Assembly (NCBI GenBank): GCA_017994935.1
Contig: JAGOJU010000001.1
Span: 1-64,000 of the forward strand
Length of the DNA stretch: 64,000 nt
Direction of reading: 5' to 3'
DNA from: Opitutaceae bacterium
Lineage (GTDB): Bacteria > Verrucomicrobiota > Verrucomicrobiia > Opitutales > Opitutaceae
Shown: positions 1-64,000 of the stretch, piece by piece
Position numbering within the stretch: position 1 is the stretch's first letter
Layout: every line of letters begins with the position of its first letter
Made by a program: the position numbers and the translations under genes
Notes under the pieces: model-generated
Told to the model about the DNA's origin: nothing
Database searches by the model: none
What the model saw: only the letters and a program-made list of their open reading frames with translations

Positions 1-35
1 TTCCGTCGCCCAAATCGGCCGACTCCGTGTCCTCC

Positions 36-97
36 GCTGTTTGGTCGCTTCCTGCGGCAAGCTTTTCAGCTCCTGTCCTCGGAAGCGACCAAACAGC
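36..97. repeat. 17-bp perfect inverted repeat, 28-nt loop
   Basis: The arm GCTGTTTGGTCGCTTCC at 36-52 is matched exactly by its reverse complement at 81-97, with 28 nt between. It would fold into a long hairpin. It lies about 190 bp from a recombinase relic, so it may be the end of a lost mobile element or a terminator-like structure. The polarity of its GTT/AAC ends is wrong for an integron attC site. The repeat is read directly from the sequence; the function is unknown. Confidence 0.6.
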
Positions 98-282
98 TGC
101 CCGTCAACGCGGATGTCTGTGTCCACAGAATCGAGGCAATCTCACTCACGGAGGGTAAGCCCTACTGATCCCTCAATAGGGCTATCTCAAAGGGGAATGA
201 GAGCCATAAGGAGGAAATCAAATCGACAAGTCAAAAGCATTGTTCAATCTGATTGACCTGCGCCTCAGTTTCGCATCCGGAG

Positions 283-377
283 CAGACATCGAGATCGTCG
301 ACAGGAAGCCGGATCAGTTCGCACAGGCGCAACCCGGTACACGCGGCCAGGGCGAAAAGACTTAGAGAGGTGACGCG
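283..377 (-). pseudogene. tyrosine recombinase (integrase) fragment
   Basis: On the minus strand this stretch encodes about 31 residues containing TGLRLCELIRLPVDDLDV. This matches the alpha-helix around the first catalytic Arg of XerC/XerD-type tyrosine recombinases (TGLRxxELxxLxxxDxD). Neither the N-terminal SAM-like domain nor the C-terminal HxxR...Y residues can be read nearby, so only a short piece survives. It sits just past the end of the sialidase-like gene. It probably marks an old integration or a decayed element. Short matches of this kind can arise by chance, hence the moderate confidence. Confidence 0.45.
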
Positions 378-435
378 AAATGCACCATCCATCGTACGCA
401 TTGAACCGACTCGTAACACAACGACAGATTCATTC

Positions 436-1668
436 CTAGCGGTCACTGTAGAACCAGTCAATCGGTACACGAGCCTGCACCAAATCACAGCGCTTCCTGT
501 TTCTCGAGAAAATCCGGTAGTGCACAAGCGCTTCACCACGTTCAAAAATTACGCTTGGATACTCTGCCCATTGATTCGGATCCGTCTCCAGCGCTTTTGG
601 CAAACCCCATGTCATTCCGCCATCCCGGCTGATCGAACATGCAAGCACGGAACGAACGCCGGCAAGAGCTGCGTCGGGATTCCACGTCGGATTCCAAACC
701 ATTAGAATATCGTGGGACTCCGGAATGCGCACAAGGATCGTTGGCGCCAGGGCGCTCATGACGCCTGATGGTCGAGGTTCGGTCCACGTTGCACCCCGGT
801 CAAAAGACTCTGAACGGAAGGACTGCCCATGCCAGCTCCTGATAAACTGAAGGAGCGAGCCATCATGGCGCTGTACAAAGCCCGCCTCCTCAAATCGTCC
901 GCCATGGCCCGCAATCGGATCGATTGTCACTTTTGATTGTTTCCACGTTTTGCCCATGTCATCGGAATAGGCAAAGTAAGTCCCCATGCACATCGCCCTG
1001 TAGCCCGTTCCGGGGCGCGCCACGCCTGGAGGAAAGATCGTATGACATTGAACAAGCACGCGACCATCGTCGAGCGTCGCGGCCCGGTCATGACAGCCCG
1101 TATGGTAATCCGTGCCTTCTGGCGTGATGCGCACTCGAGGCGACCATGTTCTGCCTTCGTCGTCCGACCACCGCGCCATCTTTGCGCAATGACCATAGTT
1201 GGCCCCGCCATTGCCCCCGCTGCGCCACGAATAGACAAGCAGAAGTCGGCCATCCTTCATCCTTGTGAGGCCTGGCGAAATGCAGTTTACGAGGGCATCC
1301 TTGTCATCAACAACAACCCAAGGCTTGGACCATGTCCTGCCTCCATCTTCCGATGTCATTCCGCTGATGCGTGCGTAACCGTCGTCTCCCGCAGGATCTC
1401 GGCGCAGGGGAGACTCCGCAGGCCGCTCGTCCCGTGGCATGAGATCCGTCCTGAGAAACTCCGACCAGAGAAGCAGAAGTCGCCCGTCGTTCAGCCGCAC
1501 TACGGTCTGTTCGCCGTTCTTCGGAGACAGTGCAGTGGCGGGAACAAGAATATGCTTTTCAACCCCGGATATCTGCCGAAGCTGCGGTGGATCCGGCAAC
1601 TCAATGCCGCGAAGGGCAAGAGCTCCAGCACTGAACGCAATGACGCCGCATAGGGCCGATGGCTTCAT
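436..1668 (-). CDS. secreted sialidase-fold (BNR/Asp-box) protein
   Basis: A 410-residue protein with a short N-terminal signal sequence. It carries at least five Asp-box motifs of the SxDxGxTW type: SEDGGRTW near 106, SDDEGRTW near 168, SDDMGKTW near 235, SFDRGATW near 285 and SRDGGMTW near 348. These mark a six-bladed beta-propeller of the sialidase superfamily (GH33-like). Family members release terminal sialic acid or act on other acidic glycans; the substrate cannot be read from the sequence, and I could not assign the arginine triad with certainty. It is the last gene of a TonB receptor/sulfatase operon, 46 bp after the preceding sulfatase, with a GAGG Shine-Dalgarno about 8 nt before the ATG. 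The context suggests trimming of a sulfated, acidic glycan in the periplasm or outside the cell. Confidence 0.85.
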   Translation of the reverse strand: MKPSALCGVIAFSAGALALRGIELPDPPQLRQISGVEKHILVPATALSPKNGEQTVVRLNDGRLLLLWSEFLRTDLMPRDERPAESPLRRDPAGDDGYARISGMTSEDGGRTWSKPWVVVDDKDALVNCISPGLTRMKDGRLLLVYSWRSGGNGGANYGHCAKMARWSDDEGRTWSPRVRITPEGTDYHTGCHDRAATLDDGRVLVQCHTIFPPGVARPGTGYRAMCMGTYFAYSDDMGKTWKQSKVTIDPIAGHGGRFEEAGFVQRHDGSLLQFIRSWHGQSFRSESFDRGATWTEPRPSGVMSALAPTILVRIPESHDILMVWNPTWNPDAALAGVRSVLACSISRDGGMTWGLPKALETDPNQWAEYPSVIFERGEALVHYRIFSRNRKRCDLVQARVPIDWFYSDR

Positions 1669-1714
1669 GGAAATGCCTCAGGACTAAATTGATTCGGGCG
1701 AAATCGCCGGTTTC

Positions 1715-3037
1715 CTATCGCGTCTGGCGATCACTTGCAGGCCTGCCGTAGTTGACATTGGGAACCGGTGGCTGGGCGGCAACCGACACACGCCACGCAT
1801 TGAGCCGAAACAGCAGGTCTCGGGAACGCGAAGGAAACTGCAACGCAAGGTTGCGGGTCTCTCCCGGGTCTTCCCTGAGGTTGAAAAGCTCGACGTGATT
1901 GTCCTCGTAGAAGTGAATCAACTTCCAATCTCCTTCCCGCATGGCAGAGGATGGGCTTGCGCCAATGCCTGGGCGGGACCTTCGATAATGGGGAAAATGC
2001 CAGTAGAGCGTTCGGGCTTTTCGCGCATATTCTCCCCGTATATTGCCGGCAAAACTCACCCCGTCGAGCCCGCCGGGCACGCTGGCTCCGGCCAAATCCG
2101 CCAGTGTCGCATGCCAGTCGACCGAGTGGATCGGTGAGTCATCTGTAATGCCTGCTGCAGTCAATCCTGGCACGCGTACAACCACAGGAACCCGCAGGCC
2201 TCCTTCATAGAGGCTTGCCTTGCCTTCGCGCAACGGTGCATTGCTCGTCACCGGATCTGCTTCGGTCCCAAGATAGCCGCCGTTGTCCGAAGCAAAGATC
2301 ACAATGGTTCGCTGCTCGATCCTCTTCTGCTCAATTGCCGCCAGGATGAGCCCCACATCCCGGTCAAGCCCCTCAATGATTGCAGCATACTTTGGATTTT
2401 GGCTCCCCGCTTCAAACCCGGGTGCCCCTTCGTATTTTGCGAGCAGCTTAGGATCTGGCTTCAGGGGAATATGCGGTCGGCTGAAATTCAGGTAGAGAAA
2501 AAGGGGGATTTCAGAACTATTGAGAATCGCTTCAATTGCGCGTTCCGTCAGGAGCTGGTCACCCCCGGTTACCACGTCGGAGAAGCCGTGCTGCAGTGGA
2601 TCATCATCAAATCCCCATTTTCCCAAAAGAACGGTGCGGTAACCAATCGAGGCAAGCGTACGCGCAACGCAAGGGGTGCCTTGTGGGATTGCCGTCTTGA
2701 AGTCGGGATCCAGAAACCGGCGTCCAGATTCGTCCTGGAGCCGATAGCTGGCCTGACCCGTGATGTGAAGCCTTGCCGCATGCAAACCGGTCAGCATCGC
2801 GGCACGTGAGGGCGTGCAGACTGGGCCCCCTCCATATGCCTGGGTAAAGCGCAGTCCGCCGCGCGCCAGCGAATCAATGGCCGGTGTGTGCAAGTGTTTG
2901 CCTCCATAGCAGGCAAGATCCCGCCACCCAAGATCATCCGCTTGAATGAAAATGATGTGGCGTCTTTCGGGTGTCGCTTTGGCTGCAAGGCCCCACCAAG
3001 CCAGACTCATCACACACAGAAGGAGGCGTACAATCAC
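1715..3037 (-). CDS. secreted type I sulfatase (third in operon)
   Basis: Arylsulfatase-family (S1) enzyme, 440 residues, hydrolysing sulfate esters on a glycan. The formylglycine motif CTPSR is at about residue 74; the metal-binding ADD follows the first strand, SDNGG is mid-protein and GKWGF is the usual GKWH-like block. The N-terminus is a signal peptide. I place the start at a GTG at 3037: AGGAGG lies seven nucleotides upstream, and GTGA overlaps the stop of the previous sulfatase. A longer frame from a GTG at 3058 would put that Shine-Dalgarno inside the gene. Activity would require a sulfatase-maturating enzyme, which is not in this window. The exact sulfate position and sugar are unknown. 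Confidence 0.93.
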   Translation of the reverse strand: MIVRLLLCVMSLAWWGLAAKATPERRHIIFIQADDLGWRDLACYGGKHLHTPAIDSLARGGLRFTQAYGGGPVCTPSRAAMLTGLHAARLHITGQASYRLQDESGRRFLDPDFKTAIPQGTPCVARTLASIGYRTVLLGKWGFDDDPLQHGFSDVVTGGDQLLTERAIEAILNSSEIPLFLYLNFSRPHIPLKPDPKLLAKYEGAPGFEAGSQNPKYAAIIEGLDRDVGLILAAIEQKRIEQRTIVIFASDNGGYLGTEADPVTSNAPLREGKASLYEGGLRVPVVVRVPGLTAAGITDDSPIHSVDWHATLADLAGASVPGGLDGVSFAGNIRGEYARKARTLYWHFPHYRRSRPGIGASPSSAMREGDWKLIHFYEDNHVELFNLREDPGETRNLALQFPSRSRDLLFRLNAWRVSVAAQPPVPNVNYGRPASDRQTR

Positions 3038-4578
3038 TTGAACGCCTCCTCGGACCACACATTTGAGACATCCGTTGACCCTACCTTGACGGCATATTCT
3101 ATTTCCGGCGCATCGCGCTCAGGGAGCCACCGGACAAGCCTGCGTTTCTCAGGAGCAAAACGCGGGTCTGCGGCGAGATTCCTCCACTCGTGGGGATCAG
3201 CGGTGTGATCATAGAGCTCCTCATCGCCGTTACGATAGCGAGTATAGCGAAATCTCTCATCGCGGATCGAGTGGCAACCAGGCCCATACGTGGATAGGAC
3301 GGGCCGCCCGCGATTGCTCCGCGTCTGTCTCAATATTGGCGACAGATTAATACCATCGAGCGAGTGGGTTTCTGGCGCTGGCAATCCACACAAATCCATG
3401 AGGGTGGGATAAAGGTCGATCGTGCTCACGGGTGTGTCGCAAATTTGGGGTGGAAGGCCGGGCACATGCACTGAGAACACAACGCGGCAGCCAAGTTCCG
3501 AGAGGTAAAACTTTGACCAATGCTCCTTCTCGCCATTGTGCCATCCGTTGTCCGAGATCAGCACAACAATCGTATTTTCTCGATACCTGCTTGCCTCAAG
3601 TGCTCCGAGCACCCGGCCGACTTGCTCGTCGACATAACTTATCGACGCAAAGTAGGCTTGCAGACACTTCTTCCATAGGTTGTTGCGGAGGATAAAGGCA
3701 TGCTCGCCCCGGTGGGTCGCCAGCCAGCGGGCAGGTTTGGGCACATCGTCAAGATCCCCCTCAAGACATCCCGCCGGCAACTGGATCGACTCAAGGGGAT
3801 ACATGTCGAAATATCGCTGCGCAACCGTCCATGATACGTGGGGCTTCCAGAAACCGAGAGCTGCGAAGAAGGGTTTGTCATGCTTCTCGCCCAGAAGCTT
3901 GATGACCCGGTTGGCCTGCTCCGTGTCCTGCTGCAACTTCGCGGGATCGTTGAGATCCCAATCATCCGGAAGAATTCCCCAGGACCAGTTGTCCACCCAA
4001 GCCTTGGTCAACGTGCCAAATATGACCTGCCGCAGGAGCGCCTTGTCCGTATAGGTCACGTCCCCCAGCCTGTTGAGCATTTTGTAGAATCCGGGTGTAT
4101 AGTCGCCAATGTCGTCTTCAAGGTATCGATTGTGCGCAATTTTCCCATAACCGGCAGTAAGGTATCCGTTGCCGAGAAATTGTCCCGGCAGGCTCACAGC
4201 CCGGCCAATGGGCGCACGCGTGCGACGATAGGCCTGCTCATTGTAGTAGACTCCCGATCGGGCTGCATGCATTCCGGTGAGGAAAGCGGTTCGCGAGGGT
4301 CCACAGGCGGGCACATCGACATAGGCCCTCGTGAACCACGCACTTCGTGCGGCGAGGCTTTGCATATTCGGCGTGTGGACCTGCGAACTCTGAAAAACAT
4401 CGTGCAGATCTGCACCGTGATCATCGATGATGATGAAAAGCACATTGGGTCTCTGCGGCGCAGCATCGCTGCGCAAAGCTTCCGCACACGAGGCCCGACC
4501 TCCAACGAAGAACTGCGTCAGGACAGAAACCAGCATAATCCGAGCCCATGCCTCCGGCGAGCTGGAGAGGGAGGTCAT
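3034..4578 (-). CDS. secreted type I sulfatase, iduronate-2-sulfatase-like (second in operon)
   Basis: Sulfatase of 514 residues, longer than its downstream neighbour. The order of blocks, IIIDDHG near residue 50, CGPSR near residue 92 (formylglycine Cys), GKIAHN, then SDNGWHNGEKEHWSK, resembles iduronate-2-sulfatase-type enzymes, whose substrates are sulfated uronates. A signal peptide follows the chosen ATG at 4578, which overlaps the upstream stop as ATGA. A frame extending to 4695 would add 39 residues without signal character and lie inside the upstream gene. It is translationally coupled to the sulfatases on both sides. The substrate assignment is inference from overall resemblance only. 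Confidence 0.92.
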   Translation of the reverse strand: MTSLSSSPEAWARIMLVSVLTQFFVGGRASCAEALRSDAAPQRPNVLFIIIDDHGADLHDVFQSSQVHTPNMQSLAARSAWFTRAYVDVPACGPSRTAFLTGMHAARSGVYYNEQAYRRTRAPIGRAVSLPGQFLGNGYLTAGYGKIAHNRYLEDDIGDYTPGFYKMLNRLGDVTYTDKALLRQVIFGTLTKAWVDNWSWGILPDDWDLNDPAKLQQDTEQANRVIKLLGEKHDKPFFAALGFWKPHVSWTVAQRYFDMYPLESIQLPAGCLEGDLDDVPKPARWLATHRGEHAFILRNNLWKKCLQAYFASISYVDEQVGRVLGALEASRYRENTIVVLISDNGWHNGEKEHWSKFYLSELGCRVVFSVHVPGLPPQICDTPVSTIDLYPTLMDLCGLPAPETHSLDGINLSPILRQTRSNRGRPVLSTYGPGCHSIRDERFRYTRYRNGDEELYDHTADPHEWRNLAADPRFAPEKRRLVRWLPERDAPEIEYAVKVGSTDVSNVWSEEAFK

Positions 4579-6104
4579 TTTTTGGAAGGAGCTTTTGCAC
4601 CGCCAGGCTCCGGCGGCCCTGACATCGGGATTATCACTCCCGCACGGCAGGCCCGGAATACAGGCAGCAGAGGATCCCCGGTTTTGATCATCCATGTCTC
4701 CATTTCCCCACGAAGCCGTTCCAGGGTTTCACGGTACGCGGTATTGTCCGCAAGATTCCGCAGCGCATGTGGATCGCTTGTCATGTCGTAAAGTTCTTCC
4801 GGCGTGCGGAACAGAAAGTGCACAAGCCGCTTCGCAATCACGCCATCGGTTCGAGCCGCTTCGATGATGGCCTGGAGCGCTAGTCCCTTGTGAAACTCAT
4901 CCTGGCACTCGGTGGCGCCATCCGACCAGCGGTTGTAGATGTAGCAATACTGCCGCTCATACACGGCGCGGGTCGGCACCTGCTCCCGCAGCTGTGTCTC
5001 ATAGAACGCAGCGAACGCCCGCACTCTATCCTCCTGATCTGCACCAAGGAGCAGAGGCAGAAACGACCTCCCATCCATTTCAGAAGGAGGATGAACTCCT
5101 GCAGCTTCCAGGAGGGTCGGCGCAAGATCAACGCCCCCGACCACTTCATTCATTACCTCATTTTCCCGCGTGCGCCCGGGCCAGCGTACAATCAGCGGTG
5201 TCCGCGTTCCGTTGGGATAGCAGCTAAACTTGGCAAACGGAAAGGCCATGCCGTTGTCTGAAAGGAATAGGACAATTGTATCAGCTGACTGTCCGGAGTC
5301 CTCGAGTGCCTCGAGTATGGCACCGACAGTGTCGTCGCAACGCCGCACTGAACTGTAGTAGTTGGCCACCTCCTCCCGGATATCCGGTATGTCAGGCAGG
5401 AAAGCGGGAACAACCACCTCATCGGTTCGGAATATGCGCGAAGGGCGCCCCATGCCGGCGACCGCCCGTGGCTGGGCCCAATTCCGCTCGTCCGCATTCC
5501 TAGGGTTGTCAATATACTGCCTTTCCTGACGACTGCCTGCGAAAGGCCGATGAGGGTCACGCGCATTGGCCATCAGGAAGAAGGGCCGTCCGCTCTCTCT
5601 TGCAAATTTGATGAACTCTCCCGTTATCCGCCCGTAGCTCTTCGGACTTCGCCCATTGCTGGTATCAGCGTAAGTCTTCGCCCAGCCATACTTCTCAACG
5701 GGCCTCAAGTGTCCGATCTTGTCGATGATGCCACAGACATAGCCCGCCGCCTTCAGCAACTCAGGCACGGTTCTTACCGAAGCCGGCATCAATCCAAAAC
5801 CGGTTGCACCCGTAGAGTGAGGATACCGACCCGTCATCATCACACCCCGACTCGGGGCACACACACCGACCGTAACATATGCATTCGTAAATCGAGTGGA
5901 AACCGAAGCCAGTGCATCGATATGCGGCGTGGTTCCGGGAACCGGACAGCCATACGCGCCTACAGAGTCCCAATTCATATCGTCTGCAGTGATGAGCAGG
6001 ATGTTCGGATGCTCCCGGCCTGCAGCGCAAAGAAAACAACAGTGAGTAGCGGTAAGCAGGGCTGTGATCGCGGCCAAACGGTGAATGAGAGTTCCAATCT
6101 GCAC
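4575..6104 (-). CDS. secreted type I sulfatase (first in operon)
   Basis: Sulfatase of 509 residues with a signal peptide. ITADDMNWDSVG near residue 38 supplies the metal-binding Asp pair, and CAPSR near residue 82 is the formylglycine motif. LSDNGMAF lies near the middle, and a long C-terminal part ends with the ELYDMTSDPHALRNLA block typical of the family. The start is a GTG at 6104, with GGGAG at a good distance, in the 16-bp gap after the TonB receptor. It heads a run of three coupled sulfatase genes, which implies a substrate with several chemically distinct sulfate groups. Confidence 0.93.
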   Translation of the reverse strand: MQIGTLIHRLAAITALLTATHCCFLCAAGREHPNILLITADDMNWDSVGAYGCPVPGTTPHIDALASVSTRFTNAYVTVGVCAPSRGVMMTGRYPHSTGATGFGLMPASVRTVPELLKAAGYVCGIIDKIGHLRPVEKYGWAKTYADTSNGRSPKSYGRITGEFIKFARESGRPFFLMANARDPHRPFAGSRQERQYIDNPRNADERNWAQPRAVAGMGRPSRIFRTDEVVVPAFLPDIPDIREEVANYYSSVRRCDDTVGAILEALEDSGQSADTIVLFLSDNGMAFPFAKFSCYPNGTRTPLIVRWPGRTRENEVMNEVVGGVDLAPTLLEAAGVHPPSEMDGRSFLPLLLGADQEDRVRAFAAFYETQLREQVPTRAVYERQYCYIYNRWSDGATECQDEFHKGLALQAIIEAARTDGVIAKRLVHFLFRTPEELYDMTSDPHALRNLADNTAYRETLERLRGEMETWMIKTGDPLLPVFRACRAGVIIPMSGPPEPGGAKAPSKK

Positions 6105-6120
6105 GGCAACTCCCGTCAGT

Positions 6121-8457
6121 TTAGTAAATGTATGTGAAACTCAATCGATAGTTGCGCTCGCGCGTCACACCTATCGCCGTTTCGTTCTCGCTCGGGAGAA
6201 CCGTGACTTTGTCCAGAACGTTCTCAATTCTCAGGCGAACGTTCCAGCGTCCGCGGGCATACCCAAGAACCGCTGTGTGAATCTCCCCGCCGGGCAACTC
6301 CCAGTTCGTCCGTGTATTGAGCACGCTTTCTCCCCAATGCTGGTATATCCATGAGACCGAGCCTCCGCGAACCTGCCTCCAGGGCAGTTCATATCGAGCA
6401 AGCAATGAAAGCGTGTCAAAGGGCATGGACGACGCCGGCCGCCCGTCGTCAAGTTTCGACTCCATTTTACCATAGGAGACCAGCGCTTCAAGGCCCGGCA
6501 TGGGATTCAGATTCAAATCAAGCTCCCAGCCCCTGGTGGTCCTTGTGCCAACAGGCGCCTGATAGGAACTGATCGGAATGCCGGTCACCTCCCCGGATTC
6601 GTCATTGAAGGTCAGCAGCCCATTGTTCTCCTCTGTGTCGTACCAGGAGCCGGTTGCCACAACACGAGACTTCAGCAGGTCCAACTTGAGCCCCACCTCA
6701 TCCGTGGACGCAATGCGATTCGGAAACCGCTTTCCAAATGTTGCCAGGCGGCGGTCGATTGTGAAAACAGGAGTGAACGTCTTGTTGTTGTTGTAGAAGA
6801 GGGACACGGTTCCGGATTCGCCCTGATAGACCTTTGCGAGGGCAGCCACGCTGCCGGTCCAGGCCGAATCCACAGACTTCTCCGCATTCTGTGATTGGTT
6901 GCCCACGATCTGGGCGGTGACGGTCTTGATTTCACTCCGCCTGGCGCCACCCACAAGGAAAATCCGGTCCTTCAGGAAGGACATCCGCTCCATGACGCCA
7001 ATTCCTGTACCTTCATCATCGCGTTTGATCGTGTTTCGAATCGTACGCACGTTCGCAACATCGAGTATTGTCTGGGGATCGGGTACGAAGGTTGGTGAAG
7101 GCCTGACGACGAAATATACGAGGTTGTTCGCCTGGATCGCGCCGAGGGAAAGGAGAATGGGATTGCTGGTGACATCATACGCATCGTCTTTTGACTCGTC
7201 TTCCGAGGTGCCGTACGTGCCGTAAAACAGCAACTGGTGATTGGTCGGACCAATCTTGAACCTGAAGTTCACATCGACCGCGAAATCTTCTCCATCTGTC
7301 AACGAAGGCCGGAAGTCGTACCTCACCTGCCTGCGCGCAACTGCAGCGAGCGTGCCCGCGACGGCCGAATAGGGCACGTTGCGGGAGTCCTGTCCGATGA
7401 GTCGGTCCTCGCCGTCGAGAAACACATCCGTGCCGGGCCCGATGCCTCGAATACGACTCGCATCGCTCTGGAGCTTGTACTTCCTTGCAACCGCCCTCGC
7501 ATCGACCTCCGCATGTGCGAAAATCAGCGTTTTGACCGCACCCACCTCATAGTTGTCCGACTTCACCTCCACAAGGTTGTTATAGATATTGTTTCCACCA
7601 TTGAGTTCCGCTTCCTCGATGAGCGCTCTCCCGCGCCCTGGGCCATCTAAGAATCCGTGGACGGTACGCGTCAGCCGGTTGCTGCCGTCGCGCACGATGG
7701 CAGCCCAGGCCCAGATCTGAAGCCCGTTGTCAAAGCGATACGAAATACTTGGGTTGTACGCCTGGTAGCCACCGTCCGGCTCCGCCTTGAAACGCACCGG
7801 ACCAGCTGTGTCAGAAACTGCCGTCGAGAGGCGGTACCCCAACTTTCCCGCGTGGTCGATGAATCCGGAGTGATCCAGTTCGAATCGCCAGGTATCATAT
7901 GACCCGCCGATCCCACTCAGCATCGTTCGTGGTCTGGCCAGGGGCCGCTTGCTGACGAAGTTAACAATGCCTCCCGGACTGTGCGAGCCGTACAGGATGC
8001 CCGATGGTCCTTTCACAACTTCAATCCTTTCGATGTAGGAATAGTCGAAACCACCCGCAGCAGATATGACACGATCAGCGAAGCCATCCCGCTGTGCACT
8101 TGCCACGAGATAGCCACGCATTGAGAACAGATTCTGCGTCGTTGTACGCGCAGATATGCTGATGCCTGAAACGAGACCAAGCGTGTCTTCGGGGGATAGA
8201 GCCACCGTATCCTGAATCAGCTTTTGATTCAGCGTTATGACAGAGGCCGGCAGTTCTACGACGGGAACAGCTACGCGCGATCCCGAAAGCGACGACGTCG
8301 TTGCATACCCCCGCTCCGCCTGGGAAGTGACTTCAAACGCGGAAAGCACGAGCGGTTCGTCACCTGCGGGCTCCGGAACCCTGGACTGCCCCCAAACGAA
8401 GGGAGCAGCCGATGAGACAATTGCGACAACAAGCACGGGAATTGAATTCGCTTTCAT
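6121..8457 (-). CDS. TonB-dependent outer-membrane receptor
   Basis: A 778-residue TonB-dependent receptor. A signal peptide is followed by a TonB-box-like segment (LVLSAFEVTSQ). A plug domain follows with ERIEVVKGPSGILYGSHSPGGIVNF at about residues 150-175, then a 22-stranded-type barrel ending in the aromatic YIY. It should import a glycan fragment across the outer membrane using TonB energy. The frame could begin at a TTG at 8481, but the ATG at 8457 gives a proper signal peptide. No SusD-like partner accompanies it, which is usual outside Bacteroidota. It is the first gene of the sulfatase/sialidase operon and diverges from the GntR/LacI regulator at 8618. Confidence 0.93.
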   Translation of the reverse strand: MKANSIPVLVVAIVSSAAPFVWGQSRVPEPAGDEPLVLSAFEVTSQAERGYATTSSLSGSRVAVPVVELPASVITLNQKLIQDTVALSPEDTLGLVSGISISARTTTQNLFSMRGYLVASAQRDGFADRVISAAGGFDYSYIERIEVVKGPSGILYGSHSPGGIVNFVSKRPLARPRTMLSGIGGSYDTWRFELDHSGFIDHAGKLGYRLSTAVSDTAGPVRFKAEPDGGYQAYNPSISYRFDNGLQIWAWAAIVRDGSNRLTRTVHGFLDGPGRGRALIEEAELNGGNNIYNNLVEVKSDNYEVGAVKTLIFAHAEVDARAVARKYKLQSDASRIRGIGPGTDVFLDGEDRLIGQDSRNVPYSAVAGTLAAVARRQVRYDFRPSLTDGEDFAVDVNFRFKIGPTNHQLLFYGTYGTSEDESKDDAYDVTSNPILLSLGAIQANNLVYFVVRPSPTFVPDPQTILDVANVRTIRNTIKRDDEGTGIGVMERMSFLKDRIFLVGGARRSEIKTVTAQIVGNQSQNAEKSVDSAWTGSVAALAKVYQGESGTVSLFYNNNKTFTPVFTIDRRLATFGKRFPNRIASTDEVGLKLDLLKSRVVATGSWYDTEENNGLLTFNDESGEVTGIPISSYQAPVGTRTTRGWELDLNLNPMPGLEALVSYGKMESKLDDGRPASSMPFDTLSLLARYELPWRQVRGGSVSWIYQHWGESVLNTRTNWELPGGEIHTAVLGYARGRWNVRLRIENVLDKVTVLPSENETAIGVTRERNYRLSFTYIY

Positions 8458-8617
8458 GGGGATCGGGGTTCTGGACTGCAATGGTTGGCGGGCTCACTCG
8501 CCATCCTGAAGCATGGCGTTGCCTCCAAACATTGGAATACTGGAATCCTGGTCATCTCGCCTTACCAGAACGCCGAACTCGCCGCAGTCCCCGCATTGAT
8601 TCATTCTGCCGGTGGCA
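8458..8617. promoter_or_regulatory. divergent control region with 8-bp tandem motif
   Basis: This 160-bp gap separates the minus-strand TonB-receptor operon from the plus-strand regulator operon, so it must hold both promoters. At 8531-8554 three 8-bp units follow one another: ATTGGAAT, ACTGGAAT and CCTGGTCA. They could be contacts for the regulator encoded next door. I cannot place -35/-10 boxes with certainty. Neither candidate start of the regulator has a clear Shine-Dalgarno. Confidence 0.3.
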
Positions 8618-9769
8618 ATGAACTCCTATTCCCAGCCGCAGCGCAGTTTCCTCGCCGATCAGGTGGCGGAGATTCTGCGGCGGGAACTCTCCACCAACCG
8701 ATGGAAGGACCGGCTGCCGGCCGAACGCAGTCTGGCGCGTGCAATGAACGTGAGCCGTCCAACCCTCCGTGCGGCCCTCCATCGGTTGCTCGCCGCGAAT
8801 GAACTCGCTGTTCTTCCGAGGAACGGCTACATCATTCGTCGCGCGGGCCAGAGAAGAGCGAAGCCACCCAAGCGGCAGCGCAGTGAGATTGGGCTGATCT
8901 GCCCCCAGCAGATCTATTCGATGCCGCCGCACGTGATCCAGGTGGTGGATGTCCTGCGCGGACTCTGCGCAGAGGCCGGCCTTCCCGTAGAGCTGTTTGA
9001 GGGCCCCCGCTTTTCAAGGACCCGCCCAGGCTTGGTGATGCCCCGGCTGGTGCGCTCGCGCCCAAATGCATGCTGGGTTGCCATCATGGCTGGACGACGG
9101 CTTCAGGAGTGGCTCGCGAAATCCGACGCGCCGGTGGTCCTTTACGGGAATCGCTATGCGGACCTAAGGATTCCGAGCGTTGGAATCGACTACCGCGCCT
9201 GCGTGAGGCACGCCACGGCTCAATTGCTCGCCAGGGGTCACCGCCATATTGTATTCGTCAACTTCGATCCCGAACGGGCGGGGGATCAGGAAAGCATGTC
9301 GGGGTTCTTTGAGGCGTTTGCTGCCTTCAAATCAAATTCAGGGGCCGGTGGTTTGCTGGGGGGCAGGAACTCGCCCGAACCGGTCGTCATTTCGCGCCCG
9401 GACGATGACATTGCGGCACTGCGGCGCCAATTGGATCGTCTCGTGGCCATGCGTCCGGGACCAACCGCCTTCATCGTCTCGAGGACTCACCACTATGCCA
9501 CTGTCGCAACCCACCTGATGCGCAAGGGACTGATGATTCCAAGGGACGTGTCATTGATCAGCAGAGGAGACGACCCATTCCTGCATTTTCTTTCACCGGC
9601 GCCCGCACACTACCGCGTGAACATCGATCTCCTGGGCCGGCGGCTCTTCCGCTGCGTGCAGCAGATGACCGCAGGCGCCGAAGCTCCGTGCGATCGCCTT
9701 GAGGTGGTGCCGGATTACATCGCAGGCGAAACCATAGGTCCTGTCTCCAATCGAACGCCTGAAACCTAA
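8618..9769 (+). CDS. GntR-type wHTH / LacI-type sensor transcriptional regulator
   Basis: A 383-residue regulator. Residues about 10-75 form a GntR-family winged helix (LPAERSLARAMNVSRPTLRAALHRLL). After a basic linker, residues about 90-370 form a periplasmic-binding-protein-like LacI/GalR sensor (RGHRHIVFVNF, IPRDVSLISRGDD). This GntR-plus-LacI architecture is that of Bacillus subtilis AraR; such proteins usually repress until a sugar binds. It lies between a divergent glycan operon and its own five-gene operon, so it likely controls both. A GTG six bases upstream (8612) is an alternative start. The stop abuts the next ATG without spacing. Confidence 0.88.
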   Translation: MNSYSQPQRSFLADQVAEILRRELSTNRWKDRLPAERSLARAMNVSRPTLRAALHRLLAANELAVLPRNGYIIRRAGQRRAKPPKRQRSEIGLICPQQIYSMPPHVIQVVDVLRGLCAEAGLPVELFEGPRFSRTRPGLVMPRLVRSRPNACWVAIMAGRRLQEWLAKSDAPVVLYGNRYADLRIPSVGIDYRACVRHATAQLLARGHRHIVFVNFDPERAGDQESMSGFFEAFAAFKSNSGAGGLLGGRNSPEPVVISRPDDDIAALRRQLDRLVAMRPGPTAFIVSRTHHYATVATHLMRKGLMIPRDVSLISRGDDPFLHFLSPAPAHYRVNIDLLGRRLFRCVQQMTAGAEAPCDRLEVVPDYIAGETIGPVSNRTPET

Positions 9770-11647
9770 ATGACCGCAATCAACAAGGCAGATGTCGTCA
9801 TTTTTGGGGGAACCGCACCGGGAATTGTTGCGGCAATCCGCGCTGCACGGGAAGGCTTGACGGTAAGGCTGATCACGCCGGGCGCCAAACTCGGGGGGGC
9901 GCTGCCTTCCCTTGGCGCGCTGGAAACCCACTACCAGGGTGTTCGTTCTCCACTGCTCAAGGAACTCGCGGACAAATTGCGCGGGTACTACCTGAACACC
10001 TACGGCGAAGATTCCAGCCAGTACCATGCGTGCCAGTCCGGTATGATGCTGACATTTGAACCTCATGTCATGGAAAGGCTGTTGATAGACTGGATCAACG
10101 CAGAGTCTCGGATCCGCGTACACACCCGTACACAGCTCTTGGCGATCCATCGAAAAGACGGACGCGTCGTGTCTGTGCAAGCCAGCGACATGGCCAGTGG
10201 CCGGAAATTCAAGCTGGAAGGCCGCTACTTTGTTGAAGCCAGTTACGAAGGGGATCTCATGGCGATGGCGGGCGCCTCGCACCGCATCGGGCGGGAATCG
10301 CGGAAGGAGTTCGACGAACCGTCCGCCGGTACCGTCTTTACACGCTGGATTCAGGGAGAGTTTCCCGGGGCGGCCGCCAACGGCCGCCTCAACCTCGTAA
10401 CCGCCAAGGCAACAACAACGGATCCCCTCCCTGAAAGCACGGGAGAGGGAGATGACAATATCCAAAGTTACAGTTTCAGACTTTGCATCACCGACGACCC
10501 ATCAAATCGCCGCCTCCTTGATTCACCCCCATCAGGCTATGACAGGGCAATCTATGCTCCGCTGCTGCTCACTCCGAAGGAGAAGGAGTGCTTGATCCTG
10601 CCCTTTCACCATCGGTTTCTGATCTATTCCCTGTCGGAAATGATCGAGCGAGATCACATCTTTCACGGTCACGCACTGCCCAATCGCAAGCGAAGCTGGA
10701 ACGCCACCAATTTCGTCGGAGCAGGAAAGGGCTACGCGGAAGCAAACGAGGAGGGTCGGCGTAGAATTGAGGCAGCGCACATGAAGCACGCGCTCGGCTT
10801 GATGTGGTTTCTCCAGAATGACAGTGCCGTGCCGGACAATGCGCGACTAATGGCCCGCGAATGGGGACTCGCACGGGACGAGTTTGCGGACAACCACAAT
10901 CTTCCCCCTCAAATCTATATCCGGGAAGCACGCCGCCTGCTGGGTCGCTCCATCTACACGGAGCACGACTCATTGCTGGCGCGCGGCTCAAACCGGACAC
11001 CTGTACATTTCGATTCCATAGCAATCACTGAATTCTCACTTGACTCGCTAGCCTGCACCCCCCGCCGGCTGCCGGGAACAGGCGCACTCTGTGACGGGCA
11101 ATTGTTTCAGATGGAAGTGTCGCGCCCCGGCCAGGTTCCATTTGGCACGCTCCTGCCAAGGGAGATCGATAACTTGATCGTCGTAACAACCGTCTCTGCA
11201 ACCCATGTGGGATGGGGCACCATCCGACAGACACCAACTTTGATGCATCTGGCTGAATCCGCCGCCTGGGCTATTGTCCTGGCCGGAGAATCGGAGTGTG
11301 CGCTTCAGGATGTGTCCGTGCCTGAACTGCAACGGTTGCTTGTCAGGAACGGAGTCATGATCTCATTCTTCAATGACTTCGACATGGATCTGAAGGAGCC
11401 TTGGGTGCCTGCCGTGCAGTTTGCAGCCGCACGTGGATTCTTCTCCGACTACGATGCCCGAGCAAACCAGCCGCTCAGCAGGACGACGGAGTCCATGTGG
11501 CGAATGCTTGGCATGGAGAGTCGCCACCTGCTCGACGGGAGCGGAGTTCCTGTGACTCGTGGCACTGCATGCGAGCGCTGGTTTGGAAACAATCCGTCTC
11601 CCAAGCCCGAGTTCGAGACAGTACCCGTAAACAGCAAGGAACCATGA
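9770..11647 (+). CDS. FAD-dependent oxidoreductase (FAD_oxidored family)
   Basis: A 625-residue protein beginning with a dinucleotide-binding fold, VVIFGGTAPGIVAAIRAAREG, in which GGTAPG replaces the classical GxGxxG, as is usual in the FAD_oxidored (PF12831-like) family. A second family feature is EASYEGDLMAMAG around residue 160. No signal peptide is seen, so it is probably cytoplasmic, although relatives can be exported. The substrate is not known; in Verrucomicrobiota such enzymes recur in sugar-degradation loci. The ATG directly follows the regulator's stop codon, and the gene's own TGA overlaps the next ATG, so it is the first catabolic gene of the operon. Confidence 0.85.
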   Translation: MTAINKADVVIFGGTAPGIVAAIRAAREGLTVRLITPGAKLGGALPSLGALETHYQGVRSPLLKELADKLRGYYLNTYGEDSSQYHACQSGMMLTFEPHVMERLLIDWINAESRIRVHTRTQLLAIHRKDGRVVSVQASDMASGRKFKLEGRYFVEASYEGDLMAMAGASHRIGRESRKEFDEPSAGTVFTRWIQGEFPGAAANGRLNLVTAKATTTDPLPESTGEGDDNIQSYSFRLCITDDPSNRRLLDSPPSGYDRAIYAPLLLTPKEKECLILPFHHRFLIYSLSEMIERDHIFHGHALPNRKRSWNATNFVGAGKGYAEANEEGRRRIEAAHMKHALGLMWFLQNDSAVPDNARLMAREWGLARDEFADNHNLPPQIYIREARRLLGRSIYTEHDSLLARGSNRTPVHFDSIAITEFSLDSLACTPRRLPGTGALCDGQLFQMEVSRPGQVPFGTLLPREIDNLIVVTTVSATHVGWGTIRQTPTLMHLAESAAWAIVLAGESECALQDVSVPELQRLLVRNGVMISFFNDFDMDLKEPWVPAVQFAAARGFFSDYDARANQPLSRTTESMWRMLGMESRHLLDGSGVPVTRGTACERWFGNNPSPKPEFETVPVNSKEP

Positions 11648-12345
11648 TGATATTCCCCGGCATATGTGCGATAACTTTGCTCGCGTGCGTTTCCGCACCC
11701 GCCCCTTCGCGTGCGGCTTTGAATGCGATTGGCAGCCCTCTGCCAGCCCCACCCTCCTCCTTGCTTGCCTCCGAGGCTGCCTTTTCGCCGTTCGCCAGCG
11801 CAGTTGCCGCGGATGTAGAGCGTTTGTTGCACTCGGTGCCATCGCCCCGTCCAGAAAGCCTCAAGGCGCTGCTCAGTCTTCGGGTCCATCTCTCCCTACA
11901 CTTCGCCAATGACCAAAGGGCGCTTGAAGCCGCAGATCAGATTCGTGCTATGAAGTCCGATCCCGGTGATCGAGCCACTACCGGTCTCATCACGAGGGCA
12001 ATCGTGGGCGCCCGGGAGTCACGAAGGGACATTCGTCCAGCAGATTTGGCCTCCACGGCAGGCACATTGCTGGGCCAATTTTTCTCCACACTCGCGCACA
12101 CTGCGGAAATGGAGGCTGCATTGAAACGATCTCGCGCACGTCTTGCCGCGATCACCAGGTCTTCCTTGCAAAGGGAACTGAGCATCCTGACCACGTCTGC
12201 TTCCAGGAACGATGCGATCTGCACAGTGGAGTTCGCCGACCGCCTGGTACGCTATCGTCATCAGCTCACACTGATGCTTCCACTTCGCGATGCCTTGATT
12301 CGCGCACACGACCAGACCCTCTCCACATTCAATCACCTCCCATGA
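11644..12345 (+). CDS. hypothetical secreted helical protein
   Basis: A 233-residue protein that I do not recognise. The start is one of two successive ATGs at 11644/11647, preceded by AAGGA; an upstream in-frame extension to 11401 lies inside the FAD oxidoreductase gene and is rejected. An N-terminal hydrophobic stretch followed by APAPSRA looks like a signal peptide. The remainder is rich in Ala, Leu, Arg and Ser and probably all alpha-helical, without cysteine pairs or obvious catalytic motifs. It overlaps its neighbours on both sides (ATGA at 12342-12345), so it is translationally coupled to the oxidoreductase and the RraA-like gene and should work in the same pathway, perhaps as a binding or accessory subunit. 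Confidence 0.7.
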   Translation: MMIFPGICAITLLACVSAPAPSRAALNAIGSPLPAPPSSLLASEAAFSPFASAVAADVERLLHSVPSPRPESLKALLSLRVHLSLHFANDQRALEAADQIRAMKSDPGDRATTGLITRAIVGARESRRDIRPADLASTAGTLLGQFFSTLAHTAEMEAALKRSRARLAAITRSSLQRELSILTTSASRNDAICTVEFADRLVRYRHQLTLMLPLRDALIRAHDQTLSTFNHLP

Positions 12346-13103
12346 ATCACCCGGTCCACTTGCTGCCCCGCTCGATCTTGCTTGAACTCAAACGGTGGAA
12401 CACTCCCACCATCTACAACGGTTGGGAGCAGATAACGGGAAGCAACATTGCCAAGGAGGGCTTCAATGTTGAGGAGACCCGTGACTTCATGCCACAAATG
12501 GGTCCAATGGTAGGTTACGCGGTCACGGTCACGATTGAACCCGGCAATCCTGCCCATCCGAGGACAAATCCCAGCGCCTGGAGCGAGTATCGCCGGCACG
12601 TCGCATCCATTCCCGGCCCCAAGATCGTCGTCGTACAGGACCTCGACAAGCCGTCAACGAACGGAGCGTTCTGGGGGGAGGTCAACAGCAACATTCACCG
12701 TGCGCTGGGCTGTGTTGGGACAATTACAGATGGAGGCATTCGCGATCTGGATGAAATGACCAACGCTGGCTTCAAGGCACTCGCCCGACGGCTGGTTGTC
12801 GGCCACGCATTCTCGTGCCCGGTCCGCTGGGGTACCGTTGTCGAGGTTTTTGGGCGTACCATTCGCCCCGGGCAGCTCATACATGCGGACAAGCACGGTT
12901 TTCTCGCCATTCCGGCCGGTGAGGAAGGGCGCCTACTTGAGGCCGCAAGATTCATGGATTCCAACGAATGCCGGACCTTGATTCCCGCAGCCCGCGGGGC
13001 AGCCGGAAGGAGTCTGGATCAACTTTGTGACGACATTGATTCTGCCGCCAGGGAATTCCGGCTCAATACACAGAAAGAGTTTGACCGGAAAGGCGAATGG
13101 TGA
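12342..13103 (+). CDS. RraA-family protein / 4-hydroxy-4-methyl-2-oxoglutarate aldolase-like
   Basis: A 253-residue RraA-like (former 'dimethylmenaquinone methyltransferase') protein. The signature GCVGTITDGGIRDLDEM near residue 125 holds the conserved Arg-Asp pair that binds divalent metal and pyruvate in HMG/CHA aldolases. WGEVNSNIHRALG precedes it, as in the family, and a further block reads RPGQLIHADKHGFLAIP. Members cleave 4-hydroxy-2-oxo acids to pyruvate, though some are lactonases, hydratases or RNase E inhibitors in other settings. Here the catabolic context favours an aldolase step. The ATG overlaps the previous stop as ATGA. Confidence 0.85.
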   Translation: MNHPVHLLPRSILLELKRWNTPTIYNGWEQITGSNIAKEGFNVEETRDFMPQMGPMVGYAVTVTIEPGNPAHPRTNPSAWSEYRRHVASIPGPKIVVVQDLDKPSTNGAFWGEVNSNIHRALGCVGTITDGGIRDLDEMTNAGFKALARRLVVGHAFSCPVRWGTVVEVFGRTIRPGQLIHADKHGFLAIPAGEEGRLLEAARFMDSNECRTLIPAARGAAGRSLDQLCDDIDSAAREFRLNTQKEFDRKGEW

Positions 13104-14347
13104 GCGCTCGCCTGCCCAATCGCTGGTTGCTTCCCGCCTTTCTCGCCGTCGCGGCAGGATTGAACTTTGGAGATCGGGCGGCCCTGTCCGCCGTGCTTGC
13201 CGCAATTCGAAATGAATTTGGTTCGACCGACATCGCGCTCGGACTTCTCGGATCCGCGTTCCTCTGGAGCTACGCTCTGGCCTCACCCTTCGCGGGCAGC
13301 CTGGCGGATCGCTATTCGCGTTCACGCCTGATTCTGGCCAGTCTCCTCACATGGAGCGTCGTGACGCTGCTCGTCGGTCTTGCGCACAACTATCCGATGC
13401 TGCTCGCACTCAGATTCGCGCTGGGCCTCACCGAATGTCTCTTTCTGCCAGCGGCGGTTGCGCTTGTTGCCGATCACCATGGGGCGGAAACTCGCGCGCG
13501 TGCGCTCAGCCTTCTTACCATAGGCATCCAATCGGGCATGGTCTGTGGCAGCACCTTCAGTGGATGGATGGCCGATATTCATGGCTGGCGATCGGGCTTT
13601 CTGGTGCTGGGGAGCGGCGGGATCGTTCTGGCGATATTGGGACAAATGCTGTTTCAGACGCGCCGTATTCCCTCGTTGCCTGGAGGTCTGCGCCAGAAGG
13701 CTCGCTCGCCTTTCGAGGCAATCCGGTATCTCGCCCGTGTTCGATCCTACCAGGTTCTGATTGTCGAATCGTTGCTTTCAGGTTTCGGAATGTGGGTGTT
13801 CTTTGCATGGCTTCCGCTGTATTTCAGGGACACTTTTAACATGAGTCTGGCGGCGGCAGGTTTCGCCGGCACCTTCATGCTGCAGGTTGCTGTTGTCATG
13901 GGGACACTCGTCGGCGGTTGGTTTTCAGACTTTGTCGCCGGGCAAGCGCCGCACCGGCGTATGGCTCTCTACGGCACATTTTACCTGCTCGCTTCGCCCT
14001 TCCTGCTGCTCTTCTTGGGACGTCCCGAACTCCCCGTTCTCGTCGCAGGTATTTCGCTGTTCGCATTCTTTCGTGGAGTCGGTCAATCCAACGACAATCC
14101 CACTCAGTGCGAGGTGGTTCCTTCGCAATTTCGTTCGACAGGCGTAGGAATCATGAACGCCGTTTCAACAGCTGCCGGCGGATGCGGGGTGTTTGCCGCG
14201 GGCTATCTCAAGAGGGAAATTGGCCTCGACATGGTTTTCGCCGGTCTCTCCGCGATTTTTGCACTCGCAGGCTTCATGCTTCTGATCGGCTACCGATTCT
14301 TTATGCGGGCCGACATCGCCCGCGCACAAACAACTGCTCACATGTGA
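13097..14347 (+). CDS. MFS transporter
   Basis: A 416-residue major facilitator with about 12 hydrophobic helices. GSLADRYSRSRLILAS after helix 2 is the usual loop 2-3 signature, and a second basic loop lies around the middle. It resembles the sugar-acid/anion-cation symporter type in its FGDRAALSAVLAAIRNEF start, but the substrate is not certain. The start ATG has AAAGG five bases upstream and overlaps the RraA-like gene by 7 bp. As the last gene of the regulator/oxidoreductase/aldolase operon it likely imports the compound that the operon degrades. Confidence 0.88.
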   Translation: MVSARLPNRWLLPAFLAVAAGLNFGDRAALSAVLAAIRNEFGSTDIALGLLGSAFLWSYALASPFAGSLADRYSRSRLILASLLTWSVVTLLVGLAHNYPMLLALRFALGLTECLFLPAAVALVADHHGAETRARALSLLTIGIQSGMVCGSTFSGWMADIHGWRSGFLVLGSGGIVLAILGQMLFQTRRIPSLPGGLRQKARSPFEAIRYLARVRSYQVLIVESLLSGFGMWVFFAWLPLYFRDTFNMSLAAAGFAGTFMLQVAVVMGTLVGGWFSDFVAGQAPHRRMALYGTFYLLASPFLLLFLGRPELPVLVAGISLFAFFRGVGQSNDNPTQCEVVPSQFRSTGVGIMNAVSTAAGGCGVFAAGYLKREIGLDMVFAGLSAIFALAGFMLLIGYRFFMRADIARAQTTAHM

Positions 14348-14403
14348 CAGTCTTCCGGAGTTTGCGATGTGCTGATAGCAGCCTTCTCGATTCTCCTTGA
14401 GCA

Positions 14404-14428
14404 GAGTGGAAGATTTGCTCTTCCGCTC
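14404..14428. terminator. stem-loop between convergent genes
   Basis: GAGTGGAAGA at 14404-14413 pairs with TCTTCCGCTC at 14419-14428 (10 bp, one wobble) around a 5-nt loop. It lies 57 bp after the MFS stop and 69 bp before the end of the convergent cytochrome gene. No strong T-run follows on either strand, so termination is plausible but not assured. Confidence 0.4.
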
Positions 14429-14496
14429 GTGGGTCGCCGGAGTTATTATTGCTCTAGACCTGATCGCTGATCCAGCCCCGTTTGCCCCCTGGTCTG

Positions 14497-17241
14497 CTAT
14501 CTCAGCGTCTTGATATAGCCTATTATGGCATCGATCTGCGGGTCGCTCAGGACTCCCGCGTAACTCGGCATGCCGGCCTCCACTTTTTCCGTACCCGGAA
14601 CGATCTTGGCCTGCGGAGAGAGGATGGATTCGCGCAGGTACGCCTCGTCGGCAAGCACTCGCCCGACACTTCCGCCAAAGTCTCTTTCACGGCCATAGAG
14701 TCCCTTCCACGTCGGTCCGATCGTGGAGATGACAGGTCCTCCGGAGGCGACCCCATGACACGCCACGCATCCATACGTGAGCGCGAGCGTGGCTCCGTCC
14801 TCGCGTGACGTGGACTCACTGCGGGAAGCTGCCACGGCGCCGCTCCTGGAGAGATCGACAACGATGTTGTCAAAACCTTCCGCGACGGGATCGAAAGCGG
14901 AAAGTTCGTACGGTGTGGTGTACGCGCCATTCACCATGCTGGCTCCATCATGCGACTTCAGTGACCACCCGATGCGAAGCTGCATGACGGGCTTCATGTC
15001 AGGAACGCCAAGGAAGACAACGCACCCGTCCTTCGAGAGATAAACACTGCTGACAGGCCACGCATCGGCTCCTGGCTCCCCGTTGGCACGGAGCTGCGGC
15101 GAACCGTACCGGTAGGTCCGCACGTAGTGCCAGGACGATAGCGCATAGTTGGAGAGTCTGGTGGCCTCGACAGGATCGAGCCGGACACCAAATTTCAGCA
15201 GCACCCCCTTGTCCATCGTCACCACCTCACGAGGCAGCAGGCTGGGTTTTCCCGTATGACGCACCCGCGCAAGTCCGGCAAGTCGTGTGGCGGTCGTTCC
15301 CCACCCCAGCACCTGGAACCCCGCGAGGTAGAGCTGGCCGTCGACCGGATTCACCGAACCGTTGAGGGGTGGAAATTGGAATTCCTGGGTAATGCTTGTG
15401 ACCGCGGCCTGGGGCTTCTTTCCGCGGGAATTGATCAGCACCGAGAAAAGTTCCGGTCGGTTGAAGCCGATGTGAACCAGGCTGTCGTTGAGATCACCCA
15501 TTTTCGCATTGAAAAGCCAGACCTGCGAAATGCCCGAGGCATTCACGCTGTGGGGAAGCCACACCAGCGGATCCGCAATTGGCGCAGGATACTTTTCCCT
15601 CGGCATGAAGTCGCTCAAGAATCCATAAAACTGTCCTCCACCCACAACGTGCAAGGGCGTGCTGGGTATGTACTGACCTTGCTGGTCACTCGAGGTCACC
15701 AATCCGGTGCGCATGTTGACCGCGATGTTCGGCTGGCGGAATCCATACCCCAGCACCGTCGCCTCGCGCCCGTCGGCTGAAATGCGGAGGACACTGCCAT
15801 TGTGCTTCCCCACCGTCGTCGCCTGCTGGCCTCCCTTTGCGATCACAAACTCCCCGCGTGGCGCGAGGCGGAGCGTCGCCGGAAACTCGCGCGAATCCGC
15901 AGTCTGGCCAAAGGCATTGGAGAACAGCACGTACTCGTCCGCCTCACCGTTGCCATCGGTGTCCCTCAGATTCCAGACGCCGTTCCGGTCAAAGACAAAG
16001 ATCTCACCGTCGCGAATCGCGGCCGTCATCGGCTCATGCAGGCCCGAGGCATAGCGCCGCCACTCGACACGATCGCCATGCAATCCCCGCAGGATCCAGA
16101 CGTCTCCATCAAGCGTGACACCCACCCCCGTCCCGTCTGGAAAAAACTGGATGTCACTTATCCGAATCGCCCGCCGCCAGGGGTTCACCACCGGGAGATC
16201 GATGTCATCGACAACATAACTCTCCTCCGACGGGGATCGGTGAACCGCAGACTGGACAGTCTGAGGCCATCGACGCAAGGCAGCCACTGGCTTTGCTGCC
16301 ACCGCAGTGGCAGACGTTGGCGCAGCACCCATTGCCATGGACACCGCAAATTCCAGCGGCTCGTCATGCGCTTCGACACGGACAAACCAAGTCGGATGAC
16401 CGCCTTCATCCGGCGCGGAAGACAGTTTAAGGCTGCTCCGTGCACCCGCGGGTCCGAGCGCAAATTGCACATTCGGTGCCCTGTTTCCCAGAACCAGCAG
16501 CAACGGTTCGCGAGAAGGCCCCACGAGAAAGTTACGCACCACCACCGGTGCCTCCCCCGACCCCGCCGCATCGATCCACTCCTCAACATGCGTCGCGCCA
16601 ACCGTGTAGTTCATCCTCACTCCTGAAGACTGAAGCACAAGGGATTTGAGGCGTCCCAGGTTCTCCGGAAGCGGACCGCGGCCCACTTCTTCAGGGCTCG
16701 GCGCCGGAGTGCGCGGATCGCGAAGTGAGAGATTTGAAAGCTGCCACCCGGGATAGATTCCTGTCGCGAGCCATACCTCGCCATCAGGTTGGGCCAGCGA
16801 GGTCTGGCCGCCCGGTGTCTTCCTGGAGGGATCGTGATAGGACCCTGGCGCAAGCGCCATGGGAGTGACACCCTTCCCGTGCCACACCGCTGCAATTCGG
16901 AGAAGATCGGTGTCGAAACAGGCCCAGCAGTCGTGCGCGAGCGGAAAGATCAGTCCGCGAGGGACCAAGTTGTCCTTTGGAAACTCCGGACCGGCCTCCC
17001 TCGCGTTAAGAACCGACGAGAAAAACGGAAAATCCTTTTCAATCCAGTCCCCCCACGAATCCGGCACGGCAACATGCCGCGCCACCTTTTCGGGCTTCGC
17101 CCGGGCCCGCTTCCCTGACGTCGATTGGGCGAGGGCCACCGGACTCACAAGAACCCCAAAGATCAGGAGCCAGCCAAGCGCCGGCTGTACGGGTGCCATG
17201 CCACGTTTCGTTGAAGTCCCAGTCCAAATCCGCCCTGTCAT
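14497..17241 (-). CDS. secreted DUF6797-like / beta-propeller / cytochrome c protein
   Basis: A 914-residue exported protein of the large PVC type. After a signal peptide come a DUF6797-like N-terminal domain (about residues 45-300, with the block CWACFDTDLLRIAAVW), a beta-propeller with dehydrogenase-like repeats (about 340-620, including LRDTDGNGEADEY), a connecting beta region, and a C-terminal class I cytochrome c domain. The domain has haem motif CVACH about 90 residues from the end and axial Met in the following GMPSYAG. It should pass electrons in the periplasm from an unknown oxidation. Starts at GTG 17247, ATG 17241 or ATG 17199 are possible; 17241 gives the best signal peptide. The gene stands alone, convergent with the MFS operon. 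Confidence 0.82.
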   Translation of the reverse strand: MTGRIWTGTSTKRGMAPVQPALGWLLIFGVLVSPVALAQSTSGKRARAKPEKVARHVAVPDSWGDWIEKDFPFFSSVLNAREAGPEFPKDNLVPRGLIFPLAHDCWACFDTDLLRIAAVWHGKGVTPMALAPGSYHDPSRKTPGGQTSLAQPDGEVWLATGIYPGWQLSNLSLRDPRTPAPSPEEVGRGPLPENLGRLKSLVLQSSGVRMNYTVGATHVEEWIDAAGSGEAPVVVRNFLVGPSREPLLLVLGNRAPNVQFALGPAGARSSLKLSSAPDEGGHPTWFVRVEAHDEPLEFAVSMAMGAAPTSATAVAAKPVAALRRWPQTVQSAVHRSPSEESYVVDDIDLPVVNPWRRAIRISDIQFFPDGTGVGVTLDGDVWILRGLHGDRVEWRRYASGLHEPMTAAIRDGEIFVFDRNGVWNLRDTDGNGEADEYVLFSNAFGQTADSREFPATLRLAPRGEFVIAKGGQQATTVGKHNGSVLRISADGREATVLGYGFRQPNIAVNMRTGLVTSSDQQGQYIPSTPLHVVGGGQFYGFLSDFMPREKYPAPIADPLVWLPHSVNASGISQVWLFNAKMGDLNDSLVHIGFNRPELFSVLINSRGKKPQAAVTSITQEFQFPPLNGSVNPVDGQLYLAGFQVLGWGTTATRLAGLARVRHTGKPSLLPREVVTMDKGVLLKFGVRLDPVEATRLSNYALSSWHYVRTYRYGSPQLRANGEPGADAWPVSSVYLSKDGCVVFLGVPDMKPVMQLRIGWSLKSHDGASMVNGAYTTPYELSAFDPVAEGFDNIVVDLSRSGAVAASRSESTSREDGATLALTYGCVACHGVASGGPVISTIGPTWKGLYGRERDFGGSVGRVLADEAYLRESILSPQAKIVPGTEKVEAGMPSYAGVLSDPQIDAIIGYIKTLR

Positions 17242-17696
17242 ACCCACAAAGTAAGCGGGCTCCCATGCGTGCGTGTCAAATGATGAAGCATCTCACGTCA
17301 AAGACCAGCCCGAGTCCCCCGCCTCTTTCGTACAGGACGACAACAGGTCGCGAACACGCACCCTCCCTCACCAAGCCGGCACCCACAATCGCCGATGCAT
17401 TCACGCGCTGGCGCCACCGAAACGTCTCTGCGTCATCAGCTCGCATCATCTTTTCCCCGTTTCAGCTTCGGTCACAAATCCGCAGAAAAACGAGCAATTC
17501 AATTCGGCATAGGATTCTTGCTGGTTCCATCGACACCTTTGCGCCCCCAAATGCTACCGATTGACTGCCATCGTTTCTGCTTGCGGTTCGCGGAATCGCG
17601 GGCGTAGTACCTCACGCTCGGCAGGTTTCGAAGGGGTTTGGCTGCGCCGGACCCTGGCGAACCTTCGATCGAGTGTTCGTTGGCAGGTTGGAAATT
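17242..17696. other. intergenic, no gene seen
   Basis: About 455 bp between the start of the cytochrome gene and tRNA-Leu. Frames here are short, with no recognisable protein. It should contain the promoter of the minus-strand gene and of tRNA-Leu, but I cannot place either with confidence. Confidence 0.5.
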
Positions 17697-17781
17697 GCCC
17701 AGGTGGTGGAATTGGTAGACACGCAGGTCTCAGAAGCCTGTGCCTACAAGCATGGGGGTTCGAGTCCCCCCTTGGGCACCA
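17697..17781 (+). tRNA. tRNA-Leu(CAG)
   Basis: An 85-nt class II tRNA. The acceptor GCCCAGG pairs with CTTGGGC, the D-arm contains TTGGTAGAC, and the anticodon loop CTCAGAA gives CAG. A long variable arm (TGC/GCA stem) fits leucine. The T-arm has GTTCGAGTC and the CCA end is encoded at 17779-17781. The fold is complete. Confidence 0.96.
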
Positions 17782-17841
17782 ACCCGGTCACTATGATGGA
17801 GTTCTCCCGTATAGAGTCTCCTCAGACACCTTCATGAGGTT

Positions 17842-17868
17842 CCCCTGCCGAGCGGATTGCAGGGGTTT
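17842..17868 (+). terminator. probable Rho-independent terminator after tRNA-Leu
   Basis: CCCCTGC at 17842-17848 pairs with GCAGGGG at 17859-17865 over a 10-nt loop and is followed by TTT. It begins 61 bp after the tRNA-Leu CCA end. The T-run is short. Confidence 0.45.
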
Positions 17869-18001
17869 CACAATGTGGACTGGCGGCCCCTTGAGGGCTT
17901 TTGGTCACTCTGCAGGTTCAATCCCTTTCGCCCTTCGCCGCGCCCTCCACCTTTCCGCTTGAATTTCCACACAACGCGCCAATCGTGTCGCCTCTGATTT
18001 C

Positions 18002-18076
18002 GCCCTCATCGTCTATCGGTTAGGACAGGAGATTCTCATTCTTCAAAGCGGGGTTCGATTCCCCGTGAGGGCGCCA
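18002..18076 (+). tRNA. tRNA-Glu(CTC)
   Basis: A 75-nt tRNA. The acceptor GCCCTCA pairs with TGAGGGC, and the D-arm is GTCTATCGGTTAGGAC. The anticodon stem GGAGA/TCTTC has one G-T pair, and the loop TTCTCAT gives anticodon CTC. The T-arm is GGGGTTCGATTCCCC and the CCA end is encoded. It lies 220 bp after tRNA-Leu in the same direction. Confidence 0.95.
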
Positions 18077-18875
18077 ATCTCAGAGGCGAGCGCTTTTGCG
18101 AAAACACCGCGCAAACAAATCCGCCCGCCCTGCAGGACAAGAAGCTGTTACCGCTCTCCAGCCAACGCACGTTCGACTGCTTCTTGAACGGTTCGCGGGG
18201 CCTGACCGCGACACCGAGCCGCGTTTTCGCAGACGGATGCGGTCAACGCTGTCCCTGCTCCCAGTCTTGAAGCGTGCGGCGCGAGATTCCCATGAGGGAG
18301 GGATGCCATCTCGTGATTGCGACAGCCCTGCTCTGTGCCAGGCGCCTTGCTCATTCGCCGTGACTCGAATTGCAGGCCCTCCCCTTTCCATCCCATGAAA
18401 TCAAGTCAACTCTGGCTGGTACGGACAACGGACACCACATTCAGCGTCGTTTCAAATGTCCCCGCCCAAGGACATTCCAATCCTACAGGCACCATTGCGA
18501 TGGCAGCCGGGGAGTGTGTCGGGGAGGTGATGCGAGTTTGATTCTGACCACGGTAGAAATCTGGAGCAAACGGCGGGGTTCACCGGGTTTCTCCGGCGGA
18601 ATGACGATCGGATCCAACCGCCAGTGCCCGATGTCCGATGCCTTGACGCGCATGTCCGGCTCCACTGCGGGGGGACTCGAAGACCAGACTCCGCCGGGAG
18701 CGACCCGTCGCGAATGCAAAGGTTGGACCGGGAGTGACGCCAAGAGCCCGGCGTTCAAGCAGGTCGCAAGCGTGAGGGTTTTGAGGAGCACACGATATAA
18801 ACACGCTCGGTCCGGAAAAGTTGCACCCCGGTAGTGCGCCCATGCAATCCCTGAGGCAATTTCTTGAAATCTCCT
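18077..18875. other. about 0.8 kb of apparently decayed, non-coding DNA
   Basis: No intact gene is supported in this stretch downstream of tRNA-Glu. It includes a frameshifted HTH relic (18243-18335). A 102-codon GTG frame on the minus strand (18483-18791) begins with a hydrophobic stretch but lacks a ribosome site and any family resemblance. The position next to tRNA genes and the presence of gene remains fit an old insertion that has decayed. Confidence 0.5.
18243..18335 (-). pseudogene. relic of an Xre/HigA-type antitoxin (HTH)
   Basis: Two minus-strand frames together read GLSQS followed by LMGISRRTLQDWEQGQR and then a stop. This is the helix-turn-helix of type II antitoxins and related regulators, typically GLSQxxFAxLLGISxRTLQNWEQGRR. 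In this window the two halves are in different frames, so at least one frameshift separates them, and the usual Pro-rich tail after EQGRR is cut by a stop. No toxin partner can be read beside it. The motif is clear; calling it an antitoxin rather than another HTH protein is inference. Confidence 0.55.
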
Positions 18876-19937
18876 TCATGCGAGATTTCTCCGACCCCAT
18901 CGCTTTATTGATACCCACAGGCCCGTTGCTGCCAGGAGGGTTCCGACCAGCGAGAAAAGCGCCCAAAGAAATCGCAAAAGGAGGCCGTACGGCGCAAACG
19001 TATGCAGGCGGCCAAAGTTGGCTCGATACCAACCAACAATGCCCGTTTCGGCACCATTCGATCTCATCAATTCAGCTCCGGTATAGGGATCGATGTACAG
19101 GCGCATATTGTTCAGGCCTTCATCCATGAAAAACACGTGGGGGCTCCTGTTTGAATTGGAAGGCTGAACTCCCGTGATCCGGAGTCCCGGCAGCAAGGTG
19201 CCAACATGATCCGCGACGGATTGAAAGGGCATCCTGACCGCTCCCTGAGGTGCCTGAACGACAGGAGCATCCACCCGGGAAGGCACACCTCGCAACTTGT
19301 CGAGCACGGGAAAGATCTGCTTTCCCCAAGTGAAAGTGATGCCCGTCAGTGCCATCACGATCAACGGCAGCAACGCCACCAGACCAAGGGCGTTGTGCCA
19401 GTCGAGAGCCCCCCCGCGCATCCAAACGCGCACGAAGGTACGGGCACGCAAAGGCACCCAAAGTATCAGTCCCAGGATACAAGTGACTGCCAGCAAAAGA
19501 GAGCACAGCGCCACGATCAGTTCACCTGCCTTCGTTCCGACAAGACGTCGGTGAATTTCAGTGACCGTACGGACAATGGAGGCCTTCCCTGCCATTGACG
19601 TCAGTTCGCCTGTATACGGATTACAGTACACCTGCATGTTTCGCCTGCCTGCCGGATGCATCTGAACGCAGTAGGCCTTGTAGGCATCGCTCGGGCTTTC
19701 GGGAATGCCCAGGTGATTTACCTGAAGCCGAGGTTCCGCTTTTTCATAGGCATCCAGTACCTGCGAAATTGTCAGCCTGTGTCCCGATGCCTTGATCTGA
19801 AACAACTCACGGTGCTCCCAGTGCGTTATGCTTTCAGAAAAGGCAAGGATCGCGCCGGTGAAGCAGACGACAGCTATCGGAACGGCAGAGATCCATCCGA
19901 TCCAGAAATGAAGGTGAAACCAAAGGCTGCGCTTCAT
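18876..19937 (-). CDS. PepSY-associated membrane protein, siderophore-reductase-like
   Basis: A 353-residue integral membrane protein of the PepSY_TM family. The N-terminal helix MKRSLWFHLHFWIGW, EIHRRLVG near the second helix, LDWHNALGL near the third and a C-terminal helix hold histidines spaced as in FoxB/PiuB-like proteins, which bind haem and help release iron from siderophores. Two PepSY-like periplasmic segments contain YCNPYTGEL and YIDPYTGAEL. The frame is open much further upstream, to 20315 inside the LacI gene; ATG 20165 is an alternative, but 19937 matches family starts. No TonB receptor adjoins it. Confidence 0.82.
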   Translation of the reverse strand: MKRSLWFHLHFWIGWISAVPIAVVCFTGAILAFSESITHWEHRELFQIKASGHRLTISQVLDAYEKAEPRLQVNHLGIPESPSDAYKAYCVQMHPAGRRNMQVYCNPYTGELTSMAGKASIVRTVTEIHRRLVGTKAGELIVALCSLLLAVTCILGLILWVPLRARTFVRVWMRGGALDWHNALGLVALLPLIVMALTGITFTWGKQIFPVLDKLRGVPSRVDAPVVQAPQGAVRMPFQSVADHVGTLLPGLRITGVQPSNSNRSPHVFFMDEGLNNMRLYIDPYTGAELMRSNGAETGIVGWYRANFGRLHTFAPYGLLLRFLWALFSLVGTLLAATGLWVSIKRWGRRNLA

Positions 19938-20202
19938 TCTCAAGGGCCGGATCCATGGCCTTCGAACGGTGGCCGCAGACAGCGACGCCGGTCCATGGGT
20001 ATCGACGAGATCGAGGTTGACGGTTTCACCAGAGTTGTGGCCAGGTTTTGATAGGATTGCCGACGTCAGCGCGCTTCCACCAAACCATCTAACCCATCCC
20101 GATCGATTGCCAATCCAGGAAACGACGGATGGCCAGCCGTTCGGCTCCAGAGGAGCGTCCGTCATTGCCTGTGCCTGATCCGCTCGAAGAATGAGTGTCA
20201 GG

Positions 20203-21258
20203 TCATCGCAGGGACTGTCCTTCGAACCAGGATCCTTCAACATGGGTGCGTATCGGGAGCTTGGGTAGACCTCTTTCCTCTCGCGACACCATGCCCACCA
20301 GGAGATCCACAGCAACCGACCCGAGCTGAAGTGAATTTTCGACCACGCCGCTAAGCCTGCCGCGCTTGGCCTGGAGGCTCAAACCTGCGACGCCGACATC
20401 CCGTGGAGCCTCCATTGCCGCCATCTTCAGGGTTGTGAGCAGATGATAGTCGGATGTGACGATCGCATCCAGTTTATGGGTGCCGATATATTGACGCAGT
20501 TTTTGCGCATCGTTGAGTCGCTCGGCCGATTCACGATTGTCATGCACAAATGGGATGTAACAGGGAGGAATCGACGAGAGCTTCGAATCAACCAGTTGTT
20601 CAACCAAAAACCCCGCACATACGTTCGAACCGCATCGTAAATCGGTATTCTGGTCTGTCACTAGGCCGATTCGACGATATCCTCTCCTCACCAATTCCTG
20701 AATGGCATGCCGGGTATTGAGATAATGAGCCGATGCCACCGTATGGAGGCATGGCCGTATCAAGCTGTAGCCAAACGTGACGACTGCAAAACTCTCCCAG
20801 GGAAAATCCATCTCCATGTCATGCCTGGCCTGGGGACACAAAAGAATGCCGGTGATATTTCGCGCGCGAAGGATGGATGAAAGACGCCGTGACGGCAGGT
20901 TCGCATCCAATATGAATTTCTCGATCTGATAGCCGTGGGACTTTGCCCGTTCGGATGAACCGGCAAAATATTGCCCATACGGACTTTTTTCATCCCAGCC
21001 ATGACCCCAGTCAGTTCCATGGGAGGAATTCACAAGCCAGGCCAAAGTGCCTTGGAAGGATTTCGGCCGTGCATTGCTCCGATAAATCGCCAAGGCCGAC
21101 AGCATGGGATCCGGCACGTAGCCGAGTTCCTCGGCGACTCTAAGGATGTGTTGTTTTGTCTCGCTGGCCAGCCCCGGATGGTTCTTCAACGCAAACGAAA
21201 CCGTGCTCCGACCGACGCCCGCCTTGCGGGCAATGTCTAGCTGGGTAACGCGTGTCAT
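20203..21258 (-). CDS. LacI-family transcriptional regulator
   Basis: A 351-residue LacI/GalR regulator. The N-terminal helix-turn-helix and hinge read TQLDIARKAGVGRSTVSFALKNHP and then VAEELGYVPDPMLSALAIYR, followed by a periplasmic-binding-protein-type sensor (RRGYRRIGLVTD, DAIVTSD, VGVAGLS). It lies divergent from the heparinase-like gene with a 275-bp gap that contains the palindrome AAGCGCTT, a typical LacI-family half-site pair. It probably represses the lyase/TonB-receptor locus at 21.5-30 kb until an oligosaccharide is present. Confidence 0.92.
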   Translation of the reverse strand: MTRVTQLDIARKAGVGRSTVSFALKNHPGLASETKQHILRVAEELGYVPDPMLSALAIYRSNARPKSFQGTLAWLVNSSHGTDWGHGWDEKSPYGQYFAGSSERAKSHGYQIEKFILDANLPSRRLSSILRARNITGILLCPQARHDMEMDFPWESFAVVTFGYSLIRPCLHTVASAHYLNTRHAIQELVRRGYRRIGLVTDQNTDLRCGSNVCAGFLVEQLVDSKLSSIPPCYIPFVHDNRESAERLNDAQKLRQYIGTHKLDAIVTSDYHLLTTLKMAAMEAPRDVGVAGLSLQAKRGRLSGVVENSLQLGSVAVDLLVGMVSREERGLPKLPIRTHVEGSWFEGQSLR

Positions 21259-21302
21259 TGTGGGCTTTTCAACGGCAGGATCGTAACGGCGCGAAAGTCC
21301 TG

Positions 21303-21316
21303 ATTAAGCGCTTGGA
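21303..21316. promoter_or_regulatory. putative LacI-family operator
   Basis: ATTAAGCGCTTGGA includes a perfect 8-bp palindrome AAGCGCTT (21306-21313) with a central CG, the usual centre of LacI/GalR operators. It sits 45 bp upstream of the lacI-type start and about 220 bp upstream of the heparinase-like start. I did not see the same palindrome before the TonB receptor at 25768. Confidence 0.45.
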
Positions 21317-21533
21317 CTGTGTCAATAGGGGGGCGATGGCAATCCAATCTCCCCGCCGTCCAAACTGAGGTCAGTTTCAAAATGGCTGGCAGGACTCTTT
21401 CCCCAAAGTTCGATTCTGTCTCGTCAACGCGAAAGGGCAATCGCCGCGAAATGACGTTCAGCCTTGCCTGCTTGCGCCCGCAGTGCGCTTTCACCCAACG
21501 AATCCGAGAGCAAATCTTCACCGTCCTTTTGTG

Positions 21534-23522
21534 ATGAAACCACACCACTACCTCCGTTGGTCCATGAAGCAGGGTGCGAGATTCCCGCTGCTGGGATTGC
21601 CACAATTGGCCTGCTCCATCGTCCTGGCGCTTCCTGCCTTGGGAGCTGCCGAACACCAGTGGAATCCACCCCGCCTGGCATACTCGACGTCCGCCTATGA
21701 ACTCGCGGAATTGCTTCCGCGGGGATTGCATCGCTGGAATCGATCCGATCTCGAGACAATGATCCACCAGCGGGTGGCGTATGAGAAGAGTCGTCGGGAA
21801 CTCGATGTCGACTACTATCGAATCGGCTACGTGCTTTCATTCCCGCTGCCCCTTGCACAGAGGCCGCGCCTGCAGGAAATGCCTCAGGGAATCGACGGCA
21901 TAAAGTATCCATGGACGATTTGGTTGTCCTGGGACCTGTCGGAACGCTGGAGGATCCTGCACCTCGCCTGGCGGAGACTGGGAGACCAGGCAGCCGGCGA
22001 ACTGATGCAGCAAGAAATGGGAGCGCTGGCCAAATGGGACCACATTTATGAGGTGACCGACCAAGTCAGCCTTCCAACGGGCCATCTCGCGGCGTGCCTG
22101 GCCATGGCCCTGCAAAATCCGGAGGGATGGGACCCGCAACTCCGACAGGCTGCCCTCGCTGCAGCCAATGCCATCATTGATCGCGATGTCTGGCCGTGGT
22201 TCTCCAAGCAATGGGGACCACCCAAGGCCCTCGCGGAAAAGCAACTGCAGAACATTCCCGCCATCGCGCTTCTCGGGTCCGCCCAATTGGCCCGAATATT
22301 GGAAAACAGTCACGCCTCCGAACTGGACGCGCGCGCCGAAGATGTCGTTCGAACCTGGTGCCAGATGCGTTTGGGGCCGGAGTTTCACTGTGAAGGGCAG
22401 GCGTACGACGGCTACCTGCTCGACAGCATAACCGAATGGTTGGAGAGCCTACCCAATCGCACGCAACTGCTCGCCGACTTCGGCCCGGCTCTCCGCAATG
22501 CCGCCGAATCATGGATGCAGGCGACGCTGCCCGGGAGAATGGACCTGCTTGCGCCGCTGGGTGACGTCGAACCCGAAATGAACTTCTGGCCAACCCCGCT
22601 GGCTCGCATGACTGACTGGTATCGGTGGTCCGACGCCCGATGGTTCCTCGAACGCTATCCCCTTCAGAGGATGCGTTCCGCCACCCTGACAGAGCTTTTC
22701 CTCAATCCAGCTTCAGGCACCGCCTCCGGAATTGCTCCCTCAACGAAGCCGAAGGAAATGGCGAACTATGCCGTTTTCCGCACCGGTTGGGACAGCAATG
22801 ACATGGCTCTGATTGTCAGTTTGAGCCGGAGCATCATGCACCACCTTCATGCCGATAGCGGCAGCATCATCCTAGGCTGGCAAAACCGGTTCTGGATCAC
22901 GGACCCCGGTTACCAGCAGTACCGCAAAGGTGAGGAGCGGAACTTCACCCTCGGAATCCACGCTCACAATGCACCCGTAGTCAACGGGGTCGCACAAACG
23001 AAGCCCGCAGCTAGGATCAACTCGCTGTCCATGCCTTCACCGCATGAACGAAAAGTGAATATCGACGTCACCGCGTGCTACACGGGTCTGCCGGCAAACT
23101 CCCTTGTAACCAGGGAAATCGTGATGATTGATCGACCGTTCCGCGTAGCAATCGTGCGTGATGCCCTGCGCGGCTTTCCGGCGGGGACTCAGGTCTCCAC
23201 GTCGTGGCAAGGGGGAGCGTTCCTGGCGTGGTCGTTTCCGGATGGTTGGGCACGCATGAGCGACGGAGAAAACACCTTATGGATTTCCGCCCACCCAATA
23301 AAGCCAAAGCCGGCCGACTTGATCCGCCACCCCGGGAGCCGTGGAGAGCTGACATTGACTCACACCGAGACTCTAAAGGAAGGCTCCGGTGATGTCTGGT
23401 ACCTTCTTGTCTGTGGGCAGACAGGGGACTGGAAACCGCCATCGGTCATGCACCAGCCCGGTGAAATCGTGATCACAACCGCCGCGGGTTCCATCAGGCA
23501 GACAATAACCCCAATTCAATAG
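21534..23522 (+). CDS. heparinase II/III-family polysaccharide lyase
   Basis: A 662-residue exported protein. The N-terminal half is alpha-helical (an alpha/alpha toroid with EFHCEGQAYDGY near the middle). The C-terminal half has the Hepar_II_III block HLHADSGSIILGWQNRFWITDPGYQQY ... AHNAPVVNG. Family enzymes (PL8/12/15/21-like) cleave uronate-containing polysaccharides by beta-elimination; His and Tyr in these blocks are the usual catalytic candidates. I chose ATG 21534 over an upstream in-frame GTG at 21483; a hydrophobic signal follows MKQGARFPLLG. It is divergent from the LacI regulator and 138 bp upstream of another secreted protein. Confidence 0.85.
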   Translation: MKPHHYLRWSMKQGARFPLLGLPQLACSIVLALPALGAAEHQWNPPRLAYSTSAYELAELLPRGLHRWNRSDLETMIHQRVAYEKSRRELDVDYYRIGYVLSFPLPLAQRPRLQEMPQGIDGIKYPWTIWLSWDLSERWRILHLAWRRLGDQAAGELMQQEMGALAKWDHIYEVTDQVSLPTGHLAACLAMALQNPEGWDPQLRQAALAAANAIIDRDVWPWFSKQWGPPKALAEKQLQNIPAIALLGSAQLARILENSHASELDARAEDVVRTWCQMRLGPEFHCEGQAYDGYLLDSITEWLESLPNRTQLLADFGPALRNAAESWMQATLPGRMDLLAPLGDVEPEMNFWPTPLARMTDWYRWSDARWFLERYPLQRMRSATLTELFLNPASGTASGIAPSTKPKEMANYAVFRTGWDSNDMALIVSLSRSIMHHLHADSGSIILGWQNRFWITDPGYQQYRKGEERNFTLGIHAHNAPVVNGVAQTKPAARINSLSMPSPHERKVNIDVTACYTGLPANSLVTREIVMIDRPFRVAIVRDALRGFPAGTQVSTSWQGGAFLAWSFPDGWARMSDGENTLWISAHPIKPKPADLIRHPGSRGELTLTHTETLKEGSGDVWYLLVCGQTGDWKPPSVMHQPGEIVITTAAGSIRQTITPIQ

Positions 23523-23660
23523 ATCGTCCCCCAAAAAAATTCCTCAAGACATTCGTCGCAATTGCGAGGGTAAAATCCTTCATCCATATTTCAAATACGT
23601 CAGCTTGGCAGCAAGCCCAAAAACCGATCTTCGCGGGACAATAGTAACATCATAGAACCA

Positions 23661-25436
23661 ATGAATCGAAGTGCCATGAACCCAATATTCCGCCTGACCC
23701 TGACAGGGTGCATCTTTCTGACCGCAAATATATTTTCCGTCTGTGCGACAACTCTTACATTCAAGGATCGCCTGGAGCCCCGATTAGTCGGGATGATTCC
23801 CGAGCTGATCAAAGAGTTCAGCCCCGAGACCGGACGTTTCAAACAAGGACCTTTCGACGCTCGTGGCCAGGACCCAATCTACACCCTTGCGACAGTCTAT
23901 TCGCTCAACTTCGCAGGCAATCCTTACTACAAGAGCCACGAGATCCTAAACATGATCATCGCAGGCGGTGATGCCCTGATCCGAGAACAGGATGACAGGG
24001 GGATGTGGCCATTCAACAAGAACGGCAGTTACTGGGGACAGACCTTCATGTGCTGGACGTATTCCCGCTGGATACGCACCTATATTATAATCAAGGCCGA
24101 CATGCCAGCCAACCAAAAGAATCGCTGGGACAGTGCCCTCAGAAAAGGCTACGAAAGCATCAGCAGGACCGAGCTCAAACGAATCACCAATATTTCAACC
24201 CAACTGGCCACCGCCTTGTATATGGCTGGCCTGGCATTCGACAGGGAGGACTGGAAACTTCAGGCTACGGACTTCCTCCATCGCGTGATTGCCACCCAGC
24301 ACAAACCCGGATACTGGAGTGAACATCTGGGACCGACGGTTATATATAATTATGTATATACCGATGCCCTTGGGATTTATTATGCCTTCTCCCGGGATGC
24401 GGCTGCGGCCAGGGCACTGGAGAGAGCATCCGCGTTCCATCTGAACTTCACCTATCCAGACGGAAGCAATATCGAAACCGTGGACGAACGAAACCCCTAC
24501 CATGCCGGCGCCAGTTACAACCACAACCTGGGATTCTCCTATTCACCCGAGGGCAGGGCTTTTCTTTCCAGGCAGTGGGACAATCTGGACTGGAAGCTTT
24601 CAGCAGACGCAATTTCATCCTACCTGCTCTATGGCGAGGAGGGCCCAATGGTCATCCCACCCAGTGAAAACACCTATGCGCTGGTCGAAGATGGAGCGCC
24701 ACGCGCGACCGTCACCCGAAAAGGTCCATGGATTCTCGTCATGTCGGCCTACACCTCTCCTCTGGTTCAGGACCGCTGGATACAGGATCGCCAGAATCTG
24801 GTGAGCATCTGGCATGATTCGACAAAATTGATTCTCGGTGGTGGCAATACCAAACTCCAACCAGCTTGGAGCAACTTTACGGTGGGCGACATGCACGTGC
24901 TCCGCCACACGCCTGGAGAAGAGCGTCCCGATTTCGCTCCGAAAGGGGAACTCTATTGGATCCCAAGTCACGCAACAATCACCAATGGTGATTTTCCTGC
25001 GCTTGCCCTGACCTACGGACCCGTGCAATGCCAGATTGCCCTCAAGCCCATCGATGCAAATCGGCTCAAATATGAAGTCTCGGCCAAGAGCGAAACCCCG
25101 CTCACGGTGCTCGCTCACCTCACACTGATGCCCAAACTGGGAGCAAACCTGAATACATCGGGCGGATATCGGGGCAAGCTGGAGAGCACAGCGATCGAAC
25201 TTGATTCTGCCCGGCTTGGAAATGGCATGGAATATGGCGACATCCAACTGGAACTACCGGAAGGAACAACCCTACATTGGCCAGCACTGCCGCACAACCC
25301 CTATATGAAGAACGGTCACTCCGATCCGAAAGAGGGTCGGATCGAGCTGCGTATACCATTGGTTCCAAATGGAACATCGAAAACGGTGACTTTGAGGATA
25401 AAGCCCGCCGAATTCGCAGAAAAGGAAGCCTTGTAG
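23661..25436 (+). CDS. secreted protein of unknown family, lyase-like architecture
   Basis: A 591-residue protein that I cannot assign. It has a signal peptide (MNPIFRLTLTGCIFLTANIFSVCA). A helical region follows with tryptophan- and tyrosine-rich repeats (MWPFNKNGSYWGQTFMCWTYSRW near 115; ISTQLATALYMAG near 180; YWSEHLGP near 215; NIETVDERNPYH and YNHNLGFSY near 270-290). The C-terminal part is beta-rich. Alpha/alpha toroid plus beta-sandwich is the layout of several polysaccharide lyase families, and its place between a heparinase-like gene and a TonB receptor supports action on the same glycan. A second ATG at 23676 is possible. The local sequence is AT-richer than in neighbouring genes. 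Confidence 0.75.
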   Translation: MNRSAMNPIFRLTLTGCIFLTANIFSVCATTLTFKDRLEPRLVGMIPELIKEFSPETGRFKQGPFDARGQDPIYTLATVYSLNFAGNPYYKSHEILNMIIAGGDALIREQDDRGMWPFNKNGSYWGQTFMCWTYSRWIRTYIIIKADMPANQKNRWDSALRKGYESISRTELKRITNISTQLATALYMAGLAFDREDWKLQATDFLHRVIATQHKPGYWSEHLGPTVIYNYVYTDALGIYYAFSRDAAAARALERASAFHLNFTYPDGSNIETVDERNPYHAGASYNHNLGFSYSPEGRAFLSRQWDNLDWKLSADAISSYLLYGEEGPMVIPPSENTYALVEDGAPRATVTRKGPWILVMSAYTSPLVQDRWIQDRQNLVSIWHDSTKLILGGGNTKLQPAWSNFTVGDMHVLRHTPGEERPDFAPKGELYWIPSHATITNGDFPALALTYGPVQCQIALKPIDANRLKYEVSAKSETPLTVLAHLTLMPKLGANLNTSGGYRGKLESTAIELDSARLGNGMEYGDIQLELPEGTTLHWPALPHNPYMKNGHSDPKEGRIELRIPLVPNGTSKTVTLRIKPAEFAEKEAL

Positions 25437-25767
25437 TCTGACCCAAACCGCCAGTCGCAACAGTCATTTTTCGGCGAGAAAAGCGTGAATCCCGCTGAGT
25501 CCGGAAGATTGAACTGCTGAAGGCCGGCGGACAGGGAGTCCGGGAACGTTCCTCACCCGCAGCTCCGCTTCCGCAACGCTGCTGGCTCTCAATCGCCTCG
25601 CCCTTCGATCGGCCTGACCTGTGTCAAGTATCCGAACGTTGTCTCGAACACGCAATCCGCAAGAAGGATCTCTCAGTCTCGGGTGGCTCACGTCCATTGC
25701 GGACGGCCTCACCCTTGTCTAAGCATTCATCGCAATCACCCAGCCCCGCCAACCGAAAGGCCTTTCA
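25437..25767. other. intergenic region before TonB receptor
   Basis: A 331-bp gap with no supported gene; the 82-codon frame on the minus strand is uncharacteristic. It probably contains the receptor's promoter. AACGTT occurs around 25637, but I see no convincing operator. An AAAGG ribosome site precedes the receptor ATG. Confidence 0.45.
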
Positions 25768-28611
25768 ATGAAACGACGTTACACTGCTTTGCTCGTCCTG
25801 CTCCCCCTCCTGATCAGCCAGAGTTCACGACTCGTGGCGCAAAGCCGCCCGACAGGAGCTGTGGAGCAAACCGCCGAAAAAGCCTCTGAAGCCGCGCCCA
25901 TCAAACTTTCGCCGTTCGTGGTTTCGACCGACAAGGACACCGGATACATTGCGGCGGATACGTTGAATGCGGGTCTGCTGAATACAAATCTCCTGATGAC
26001 GCCCGGCGGCATTGATATTTTTACCCGTGATTTCCTGAATGACATCGGAGCAACCAACATTGATGAAGCCTCCGGCTGGCTGACCAGTTCCCGCCCGCTC
26101 GAACTGGGAGCAGTCGAGGGGAATAGCGTCGATCCAGGTGGACTGAACTACTATGATTCGGGAACCAATGTTTCCCTGCGCGGACTCGGCGCCAATCCCA
26201 GCACCCGAAACTATTTTGCAAGCGCATCGACTCCCAAGGAATACAATGTTGAACGTGTCGAATCTGCGCGCGGACCGAATGCAATCCTTTATGGGGAAGG
26301 CGGTCCCGGCGGAGGTGTGAACTACATCACCAAGAGGGCAAAAGGCTGGAACTTCACGACCCTTCGCCTCCGGTTCGATGATGACTTCTCCAAAGGTGTG
26401 TCCTTGGACGCAAACCGAAGGCTGCGACACAATCTGGACGTACGCTACAATCTAAACCTGCAGGACACAAGGTACTACATCGATCGCACCAAGCTGACCG
26501 AACAGGGGCAGTCCGTGACTTTGACGTACAGCCCATTCGAGCGTACCAACGTCATCTTCGACGCAGACTATTCGCGCAATACGCGCCCCAGTCTGATCAT
26601 GAACTATCTCGATCGCTATTCCAGATGGGATCACCAGCCAGTGACTGGAAAGCTTTCTACATCGGCCGCAACGGCGAAGGGATTGACGAATTTAACTGGT
26701 TCGAAATACATGATATGGACCGAAGGCATCGGCCTGCTCGATTACGCAGGCTACGCAACAACCAACGGCGTGGGCGTAACCCAGGCAGCAGAGGCCGAAT
26801 TTGGAGATGCCCTGTTCCCCTCCGTTGCAGCCGCCTCGGGCGCACCCGGGGTAAGCGCAGTTCCAACACTACCGCGCAATTTCAATGCCAATCCGGAAAA
26901 CCAATCAGTTGTCGACAAGGCAACCGACATCCAACTCTCGATAGATCATACATTTCAAAACAATCTTTCTCTTCAGCTCGCCGGACAGTACTCCTATTTT
27001 ACCAGCCAAGGTGGCAACTATCCCTTCTCGATCATATACATTGATCCCCTATTCACCCTACCCAATGGGCAAAACAATCCAAACTACGGGAAACCCCTAT
27101 CCAGGTCACACATTGGTCGGCGAGTGGACTATACGCGGGAATCCAAGTCCATTCGTTTTGTCACAGCCTATCCCCTGAAGCTATTTGGAGGGGTCACGAC
27201 CTTCAGCGCCTTTGCCATACACCAGGAAAAGAATGACACGACAATCTATACCGACCTGCACATCAAAGACCCTTCGTCCACGCTGCCGATAACGGATGGA
27301 GCCAGCCTTATCCGGGTCAACCGGTATCTGGACAATCTACCCGCAAAGCTTCCCGATTTTTCCGCACTGTACGACACGGTCGACGTGCCGACAGTCGATG
27401 CCAGAAACAAACAGAAGACAGACGCGTATGAAGTCGCAATGTCAGGAAACTATTTGAAAGATACCCTCTCAATAATCGCGGGTTATCGGCGCGATCGCTC
27501 CGAACTCGACAACCAGAACGGAGTAGCGTCATCCCGCGATCCCAACACCGGACAATTTACGTCTTACGCCACCGACAGCCGGTTGGGCTTCAATGATACG
27601 ACCACCTACGGATTCGTCTACTTTCCCACGAAGATCCTTGGGGTCTACGGAAACCATTCGGAAGGATTCATAATCCAGTCTGCTGCCTACAAACGTCTGG
27701 ATGGATCCTTCTCAAAAGCGAATATTGTTCCCGCCGGTGAAAAGGCCGCCGGCCTTCGTTTCCAGATAGGAAACAATCAGGGGATCAAGATCATCGGCTC
27801 CGTCGGCTATTACCGTGCAGAGCAGACAAACCGCGTCAGGAACATCTCGATCGGCAACATCAATATCCTATGGAATGACCTGGGAGAGTATGACGGGAAG
27901 GACTATTCCAGCAATTACATATCCACCTACAGCAACAATCCGCTCACGATCACGAGCCTGAATTCGATAACGAGCTCATCGAGCCTTGTGGGGTACGGCT
28001 GGGAGGGCAGCCTCACCGCAAACTTCGGAAAGGCTTTCCGCCTTACGATCAATGGCGCGCTCCCCAAAACAAAACAATCGGACGTCGCAGCTGACTACGT
28101 ACGCTACGTGAATGAGAACAGGTCAAAATGGCAGGTCCTGGCCAACAATCCTTCGAATCCGAACAATGTCCAGGATACGAATCACATCAACCAGATACAA
28201 AGCTTCATAGACAGCTTCCAGGAAGGACGCTACCAGAATTATACATACGACTATCGCGCGAATGTATTTGGGGTATACACCTTCACTTCCGGCCGCCTCA
28301 AGGGGCTGAGGATTGGTGGCGGTGTGCAGTTCTACGGACCCTGCATTGCTGGAAACGAACCCGGTCGCCCATTCGACTACGTTTATGCCAAAAAGTATCA
28401 TCTGGCAAGCGCCCTGATCGGATATCCAATAAATATTGGAAAATACAAGGCTGACATCCAACTCAACGTTTCAAACCTCTTTGACTATGATGACCCTATC
28501 GTGAACGGGGTATTTGCCTATAGCTTTCAAGGCAGCGTGCAAAACGTACCATATGGGACTAAGAACATCTGGCCGCGATTGGTTCGTTTCACGATGAACC
28601 TGCCCTTTTAG
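25768..28611 (+). CDS. TonB-dependent outer-membrane receptor
   Basis: A 947-residue receptor. A signal peptide ends around VAQS, followed by the TonB-box-like IKLSPFVVSTDKDTGYIA characteristic of Opitutaceae receptors. The plug domain contains VERVESARGPNAILYGEGGPGG at about residues 165-190. The barrel ends with a terminal Phe (FTMNLPF). It should import the oligosaccharides produced by the lyases encoded just upstream. It is about 20% longer than the receptor at 6121 and has no SusD-like partner. AAAGG lies 7 nt before the ATG. Confidence 0.93.
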   Translation: MKRRYTALLVLLPLLISQSSRLVAQSRPTGAVEQTAEKASEAAPIKLSPFVVSTDKDTGYIAADTLNAGLLNTNLLMTPGGIDIFTRDFLNDIGATNIDEASGWLTSSRPLELGAVEGNSVDPGGLNYYDSGTNVSLRGLGANPSTRNYFASASTPKEYNVERVESARGPNAILYGEGGPGGGVNYITKRAKGWNFTTLRLRFDDDFSKGVSLDANRRLRHNLDVRYNLNLQDTRYYIDRTKLTEQGQSVTLTYSPFERTNVIFDADYSRNTRPSLIMNYLDRYSRWDHQPVTGKLSTSAATAKGLTNLTGSKYMIWTEGIGLLDYAGYATTNGVGVTQAAEAEFGDALFPSVAAASGAPGVSAVPTLPRNFNANPENQSVVDKATDIQLSIDHTFQNNLSLQLAGQYSYFTSQGGNYPFSIIYIDPLFTLPNGQNNPNYGKPLSRSHIGRRVDYTRESKSIRFVTAYPLKLFGGVTTFSAFAIHQEKNDTTIYTDLHIKDPSSTLPITDGASLIRVNRYLDNLPAKLPDFSALYDTVDVPTVDARNKQKTDAYEVAMSGNYLKDTLSIIAGYRRDRSELDNQNGVASSRDPNTGQFTSYATDSRLGFNDTTTYGFVYFPTKILGVYGNHSEGFIIQSAAYKRLDGSFSKANIVPAGEKAAGLRFQIGNNQGIKIIGSVGYYRAEQTNRVRNISIGNINILWNDLGEYDGKDYSSNYISTYSNNPLTITSLNSITSSSSLVGYGWEGSLTANFGKAFRLTINGALPKTKQSDVAADYVRYVNENRSKWQVLANNPSNPNNVQDTNHINQIQSFIDSFQEGRYQNYTYDYRANVFGVYTFTSGRLKGLRIGGGVQFYGPCIAGNEPGRPFDYVYAKKYHLASALIGYPINIGKYKADIQLNVSNLFDYDDPIVNGVFAYSFQGSVQNVPYGTKNIWPRLVRFTMNLPF

Positions 28612-28922
28612 ACATCATCAGGGTTGCCGGGCAAATCCATCAAGAGTCTGACAGCAATGTTTGGCCCGGTCGGGTGACCCTTGATGGCCGTCCGCGTCAG
28701 GCACCTCGCGTGGCCGTGCCAAGGATTCAAGCGTCCGGCATTCCATCCAAGGGATCGGCATCCCCCGCATATTTGAGTGAAATCGATTCTATACTTAAGG
28801 GGAATTCAGTTTGAGGCTGGTATCAGGAACGCGATGCCTCCGATTGAACTCCTTCGTTCCTTGTGACCGTGCAAATGCAGGAGTTTTCAGCTTGAGACCC
28901 CATCTCATCTTTGGATTCACAT
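28612..28922. other. intergenic region, no gene seen
   Basis: A 311-bp gap between the TonB receptor and the dehydrogenase. A loose pairing between GCCGGGC near 28627 and GCCCGGT near 28665 is the only candidate transcript end. No coding frame is convincing. Confidence 0.4.
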
Positions 28923-29990
28923 ATGCCTTCAACCAAACAGATGCCACCCGCGGTAGTGCCTGCAAACACCGCGTTGGACAAACAGGTCCAGCATCTCTTA
29001 TGTGCCATATCAGAGGAAGAAGGTCGGCTTTTCCTTGGACAGAATACCTGCAGGCTCGAGGCGCTTCCGCTCAAGGTGAGTTGGGCCGGGAACCCACCGT
29101 CGGTGGACTGGCCATCCTCACTGGTGAGGCTGAATCCGGAGATCCTGCTGACCGGCTGGTCTACACCGCCCCTTGATGTTCAATGGTTGGACTCTGAAGA
29201 ATGCCGGTTGCGTTATATTTGCCATCTGGCAGGCTCTATTAAATGGCTTGTTCCCCGTAGCTTCATTGAACGCGAGGGAATCGTGACAAACTGGAGCGAT
29301 ATCCCGAGTTCGTCTGTGGCTGAGCAGGGTCTCCTGCTTGCGTTGGCGGCGCTCAGGAACAGCGGGCAGTGGCTGGAATTGATCAGAGGCAAAGCAAAAA
29401 ACGGCAACCGAATTGAATGGCTGAACACCCTTACCCTGTTCCGTCGAAATGTGGGGATCCACGGATTCGGGCGTGTCGCCCGCGAATTGATCAAGATCCT
29501 GCGTCCGTTTGACGTAAAGATTCGCAGCTATTCTCATGGCGTACCCAAAGCGATGTTTGACGCGGCAGGAGTGATTCAGGCCGAAACTCTTGAATCGATG
29601 TTCAGGGAAAGCGATGTGCTCTTTGAGTGTGAGGCCTTTACGCCGCATACCTCTGGTGCCGTTTCTGCTGATATCCTCGCAATGCTGCCCAACAATGCGG
29701 TGTTTGTGAACGTGGCTCGCGGGGGTCTGGTCGATGAGGGGGCGCTTCTGCGCGAGGCAGCGTCAGGACGGATAAGGGTAGCCCTCGATGTGGTAACCTC
29801 AGAGCCCGTGGACATATCCTCCCCATTCCTTGGCCTGAGCAATGTCGTCATGTCTCCGCATATCGGCGGCCCAACCTTTGACCAATATACGAGTTGCGGA
29901 GAGTTTGCCGCAAAAAACATAGTCCGATATACGCAGGGCAAGCCCCTGGAAGGGATCGTTTCTTTGGAGGAATACGATCGCTCAACTTGA
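28923..29990 (+). CDS. D-isomer-specific 2-hydroxyacid dehydrogenase
   Basis: A 355-residue NAD(P)-dependent dehydrogenase. The nucleotide-binding domain has GIHGFGRVARELIKIL at about residue 180. The catalytic Arg is in NVARGGLVDE, the Glu in DVVTSEPV and the His in SPHIGGPT, so the full triad is present. Enzymes of this family reduce 2-keto acids or oxidise D-2-hydroxy acids. The N-terminal substrate domain is divergent and gives no substrate. The frame could start at TTG 28911; ATG 28923 is preferred. It closes the LacI/lyase/TonB-receptor cluster and might handle a keto-sugar acid released from an unsaturated uronate, which is inference. Confidence 0.85.
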   Translation: MPSTKQMPPAVVPANTALDKQVQHLLCAISEEEGRLFLGQNTCRLEALPLKVSWAGNPPSVDWPSSLVRLNPEILLTGWSTPPLDVQWLDSEECRLRYICHLAGSIKWLVPRSFIEREGIVTNWSDIPSSSVAEQGLLLALAALRNSGQWLELIRGKAKNGNRIEWLNTLTLFRRNVGIHGFGRVARELIKILRPFDVKIRSYSHGVPKAMFDAAGVIQAETLESMFRESDVLFECEAFTPHTSGAVSADILAMLPNNAVFVNVARGGLVDEGALLREAASGRIRVALDVVTSEPVDISSPFLGLSNVVMSPHIGGPTFDQYTSCGEFAAKNIVRYTQGKPLEGIVSLEEYDRST

Positions 29991-30018
29991 GCGATCGGAA
30001 TGGATCGCCTTTTCACGC

Positions 30019-30092
30019 TGGCTGCCCGACATGGATTCGAACCATGACTAGGCGAGTCAAAGTCGCCTGTGCTACCATTACACCATCAGGCA
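30019..30092 (-). tRNA. tRNA-Gln(TTG)
   Basis: A 74-nt tRNA on the minus strand. The acceptor TGCCTGA pairs with TCGGGCA, and the D-arm reads TGGTGTAATGGTAGCAC. The anticodon loop CTTTGAC gives TTG, the T-arm has GGTTCGAATCC and the CCA end is encoded (30019-30021 on the plus strand). It lies 28 bp past the dehydrogenase stop, at the point where base composition appears to change. Confidence 0.96.
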
Positions 30093-30190
30093 AGCGTGTG
30101 TGGAACGGCGAAAACTGTCGGTATTCATCCGCAGGTCAAGGCCGGAGCGGGCCTGTCCGCCTGCACCAAAAAGTCCTTCGCTATTCATTC

Positions 30191-30202
30191 CCTGTAAACA
30201 GG
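30191..30202. promoter_or_regulatory. small palindrome upstream of Gfo/Idh operon
   Basis: CCTGT-AA-ACAGG is a perfect 5-bp inverted repeat with a 2-bp centre, 125 bp before the chosen ATG of the downstream oxidoreductase. It could be an operator; no regulator gene adjoins. Confidence 0.2.
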
Positions 30203-30326
30203 TTGCCCGACGCGAATTGCCTGGGCATTTAGGGACCCCTGCCGATCAATGGATTTGTCCGATCCGGCAACGAATCGATTCGCACCGTTTCTTCACACTC
30301 CTCACACTTTCAGCTTCCCCCACATC

Positions 30327-31799
30327 ATGGCAATTCCTTCCTCCCCTTGGAACCGTCGGCGCTTCCTTGGCACTGCGGCTTTGGCCACCACCGCAGGCTT
30401 GGCCGGCCGCCTGCGTGCCGCCGCCAACCTGAAATCTCCAGCCTCCGACGCCGTGCGGATCGGCATCATCGGACTGAGCACCAAGGGCGCTGATCATCTC
30501 AAGAATCTCCTCGCGACTCCGGGCGCACGCATCGCAGCGCTCTGCGATGTCGACCCGCGCACACTCGCAGCCGCCGTTTCCAGCCTGCCCGCCGGCATCC
30601 CCCGCCCCTTCACCACGACAGACGCACGCCTGCTGCTCGAGCGAAACGACGTCGATGCGGTCGTCATCGCTACCCCGAACCACTGGCACGGCCTGCTGAC
30701 GATCTGGGCGCTGCAGTCAGGCAAACACGTCTACGTCGAAAAGCCCATGTCCCACACCGTGCATGAGGGCCGCGCGATGATCGAGGCCGCAAATTCCTCG
30801 GGCAGGGTGGTCCAGGTCGGTACCCAGCGTCGCACGGATGCCGGCCTCGCGGAGGCCGGGGAATTCATCCGCTCCGGCAGACTCGGCAGGATCACCCACA
30901 TCCACACGGTCTACTACAGCCACCGCACCGCCGTGAAGGAAACACTGCCATGGTATCCCGACTGGCTGGACTATGATCGTTTCTGCGGCCCGTCACCGGT
31001 CGTTCCACTCAAACGTGAGAAGCTTCACTACGACTGGCATTGGATGTGGGACACCGGCAACGGCGAATTGGGCAACAACGGCGTGCACGTGCTCGATCTC
31101 GCTCTCGCGCTGGTCAAACAGAACCGGCCTCCCCGCCGTGTCATGGCCCTCGGGGGGCGCTACGTGGTCAATGACGTTGCAGAAACGCCCAACTCGATGT
31201 TCGTGCTCTACGACTATGAGGACTGTCCCATCTTTTTCGAAAGCCGGGGACTTCCCGCAAGGAGCGGCGTCACCTACTCGGACAATTATCTCGGAATACG
31301 CGTGGGCACGATCGTGCATTGCGAGGGCGGATACCTTACCGCACTCACGGGGGCCTCCGCCTACGACAGCAAGGGAAAACTCGTCCGCAAGTTCAACGCG
31401 GACGGCGGATCCGCGCACATGTCGAATTTTCTCGATGCGGTCCGCCGGAATTCCCCTTCATCGGTCAACGCCCCGCCGTCCGTCGGACACCTGTCGGCGT
31501 CGGTCTGCCACTACGGCAATATCTCCTACCGCCTGGGAACACCCGCCGCGGCCGACTCGATTGAGCGTCGCATCGCCTCTTTCAACGCGGCTGATCCGCT
31601 GCTGAAGAGCTTCCTTGTCCACCTTCGCGCAAACGGCGTCGACCCCGCCCGCCAGCCGCTCACTGTGGGGCCGTGGCTGACTATCAATGACGGGAATGAC
31701 GACATCGTCGGGCTTGATCCCGACGACCCGGATCTGCACAACCGGGCTCGATTCCTGTTACACGAGTCCGCCCGCCCACCCTATCTCCTGCGGGCATGA
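30327..31799 (+). CDS. Gfo/Idh/MocA-family oxidoreductase, Tat-exported
   Basis: A 490-residue oxidoreductase with a twin-arginine leader (NRRRFLGTAALATTAGLAG). After the leader comes a Rossmann fold (IGIIGLSTKGADHL), DAVVIATPNHWHG and the EKPMSH block, where EKP is the conserved motif of the family. NNGVHVLDLA then gives the putative catalytic His region. Such periplasmic proteins oxidise or reduce sugars with tightly bound NAD(P); the substrate is unknown. I use ATG 30327, since the frame from 30249 adds residues before the Tat leader. It overlaps the next gene as ATGA. Confidence 0.88.
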   Translation: MAIPSSPWNRRRFLGTAALATTAGLAGRLRAAANLKSPASDAVRIGIIGLSTKGADHLKNLLATPGARIAALCDVDPRTLAAAVSSLPAGIPRPFTTTDARLLLERNDVDAVVIATPNHWHGLLTIWALQSGKHVYVEKPMSHTVHEGRAMIEAANSSGRVVQVGTQRRTDAGLAEAGEFIRSGRLGRITHIHTVYYSHRTAVKETLPWYPDWLDYDRFCGPSPVVPLKREKLHYDWHWMWDTGNGELGNNGVHVLDLALALVKQNRPPRRVMALGGRYVVNDVAETPNSMFVLYDYEDCPIFFESRGLPARSGVTYSDNYLGIRVGTIVHCEGGYLTALTGASAYDSKGKLVRKFNADGGSAHMSNFLDAVRRNSPSSVNAPPSVGHLSASVCHYGNISYRLGTPAAADSIERRIASFNAADPLLKSFLVHLRANGVDPARQPLTVGPWLTINDGNDDIVGLDPDDPDLHNRARFLLHESARPPYLLRA

Positions 31800-32824
31800 C
31801 GACCATTTCAATTTCCTCCATGCGTTCACTCAATCCCTTCCGCCTCCTTCTCCTTCCCTGCATGCTTTCGCTCGCTTCACACACGGACAACCTTGTCGCC
31901 GCCCCTCTGAAGATCGGCATGATTGGATTGGACACCTCGCACACCGTTGCATTCACCAAAATGCTGAACGATGCCTCGGATCCGAATCACATTCCCGGCG
32001 CCACCATTGTCGCCGCCTTTCGCAGCGGAAGCCCGGACATGCCGGAGGACAGCATGAAGCGGATCCCCGGCTTTGCGAAGGACCTTGCCGAGAAATACAA
32101 TGTGATGCTCTGCGCTTCGATCGAGGAGGTGCTCAGGCAGGTGGACTGCGTCATGATCGAGAATGTGGACGGACGAAAACATCTGGAGATCGCCAAGGTC
32201 GTCTTCCCAACCGGCAAGCCCGTGTATATCGACAAGCCTCTCGCCGGAACACTTGCCCAAGGCCTTGAAATTGTGGCTCTCGCGAGGAAGCATCACGTTC
32301 CTTTCTTCAGCGCCTCATCGCTCCGTTACGTCGATTCCGTGACCCAACTTCCTGCCGCCACTCGCTCAAACATCCATGCCCTGACAAGCCACTCGCCGTG
32401 CAAGCTCGAACCCCATCATCCGGACCTGTTCTGGTACGGTGTTCATGGCGTCGAAACGCTCTATGCGATTCTCGGCGCAGGTTGCGAGACGGTGGCACGT
32501 GTCCACTCGCCGGACATGGATGTCGTGACCGGAGTCTGGAAGGACGGACGGACCGGAACATTCCTGGGGTATCGCAACGCATCAGCCGGCTACGGCTTCA
32601 AGGCGCTCCTGAAATCAGGCGTGCTCAACGAGGATTTCAAGGCGGACTACGCTCCCCTTGTCAGGCAAATCGTCCGCTTCTTTCAGACACGCCAGCAACC
32701 GGTTTCCAACGAAGAGATGATCGAGGTGCTCGCCTTCATGGAGGCAGCCGATGAAAGCAAGCGACAGGGTGGCAGGCCCGTTGCCATTGCCGACGTGCTT
32801 CGGGCGCACCGGGGCCTGAAGTAG
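31796..32824 (+). CDS. Gfo/Idh/MocA-family oxidoreductase, exported
   Basis: A 342-residue relative with a Sec-type signal peptide ending near LVAAPLK. The Rossmann segment reads IGMIGLDTSHTVAFTKML, with a divergent glycine pattern, and YIDKPLAGT replaces EKP with DKP. HGVETLYAILG lies in the C-terminal domain. The changed motifs suggest an altered cofactor mode or non-redox role. ATG 31796 overlaps the previous stop (ATGA); ATG 31820 would still leave a complete signal peptide. The pair is coupled and probably acts together on one sugar. Confidence 0.82.
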   Translation: MTTISISSMRSLNPFRLLLLPCMLSLASHTDNLVAAPLKIGMIGLDTSHTVAFTKMLNDASDPNHIPGATIVAAFRSGSPDMPEDSMKRIPGFAKDLAEKYNVMLCASIEEVLRQVDCVMIENVDGRKHLEIAKVVFPTGKPVYIDKPLAGTLAQGLEIVALARKHHVPFFSASSLRYVDSVTQLPAATRSNIHALTSHSPCKLEPHHPDLFWYGVHGVETLYAILGAGCETVARVHSPDMDVVTGVWKDGRTGTFLGYRNASAGYGFKALLKSGVLNEDFKADYAPLVRQIVRFFQTRQQPVSNEEMIEVLAFMEAADESKRQGGRPVAIADVLRAHRGLK

Positions 32825-32885
32825 GCAGACCGCCTGGGGCCCACCGATTGCCGGCTGTCGGACAATTGCCAAGAGGCAAGGATCC

Positions 32886-32907
32886 GGGTGCGGTTTTGTC
32901 GGCACCC
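32886..32907 (+). terminator. weak stem-loop after the Gfo/Idh pair
   Basis: GGGTGC (32886-32891) pairs with GCACCC (32902-32907) around a 10-nt loop, 62 bp after the stop. There is no T-run after it; this is a weak candidate for the operon end. Confidence 0.25.
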
Positions 32908-33080
32908 ATCTGCAACAGGCAGGCATGTGTCGCATCATGACCACCGGAAACGCGTGGCAGATTGATGCTTTTTTCGGTCTTTGTGTCGCGGAACCTTGCA
33001 TGCGGGCGGCAACCGTTTTTCTGTAATCTTTACGATCCGCGTCACCCTCCGGCGGCGGATCGCGTCATACCTTCCGTACT

Positions 33081-34301
33081 ATGCCCGCATCCACGCGCCC
33101 TTCAAAACGACGTTGGTTCATTTTCGCCGCAATTGGCGCCGTATTCGCAGGGGGCGTCTGGTACTTTGGCTTCAAGGCTGACCGGCAGTTGCCGCAATCC
33201 AGCGGATTTTCCCACAAGCGGGGCCCAGGGGGCTTCCTGGGAGGCATGGACGCCGTGCCAGTCAAGACCGTGGCTGCCAAACGCGATGCGCTTGCCGTGT
33301 ACCTGAAAGCGATCGGCACGGTGACACCGTTCAACACGGTGACCGTGCGCAGCCGCGTCGAGGGACAGCTGATCCGGGTGGCCTTCACCGAGGGTCAGAA
33401 AGTCCGTAAGGGTGACCTCCTTGCTGAAATCGATCCTGATCCCTACAAGATCAAACTCGCCCAGGCGGAAGGGAATCAGAAGCAGAACCTGGCACAGCTT
33501 CAAAACGCGGAGCGGGACCTCGAGCGCCTGAAACAGCTCTTCGAGAAAACCCTTGTGACCGCACAGGAGCTGGACGCCGCACAGGCACGTGTGGCCGAAC
33601 GCCGCGGTGCGCTTGCCGCCAACGAAGCTCAGGTCGAGGACGCGCGCCTTCAACTCGCCTATACGCGCATCGAGGCACCGATCAATGGTCGCCTCGGCCT
33701 TAGGCAGGTCGACCCGGGGAACCTGATCCGCCCCGGCGATTCAAGCGGGTTGGTCGTGATCACGCAGACGCAACCGATCTCCGTGGTGTTTACGATTCCC
33801 GAAGTGGACCTTCAGAAAGTCCTCGAACCGCTCCGGGCCGGGAAGGAACTCGCGGTGGAGGCCTGGGACCGCAACGAGCAGCACCTCGTGGAAACGGGTG
33901 TTCTCAGAACGGTGGACAACCAGATCAATATTGCAACCGGCACCGTGCGGCTGAAAGCGGAGTTCTCCAATGCCAATGAGATCCTATTTCCCAATCAGTT
34001 CGTCAATGTGCGCCTTCGGGTGAACACCGTCGAGAACGCCATCGTCATCCCCGCGGATGCCGTTCAGTTCGGCTCGCGCGGAACGTATGTCTATGTGGTC
34101 GACGCGAAGAGTCGGTCCATCATCCACGACGTCGTGCTCGGTCCCTCGGACGGCACCTGGCAGGCGGTGACCCAGGGTGTGTCTGTCGGCGACCAGGTGG
34201 TCCTTGAGGGCCTTGACCGTCTGCGGGAGGGCCGCCCTGTCAAGATCGTCAACGACACGCCCTCCCCCACTCCCCTCACTTCCGGCGCGAAGAGCTCATG
34301 A
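33081..34301 (+). CDS. RND efflux periplasmic adaptor (MdtA-like)
   Basis: A 406-residue membrane-fusion protein. An N-terminal membrane anchor ([19 protein letters not shown]) is followed by a lipoyl-type domain ([31 protein letters not shown]), a coiled-coil hairpin rich in Gln/Glu/Ala (about residues 125-195), [13 protein letters not shown], then beta-barrel and membrane-proximal domains. It links the inner-membrane pumps encoded next to an outer-membrane channel. It heads a three-gene mdtABC-type operon and overlaps the next gene as ATGA. No local regulator adjoins this operon. Confidence 0.92.
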
Positions 34302-37300
34302 ATCCGTCGCGCCCGTTCATTCTGCGGCCGATCGCCACCACCCTGCTGATGGTGGCCCTGCTCCTCTCGGGAGTGATGGCCTACCGGCTCCTGCCGATCG
34401 CAGCGCTTCCCGAGGTCGACTACCCGACGATCCAGATTTTCACCTTCTATCCCGGGGCAAGTCCGCAAGTGGTGGCGAGTTCGATCACGGCGCCCCTCGA
34501 ACGCCGTTTTGGGCAGATTCCCGGCATGAATCAGATGTCATCCGCGAGCTCGGGCGGTGCCTCGGTGATCACGCTCCAGTTCTCGCTCGAGATCTCCATG
34601 GGCGTTGCCGAACAGGAGGTCCAGGCAGCCATCAATGCGGCCGACAACCTCTTGCCCAATGACCTGCCGGCGCCACCCGTCTATCGGAAGGTCAATCCTG
34701 CCGACACGCCTATCCTGACGCTCGCCGTCACCTCGCAAAGTCTCCCGCTGCCGGAGGTTCACGATCTGGTCGATACGCGCGTCGCCCAGAAACTCGCGCA
34801 GATTCCCGGTGTCGGCATGGTGAGTCTCGCCGGCGGCCAGCGCCCGGCCGTCAGGGTGCAGGTCAATCCCGCCGCGCTCGCCGCCCACAAGCTCAATTTC
34901 GCCGATGTGCGGGCCGCGATCAACGCCGCCAGCGTCAATCAGCCGAAGGGCAGCTTCGACGGTCCGACACGAAACATCCTGATGGACGCAAACGACCAGC
35001 TTCGTTCCGTCGAGGAGTACCGGAACCTCATCATCGCCTGGCAGAACGGCGCAGCCCTTCGACTGGGAGATGTGGCGCGCATAGTAAATGCCTCCGAGGA
35101 CCGCCGCCTCGCGGCCTGGGCCAATGACCTTCCTGCCGTTCTCATCAATGTCCAACGGCAGCCCGGCGCCAATGTCATCGAGGTCGTCGACCGTGTGCAG
35201 GCCCTCCTTCCCCAACTCTCCAGCAGCCTGCCTGCCGCAGTCGAAATGTCAGTGCTTACGGACCGGACACAAAGCATCCGCGCGTCCGTTCGCGATGTGC
35301 AGCACGAACTCATGTTTGCGGTGGGGCTTGTCGTGCTCGTGACATTCCTCTTCCTCCGCAATTTCGCTGCGACGATCATCCCAAGCATCGCCGTGCCGCT
35401 TTCGCTGATCGGCACGTTCGGGGTCATGTACCTGGCGGGCTACTCGCTGAACATCCTGACCCTGATGGCACTGACGATCGCGACGGGTTTCGTCGTCGAC
35501 GATGCCATCGTGATGCTGGAAAACATCGCGCGTTACCGCGAACAGGGCGCTTCGCCCATGGAGGCTGCTCTCAAGGGCGCCGCGCAGATCGGCTTCACGC
35601 TCGTATCTCTCACGATCTCCCTCATCGCAGTCCTCATTCCGCTGCTTTTCATGGGCGATGTTGTCGGGCGGCTTTTCCATGAATTCGCGATCACCCTGGC
35701 GGTCTCGATCCTGATCTCCCTGATCATCTCCCTCACGCTCACGCCGATGATGTGCGCCCGGCTGCTCCCCCAAAACTCCGCGCACCAGGCGCCGGGATTC
35801 CTCGACCGGGTCATCGCTCACTATGGAAAATGGCTCGACTGGGTGCTCCGTCACCAGAACGCCACGCTGCTCGTCACCCTCGGCACGCTCGCCCTGACAG
35901 TCCTGCTCTATCTCTCCGTGCCCAAGGGCTTTTTCCCGGTCCAGGACAACGCAGCCATCCAGGCGGTGACCGAGGCTCCGCAGTCGATCTCCTTCAAGGC
36001 CATGTCCGAGCGGCAGCAGCAGCTCGCATCCCTCATCCTCCAGGATCCCGCCGTCGTCAGCCTTTCCTCCTTCATCGGCGTGGACGGCACCAACGCGACC
36101 CTCAACAGCGGACGCATGCTGATCAACCTCAAGCCCCACAGCCAGCGCGACCACTCCGCAACCGAGGTCATTGAGCGCCTGCGGGAAAAGGCCCGCGCTG
36201 TCTCGGACATCTCGCTCTACATGCAGCCCGTGCAGGAACTGACGATCGAGGATCGTGTCAGCCGGACCCAGTTCCAGTTTACACTGACAAGCCCCGACCA
36301 GTCGCTGCTGGACGAATGGGTGCCTCGAATCATTTCCCGTCTTCAAGGGCTGCCCCAACTTGCCGACGTCGCAAGCGATCTCCAGCAGCAGGGACTCCAG
36401 GCCTATGTCGAGATCGATCGCGATGCCGCGAGCCGCCTCGGCATCAGCATCGCCAAGATCGACGATGCGCTCTACAGCGCGTTCGGTCAGCGCCAGATCT
36501 CCACGCTCTTCACCCAGACCAGTCAGTACCGCGTGGTCCTGGAGATGGATCCGCGCCTCGTGCACGGGCCCTCCAGCCTGGGCAATATCTATGTCGATAC
36601 CGCGTCCGGCCAGCCCGTGCCGCTTTCAAGCATCACCCGTGTGATCGAGCGTCCCACTGCCCTGCTCGTCAACCACGTCGGCCAGTTTCCCGCGGTCACC
36701 GTCTCCTTCAACCTCGGTCAGCGTTCCTCGCTCGGTGACGCTGTCACCGCGATCGAGGGAGCAACCCGGGACATGTCGGTGCCGGCATCGATCGAGATGC
36801 AATTCCAGGGCGCGGCGCACGCGTTCCGCGCCTCGCTCGCAAGCACGCTCTGGCTCGTTCTCGCGGCAGTGGTCACCATGTACATTGTGCTGGGCATCCT
36901 CTACGAGAGCAGCATTCACCCCGTGACGATCCTCTCGACCCTTCCCTCCGCCACCTTGGGCGCGCTGCTGGCCTTGAAGCTGACAGGCCGGCCGCTCGAC
37001 ATGATCGCAATCATCGGCATCATTCTCCTGATCGGTCTGGTGAAGAAAAACGGCATCATGATGATCGACTTCGCCCTCGAGGCGGAGCGCAGGCAGAATC
37101 TGAGCCCGCGCGACGCCATCTATCAGGCGGCCCTTCTCCGTTTCCGGCCGATCCTGATGACAACCCTCGCCGCGCTGTTCGGCGCCCTCCCCCTCATGCT
37201 TGCAAGCGGATCCGGTGCCGAGTTGCGCCAACCGCTGGGGCTCGCCATGGTCGGCGGGCTTCTCGTCAGCCAGGTGCTCACGTTGTTCACAACTCCCGTG

Positions 37301-37411
37301 GTCTATCTCTTTTTTGATCGCCTCTCGATCCAGGGTCGCCGTTCGCGCGAAGCGGCTGCTCTGGCGCACGGCGCCGAGGCGGGGCTGCACTCCCGGACCA
37401 CCGCGCATTAG
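34298..37411 (+). CDS. RND efflux inner-membrane pump (MdtB-like)
   Basis: A 1037-residue HAE1-type resistance-nodulation-division pump with twelve membrane helices and two large periplasmic loops. It starts [22 protein letters not shown]. The proton-relay Asp pair is in helix 4 ([15 protein letters not shown]), and helix 10-11 shows [17 protein letters not shown], typical of the MdtB/MdtC branch. It overlaps the adaptor as ATGA and is followed 18 bp later by a paralogue; in Escherichia coli MdtB and MdtC form a heterotrimer. Confidence 0.93.
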
Positions 37412-37429
37412 GATACGACCGCACCGGGC

Positions 37430-40400
37430 ATGAATCTCTCCCGTCCCTTCATCCGACGCCCTGTCGCGAGCTGCCTTGTGGCCGTCGCGATGGTTCTGCT
37501 CGGTCTGCTCGCGTACGGACTGCTTCCCATCGCGCCGCTACCCCAGGTCGATTTTCCCACGATCCGGGTGAGCGCGTCGCTGCCAGGCGCCAGCCCGGAG
37601 ACCATGGCATCCGCCGTCGCCACACCGCTTGAACGGGCTTTCGGCAGCATTGCGGGAGTGACCGGCATCTACTCCTGGAGCAATCAGGGAGCCTCGAGCA
37701 TCATGCTCGAATTTGCATTTGACCGCGACATCAATGCCGCCGCGAGGGACGTCCAGGCGGCGATCAATGCCGCCCGCGGACAACTGCCTGCGGGCATGCC
37801 GGGCAATCCAAGCTACAAGAAGACAAATCCCTCGCAGGCACCGATCATGGCACTTGCGCTGAGTTCGCCGAACCTGGCTCCAGGCGTCCTCTACGATGCC
37901 GCATCCACCATCATCGCACAGAAGCTCTCGCAGATTCGCGGCGTCGGCGAAGTGAGCGTGGGAGGCAGCTCTTTGCCGGCAGTGCGTGTCCAACTGAATC
38001 CGAACGCGCTCTCGCATTACGGCGTCTCCCTCGACGAGGTGCGCACGGCCATCAGTGAGGCAAACTCCCTCAAGCCCCGCGGCTTCATTGATGGCGGCGA
38101 CCGCACCTGGCAGGTCCAGACCAACGACCAGTTGCGACGTGCCGAACAGTACCTGCCGCTCATCATCCGGTATCAGGACGGGGCACCCGTACGGCTTGGC
38201 GATGTGGCAACGGTGACAGATTCCGTCGAGGACCGGTACAGCAGCGGCTTCTACAACGATCGCCCGGCTGTGCTCCTCATGATCAGCCGGCAGCCTGGCG
38301 CAAACATCATTGAAACAATCGATCAGATCTATGCCGAACTCCCCTCTCTGCGCGCCCTTCTTCCCGCGGATGCCGATCTTGCCGTGGTCATGGACAGGTC
38401 TCCGGGAATTCGGGCGACTCTCAGGGAAGCCCGCAGGACACTGATCATTTCAGGCGGATTGGTGGTATTGGTCGTTCTGCTTTTTCTCGGGAACGCCCGC
38501 TCCGCCCTCATCCCCAGCCTGGCAATACCCGTCTCCCTGATCGGCACGTTTTCGATCATGTACCTCTATGGGTTCTCGCTGAACAACCTCTCGCTGATGG
38601 CATTGATCGTCGCCGCAGGGCTTGTCGTGGACGACGCCATAGTTGTCCTGGAGAACATTTCCCGTCACATCGAACGCGGGCTCTCACCCTTTCGAGCCGC
38701 GCTGAAGGGTTCCAGCGAAGTCGGATTCACGCTCCTCGCCATGAACCTGTCGCTGGTCGTCGTCTTCGTTTCCATCCTTTTCATGGGGGGACTGATCGAA
38801 CGCCTGTTCCGCGAATTTTCCATCACTCTCGCCGCAGCCATCACGGTGTCGCTCGCGGTTTCCCTCACGCTCACGCCCAGTCTGTGCGCAAGGTGGCTCA
38901 AACCCAGGGCCAGACAATCGGAGGGGCGCCTCGCGCGGATCAGCAGCTGGCTCATCGACCGCCTCCGAAGCGCCTATGGGCGCTCCCTTGCATGGGTGCT
39001 CCAGCACTCGACACTCACACTCATCACCCTCATCGGAACCATCGCCCTGACCGTCACTCTCTACATCCGGATTCCGAAAGGGTTCCTGCCGCAGCAGGAC
39101 ACCGGGCAGATCATGGGCTTCGTTCGTGGTGATGACGGATTCTCCTTCCAGGTCATGCAGCCGAAAATCGAGGCCTATCGACGGCTACTGCTGGCCGATC
39201 CCGCGGTGCAGGACGTCATAGGCACGAGCGGCGGCTCGGGTGGTCTCAGCAATTCCCGGGTCATGGTCCGTCTGAAACCACTGGCGGAGCGCAAGGCCTC
39301 CGCCACAGAGGTGATCAATCGCATAAGGGCCAAGACCCCGCCAATACCCGGCGGCATGCTGTGGTTGAGCGTGTCGCAGGACATCGACTCCCCGCGCACC
39401 TCCGATTCCGGGTCGTACGAGTTTCTCCTTCTGGCAAGCGAACTCTCCGACCTGCGCACCTGGGGACCCAAGGTGTCGGAGGCATTGCGCGAGCTGCCCG
39501 AACTCGTGGATGTGGACGCCCCCTCCGACAAGGGCACCAAACAGGTCCGCCTTCACATTGACCGGGATGCCGCGCGCCGCCTCGGCGTCGACATGCGCAT
39601 GGTCACGCAGGTGCTGAACAGCTCCTTCAGCCAGCGTCAGATCGCCACCCTGTACGACTCGCTGAACCAGTATCGCGTCGTGATGGAACTGGAACCCCGG
39701 TACACGCAGGACCCTATCACACTCGACCAGGTGCAGGTCATCGCTCGGGACGGTTCGCGCGTTCCGCTGTCTGCCTTCGCCCGCTATGATTTCGCCCTGA
39801 TCGACGACCGCGTTCGCCACACGAGTCAGTTTGCGTCGTTGAACATCGGATTCTCGCTCGCACCGGGTGTCTCGCTCGACCAGGCCCTGAAAGCGGTCGA
39901 CGGTGCACTCGCCGGCATCATGCTGCCCACCGAGATCCAGGCCCGTCTTGGCGGCAGCGCGCAAAGTTTTCAGAACAGCCTGAAAAGCCAGCCTCTTCTC
40001 ATCCTCGGTGTGCTCGTGGCCGTGTACCTGGTCCTGGGCGTTCTCTACGAGAGCCTGCTGCATCCGATAACAATCCTTTCGACGCTGCCGTCCGCGGGGC
40101 TCGGGGCACTGCTCGCCCTTCGCCTCACAGGCACCGAGTTCACCCTCATCGCCCTCCTCGGGCTCTTCCTGCTGGTGGGAATTGTGATGAAGAACGCGAT
40201 CCTCATGATTGATTTCGCCCTTGAATCCGAACGCCGCGAAGGGCTCGTGCCAAAGGCCGCAATCTACCAGGCTGCCGTCATGCGTTTCCGACCGATCCTG
40301 ATGACCAACCTGGCAGCACTGCTCGGCGCATTGCCACTGATCCTCGCCACCGGTGAAGGTGTCGAAATGCGACGCCCACTCGGCCTCACCATCGCCGGCG

Positions 40401-40546
40401 GCCTGGCCGTCAGCCAGTTGCTCACTCTCTACTCTGTCCCGGTCGTTTACCTGTGGCTGGAACGCCTCCGCAAGCGTCCGAAACCCAGGGTGCTCACCAC
40501 TCCGGAATCGCCAGCGGAGAGGGAATCAATGCCGGCTCACGTCTGA
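37430..40546 (+). CDS. RND efflux inner-membrane pump (MdtC-like)
   Basis: A 1038-residue paralogue of the preceding pump. The helix 4 motif AAGLVVDDAIVVLENISRHI supplies the Asp pair, and VGIVMKNAILMIDFALESERREG marks the second half. The start MNLSRPFIRRPVASCLVAVAMVLLGLLAYGLLPIAPLPQVDFP matches MdtC/MuxC. Its position after an MdtB-like gene supports a heteromeric pump. No outer-membrane channel gene follows; glnS does. Confidence 0.93.
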   Translation: MNLSRPFIRRPVASCLVAVAMVLLGLLAYGLLPIAPLPQVDFPTIRVSASLPGASPETMASAVATPLERAFGSIAGVTGIYSWSNQGASSIMLEFAFDRDINAAARDVQAAINAARGQLPAGMPGNPSYKKTNPSQAPIMALALSSPNLAPGVLYDAASTIIAQKLSQIRGVGEVSVGGSSLPAVRVQLNPNALSHYGVSLDEVRTAISEANSLKPRGFIDGGDRTWQVQTNDQLRRAEQYLPLIIRYQDGAPVRLGDVATVTDSVEDRYSSGFYNDRPAVLLMISRQPGANIIETIDQIYAELPSLRALLPADADLAVVMDRSPGIRATLREARRTLIISGGLVVLVVLLFLGNARSALIPSLAIPVSLIGTFSIMYLYGFSLNNLSLMALIVAAGLVVDDAIVVLENISRHIERGLSPFRAALKGSSEVGFTLLAMNLSLVVVFVSILFMGGLIERLFREFSITLAAAITVSLAVSLTLTPSLCARWLKPRARQSEGRLARISSWLIDRLRSAYGRSLAWVLQHSTLTLITLIGTIALTVTLYIRIPKGFLPQQDTGQIMGFVRGDDGFSFQVMQPKIEAYRRLLLADPAVQDVIGTSGGSGGLSNSRVMVRLKPLAERKASATEVINRIRAKTPPIPGGMLWLSVSQDIDSPRTSDSGSYEFLLLASELSDLRTWGPKVSEALRELPELVDVDAPSDKGTKQVRLHIDRDAARRLGVDMRMVTQVLNSSFSQRQIATLYDSLNQYRVVMELEPRYTQDPITLDQVQVIARDGSRVPLSAFARYDFALIDDRVRHTSQFASLNIGFSLAPGVSLDQALKAVDGALAGIMLPTEIQARLGGSAQSFQNSLKSQPLLILGVLVAVYLVLGVLYESLLHPITILSTLPSAGLGALLALRLTGTEFTLIALLGLFLLVGIVMKNAILMIDFALESERREGLVPKAAIYQAAVMRFRPILMTNLAALLGALPLILATGEGVEMRRPLGLTIAGGLAVSQLLTLYSVPVVYLWLERLRKRPKPRVLTTPESPAERESMPAHV

Positions 40547-40684
40547 ACCGCTGGCCCTCCAACGGCAGGGTGGTCATGCACATCAACCGCATTGGGATCA
40601 GACCCGACCCTGCGGTTCCCCGCTGGCGGGGGGTGGCTTTTGGGTCATTGCCTTGCACCGGGAGATGACTTTTCCTTGGTCTGC

Positions 40685-42463
40685 ATGTCCGCTGAAACCT
40701 CCACGCCCGTATCCGAGCCGTCCGACTTCATCCGCGATATTGTCGCGGCCGACGTCGCCGCCGGCCGCCATGCGAAGATCGTGACCCGATTCCCGCCGGA
40801 ACCCAATGGGTACCTCCACATCGGTCACGCCAAGTCGATCTGCCTGAATTTTGGCATCGCGCGGGAGCATGACGGACAATGCAACCTGCGTTTCGACGAC
40901 ACCAATCCTGCCAAGGAGGAGACGGAATACGTCGAATCCATCATCACCGATGTTCGCTGGCTGATTTCGGGATGGGCCGACCACTGCCTGGCCTACAAGG
41001 CCAGGGGATCGAAGCCGGTCCGGATGGCCCAGGATGGCCGGCTGGATTATCACCTTTTACCTGCCCCGCCGGACAAAGTCGACTCGGAGCCCTTCTTCGC
41101 CAGCGACTACTTTGAGGCGCTTTTCGATTACGCCATCGCTCTGATCAACGCGGGCAAGGCCTACGTGTGCGACCTCTCACCGAAAGAGACGGACGAATAT
41201 CGCGGCGCTCCCGACCAGCCGGGCCGGGAGTCCCCCTGGAGAAATCGCTCCGTCGCAGAGAACCTCGATCTCTTCCGGCGCATGCGCGCGGGAGAATTTC
41301 CGGATGGTAGCCGTTCCCTGCGTGCCAGGATCGACATGTCGTCACCAAACGTCTGGCTGCGCGACCCGCTCCTCTATCGCATTCGCCATGTGGCCCATCA
41401 CCAGACAGGCAATGCCTGGTGCATCTATCCGTTGTACGACTATGCGCACTGCCTCAGCGACTACATCGAAGGCATCACCCACAGCCTCTGCACACTCGAA
41501 TTCATCGATCACCGCCCGCTCTACGACTGGATTCTCGATAACCTGAACCTGCCTCGCACACTCCCGCGCCAATACGAATTCGCAAAGCTCGTGCCGGGAT
41601 ACACCCTCGTATCGAAGCGCAAGCTCCACCAGCTGATCAACGAGAAGATCGTCGAGGGCTGGGATGACCCCCGGCTGCCAACGCTCTCCGCCCTGCGCCG
41701 GAGGGGTGTTCCCGCCTCGGCGCTGCGTCGTTTCGTGATCGGAGTGGGCGTGACGCGTTTCAACAGCGTGACGGATATCGCGCTCTTTGAGCATGCTGTT
41801 CGAGATGATTTGAACGGATCCTCGGAACGGCGTTTCGCCGTCCTGAAACCGGTCAGGATCGTTCTCACAAACATCGCCGAGGGCGAATCGATCCCCTGCG
41901 AGGCCGTGAACAATCCGCAGTCGGAAACCCCCACGCGGAGGCCGCTCGCGCTCACTCGCGAGGTGTTCATCGAAAGCGACGACTTTGCCGAGGTTCCACC
42001 ACCGAAGTATTTCCGGCTGAAACCCGGTGGTGAGGTGAGGCTGAAGTACGCCTGCATCATCAAGCTCGACGAGATCGTGAAGGATGCCAGCGGGGCCGTC
42101 CTCGAACTGCGCTGCACCGCCGATCTGACCACTCGCGCGGGCGCTGCCAATGCGGATCGCAAGGTCAAGGGCACGATACACTGGGTGAGCACCCGCGATT
42201 GTTTCGATGCCGAGATCCGCCTCTACGACCGGCTGTTCACGGTCTCAGAGCCCGCTCGAGAAGAGGATTTCTCCGCGGTCGTGAACCCAAGGTCACTCGA
42301 GGTGGTGACAGCGAAGCTGGAATCCTCGCTGCACGGCGCCACCGCGGGAGTCCCCTACCAGTTCGAGCGACTGGGCTATTTCACGCGCGACTCCCGTCCC
42401 ATGCCGAACGGTCTTCCTGTCTTCAACCGGACGATCACCCTCAAGGACACCTGGGCGAAGTGA
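40685..42463 (+). CDS. glnS: glutaminyl-tRNA synthetase
   Basis: A class I synthetase of 592 residues that charges tRNA-Gln. It has PPEPNGYLHIGHAKS at residue 38 (HIGH), SKRK as the KMSKS equivalent, the bacterial GlnRS block HHQTGNAWCIYPLYDYAHCLSDYIEGITHSLCTLEF, and a C-terminal anticodon-binding beta-barrel ending KDTWAK. Residues about 94-138 hold a segment (ISGWADH...PPDKVDSEPFFA) where the E. coli enzyme has only some ten residues. The frame is open to 40592, but ATG 40685 matches the family start. It is convergent with acrB, 66 bp away. Confidence 0.96.
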   Translation: MSAETSTPVSEPSDFIRDIVAADVAAGRHAKIVTRFPPEPNGYLHIGHAKSICLNFGIAREHDGQCNLRFDDTNPAKEETEYVESIITDVRWLISGWADHCLAYKARGSKPVRMAQDGRLDYHLLPAPPDKVDSEPFFASDYFEALFDYAIALINAGKAYVCDLSPKETDEYRGAPDQPGRESPWRNRSVAENLDLFRRMRAGEFPDGSRSLRARIDMSSPNVWLRDPLLYRIRHVAHHQTGNAWCIYPLYDYAHCLSDYIEGITHSLCTLEFIDHRPLYDWILDNLNLPRTLPRQYEFAKLVPGYTLVSKRKLHQLINEKIVEGWDDPRLPTLSALRRRGVPASALRRFVIGVGVTRFNSVTDIALFEHAVRDDLNGSSERRFAVLKPVRIVLTNIAEGESIPCEAVNNPQSETPTRRPLALTREVFIESDDFAEVPPPKYFRLKPGGEVRLKYACIIKLDEIVKDASGAVLELRCTADLTTRAGAANADRKVKGTIHWVSTRDCFDAEIRLYDRLFTVSEPAREEDFSAVVNPRSLEVVTAKLESSLHGATAGVPYQFERLGYFTRDSRPMPNGLPVFNRTITLKDTWAK

Positions 42464-42529
42464 TTCGAGGCTGACCTCCCGCAGGGTGGGCAATGATGCC
42501 AGCCCGGCCAGGCACCGCATCCGCCTGCA

Positions 42530-45500
42530 TCAGACCGTGTCCTTGTGCTCGGGCCTCGGCCGGACCTTCATCAGCCTGAGAACGAAAACGAAGAATACCG
42601 GTATCAGGAAGATCGCCAGGAAGGTCGCGCTCAGCATGCCACCCATCACCCCGGTACCGATCGCATTCTGGCTTCCGGAGCCCGCACCGTTGGCCCGGAC
42701 GAGCGGGAGCACGCCGAGAACAAAGGCAAACGAGGTCATCAGAATCGGACGCAGGCGCTGGCGGGCGGCCAGAAGCGTGGCATCGATAAGACTCATGCCC
42801 CGGTCGTATCCCTCCTTCGCAAATTCGACGATGAGGATGGCATTCTTGCAGGACAAACCGATCGTGGTCAGCAATCCGACCTGGAAATATACGTCGTTGG
42901 GAAGTCCACGGATGAGGGCCGCAAGCAGCGCACCGATGACGCCCAGCGGCACCACCAGCATCACCGAGAACGGAATGGACCAGCTCTCATAAAGCGCCGC
43001 CAGACAGAGAAACACCACGAGCAGCGAAACGGCATACAGTGCCGGCGCCTGTGAGCCTGAGAGGCGTTCCTCGAATGAGAGTCCGCCCCAGGCGTGCCCG
43101 GTTCCAAGCGGAAGCTTTTTGGAGATCTCCTCAAGAGCAGCCATCGCATCGCCGGTGCTCTTGCCCGGAGCAGGCTCACCCTGGACCGCGATCGCAGGAA
43201 GCCCGTTGAATCGCTCGAGCAGCGGCGATCCGTAAATCCACCGTGCGCTCGCAATCGCGGAGAAGGGAACCATCTCCTTGCCGCTGTTACGAACATACCA
43301 TCGGTTCACATCCTCCGGAAGCATACGAAACGGAGCGTCCGCCTGGAGGTAGACCCGCTTGACCCGCCCCTTGTCGATGAAGTCATTCACGTATGCCCCG
43401 CCCCACGCGGCAGACAGCGTCCGGTTGATGTCGCTCAGCGAAACTCCCAGCGCACTGGCCTTTTCCTGGTCCACATCGATCTTGTACTGCGGATTGTCCT
43501 CGAATCCGCTCGGCCGCACATTCGCGAGGTCCGGATGTTTTGCAGCCAGTTCCAGAAACTGCGCCCGCGCCTCCATCAACCTGTCATGGCCGAGCCCCGC
43601 CTGATCCTGAAGGCGAAAATCGAATCCGTTTGCCGTCCCGAGTTCGAGGACAGCCGGAGGTGCAAATGCAAACGCGATCGCATCCTTGAACTTCATGAAC
43701 GCTCCCATCGCACGGCCCGCAATCGCCTTGACCTTGGCATCCTTGCCGGGCCGATCCGCCCAGTCCTTCAGCTTGATGAAGGCGAGTCCCGTGTGCTGCC
43801 CCTGCCCGCCAAAACTGAAGCCCGCCACAGTGAAGATGGACTCGATGTTGGCCTTTTCATTCTCGAGGAAGTATTTTTCCACGTCCTTCATGACCGCGAG
43901 CGTCTGCTCCTGAGTTGACCCCACAGGCAGCAGCACCTGCGCAAACATCAGCCCCTGGTCCTCGTCGGGAAGAAAGCCCGTGGGCATGCGCAGGAAAAGC
44001 AGTCCCATGGCACCCAGGATCCCGACATATACCAGCAGCGAGCGGCCGGTCCGCTTCAGCAGTCCGCCAACGCCCGCGGCGTACTTCGCCGAACTTCGCT
44101 CAAACATGCGGTTGAACCATCCGAAGAATCCTCGCTTCACCACATGATGTCCCTTCGGGATCGGCTTGAGCATCGTCGCGCATAAGGCAGGCGTAAGGAC
44201 AATCGCCACGACCACCGAAAGCACCATCGCCGACACCACCGTGATCGAGAACTGACGGTAGATGACACCGACGGACCCGCCAAAGAAGGCCATCGGCACA
44301 AACACCGCGGACAGGACCAGCGCTATGCCGACCAGGGCACCGGTGATCTGTCCCATGGACTTTCGTGTCGCATCCCGTGGTGACAACCCCTCCTCGCTCA
44401 TCAGGCGCTCCACATTCTCAACCACGACAATCGCGTCGTCCACCAGCAGTCCGATCGCAAGCACCATGCCGAACATCGTCAACGTGTTGATCGAAAATCC
44501 GGCCGCCTCCATCACGGCGAACGTCCCAAGCAGCACCACCGGCACGGCGATCGTCGGAATCAACGTTGCCCGGAAATTCTGCATGAACAGGTACATCACG
44601 AGGAAGACGAGGACGATCGCCTCGACCAGGGTCTTGACCACCTCCTCAATCGAAATCCTCACGAAAGGCGTCGTATCGAGCGGATACTCGACAGTCAGGC
44701 CGGGAGGGAAAAACTGGGTGAGTTCATCCATCTTCTCCCGCACGAGGCGTGCGGTTTCGAGCGCGTTGGAACCCGTCGCAGGCCGGATGGCCATGCCGGA
44801 CGCCGGCTGGCCATTGAAACGCGTTTCGATCGAGTAGCTTTCTCCCCCGAGTTCGATACGGGCTACGTCCCGCAGACGCACCTGCGAGCCGTCCTCGTTC
44901 ACGCGGAGAAGCACATTGCCGAACTGCTCGGGCGTCTCCAGGCGGGTCTGCGCCGTAATCGTCGCCGCCATGCGCTGGCCGGGTACCGCGGGCGTGCCAC
45001 CAAGCTGCCCCGCTGACACCTGGGCATTCTGGGCCTGCAGTGCCGAGGTGATGTCATTGATGGTGAGACGATAGTTCGCGAGGCTGTCCGGATTCAGCCA
45101 GATCCGCATCGCATACTGGGTCCCGAAGAGCTGGATGTCTCCAACACCCTGGATGCGGCTGATTGAATCCTGGATGTTCGCCGCCACGTAATCGGAGATG
45201 TCGTTGCGGCTCATGCTGCCGTCCTTCGAAACGAAACCGAGTACCATGAGAAAGTTGCGCACCGACTTGGTGACACTCACACCCTGCTGCTGGACCTCCT
45301 GCGGCAGCAGCGGCATCGCGAGTTGCAGCTTGTTCTGCACCTGCACCTGCGCGATGTCCGCATTCGTTCCGGCCTCGAAGGTCAGCGTGATGGTCACATT
45401 GCCGCCGGAGTCGCTTGTCGAAGCCATGTACCGCAGGTTGTCGATTCCGTTCATCCGCTGCTCGATCACCTGGGTCACCGTGTCCTCCACGGTCTTTGCA

Positions 45501-45658
45501 GACGCGCCCGGATAGATCGCGCGAATCGAAATTGCGGGTGGAGCGATGCTGGGGTACTGCGACACCGGCAGCGTGCGGATGGCCGCGACTCCCGCGAGCA
45601 TGATGACGAGCGCAATGACCCACGCAAAGATGGGCCGGTCGATGAAAAACTTGGACAT
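42530..45658 (-). CDS. acrB: RND multidrug efflux pump (AcrB-like)
   Basis: A 1042-residue HAE1 pump starting [23 protein letters not shown]. Helix 4 [21 protein letters not shown] provides the proton-relay Asp pair, and [24 protein letters not shown] lies in the second half. The phenylalanine-poor porter domains cannot tell the substrate. It lies 44 bp downstream of the lipoprotein adaptor with which it should assemble, in a MarR-adaptor-pump operon. No TolC-like gene follows, so the channel must be encoded elsewhere. Confidence 0.93.
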
Positions 45659-45702
45659 GGTACGTGCTACGGATAGGGACGGATTTCGGAAGAATCCGCG
45701 GT

Positions 45703-46920
45703 TCAGCGCACAGGACTGGCTGCACCAGACGCTGGCGCGAGGTTTGTGGCCGGCACCGGTGTGACCGCGGATCCGGGCCGGATCCGTTGCAGGTTCTGCA
45801 CAATGACCCGGTCACCCGCGTTCAGTCCTGACGTCACCAGCCACTCGCTGCCCACGGTCTGCGCTGCCGTGAGGACACGCATCTCCGCCTTGCCCTCCGC
45901 GGAAACCACCAGCGCCGTGGCCTGTCCCCGCTGATTCCTTGAAATGCCCTGCTGGGGAACCAGAATCGCCGTGGGATTCACCCCCTCCTCTATCCGCGCC
46001 CGGACAAACATCCCGGGAAGAAGTTCGCGCTGCGGATTGGGGACCAGTGCGCGCACACGCACCGTGCCAGTCGAGGCATCGACCGTGATGTCCGCAAACT
46101 GCAGGCTGCCGGCGTGCGCGTACACGCTGCCGTCTTCAAGCAGCAGAGTCACCCGGGCTTCGCCCTCGCCCTGTCCCGCACTGTGGAGCACCCCGCTCTG
46201 GAGCGCCTTCCGCAGTCGCAGCACTTCTGAGCTGGCCTGATTCACATCGACATAAAGCCGGTCAATCTGCTGCACGGTGGCCAGCAGCGTCGCCTGCCCG
46301 GTTTGCACATAGGCTCCTTCGGTGACCTGGGACGAACCGATCCTTCCTGAAATCGGGGAAAGTACCCGCGTGTACTCCAGGTTGATCGACGCCGTCTGCA
46401 CGGCTGCCTTGCCCGCCGAAACGTCGGCGAGCGCGACCTGTAACGCCGCTTCAACATCTTCCAGTTCCTGGCGGCTGATCGCGCTGGCCTTGAAGAGCGC
46501 GTCGTACCGGTCCGCCTGCAGTTTCGCGGACACATAGCGCGCCTCCGCCCGTGCCAGGCCCGCCTTCGCACTGTCGAGCGCCGCCTGATAGGGCGCGGGA
46601 TCAATCGTGTAAAGCGGCTGCCCCTCCGTGACCTCGCTGCCCTCCTCAAACAGCCGTTTCAGCACGATGCCGCTCACACGCGCCCGCACCTCAGCGATAC
46701 GAAAGGCGGAGGTCCGGCCCGGCAATTCACGCGTCAGCGTGTACGGCCGCGGTGTCACCGTGACCACTCCCACCTCCGTCGGGCCGCCACCCCTGGCGGC
46801 AACGGGAGCGCCCTTTTTTGCGCAACCGCCCAGCATCGCCAGGCACGCGATGCCAGCGAAACACGTGATGATCCGGGCTTGCCCCGCGAGGGCACGAGAG
46901 AATCGGTGGAACATGGTCAT
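45703..46920 (-). CDS. acrA: RND efflux adaptor lipoprotein (AcrA-like)
   Basis: A 405-residue membrane-fusion protein. The lipobox CLAMLGGC (Cys about 33) predicts a lipid anchor. A lipoyl-type domain follows ([30 protein letters not shown]), then a short coiled-coil hairpin, the [13 protein letters not shown] block and barrel domains. ATGs at 46920 and 46914 are both usable. It lies between the MarR-type regulator (34 bp upstream) and the pump, so the three form one operon. Confidence 0.92.
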
Positions 46921-46954
46921 GAAAAATCAGCAGGGCAGAATCTCACCAGGAGGG

Positions 46955-47458
46955 TCACAGGCCAATGGCCTTCGCTTCCCTGCCAAGCGCAGCGCAACGC
47001 GCCATCAGTCCTCGCAACGCATCGTCATTCATGTCACCGAGTATCTGCCAGACACTCTTCTGGACAAGACTGCGGGCATCATCAATCGCCCTCCTCCCTG
47101 CCGGTGTCAGCTGCAACCGGATCATCCGTCGGTCCACCTCCCCGCGCTGGCGGGCGATCAACCCGGAGTACTCCAGGCGGGTCAGGGTCTCGCTCAGGAA
47201 CGGACGCGGTGTGTCCACGATGGCGATCAGATCGGAAAGGGGCGCCAGCTCCGGCAGATCCGCCAGCGCTGAAAGGACCTGAAAGCCCTCACCTGTCAGT
47301 CCCTCCCGGGCCAGGCTGCGGCGCAGGCCTGCCATCATCTGCTTCCCAGCATCCAGAACCTGGAGGATCGCCTCAATTCTCAAGGCATTCTCCGTTGAAC
47401 TCTTCGAGGCCAGATACCCGAGGGTCTTCGGAAGGGAATCGTGGCTTGCAGTTCGCAT
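46955..47458 (-). CDS. MarR-family transcriptional regulator
   Basis: A 167-residue winged-helix protein. LSDLIAIVDTPRPFLSETLTRLEYSGLIARQRGEVDRRMIRLQLTPAGR (about residues 73-122) is the MarR recognition helix and wing, including the DRR motif. Such proteins repress efflux genes until a small aromatic or toxic compound binds. It heads the acrA/acrB-like operon and diverges from a LysR gene across 94 bp that contain a dyad of GTTAAC boxes. Confidence 0.88.
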   Translation of the reverse strand: MRTASHDSLPKTLGYLASKSSTENALRIEAILQVLDAGKQMMAGLRRSLAREGLTGEGFQVLSALADLPELAPLSDLIAIVDTPRPFLSETLTRLEYSGLIARQRGEVDRRMIRLQLTPAGRRAIDDARSLVQKSVWQILGDMNDDALRGLMARCAALGREAKAIGL

Positions 47459-47522
47459 GGATCGGGCCTCTCACCATAGCACGGACCGGGAATTGTCGGA
47501 ATGACTTTGAAGTTTCCGCGGC

Positions 47523-47539
47523 GTTAACTATAGGTTAAC
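47523..47539. promoter_or_regulatory. GTTAAC dyad between marR and lysR
   Basis: GTTAACTATAGGTTAAC has two GTTAAC hexamers separated by 5 bp, forming an almost perfect 17-bp palindrome that also fits the LysR box T-N11-A. It lies 13 bp before the lysR ATG and 64 bp from the marR start, so occupancy could block either promoter. Either neighbouring regulator could be the ligand. Confidence 0.5.
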
Positions 47540-47552
47540 ACTCTCATCCACC

Positions 47553-48491
47553 ATGGAGCTCCGTCACCTCCGATATTTCGCCGCAGTTGCAAGAGCCCTG
47601 AGTTTTCGCGCGGCCGCCGAGGATCTCAATCTTTCGACCCCTGCGCTCAGCAAACAGATCCGGGATCTCGAGTCCGAGATCGGCGTTCGCCTGCTCGACC
47701 GGGACACGACCCGGGTGAGCCTCACGAAGGCCGGGGCGGTCTTTCTCGAAGAGGCATCCGCCATCCTGCTGCATGCCGGCGCGGCGGTGCAGCGGGCACG
47801 TGATGCCGCACAGGGCAATCGCGGGCGCCTTGCCATCGGCAACATCGGTCCGATCGCCGCCAATCATCTCGCTGCAAGCCTCGCGAAATTCTGCTCGCGT
47901 TACCCCGGGGTGGAAATCGATCTCATCGACATGGATGTGCCGTCGCAGGTGGCGGCGCTTTCACGAAAGGAGATCGACATCGGCTTCATCCCCGCCAACA
48001 CCCGGCCCCCGCTTCCACCCATGCTCGAGTCGGTGCTGGTCTTTTCCACGCCGCTTTGCGCCGTGCTCGGGGCGGATCACCGGCTCGCGACGCGCGACTC
48101 CGTACCTCTGGCGGAGCTGGCCAAGGAACGCCTGCTCTGCATCAGCACCGGCAAACAATCCCTCCACCGTCCCTATATCCGTGCAGTGATGGAGGGACGC
48201 GGACTGAAGGCGCAAAGGCTCGTCGATGTGAAGGGGTTTGAGTCCCTCCTAGCCATGATCGCAGGCGGACAGGGTGTCTCCCTCCTCGCGGGCCGAAGCG
48301 GACTCACCCGGGTCGACAACCTCGTTGTCCGCCCCTTGCGGGAGGCCGGCCAGGATCTGGAGGTCGCGATCTGGGCGGTCTGGCGTTCCGGAAAGGACTC
48401 CCTTCTCGCACAACGATTCATCGATGCCTTCCGCGAAACGGCCCGCACCTCAGGAAAAATCAAGGGGCATGCCTCAAGATTCGCAGCCTGA
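47553..48491 (+). CDS. LysR-family transcriptional regulator
   Basis: A 312-residue LysR protein. The N-terminal winged helix is MELRHLRYFAAVARALSFRAAAEDLNLSTPALSKQIRDLESEIG, and the type 2 periplasmic-binding effector domain begins near residue 90 (GRLAIGNIGPIAANHL). The effector-binding half resembles the BenM/CatM subgroup only loosely. It is divergent from the MarR/efflux operon, which it may control along with itself. Confidence 0.92.
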   Translation: MELRHLRYFAAVARALSFRAAAEDLNLSTPALSKQIRDLESEIGVRLLDRDTTRVSLTKAGAVFLEEASAILLHAGAAVQRARDAAQGNRGRLAIGNIGPIAANHLAASLAKFCSRYPGVEIDLIDMDVPSQVAALSRKEIDIGFIPANTRPPLPPMLESVLVFSTPLCAVLGADHRLATRDSVPLAELAKERLLCISTGKQSLHRPYIRAVMEGRGLKAQRLVDVKGFESLLAMIAGGQGVSLLAGRSGLTRVDNLVVRPLREAGQDLEVAIWAVWRSGKDSLLAQRFIDAFRETARTSGKIKGHASRFAA

Positions 48492-48577
48492 CGGCACACG
48501 AACGGAGATGTTCACTTTTCCGAAGCAAGTCCGGAAACCACAGGACTGACGAACGTCACCTCAATCGACCCGGAGCT

Positions 48578-49840
48578 TCACGCGTCGCCGTGACCGGAAG
48601 GCGATTCCGTTGCGTTCAGCCTGGGCAGGGCGCTGAACACCTTTTCCCACAACGCCGCTGCACACTGTTCCGCGCGAAAACCAGGCGCCCCTTTTTCCGC
48701 CTTTTCGCGAAGCGCCGGAAGATTTCCCAACGCGGTTCTCACGGCGTCCGCCATTGCCGCGGGTTCCCATTTCGCGGCGGAAACGACTCCGAGGCCATAC
48801 TCCGCCCCCTGGCGCGCGGGCACGGTCTGGGGCGAGACCACGATCACCTTCCCCACGGATGCCGCTTCAGTGAACACCCCGGATGATCCTACGCCATAAA
48901 AGGTCGGTGCATAGGGCAGCAGGACGATGTCCGCCTCGCCAAGCAGCGCAAAGTAGTCATCGGGCGACAGCGCACCCTCCACGAGCTTCACCCCCGAACC
49001 AGGCGTCGCTGCGAGTTTGTCCAGCTGCGCCAATGAGGGACCCAGTCCGTTGGAAGGCGCACTCGCCCGATTCTGAACCTGGATGACAAATCGCGGTCGC
49101 GGTGACATCCGTGAGCACCGATTGATCAGGTCGGGCAGGAAATGAAAGCCACGCAGCGGACTCGTATGTCCCTGATAGACGATCACGGGTGCCGCGCCGG
49201 CAACCGGTCCCTTCCCTTCAAGTCGCGCAAGGAGAGGTGCCACATCCATCGGGTTCGGCAGCTCCAGCACGGGCACTCCGATGATCTGCTGATAGGCGGC
49301 GGCCAGTTCCCGCGTATCCGCGCAAATCAGCGACCTCGGCTGCACCTCCTTCAACGCGCGTCCGGCAAACCGGTAGTAGAGAGCGATCAATTCCTTGTTC
49401 GCACGCTTCTGGACGTAGTCCATCGCATGATTCAGGTACCTCAGCATGATCGCCACGGCGGGACGTCCCGAGGCGGGCATCGCCGAGAGCCAGCGAACGA
49501 CGGCATGCAGCTGGTTCTGGAGAAGATTCGGGAGATAAATCAGATCTGCCGATGAGAACTTGTCTGCGGGGATCGATTGCAGATCCGCCAGAAACACCTC
49601 ATTGCCCGCGTGGAAATTCTCCATGGCCCATACAGCCGGATCCTTCGCGAACTCCTGGAAGATGTCGTGCGTGAAGACCGGATGGGGATCGATTCCCTCG
49701 ACCGCAATGGACGCTCCCTTCCGGCCGTGGAGTTCGACTTCGATGCCGCGACGCCTCAGCTCGCGTATCAATTGGGCATCGTGATTCGAATAATGACCGC
49801 CGGGGCCGGAAAGCTGGGGATCAAGCAGATGAACTCGCAT
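48578..49840 (-). CDS. glycosyltransferase, GT4-like
   Basis: A 420-residue GT-B-type glycosyltransferase. The N-terminal domain starts MRVHLLDPQLSGPGGHYSNHD, with the Gly-rich donor loop. The C-terminal domain has VIVYQGHTSPLRGFHFLPDLI and the LLPYAPTFYGVGSSGVFTEAASVGKVIV block, where GVGSSGVFTEA replaces the usual EGFGLPxLEA. It has no signal or membrane segment. It follows a GHMP kinase gene in the same direction with an 80-bp gap that contains a hairpin. The pair suggests synthesis of a surface polysaccharide or lipopolysaccharide. Confidence 0.8.
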   Translation of the reverse strand: MRVHLLDPQLSGPGGHYSNHDAQLIRELRRRGIEVELHGRKGASIAVEGIDPHPVFTHDIFQEFAKDPAVWAMENFHAGNEVFLADLQSIPADKFSSADLIYLPNLLQNQLHAVVRWLSAMPASGRPAVAIMLRYLNHAMDYVQKRANKELIALYYRFAGRALKEVQPRSLICADTRELAAAYQQIIGVPVLELPNPMDVAPLLARLEGKGPVAGAAPVIVYQGHTSPLRGFHFLPDLINRCSRMSPRPRFVIQVQNRASAPSNGLGPSLAQLDKLAATPGSGVKLVEGALSPDDYFALLGEADIVLLPYAPTFYGVGSSGVFTEAASVGKVIVVSPQTVPARQGAEYGLGVVSAAKWEPAAMADAVRTALGNLPALREKAEKGAPGFRAEQCAAALWEKVFSALPRLNATESPSGHGDA

Positions 49841-49858
49841 GGGAATGATTTGAGGAGG

Positions 49859-49876
49859 GCCTGCACGAATGCAGGC
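49859..49876 (-). other. intercistronic hairpin with UUCG loop
   Basis: On the minus strand GCCTGCA-TTCG-TGCAGGC forms a perfect 7-bp stem with a UUCG tetraloop, in the gap between the kinase stop and the glycosyltransferase ATG, ending 18 nt before that ATG. No T-run follows, so it is more likely an mRNA stability or translation element than a terminator. Confidence 0.5.
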
Positions 49877-49920
49877 TCACAGGATGCGCTCCATCGGGAT
49901 TGGCTGTCGCAGGCAGTTTC

Positions 49921-50907
49921 TCAACGCTGCGAAAAAATGATCTGCGACCCCGGGGCATTCACCCGAAGGCTCACAGTCGGGCGGCCGCCAAGCGCCCTGC
50001 GAATCGCCTCATGATGCCTGGGCTCGGCGATAAACAGAAGGAATCCGCCCTTGCCCGCCCCCAGCAGTTTTCCACCCGTCGCCCCCGCCTTCAGCCCGGC
50101 TTCGTACCAGGCATCGATCTCCGGCAGCGTGACGGATCCCGCCTCTTTCTTCAGCTCCCAACCTGCATGAAGGAGTTCGCCAAAACCTGATATCGGCCGG
50201 TCCGAGGCAAGATGGTCCACGCCGAGATGCGCGAGTTGGGATAGTTTGCAGAACGCACGCGCGCGGTCCTCTGGAACCACGGCTGAATCCTGACCGTGCA
50301 CCGAAAAGCTGTCCCGCTGAATCTCGGTGTAGACAAGCAGCATGTGACGCTCCAGCGCCTCGATCCGCTCCTGACGCAGGGGGATCGGCTGCACCTGGTA
50401 GTTTCCGTTCGGATTGAACTGGACAAGATTGAATCCGCCAAAAGCCGCGGCGATCTGGTCCTGCCACCCACCGGCTTCGGCGAGGATGACCCGCTCGATT
50501 TCAATCGCCTCGTCGGCAAGATCCCGGCTCGAACGAAACCGTCCGCAGTACGCATGAAGCGCCTGGAGCATGGCCACGACAAAGGTCGAGGAGGAACCGA
50601 GCCCCGTTCGCGCGGGAAGGTCCGCCATGACATGCATCTCGATGCCGGAGGAGAGCCCAAGCTTTTCGAGCGCGGCGCGAATCGCCGGATGCTGGATCTC
50701 CGCCGTGGTGTTGACCGTTTCGTTGCGCCGGTAGCAAAGACGGATCCGGTGGTCGAAATACTCCTGGAGAAACGGCTGCACGGTCACATGGGCATAGCGG
50801 TTGACCGAAGTGACAAGCACCGCTCCACCATGCTGCCTGAAATGATCGGGGAAGTCCGTGCCACCACCAAGAAAACTCACGCGCACCGGGGCCCGCGCAA
50901 TCACCAT
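49921..50907 (-). CDS. GHMP kinase, D-glycero-D-manno-heptose-7-phosphate kinase-like
   Basis: A 328-residue GHMP-superfamily sugar kinase. The N-terminal block ARAPVRVSFLGGGTDFPDHFRQHGGAVL is that of HddA-type heptose kinases, the ATP loop is PARTGLGSSSTFVVAML near residue 105, and the C-terminal motif GGKLLGAGKGGFLLF closes the fold. It would phosphorylate a heptose or related sugar for nucleotide-sugar synthesis. The frame is open to 51030, adding 41 residues of low-complexity sequence unlike the family; I prefer ATG 50907. It is followed by a glycosyltransferase. Confidence 0.83.
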   Translation of the reverse strand: MVIARAPVRVSFLGGGTDFPDHFRQHGGAVLVTSVNRYAHVTVQPFLQEYFDHRIRLCYRRNETVNTTAEIQHPAIRAALEKLGLSSGIEMHVMADLPARTGLGSSSTFVVAMLQALHAYCGRFRSSRDLADEAIEIERVILAEAGGWQDQIAAAFGGFNLVQFNPNGNYQVQPIPLRQERIEALERHMLLVYTEIQRDSFSVHGQDSAVVPEDRARAFCKLSQLAHLGVDHLASDRPISGFGELLHAGWELKKEAGSVTLPEIDAWYEAGLKAGATGGKLLGAGKGGFLLFIAEPRHHEAIRRALGGRPTVSLRVNAPGSQIIFSQR

Positions 50908-51236
50908 GCTGTCGCGCGCCCCCACGGGTGCCCCTGATGCCTGCCCCCGACCCGCTGCCGTCGCACGCGCCCTCCCGGGCAATTCAGGAACAGACCGCTT
51001 TGTATGCGAAGAAAGCGTGGCGAGGGACATCCCCTAGGGCAACGGCACGCAGCGCCCAATTGTTTAGCGGGAACCCTCTACTCTTCTGCAAAGATGCTAC
51101 AAATTGAGCATTGGCATGCCTTCAGGGATAGGAAGCTGGCCTCTCCCAGTTCGACTACGAAGGGAGCTGACTATTCGCCTTTCGGCGGCGCCGGTAGTGA
51201 CAACGCTTTCGACCGATCACCGACTGCTCCGAGAAG

Positions 51237-51956
51237 TCAGGGCAATCGCCGCAGCAGGATGTCCTTGAACTGAACGTGCATGGGAGGCCCCTTGTGCACC
51301 TGCAGCGCGAGGATGCCTTCTGCAGATGACTTTGCCGGATCGTCGTCAATGACGTCCGCTGTGACGACGCCGTTCAGAATGTGCCGAAGGTGATTCCCGT
51401 TCGCGACAATGATCAGCTCGTTCCACCCGTCGCGATTGAATGCCGATGCGACCACGGCCTTCGGCGCCGCGTTTCCGATCACCTCGATCTTCGGTTTGTT
51501 TCCTTCTCCGGGAAGCAGCCTCACGCGCTCGCCCGGCTTCGCCAGGATGCCGCGACCCTTCTCCTCATAGAGCATGCCGACATACTGTCCCGCGGCGTCC
51601 ATGTCACCCTGGTAGCCTCCGACGACCCAGTGCGAAGCATCCAGCACCTTGCTGCGGTACTGAACCCCCGAGTTGGCCGTGCGCTGCTCATTGTTGTCGA
51701 GGAATCGAAACGTCGCGCGCAGTTCAAAGTTTTTCAGCGGGGCGCCTTTCCAGATCAGGAAGGTGTTCGCGGCCAGAGGGGCATCGGCACGCGTCCGTCC
51801 GTCGATGACTCCCTCCTTTACAGACCAGAGATCCGGGCTGCCTTCCCAGCCGCGAAGGTCCTTGCCATTGAACAAGGGTTGGAAGGAAGCAGGCGTTCCC
51901 GCGCGCAGGGCAAGCGCCAAAAGGGCATTTGCAAGGAGGAGTACAATCGTTCGCAT
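51237..51956 (-). CDS. secreted DUF1080 (3-keto-disaccharide hydrolase-type) protein
   Basis: A 239-residue exported protein. After the signal peptide comes the DUF1080 start FQPLFNGKDLRGWEGSPDLWSVKEGVIDG, then NFELRATFRFLDNNEQRTANSGVQYRS and a C-terminal VQFKDILLRRLP, giving a concanavalin/LamG-like beta-sandwich of normal length. Characterised relatives hydrolyse 3-keto-glycosides formed by Gfo/Idh/MocA oxidoreductases. It lies 24 bp after the giant fusion gene and shares its direction, so the two are probably co-transcribed; oxidoreductases of the partner type occur at 57209 and 30327. Confidence 0.88.
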   Translation of the reverse strand: MRTIVLLLANALLALALRAGTPASFQPLFNGKDLRGWEGSPDLWSVKEGVIDGRTRADAPLAANTFLIWKGAPLKNFELRATFRFLDNNEQRTANSGVQYRSKVLDASHWVVGGYQGDMDAAGQYVGMLYEEKGRGILAKPGERVRLLPGEGNKPKIEVIGNAAPKAVVASAFNRDGWNELIIVANGNHLRHILNGVVTADVIDDDPAKSSAEGILALQVHKGPPMHVQFKDILLRRLP

Positions 51957-51980
51957 AGTTTTAGTTCCAGTAATGTTGCT

Positions 51981-54900
51981 TCAGTTTGGGTGGGAGTGAT
52001 TGCTGTGCTGCGGAGTCGAGCCGGCGGGAGCCGCCGCCGCAGCTGGCGGAAGCGGCGCATTGAGCTGCCGGGTCACGATCAACTGCCCCCACATCAGGGT
52101 CCAGTGTCCGGGAAACGTGCAGACATACTCGTAGATACCCTCCTCTTCGGGGGCGGTCACGGTGATCGTTTCCGACTGCCCGGCATCGAGGAGTCGCGTG
52201 GCTGCTATGATGTCAGGCGACGCCGGCACATAGGCCCGTCCCTGCGCATCGCGCTGATCGGGATTCATCAGCACCGCTGCGTTCGCCACACGTTCCCGCG
52301 CGCCGGGTTTCACAATGACCAGGTTGTGCAGCATTGAATCCGGATTTTCCAGCGTGAGCTTGAACGGCTTGCCCGCCTCAACGACGAGCCGGAGCGTGTC
52401 ATAACGCATTTCCTCGTGCACCGTTCGAACCGTGAAAACCGGAACGCTCAACCGGAGCAATCGCTCGCGCAGAGGCGTCGCCCTGTCCGTCGGCAACAGA
52501 TCGAGGTACTCCCTTGTCGTCTGCGCCATGTCCAGAAACTCCGGGGTCGTGCGTTCGGCCGCGGTATAACCTTCCGCCCAGGCAACCAGGGACTCCCCCA
52601 GCGCGGGTGCATTCGAAGACCGCCAGGTGCTGCGCGGCAGCTGACGCATGCCGCTCACCGCGATCGGAACATTCTGCTTTGCCGAAATCAGCGCAGCCAG
52701 AGCCTCGAAAACAGCTTCAGGTTCACGACGGCAGCTCACCGCCGCGAGAATTGCCGCCGCCTGCAGTGCCGAGGTTTCCTTCGTCAAATCTGCCAGTGGA
52801 ACCAGCACGGGCATGAGAAGCGACAGGGCCCTCGCACGGAGGTCCACATCCGCGAGCGAAGGTATTCCACTGACCAGCGCAAGTATCGTTGCCGGTGCGC
52901 GCGATGCCTCCCTCCATGCCACATCGAATGAACCGTCTGCCGCCACCAGCGCCGCCCAGCCAAAGGGCTGCAAGTCGGAGGTCTCCTCCCTCGCGAATTC
53001 TACGAGACGTTCACGAACATTCTTCAATTCCGACTGGGGCCGATTGGCCAGCAAACGCCCCATCGCCCGACGATCATTGTCGCCCGTCTGCTTGAGGTAG
53101 CCGAGGAGCAATTCCGCTCCAGACGTCTTTCCAGATTGGACCAATTCCTCTAGCACTTCGGCACGCGTCGCCTGACTCACACCCGATCGCTTCAGCAACT
53201 GTTCGCGCACGCGGTCGTTTCGCTTCATTCCGAGCAGGTCCTGGATTGGCACGGTGCGCAGGAGAAACTCGATCTTGACGGGATTCTCCCGCTCCATCGC
53301 AGCGACATCCTGCAGTTGCGAGATCCAGTAGGGTCGAAGCTGCTTGAGCGTTTCTCCCAATGTGTAATCGAGGTAATAGTCGAACGGGTGGCTGATCGAC
53401 GCGAGTGCGGCATCCACCGCCTCCGGCGAGGAAATGAAGCTGGCCGCGCGAATGGCGTGGAGACGCACGCGCGGATTCTCGTCCCCCGCCTGGACCTTGA
53501 GAAGCTGCACCGCATCAGGAATACGATCGCGCCAATAGCAGAGCACACGCGTCGCGGCAGCCCGAACGTTCGGTTCTGGATACCGAAGCAGCCTGCGCAG
53601 CAGGGGGGCATCCACGACATTGTGCCACTGATGAAGCCAGAGCACCTCCGTCAACTGGTGCGCATAGTCCGGATCCTGAGGATCCAGCCGCTTCATCCAT
53701 GCGTCCGCAGCAGCCATCACCTTGCCCGCCTCGAGTTTGCCGAGTTCAATCTTTGCCAGCTCGCGCACATGATTCTCCGGCGCCTTCAGGAGATCGAGCA
53801 GGGCCTCGACAGGCTGGCCGTAGATTCTCGGCTGCCTGACAAGCGGCCGGTCTTCGCAAATGATCCGGTAAATGCGGCCGTGAATCGCATCACGATTCGG
53901 GTCGCGCAGGTGATGCTGCATGTGCCCGATGATCGGATTGTGCCAGTCGAGGATGTACAGGCCGCCGTCCGGACCGACACCGATGCCGACAGGCCGGAAG
54001 TTGGGATCCGACGACGAGAGCAGGTCCGGCAGGCGCTCTCCGTGCAGCCCGGAACCGTCTTCCACGACTTTCACGCGATAGAATCCCTGGAATCCAATGA
54101 CATTCCCATTGAAGAAATTCCCCTGGAACTCATCCGGAAACTGTCGGGTGGTGATGATCGCACTCGCCGCCGAGGGGCGCGCCGGGCGCGTCCAAAACTG
54201 TTTCATCTTCGGATGCTTGGCGGGGTAATCGATCTTGCCGCTGAACGCCGCACCGAAAAAGGTCTCGTTGCCCGTGGCATCGACGATCAGGTCATTCCCC
54301 CAGCGATCGAAGGTCCGCCCGTGGGGATTCATGAAATTGTAGGATGCGTAGGTCTCGATCTTCTGTGTGAGCGGCTCGTAGCGGTAGACCGCGCCATCGA
54401 TGTTTCTGAGCACGCCGTTCCGGGTCTCGATCTGGCTGCGCAGGAAAACGCCGTCGCTCAGGTAGATCGCCCCGCCGGGCTCATACGCGAGCGAATTGGC
54501 CGTATGGTGCGAATCAGCCGAATCGAGGCCCATCACGAACCTCTCCTTCCAGTCGGCCCGCCCGTCGCCGTCCGTGTCGCGCACATACCAGAGGTCGGGA
54601 GCCTGCATGAGTAGGATGCCGTCCTTGTAGAACTGAAAACCGGTCGGACAATTCAGATTGTCCATGAAGTGACTGCATTTGTCCGCGCGGCCGTCGCCAT
54701 CCGTGTCCTCGAAGATCAGCAGGCTGTCACCCTTTTCCGAGGTCGGCGTACGCTCCGGATAGCTGGGCCAGACGGAAACCCAAAGGCGTCCCCGCGTATC
54801 CCAGGCCATCTGCACCGGCTTCACCAGTTCAGGAAACTCCTTCTCGCTCGCAAACAGGTTCACCTTCAATCCTGGCGACACCGTCATCTTCTGGATCGCC

Positions 54901-56963
54901 TCCTCCCCGCCAAGGAACACATGGGATCCATCGGGATTCGGGCCGGGAATATTCGTCTTCACCGGAGTGACCGCGGGAAGATTCGAGTCGTCCACGGGAA
55001 TGTCCTTGCCCTTTGCAAGCGACCAGACGCGTTTGTCACGGTTTGCCGTGAGCACATCACGCTGGGTCATTTCCTCCTGCATGACCTGGAAATTGCTGAT
55101 CTTCGGTCCGTTCTCGCCGGAGACGTAACTCAGCGTGGAGCGGCCGCCGTAGATGTTGTAGCCATCGACCGTGCGGTAGCGGCTGTGCCACATCTCATTC
55201 TTCGTATTGACCGCCTGCTTCAGCAGGGACCAGTCGCCGCGAGGCGCTTCCTCGCCCGTGAGCGCCTTGAAAACCACCGGCGCCAGAGCGGCATCACCCG
55301 CCGCATTGAGGTGAACCCCATTGAAGGTGAGCGTTTTCCCGGCCTTTGCAGCCTCCGCGTAGAGCGCCTTGGACGGCGTGAACAGATCTACGAAGGTCAC
55401 ACCGGAGCGGTCACGCGCCACTTCAGCCATCGCCGCGGCGTAGAGTGCGAGGTTTCGGTTCGTCGATTCAGGCATTGCGAGATTGGGATCGGGCATCGTC
55501 TCTGCGGCGATGGGCGAGAACAGCACGATGCGCGGCGCGCCCGCACCGCTGTAGTTCTTCGCACGCGTCTCCTGGAGGAAACGGGCGAGATCCTCCTTGA
55601 ACCTGGTCAGTCCCGCCTCGCCGTGGAACGACTCATTGAAACCAAAGAAGGCAAACACGACATTCGCCCCCACACGCGTCAGCCACTCGTCCGGCGTGCC
55701 AAAGTCCTTGGACCGCGCCCGCATCGCCACCTCGTCCCCCGAAAAACCCAGATTGCGGACCACAAGATTGTATTGGGGGTACCGGGCGTGGAACAGCGTC
55801 TCCAGGGACCCTTGGTGCTGCATCCGGTCGGCAAGCGCGTTGCCGATGAAGGCGATCCGGTCGCCGGGAGCCAGCGCAAGGGGCAGGCCCACCATGGGAG
55901 GAATCGCCGGAGCCGGCTTCGCATCCGCTCGGCCGGCCGGTGTCCGCGGCGCCCCCTGACGCAGCGTCAGTCCCAGCGCATGGTCGGCGGGAGTCAGGCC
56001 GACGCGGTATCCATCAAATCCATACGCGGTGGGCGCATAGGGATCGACCAGGCGCACATCCGCCCTGGCGGGCACCGTGCGACCGATGCCCCAGTACACG
56101 CCGTTGACGACCAGACGGCGCAGGCTCTCATCCGTGAAATCGGTGGCCGCGCCCATGGTGATCGTGAGGATGCGATTGTCCCTGCCGGCCTCGTTCCGGT
56201 ACACACGCGTCCAGGCCACAGGCATTGCCGGCGAATTTACAGGCTGCTCCTTCTTGTCGCTGGAACGCTTCTTGACGGTGTTTGCGGGCGGATCGCTGCG
56301 ATTCATGCCCGAAAGCACGAGACCGCGCAGCAGAATCGTCGCATCTGCGGGAGGATAGGCTTCATAGACATCGGTGGTGCCGAAAATCTCTCCCACCCCG
56401 CGCAGGAGCGGATTCGCCTTTTCCGAGGGCTCGATCACCGCACGTGTCGCCTCGACCTTGTGCTTGCCCCAGTGCGACACCCATTGTTCTCCCAGGACCC
56501 GTTTTCCGAAATCGGTGAACGAAGCGTACTGCCCGCCGGGGATCTTGAACGCATGCGTCGACGTTCGCAGCGCTATGATCGGCACACCGCGACGATAGGC
56601 GTCGACAAAGTGTTTCATTGCTCCCTCCGGCCAGTTGCGGAAACGCAGCGACATCACGATGGCGTCCGCCGTGTCCAGCGCCTCGGCGCCGGGAAGGGAC
56701 CTGGTGTTGTTGGGGTTGATCACCCCGTCCGCATCAAGCGCAAACAGCACGGTCGTCCTGAATCCGTGCCGCTGGCTGAGGATCTTTGCCAGCATCGGCA
56801 GCGCCTCCTCGCTCCGGTATTCCTCATCGCCGGACAGCAGCACGACGTGTTTCGCCGAGGCCGGATTGCCGGGTGGTGCAAACACGAGCGTCCTGTCAGC
56901 AGCGGCAAGCACGAGCGGAGCGCAAAGAGCAAGGAGCAGAGGGAGTGCGCGACAAAGGATCAT
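51981..56963 (-). CDS. giant secreted ThuA / SGNH / beta-propeller / HEAT / cupredoxin fusion
   Basis: A 1660-residue exported protein of the PVC membrane-bound dehydrogenase type. In order: signal peptide; ThuA-like glutamine-amidotransferase fold (about residues 35-300, VVLLSGDEEYRSEEALPML); SGNH-hydrolase fold (about 365-575); beta-propeller with FEDTDGDGRADKCSHFMDNLNCPTG and RDTDGDGRADWKERFV (about 690-1040); HEAT-type helical repeats (about 1055-1390); and a plastocyanin/azurin-like domain (about 1505-1635). In the cupredoxin, His of MLHNLVI, then Cys, His and Met of YVCTFPGHWTLMWG supply the four type 1 copper ligands. The SGNH core has GNA in place of GDS and NGVH in place of DxxH. I start at ATG 56963 (MILCRALPLLLALC); the frame is open to 57023. 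Confidence 0.9.
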   Translation of the reverse strand: MILCRALPLLLALCAPLVLAAADRTLVFAPPGNPASAKHVVLLSGDEEYRSEEALPMLAKILSQRHGFRTTVLFALDADGVINPNNTRSLPGAEALDTADAIVMSLRFRNWPEGAMKHFVDAYRRGVPIIALRTSTHAFKIPGGQYASFTDFGKRVLGEQWVSHWGKHKVEATRAVIEPSEKANPLLRGVGEIFGTTDVYEAYPPADATILLRGLVLSGMNRSDPPANTVKKRSSDKKEQPVNSPAMPVAWTRVYRNEAGRDNRILTITMGAATDFTDESLRRLVVNGVYWGIGRTVPARADVRLVDPYAPTAYGFDGYRVGLTPADHALGLTLRQGAPRTPAGRADAKPAPAIPPMVGLPLALAPGDRIAFIGNALADRMQHQGSLETLFHARYPQYNLVVRNLGFSGDEVAMRARSKDFGTPDEWLTRVGANVVFAFFGFNESFHGEAGLTRFKEDLARFLQETRAKNYSGAGAPRIVLFSPIAAETMPDPNLAMPESTNRNLALYAAAMAEVARDRSGVTFVDLFTPSKALYAEAAKAGKTLTFNGVHLNAAGDAALAPVVFKALTGEEAPRGDWSLLKQAVNTKNEMWHSRYRTVDGYNIYGGRSTLSYVSGENGPKISNFQVMQEEMTQRDVLTANRDKRVWSLAKGKDIPVDDSNLPAVTPVKTNIPGPNPDGSHVFLGGEEAIQKMTVSPGLKVNLFASEKEFPELVKPVQMAWDTRGRLWVSVWPSYPERTPTSEKGDSLLIFEDTDGDGRADKCSHFMDNLNCPTGFQFYKDGILLMQAPDLWYVRDTDGDGRADWKERFVMGLDSADSHHTANSLAYEPGGAIYLSDGVFLRSQIETRNGVLRNIDGAVYRYEPLTQKIETYASYNFMNPHGRTFDRWGNDLIVDATGNETFFGAAFSGKIDYPAKHPKMKQFWTRPARPSAASAIITTRQFPDEFQGNFFNGNVIGFQGFYRVKVVEDGSGLHGERLPDLLSSSDPNFRPVGIGVGPDGGLYILDWHNPIIGHMQHHLRDPNRDAIHGRIYRIICEDRPLVRQPRIYGQPVEALLDLLKAPENHVRELAKIELGKLEAGKVMAAADAWMKRLDPQDPDYAHQLTEVLWLHQWHNVVDAPLLRRLLRYPEPNVRAAATRVLCYWRDRIPDAVQLLKVQAGDENPRVRLHAIRAASFISSPEAVDAALASISHPFDYYLDYTLGETLKQLRPYWISQLQDVAAMERENPVKIEFLLRTVPIQDLLGMKRNDRVREQLLKRSGVSQATRAEVLEELVQSGKTSGAELLLGYLKQTGDNDRRAMGRLLANRPQSELKNVRERLVEFAREETSDLQPFGWAALVAADGSFDVAWREASRAPATILALVSGIPSLADVDLRARALSLLMPVLVPLADLTKETSALQAAAILAAVSCRREPEAVFEALAALISAKQNVPIAVSGMRQLPRSTWRSSNAPALGESLVAWAEGYTAAERTTPEFLDMAQTTREYLDLLPTDRATPLRERLLRLSVPVFTVRTVHEEMRYDTLRLVVEAGKPFKLTLENPDSMLHNLVIVKPGARERVANAAVLMNPDQRDAQGRAYVPASPDIIAATRLLDAGQSETITVTAPEEEGIYEYVCTFPGHWTLMWGQLIVTRQLNAPLPPAAAAAPAGSTPQHSNHSHPN

Positions 56964-57153
56964 GGGTGGGTGGAAACGGACAGCAGAAACTTCGGATGGA
57001 GAATGACCTCGGGTGGCGGGCAAGCGCGATCCCCGGTTGGTCCGGATTCACGCAGGATGCCGTCACCTGGGGGCAGAAGACCAGAGGCTCATTGCCTTTG
57101 CAACCTGCGATCATCTGCAAGTTTCCCGGATGTACTACGGTCTGGAACTGCAG

Positions 57154-57181
57154 GGGAGGCCAGCCGGGAACATGGCCTCCC
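57154..57181 (-). terminator. GC-rich stem-loop after sugar-catabolism operon
   Basis: GGGAGGCC at 57154-57161 pairs perfectly with GGCCTCCC at 57174-57181 around a 12-nt loop. It starts 28 bp past the stop of the Gfo/Idh/MocA gene, between two genes in the same direction. No T-run follows, so it may terminate weakly or stabilise the 3' end. Confidence 0.45.
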
Positions 57182-57208
57182 ACAAATCACTGCCGACTTC
57201 CGCGCAAA

Positions 57209-58348
<1,140 letters not shown>

Positions 58349-58373
58349 GGTTCGTTTCTGAGGTTGAGGGAGG

Positions 58374-59420
58374 TTATTCCGACCAGCCGTGGTTTTCACG
58401 GATCTGGATCATCGCGGCGAGGATGTCGTTCCAGGTCTGCTGCTTCATCATGGTATCGTTGGGGAACATGCAGCCATCCCAGCAGATATGCCGCATCTTT
58501 TTTGTCACCTTGCCACGGCCATCCCGAAGCCAGTAGGCCGAATCACGGATGATGTTCAGCTTGCCCTTCGGATCGGTCGCAAGGCAGTGCCGTCCGGTGT
58601 GATCATGCGTGCCCGACCCAAAGACGCTGCCGTCGTTCTGGGCCACATGAAAATCGATCGTCCAGGGGCGCAGGGCATCCGTCAGTTTCTTGAGCGCCTC
58701 ATGGGTCGCACCAGGTTCCCAATGGAACTTCTTCGGCACGATACGATGCGCCGGCGCGTTCTCACCGAGCGTATAGAGCAGCGTGTGCGACATGTCGGCC
58801 TGGAATCCGAGAACCTTCGGTTGCCCGACGGCCTCCAGCAGTTCGAGCATGTGTTTCCACGAATGCATGCCGCCCCAGCAGATTTCGCCCTCGGCGGCGA
58901 GCCGCTCGCCGTGGTCCTTCGCAACCTTTGCCGCTTCGCGGAAAGTCGCTGCGATCAATTTCGTATTGGCCTTGGGATTATTGGCCCAATCGCCCACCGA
59001 GGCCGATGAGTCGATGCGGACGATCCCGGAGGGACGCACGCCGAGCTCACGCAGCCTGGCGCCAATCCGGCACGCCTGGCGCACCTGCGCGACGAATTTC
59101 TTCCGGTCCTCTTCCGATCCCATGGCGGAGCCGCCGCCTGTCGGGCCCCAGACGGGAGCGACCACCGAACCGGCGACGAGTTTTCTCTTCTTCAGCTTGG
59201 CGGCGAGTTCCTTGATGGCGCTGTCGTCGCTGTCGATCGGTGTGTGCGGCGCGCTCAGGAAAAGGTCGACGCCATCGAATCTCACGCCGTCGACCTCGGC
59301 CTTGGCAGTGAGATCGAGCATGGTGTCGAGATCGATGAAGGGCTCAGCACCGGGGCTGCCCTTGCCGACGAGGCCGGGCCACATCGCGTTGTGCAATTTC
59401 GGATAATTGTTTTGAGGCAT
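58374..59420 (-). CDS. sugar phosphate isomerase/epimerase (AP-endonuclease-2 TIM barrel)
   Basis: A 348-residue protein of the xylose-isomerase-like TIM-barrel family (PF01261 type). [17 protein letters not shown] sits near the N-terminus. [13 protein letters not shown] supplies the metal-binding Glu, [14 protein letters not shown] the Asp-x-x-His, and [27 protein letters not shown] the second His/Asp set. It likely interconverts a keto and an aldo sugar with a divalent metal. ATG 59420 is used; the longer frame to 59570 overlaps the cupin gene. It lies 25 bp upstream of the Gfo/Idh/MocA gene. Confidence 0.85.
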
Positions 59421-59508
59421 GGTACGTGGAGGTTTTTGCGGTTGAGGAATGAAGGGGAAATTCGGCGGATGAGACGCCGGGGGCCGGAGCCTGGCTCCCG
59501 AACGCAGG

Positions 59509-60774
59509 TCAGAACTTGTTGCCGCGATACGCACCCATCGCAGGTGCATCGGGATTCGCCTCAGGTCCAAAATAGCGCAGCATCACGAGTGGCTCCACGG
59601 GACTGGTGTTCTCGAACGTGACGCCTGCCTTTGCAGCGGCCTCCGTGCAGAATACCTCGTCCTCCGTGAGTTCGTGGAACCGGATGAGCTTCGGGCAGTC
59701 GAGCGCAAGCTTGTTCATCCGCCCCCGGCCCTGCACGGTGATGAGACCGTACGCGCCGCCATCCTTGATGGTGCACTTCGCACCCGGATCGAGCGTGAGT
59801 TCCTTCGCCGAAAAAAGCTGCTGTCCCTTGATGCGCCCATAGACGATCCAGCGATCGACATAGCCTTCGCTGCGCGTATCGGCAACGGGTACGGGCTCAA
59901 GGTAGTGATTGTCCTTGAAATTCGGGTCGAGGTTTTCCTCCCAGTCCAGCTGGTCGACGATAAAATCAAGGTCGTGATGCCTGTCCTTGGGCATGTCCTT
60001 CACGAGAAGCGACCACGGCACCTCGCGTCCCTCGACGAGTGACTGGTACATGCCGAACACGTCGGAGCCCCACTGGGGTTCGTACGTGCAGAGCGATCCC
60101 GGAGCGTGGAGCACGCAGGGCGGGATCAGCCAGCCTGTGCCCGGCTTGAGACGATAGGCGCGGGAAAGGTCGAGAATGCCATTGTCGCCCTTGTTCCATC
60201 GTTCGAGTGTCCTGCGAACCTGCGCGCGGGTCGTGCCAGGCTCGAGTCCCATGAACGTGTAGGGAAAATTGTTGCCCACATTGTTGTGCTGCGGCGGAAA
60301 GTAGTATGACTCGGGTTTGCCCTCCTGCCCCACCAGCGCCGCCTGCGCCTGCGATTGGTGCATGTGGTGTGGAATCGGACCCATGTTGTCGAAGAATTTT
60401 GAATACACGGGCCACTTGCGGTATTTGTTCCAGATGGCGGGTCCGATGAGCCCGGCCCCGCACTCGGCAACGGCGTCGGCCAGCGTGTAGCGCTGGCCCC
60501 CGGTCACGACATAGCTAAGCCCCTCGTCCGGCGTGCGGTTCTCGTTGGCCGCAGGCGTGGTGGACGCAAACCAGCGTTCATCAATGCCGCCACGGTTGAG
60601 CCCATAGGCGTAAAGATCGTCCGGATGCAGCTTGAGCCGCTTGCCCGGCTGGAGAAAGGAGCGGGGCACCCAACAGGGCGCGAGCCTGAGGAGGCCGCCT
60701 GTGTCGGCGAGGGCGCCCTCGACGAGCGATTTGACATTGGAACTGACGGTCTTGAGCGAAGCGACGGAATTCAT
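59509..60774 (-). CDS. cupin-fold, mannose-6-phosphate-isomerase-like protein
   Basis: A 421-residue cytoplasmic protein. It resembles RmlC/ManA-type cupins: DNMGPIPHHMHQSQAQA near residue 130 has metal-ligand histidines, and GTGWLIPPCVLHAPGSLCTYEPQWGSDVFGMYQS near 213 is a second cupin strand set with another His. A third beta-rich part (GQQLFSAKELTLDPGAKCTIKDGGAYGLITVQGRG) completes a two-barrel layout. A metal-dependent sugar isomerase is likely; the substrate is unknown. It is the first gene of the operon, 210 bp downstream of the PAS-AraC regulator. Confidence 0.75.
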   Translation of the reverse strand: MNSVASLKTVSSNVKSLVEGALADTGGLLRLAPCWVPRSFLQPGKRLKLHPDDLYAYGLNRGGIDERWFASTTPAANENRTPDEGLSYVVTGGQRYTLADAVAECGAGLIGPAIWNKYRKWPVYSKFFDNMGPIPHHMHQSQAQAALVGQEGKPESYYFPPQHNNVGNNFPYTFMGLEPGTTRAQVRRTLERWNKGDNGILDLSRAYRLKPGTGWLIPPCVLHAPGSLCTYEPQWGSDVFGMYQSLVEGREVPWSLLVKDMPKDRHHDLDFIVDQLDWEENLDPNFKDNHYLEPVPVADTRSEGYVDRWIVYGRIKGQQLFSAKELTLDPGAKCTIKDGGAYGLITVQGRGRMNKLALDCPKLIRFHELTEDEVFCTEAAAKAGVTFENTSPVEPLVMLRYFGPEANPDAPAMGAYRGNKF

Positions 60775-60984
60775 GAGTGCAGAAAATGGAATCTGACTGA
60801 AAGCACTGCCATTTGATAGACGGAAAACGTAAGCGCGATGGGACGGGGCGTTGGAGACCGGATTTCTAAGGCTGTCTTTCCGGCGAACGTCGACTGTACC
60901 GCAGCAGCGGGGACTTGGCTAGGATGACGACGGCATTCTTTTGTAGAAAAGCGTCAGGATCGCAAATTCCGCCGAAACATCCGC

Positions 60985-61719
60985 TCATCGCTGATGGCGG
61001 TCCCGATAAGAGCCCGGGGTCTCGGCCATGAGTTTTCTGAATTCGCGGTTGAAGTGACTCTGATCCGAAAACCCGAACTCGGTGGCAATTTCCGCCATGC
61101 TCTTGCGCGAATTCACAAGGGCGTGGCAGCTCAATCTCACCCTCAGCTGCCGGACATACACCTGAGGCGTGCAATGGTAGTGGGCCAGGAACTGGCGCTC
61201 GAACGCCCTCAGCGACAGGCCGCAGGCGCGCGCCAGGTCTGCATTCGCAGGCGAACGCCCCACCTGCTCGCTGATCAGGCGAATGGCAATGCTCATCGGT
61301 TCGTGGCGTGGCGGCCCGACAGGGATTGCCAGCGGACGGGTGATCCCCGCCGTGCCCACCACGCCGCCCTTCGCGTCATGCAGCGGTATCTTCGTGGTCG
61401 AGCACCAGCGCGCCGTATGGTTGTACCTTCCAATCAGTTCCACCCTGCCCACGAGGGACTCGCCCGCCAGGACCCGCTCGTCATCCACACGGTACTGCTC
61501 CGCCATCTGCAAGCCACAGAGATCGTAGTCGGTCTTTCCCAGCACGGCATCGCGATCCTCCAAGCCGAAATTCAACAGGAACGAGCGGTTGACCCATTGA
61601 TAGCGCCCCTTCACGTCCTTGATCCACAGCGGAGCGTCTTCCAGCGCATCACACAGGATGATGACTTCGGAAGCAGCAGCGCCAATGCGCTGCAAGGAGG
61701 CATGAAGTGAAAGCGACAT
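60985..61719 (-). CDS. PAS-domain AraC-family transcriptional regulator
   Basis: A 244-residue regulator. The N-terminal PAS domain (about residues 20-130, APLWIKDVKGRYQWVNRSFLLNFGLEDRDAVLGKTDYDL) is fused to a C-terminal AraC double helix-turn-helix (about 145-240), ending with MAEIATEFGFSDQSHFNREFRKLMAETPGSYR. Typical AraC sugar sensors have a cupin N-terminus, so this one may sense a small ligand, redox state or another signal. ATG 61719 is used; a TTG at 61764 is possible. It sits upstream of the cupin/isomerase/oxidoreductase operon and likely controls it. Confidence 0.9.
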   Translation of the reverse strand: MSLSLHASLQRIGAAASEVIILCDALEDAPLWIKDVKGRYQWVNRSFLLNFGLEDRDAVLGKTDYDLCGLQMAEQYRVDDERVLAGESLVGRVELIGRYNHTARWCSTTKIPLHDAKGGVVGTAGITRPLAIPVGPPRHEPMSIAIRLISEQVGRSPANADLARACGLSLRAFERQFLAHYHCTPQVYVRQLRVRLSCHALVNSRKSMAEIATEFGFSDQSHFNREFRKLMAETPGSYRDRHQR

Positions 61720-61832
61720 GAGGATCGCCCGATCGGAGGCCGAAGAGGCATGTTGGGAATTCAACGATGAGGATACAAGACTCCGGAAGCCTTCCTTGCA
61801 ACGCAGCCGCGAGGTGCTAGGATTGATCTTCT

Positions 61833-64000
61833 ATGCGTGATTGGATTTGCGCCTGCGCCCTGACCCTCGGTGCCCTTCTTTCCCTTCCGGCCTCGCTGAT
61901 GTCGGAACCCGCCACAAGGAGCAAGGGTCCCCCGCTGAAACTGGTCCAGATCGATCGCCTGCCCACCCCCCAACCGCTTCCGGCATCCGACGAACCTATC
62001 GAGTCGATCAAGCACTTCAAGATTCCGGAGGGCTTCAAGATCGACCTCTTTGCCGCGGAGCCGATGCTCGCCAATCCGGTCGCCTTCACCTTTGACGAAA
62101 AGGGCACCGCCTATGTCGCCGAGACCTACCGCTACCGGACAAGCGTCCTCGATATCCGCGACTACATGCCGATGCTGGAGCAGGAACTGGCCTCACGCAC
62201 TGTCGAGGACCGCGTGCAGACGATCCTCGACCAGTTTGGCGTCGAAGGTGAAAGGCAGCTCTCCATCGAAACCGAGGTGGTGCGACGCATTGCCGACACC
62301 AACGGCGACGGCGTGGCCGATACATCCAGCGACTTCGCCAGCGGTTTCAACAGCCCGCTCGACGGCATTGCATCGGGCGTGCTCGCGCGCGACGGCAAGG
62401 TCTGGCTCACCAACATTCCCCATCTCTGGCTCCTCGACGGAGCCGATGCCAACGGCAAGTCCAGGGGCCGCACCTCGCTCAGCTACGGCTACGGCGTGCG
62501 CTTCGGTTTCACCGGTCACGACCTGCACGGCCTGATCATGGGCCCGGATGGGAAACTCTACTTTTCAATCGGCGACCGGGGCGCTCATGCGAAGGCAGTC
62601 GACGGCAGCCTGGTCGACACGCCTGACGCGGGGGCCGTTTTCCGCTGCTGGCCGGACGGCAGCGAACTGGAAATCGTGCACGGCGGCCTGCGCAATCCCC
62701 AGGAACTCGCCTTCGACGATTTCGGCAACCTCTTCACGGGGGACAACGACTCCGATCAGGGCGACGTCGAACGCTGGGTTCAGATCGCCGAGGGTGGTGA
62801 CAGCGGATGGCGGGTGGGATACCAGTACAATCCCCTCGGCAAGGCCGGTCCGTGGAATTTCGAAAAAATGTGGCAGCCCTATCACGAGGGTCAGCCCGCC
62901 TACATTCTCCCCCCGATCGTGAACACGGCCGATGGTCCGTCCGGTCTCACCCACTATCCCGGCACGGGGCTTCCGTCGGGTTACCGCGACGTGTTTTTCA
63001 TGTGCCATTTCAAGGGCTCGTTCACCAACAGCAGCATCTACCTCTACGCCCTTGATCCGCAGGGTGCCTCGTTCAAGATGCGCCGCCAGGAGGAGTTCAT
63101 GAGCGGCATCCTGCCCACCGATGTTGATTTCGGACCTGACAGCAGGCTGTATTTCTCCGATTGGGGAAATGGCTGGGGCCAGACCAGGAAGGGACGCCTC
63201 TATGCGCTGACAAATGAAGCCACGGTCGGCGATCCCCTGATCAAGGAAACGCAGCACCTTCTGGCTGACGGGATGAAGAACCGTTCCGACGCCGAGCTCT
63301 ATGCCTTGATCGGTCATCAGGACCAGCGGGTCCGCCGTGAAGCCCAATACGCACTCGCGGCAAAGGGCACGGCTGCGATTCCGCTGCTGGCGCAGGTGGC
63401 GGCCCATCATTTTCGTCAGCTCGCGCGCATCCACGCCGTATGGGCGCTCGGCCAGATTGGTCACAAGCACGCGGAAGCCTTTCGTCCCGTCCTGCCGCTG
63501 CTCACGGACCCCGATGCAGAAGTCCGCGCGCAATCCGCCAAGGTGCTCGGCGATGGGCGTGTCGCAGCCGCGTTCGAGCCGCTCCTCGCAGCACTCAAGG
63601 ACTCCTCGAGCCGCGTCCGCTATTTTGCGGCGCAGAGCCTTGGCAAACTGGGCCGCACGGAGGCGACTCCTGCATTGATCGAACTCATTCGGGAAAATGC
63701 AGATCGCGACCTCTACCTGCGCCACGCAGGCGTGATGGGCCTCGTCGGTTGCAGGAATCTGTCCGCACTTGAAGCCGCATCGGGTGATCCGTCCCGATCG
63801 GTGCGCCTGGGTGTGCTCCTTGCGTACCGCCGCTTGAACCGGCCCGAAATCGCCGGTTTCCTTGCAGACAGCGATCCGTTCCTCGTCGCCGAGGCCGCGC
63901 GCGCCATCAATGACGCCCCGATCATCGACGCGCAGCCTTCGCTGGCGGCCATGCTGCCCTCCATGCCCATGGACGTGGACACCGGCCTTGGACTGCGTAT
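61833..64000 (+). CDS. secreted PVC-type beta-propeller/HEAT dehydrogenase-like protein (cut by window end)
   Basis: The frame from ATG 61833 stays open to the last base, 722 codons, so the C-terminus lies outside the window. A signal peptide (MRDWICACALTLGALLSLPA) is followed by a membrane-bound dehydrogenase-type beta-propeller (IKHFKIPEGFKIDLFAAEPML, IADTNGDGVADTSSDFASG, ELAFDDFGNLFTGDNDSD) at about residues 55-460, then HEAT-type repeats from about 480 (VRREAQYALAAKGT, VRAQSAKVLGDGRV, VRYFAAQSLGKLGR). Full-length relatives usually end in a cytochrome c domain, which would be beyond the edge. It diverges from the PAS-AraC regulator across 113 bp. Confidence 0.9.
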   Translation, partial: MRDWICACALTLGALLSLPASLMSEPATRSKGPPLKLVQIDRLPTPQPLPASDEPIESIKHFKIPEGFKIDLFAAEPMLANPVAFTFDEKGTAYVAETYRYRTSVLDIRDYMPMLEQELASRTVEDRVQTILDQFGVEGERQLSIETEVVRRIADTNGDGVADTSSDFASGFNSPLDGIASGVLARDGKVWLTNIPHLWLLDGADANGKSRGRTSLSYGYGVRFGFTGHDLHGLIMGPDGKLYFSIGDRGAHAKAVDGSLVDTPDAGAVFRCWPDGSELEIVHGGLRNPQELAFDDFGNLFTGDNDSDQGDVERWVQIAEGGDSGWRVGYQYNPLGKAGPWNFEKMWQPYHEGQPAYILPPIVNTADGPSGLTHYPGTGLPSGYRDVFFMCHFKGSFTNSSIYLYALDPQGASFKMRRQEEFMSGILPTDVDFGPDSRLYFSDWGNGWGQTRKGRLYALTNEATVGDPLIKETQHLLADGMKNRSDAELYALIGHQDQRVRREAQYALAAKGTAAIPLLAQVAAHHFRQLARIHAVWALGQIGHKHAEAFRPVLPLLTDPDAEVRAQSAKVLGDGRVAAAFEPLLAALKDSSSRVRYFAAQSLGKLGRTEATPALIELIRENADRDLYLRHAGVMGLVGCRNLSALEAASGDPSRSVRLGVLLAYRRLNRPEIAGFLADSDPFLVAEAARAINDAPIIDAQPSLAAMLPSMPMDVDTGLGLR

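Follow-up and report, generated by a model that had tools for sequence, protein, structure and literature searches.

The gene at positions 23,661–25,436 (+ strand) of the window, as we call the whole 64,000-nucleotide stretch of DNA analyzed here, raises the question of what a 591-residue protein outside the named families does among genes for glycan use. An earlier sequence-only reading had placed it between a heparinase-like lyase and a TonB receptor, and domain searches confirmed that setting, with Hepar_II_III_C (PF07940) on one side and Plug on the other. We propose that the gene product is probably a secreted (periplasmic or surface) lyase, a distant relative of polysaccharide lyase family 8 (PL8) in a family outside the Pfam and NCBIfam models, and that it likely cuts an acidic polysaccharide at uronic acid by beta-elimination.

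A lyase-like family outside the domain libraries

The open reading frame starts with ATG and has no internal stops. It is real and not a chance frame, because full-length homologues (73–75% identity) occur in two other Verrucomicrobiota assemblies and the family is found across the phylum; both assemblies share with the window the order LacI regulator, heparinase-like gene, query gene. A single-sequence search of 384 genomes from the class found relatives with 25–44% identity in 24 of them, and a profile search that included more distant matches found relatives in 30 of 387 genomes of the phylum. All relatives belong to this phylum, to which deep sampling was restricted and which alone the profile search covered. 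The source genome (G000) carries the family as a single copy. Four members stand in tandem in one genome (G500; L081, 6684–14634, −).

That no named family fits the protein, as the sequence-only reading had stated, was upheld for the Pfam and NCBIfam libraries, in which the query had no match at E ≤ 1 and its relatives had no convincing one. The best sub-threshold Pfam match among relatives was PF07944 (GH127; E = 0.0085, 2 of 26 relatives), and other single-member matches had E > 0.02. The PL8 models PF08124, PF02278, and PF02884 matched neither the query nor the members of alignments A1 and A3 at E ≤ 1, and PF16332, PF07940, and PF16889 matched neither the query nor the scanned relatives at that threshold. 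Sequence and profile searches of the PDB found no solved chain belonging to the family; the best profile match was a short stretch of the PL17 lyase AlgL17 (9irq, E = 0.0014) around residue N177. A PHROGs search with the query returned nothing useful, plasmid records held no match to the query and viral contigs no relative, and a viral structure library yielded only distant ODV-E66-type chondroitin lyases. Annotation with Pfam and NCBIfam leaves the family nameless, although several of the phylum's lineages carry it and it lies in glycan-use loci.

The word "undescribed", used of the family at the outset, is borne out within Pfam, NCBIfam, the PDB, and the open-access literature that was searched. 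It is possible, if somewhat doubtful, that the protein already sits in a CAZy family or subfamily that has no Pfam model, such as PL29, PL37, or an outlying PL8 subfamily. Opitutales genomes have been reported to carry PL29 and PL37 alongside PL8, PL33, and PL35 (PMC13274419), which favors this explanation, whereas the failure of the PL8 Pfam models at E ≤ 1 and the lack of a PDB chain from the family speak against it, although neither bears on PL29 or PL37.

Fold of the query protein

An AF2 model of the query, built from an 18-row alignment (pLDDT 87.9, pTM 0.87), has helices at residues 35–324 and strands at residues 337–580, that is, an alpha/alpha toroid followed by an antiparallel beta-sandwich. 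The same architecture had been read from the letters alone, and the model, Foldseek, and VIA all agree with it. On the + strand, the toroid domain (approximately residues 35–325) spans 23,763–24,635 and the beta-sandwich domain (approximately residues 335–583) spans 24,663–25,409, with VIA alignments extending over residues 32–584. The hydrophobic N-terminal segment (residues 1–29; 23,661–23,747, +), which is followed by VCA/T, is a probable signal peptide, and residues 1–28 are disordered in the model (pLDDT < 50). Among the family's relatives, a set of ~530-residue proteins (L018–L026 and L032) combines the Asn, Tyr, and Arg that are invariant in the toroid with a different C-terminal half, marked by CFDRNxWHYKIIDFPSG near the start; these proteins have no Pfam match.

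The fold search that had been suggested as a check put PL8, PL17, and PL35 lyases topmost in Foldseek. The best PDB match was the PL8 xanthan lyase 1x1h (E = 2.8 × 10−13), and the top matches were uronate lyases aligned over both domains (1x1h, the PL8 chondroitin AC lyase 2wda, PL17 7bjt, and PL35 8khw); after the PL8 xanthan and chondroitin AC lyases, the ranking continued through PL17, PL35, hyaluronate lyase, human dermatan sulfate epimerase 1 (DSE1), heparinase III, PL33, PL15, and PL39. In full-length VIA alignments, where rows less than 1 Z apart count as tied, the PL35 enzyme GAGase VII (8khw) reached Z 20.2 (rmsd 4.0 over 463 residues; TM 0.57), and chondroitinase 9o3q, DSE1, and Alg17C stood at Z ~19; PL8 is absent among the VIA matches listed, a listing that excludes no family. 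The toroid alone is unspecific, because toroid-only VIA matches to sugar epimerases score equally high.

Profile comparisons point to the PL8 branch

We compared a family profile (A3) with those of candidate parent families using hhalign. Against 20 PL8 proteins of the same phylum, chosen as PF08124 matches, the family aligned over 429 columns covering both domains with probability 95.1 and E = 3.2 × 10−8, an E-value that applies to a single comparison and becomes ~8 × 10−4 after correction to a Pfam-sized library. Reversed and column-shuffled PL8 controls each gave probability 0.1. The PL35-like profile (DUF4962) matched with probability 71 over the toroid only. Probabilities were 1.6 for PL5-type alginate lyases, 0.9 for the neighboring heparinase-like family, and 0.6 for PL33. 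PL33 was ruled out as the parent family, with a range of 0.4–2.7 against 22 PL33-like proteins; although it shares the fold and occurs beside the family in other genomes, the PL33-like protein is a neighbor and not a sequence-level relative. PL35-like and PL33 profiles found each other with probability 99.4, and PL8 and PL35-like profiles did not detect one another (0.4).

We tentatively raise the idea that the query represents a new polysaccharide lyase family bridging the PL8 and PL35-like branches, matched at 95% and 71%, respectively. If so, the family would be sequence evidence that PL8-type and heparinase-II/III-type toroid lyases share an origin, and would present a PL8-like active site within a small beta-domain free of a metal site.

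The likeness to PL8 (chondroitin AC, hyaluronate, and xanthan lyases; PF08124/PF02278) includes the two-domain fold, the best Foldseek match, and the best profile match over both domains. The query nevertheless differs from PL8 in having only ~15% identity, no Pfam Lyase_8 match, and 591 residues against 670–770 for most solved PL8 chains. PL35 (GAGases II and VII) resembles the query in fold and Asn–Tyr spacing and weakly in toroid profile, but the query lacks the HxHxD...DPG segment and a PF16332 match, and its beta-domain was not aligned by the profile. PL17 (Alg17C and AlgL17) likewise shares the fold and supplied the sole PDB sequence match; it differs in that the His following its Asn is Ile178 in the query, in which the heparinase-type beta-domain signature is also missing.

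A candidate active site

The catalytic residues of the PL8 chondroitinase AC (1cb8), which we take to be N175, H225, Y234, R288, and E371, were located by counting along the chain. The A3–PL8 alignment pairs query N177 with the PL8 Asn, position 223 with the His, Y233 with the Tyr, G298-R299 with the G-Arg, and R372 with Glu371, and also pairs N379, P401, and W403 with a PL8 Asn, Pro, and Trp. Of these equivalences, G298-R299 (24,552–24,557, +) recurs in the A1, A2, A3, and core-only profiles and Y233 in A2, A3, and core-only. N177 (codon at 24,189–24,191, +), the candidate charge neutralizer, is exact in A3, shifted by one position with A1 and with A2, and misplaced in the core-only profile, so that its equivalence draws on conservation and the PL17 match no less than on the alignment with PL8. 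The candidate catalytic His and Tyr lie in the loop E221-H222-L-G-P-T-V-I-Y229-N-Y-V-Y233 (24,321–24,359, +), which resembles Q-H-G-P-L-L-Y-N-G-G-Y of a PL8 protein (L100). H222 lies one residue from the position aligned with the PL8 His; a relative (L042) reads ENHGP and has its His at 223, the exact PL8 place. The counterpart of Glu371, Arg372, is Arg in most members.

The conserved residues are mostly not those that the sequence-only reading had clustered into a site. Its YNHNLGFSY (286–294) is a variable loop in relatives, where only G291 and the following GR (298–299) are conserved, and in NIETVDERNPYH (270–281) conservation covers D275, R277, and Y280 without extending to H281; the site candidates that are conserved lie elsewhere, at N177, in the E-H-x-G-P-x3-Y-N-x2-Y loop (221–233), and at R299.

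In the core of the tree (20 rows), Asn177, His at 222 or 223, Tyr229, Tyr233, and Arg299 occur in every member. In a well-supported clade nested in this core (L045, L046, L048, and L049), the Asn, the His, and the two loop Tyr have disappeared together and the beta-domain signature (DRQN/GGGN.K.QP) is retained. By its residues this clade is probably a non-catalytic offshoot, and the joint loss suggests that the site is one functional unit, a suggestion drawn from few events because the tree requires two label changes. Outlying relatives keep Tyr229 and Arg277 with a Thr at 233 or a missing His; since they keep Y229 without H222 and Y233, the wider superfamily may include a different chemistry. 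By analogy with the Asn–Tyr spacing of the heparinase clan, which is near that of N177–Y229, Tyr229 may be the older position.

That spacing also underlies an unlikely alternative, in which the protein is a lyase using a heparinase-clan triad (Asn177, Tyr229 as acid/base, and beta-domain His385) in place of the PL8-type His/Tyr pair. The query spacings of 52 (N177–Y229) and 156 (Y229–H385) are close to those of GAGase II (N192-Y246-H401; 54 and 155) and Alg17C (N201-Y258-H413; 57 and 155) (PMC12088678), Y229 is conserved more widely than Y233, and among PDB sequences AlgL17 alone gives a meaningful match. However, the HxHxD...DPG segment that holds the catalytic His and metal site of the heparinase-II/III clan is absent, and its place is taken by DRQNxxSxxHxxxGLxxGGGN, part of a beta-domain signature (DRQNxxSxxHxxxGLxxGGGNxKxQPxWS, residues 376–405; 24,786–24,875, +) whose PL8 equivalent is NxEN...P.WDW. 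H385 comes after the DRQNxxSxxH segment rather than in the place of the catalytic His and is missing in some core members, while the PL35-like profile matched the toroid only and PL33 not at all. We retain His385, picked as the catalytic His by spacing alone, only as a rival to the PL8-type site, since the clan signature is absent.

Genomic setting

Directly upstream of the query gene lies a heparinase-II/III-type lyase gene (21,531–23,522, +; PF07940, E = 1.6 × 10−12; alignment A5). Its product has the triad Asn241, Tyr292 (in EGxxY), and His438 together with Asp442 and DPG, models as a toroid plus sandwich (pLDDT 77.6), and finds its best Foldseek matches in PL35, PL15, PL12, and PL33, with PL8 far lower. 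The query had been described as lying "under a LacI gene"; such a gene is present (20,203–21,258, −; PF00356, E = 6.4 × 10−12) and occupies the same place in two related loci (L001 and L002), but it is separated from the query by the heparinase-like gene and runs divergently, so that the wording was only loosely apt. Downstream of the query are a TonB-dependent receptor (25,768–28,611, +; Plug, E = 8 × 10−6), followed by a D-isomer 2-hydroxyacid dehydrogenase (28,911–29,990, +; PF02826, E = 2.4 × 10−36) and two Gfo/Idh/MocA oxidoreductases (30,249–31,799 and 31,796–32,824, +; PF01408).

The sequence CTGTGTCAA occurs exactly twice in the 64 kb, on the same strand, in the gap between the LacI and lyase genes (21,317–21,325, +) and in that between the query and TonB genes (25,619–25,627, +), and recurs at matching places in L001 (2778) and L002 (5687 and 9913). 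It is a possible shared operator or promoter element, with evidence of modest weight because it was picked by eye. A LacI palindrome kept in all three lineages was looked for and not found, and scans for promoters and terminators did no better than chance.

In four other genomes a PL33-like gene stands next to the family member, directly upstream in three (G003, matching BT4410 with E = 1.5 × 10−40; G020; G047) and as a fragment at a contig edge in G054. The lineage with this upstream gene is 42–44% identical to the query, so that in it and in the window lineage the family stands beside heparinase-clan lyases of different kinds. In another genome (G618) the neighbor is a BNR_4 protein, a domain that occurs in some ulvan and rhamnose-glucuronate lyases. 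No GH88/GH105 (PF07470) unsaturated uronyl hydrolase was found in the source genome, although it has lyase genes. As the usual glycosaminoglycan pathways need such enzymes, this absence counts mildly against one here, but the assembly is 89.9% complete.

Proposed function

The lyase call made from the letters stands, on the basis of the uronate-lyase fold matches, the lyase-rich setting, and the conserved Asn, His, and Tyr at a plausible site, and the family probably works like PL8. We do not file it as PL8 because the Pfam models fail and Glu371 is missing. In the mechanism that we infer, an acidic polysaccharide would bind in the cleft between toroid and beta-sandwich and be cleaved at uronic acid by beta-elimination, with Asn177 neutralizing the C5 carboxylate, His222 and Tyr233 serving as base and acid, Tyr229 lining the same loop, and Arg299 supporting the tyrosine. 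The putatively exported query and the neighboring heparinase-II/III-type lyase would probably act on one substrate, the TonB receptor would import the unsaturated products, the downstream dehydrogenases may process them, and the cluster would be under LacI control. If active, the family would add an enzyme for acidic polysaccharides and a case on which to test the relation between PL8 and heparinase-type lyases, and a locus that combines lyases from two different branches offers a directly testable two-enzyme system.

A non-cleaving enzyme on the lyase scaffold, such as a uronyl C5-epimerase, is very improbable: DSE1 (6hzn) does match both domains (VIA Z 19.3, 481 residues), but PL8 fits better by sequence and the TonB receptor, second lyase, and sugar-acid dehydrogenases of the cluster fit catabolism. 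Slimmer still is the chance of a glycoside hydrolase or a non-catalytic glycan-binding protein, as might be read from toroid-only VIA matches to epimerases and GH88-type enzymes, the weak PF07944 matches, and the side clade without site residues, since GH127 fold matches are poor (TM ~0.3) and the query lineage retains all candidate catalytic residues. A GH127 identity, hinted at in 2 of 26 relatives, was rejected with that poor fold match.

Elsewhere in the window, three sulfatase genes whose products have SGSH_C domains stand side by side (1715–6104, −), with a BNR exo-sialidase-like gene (436–1668) and a TonB receptor gene (6121–8481) as neighbors.
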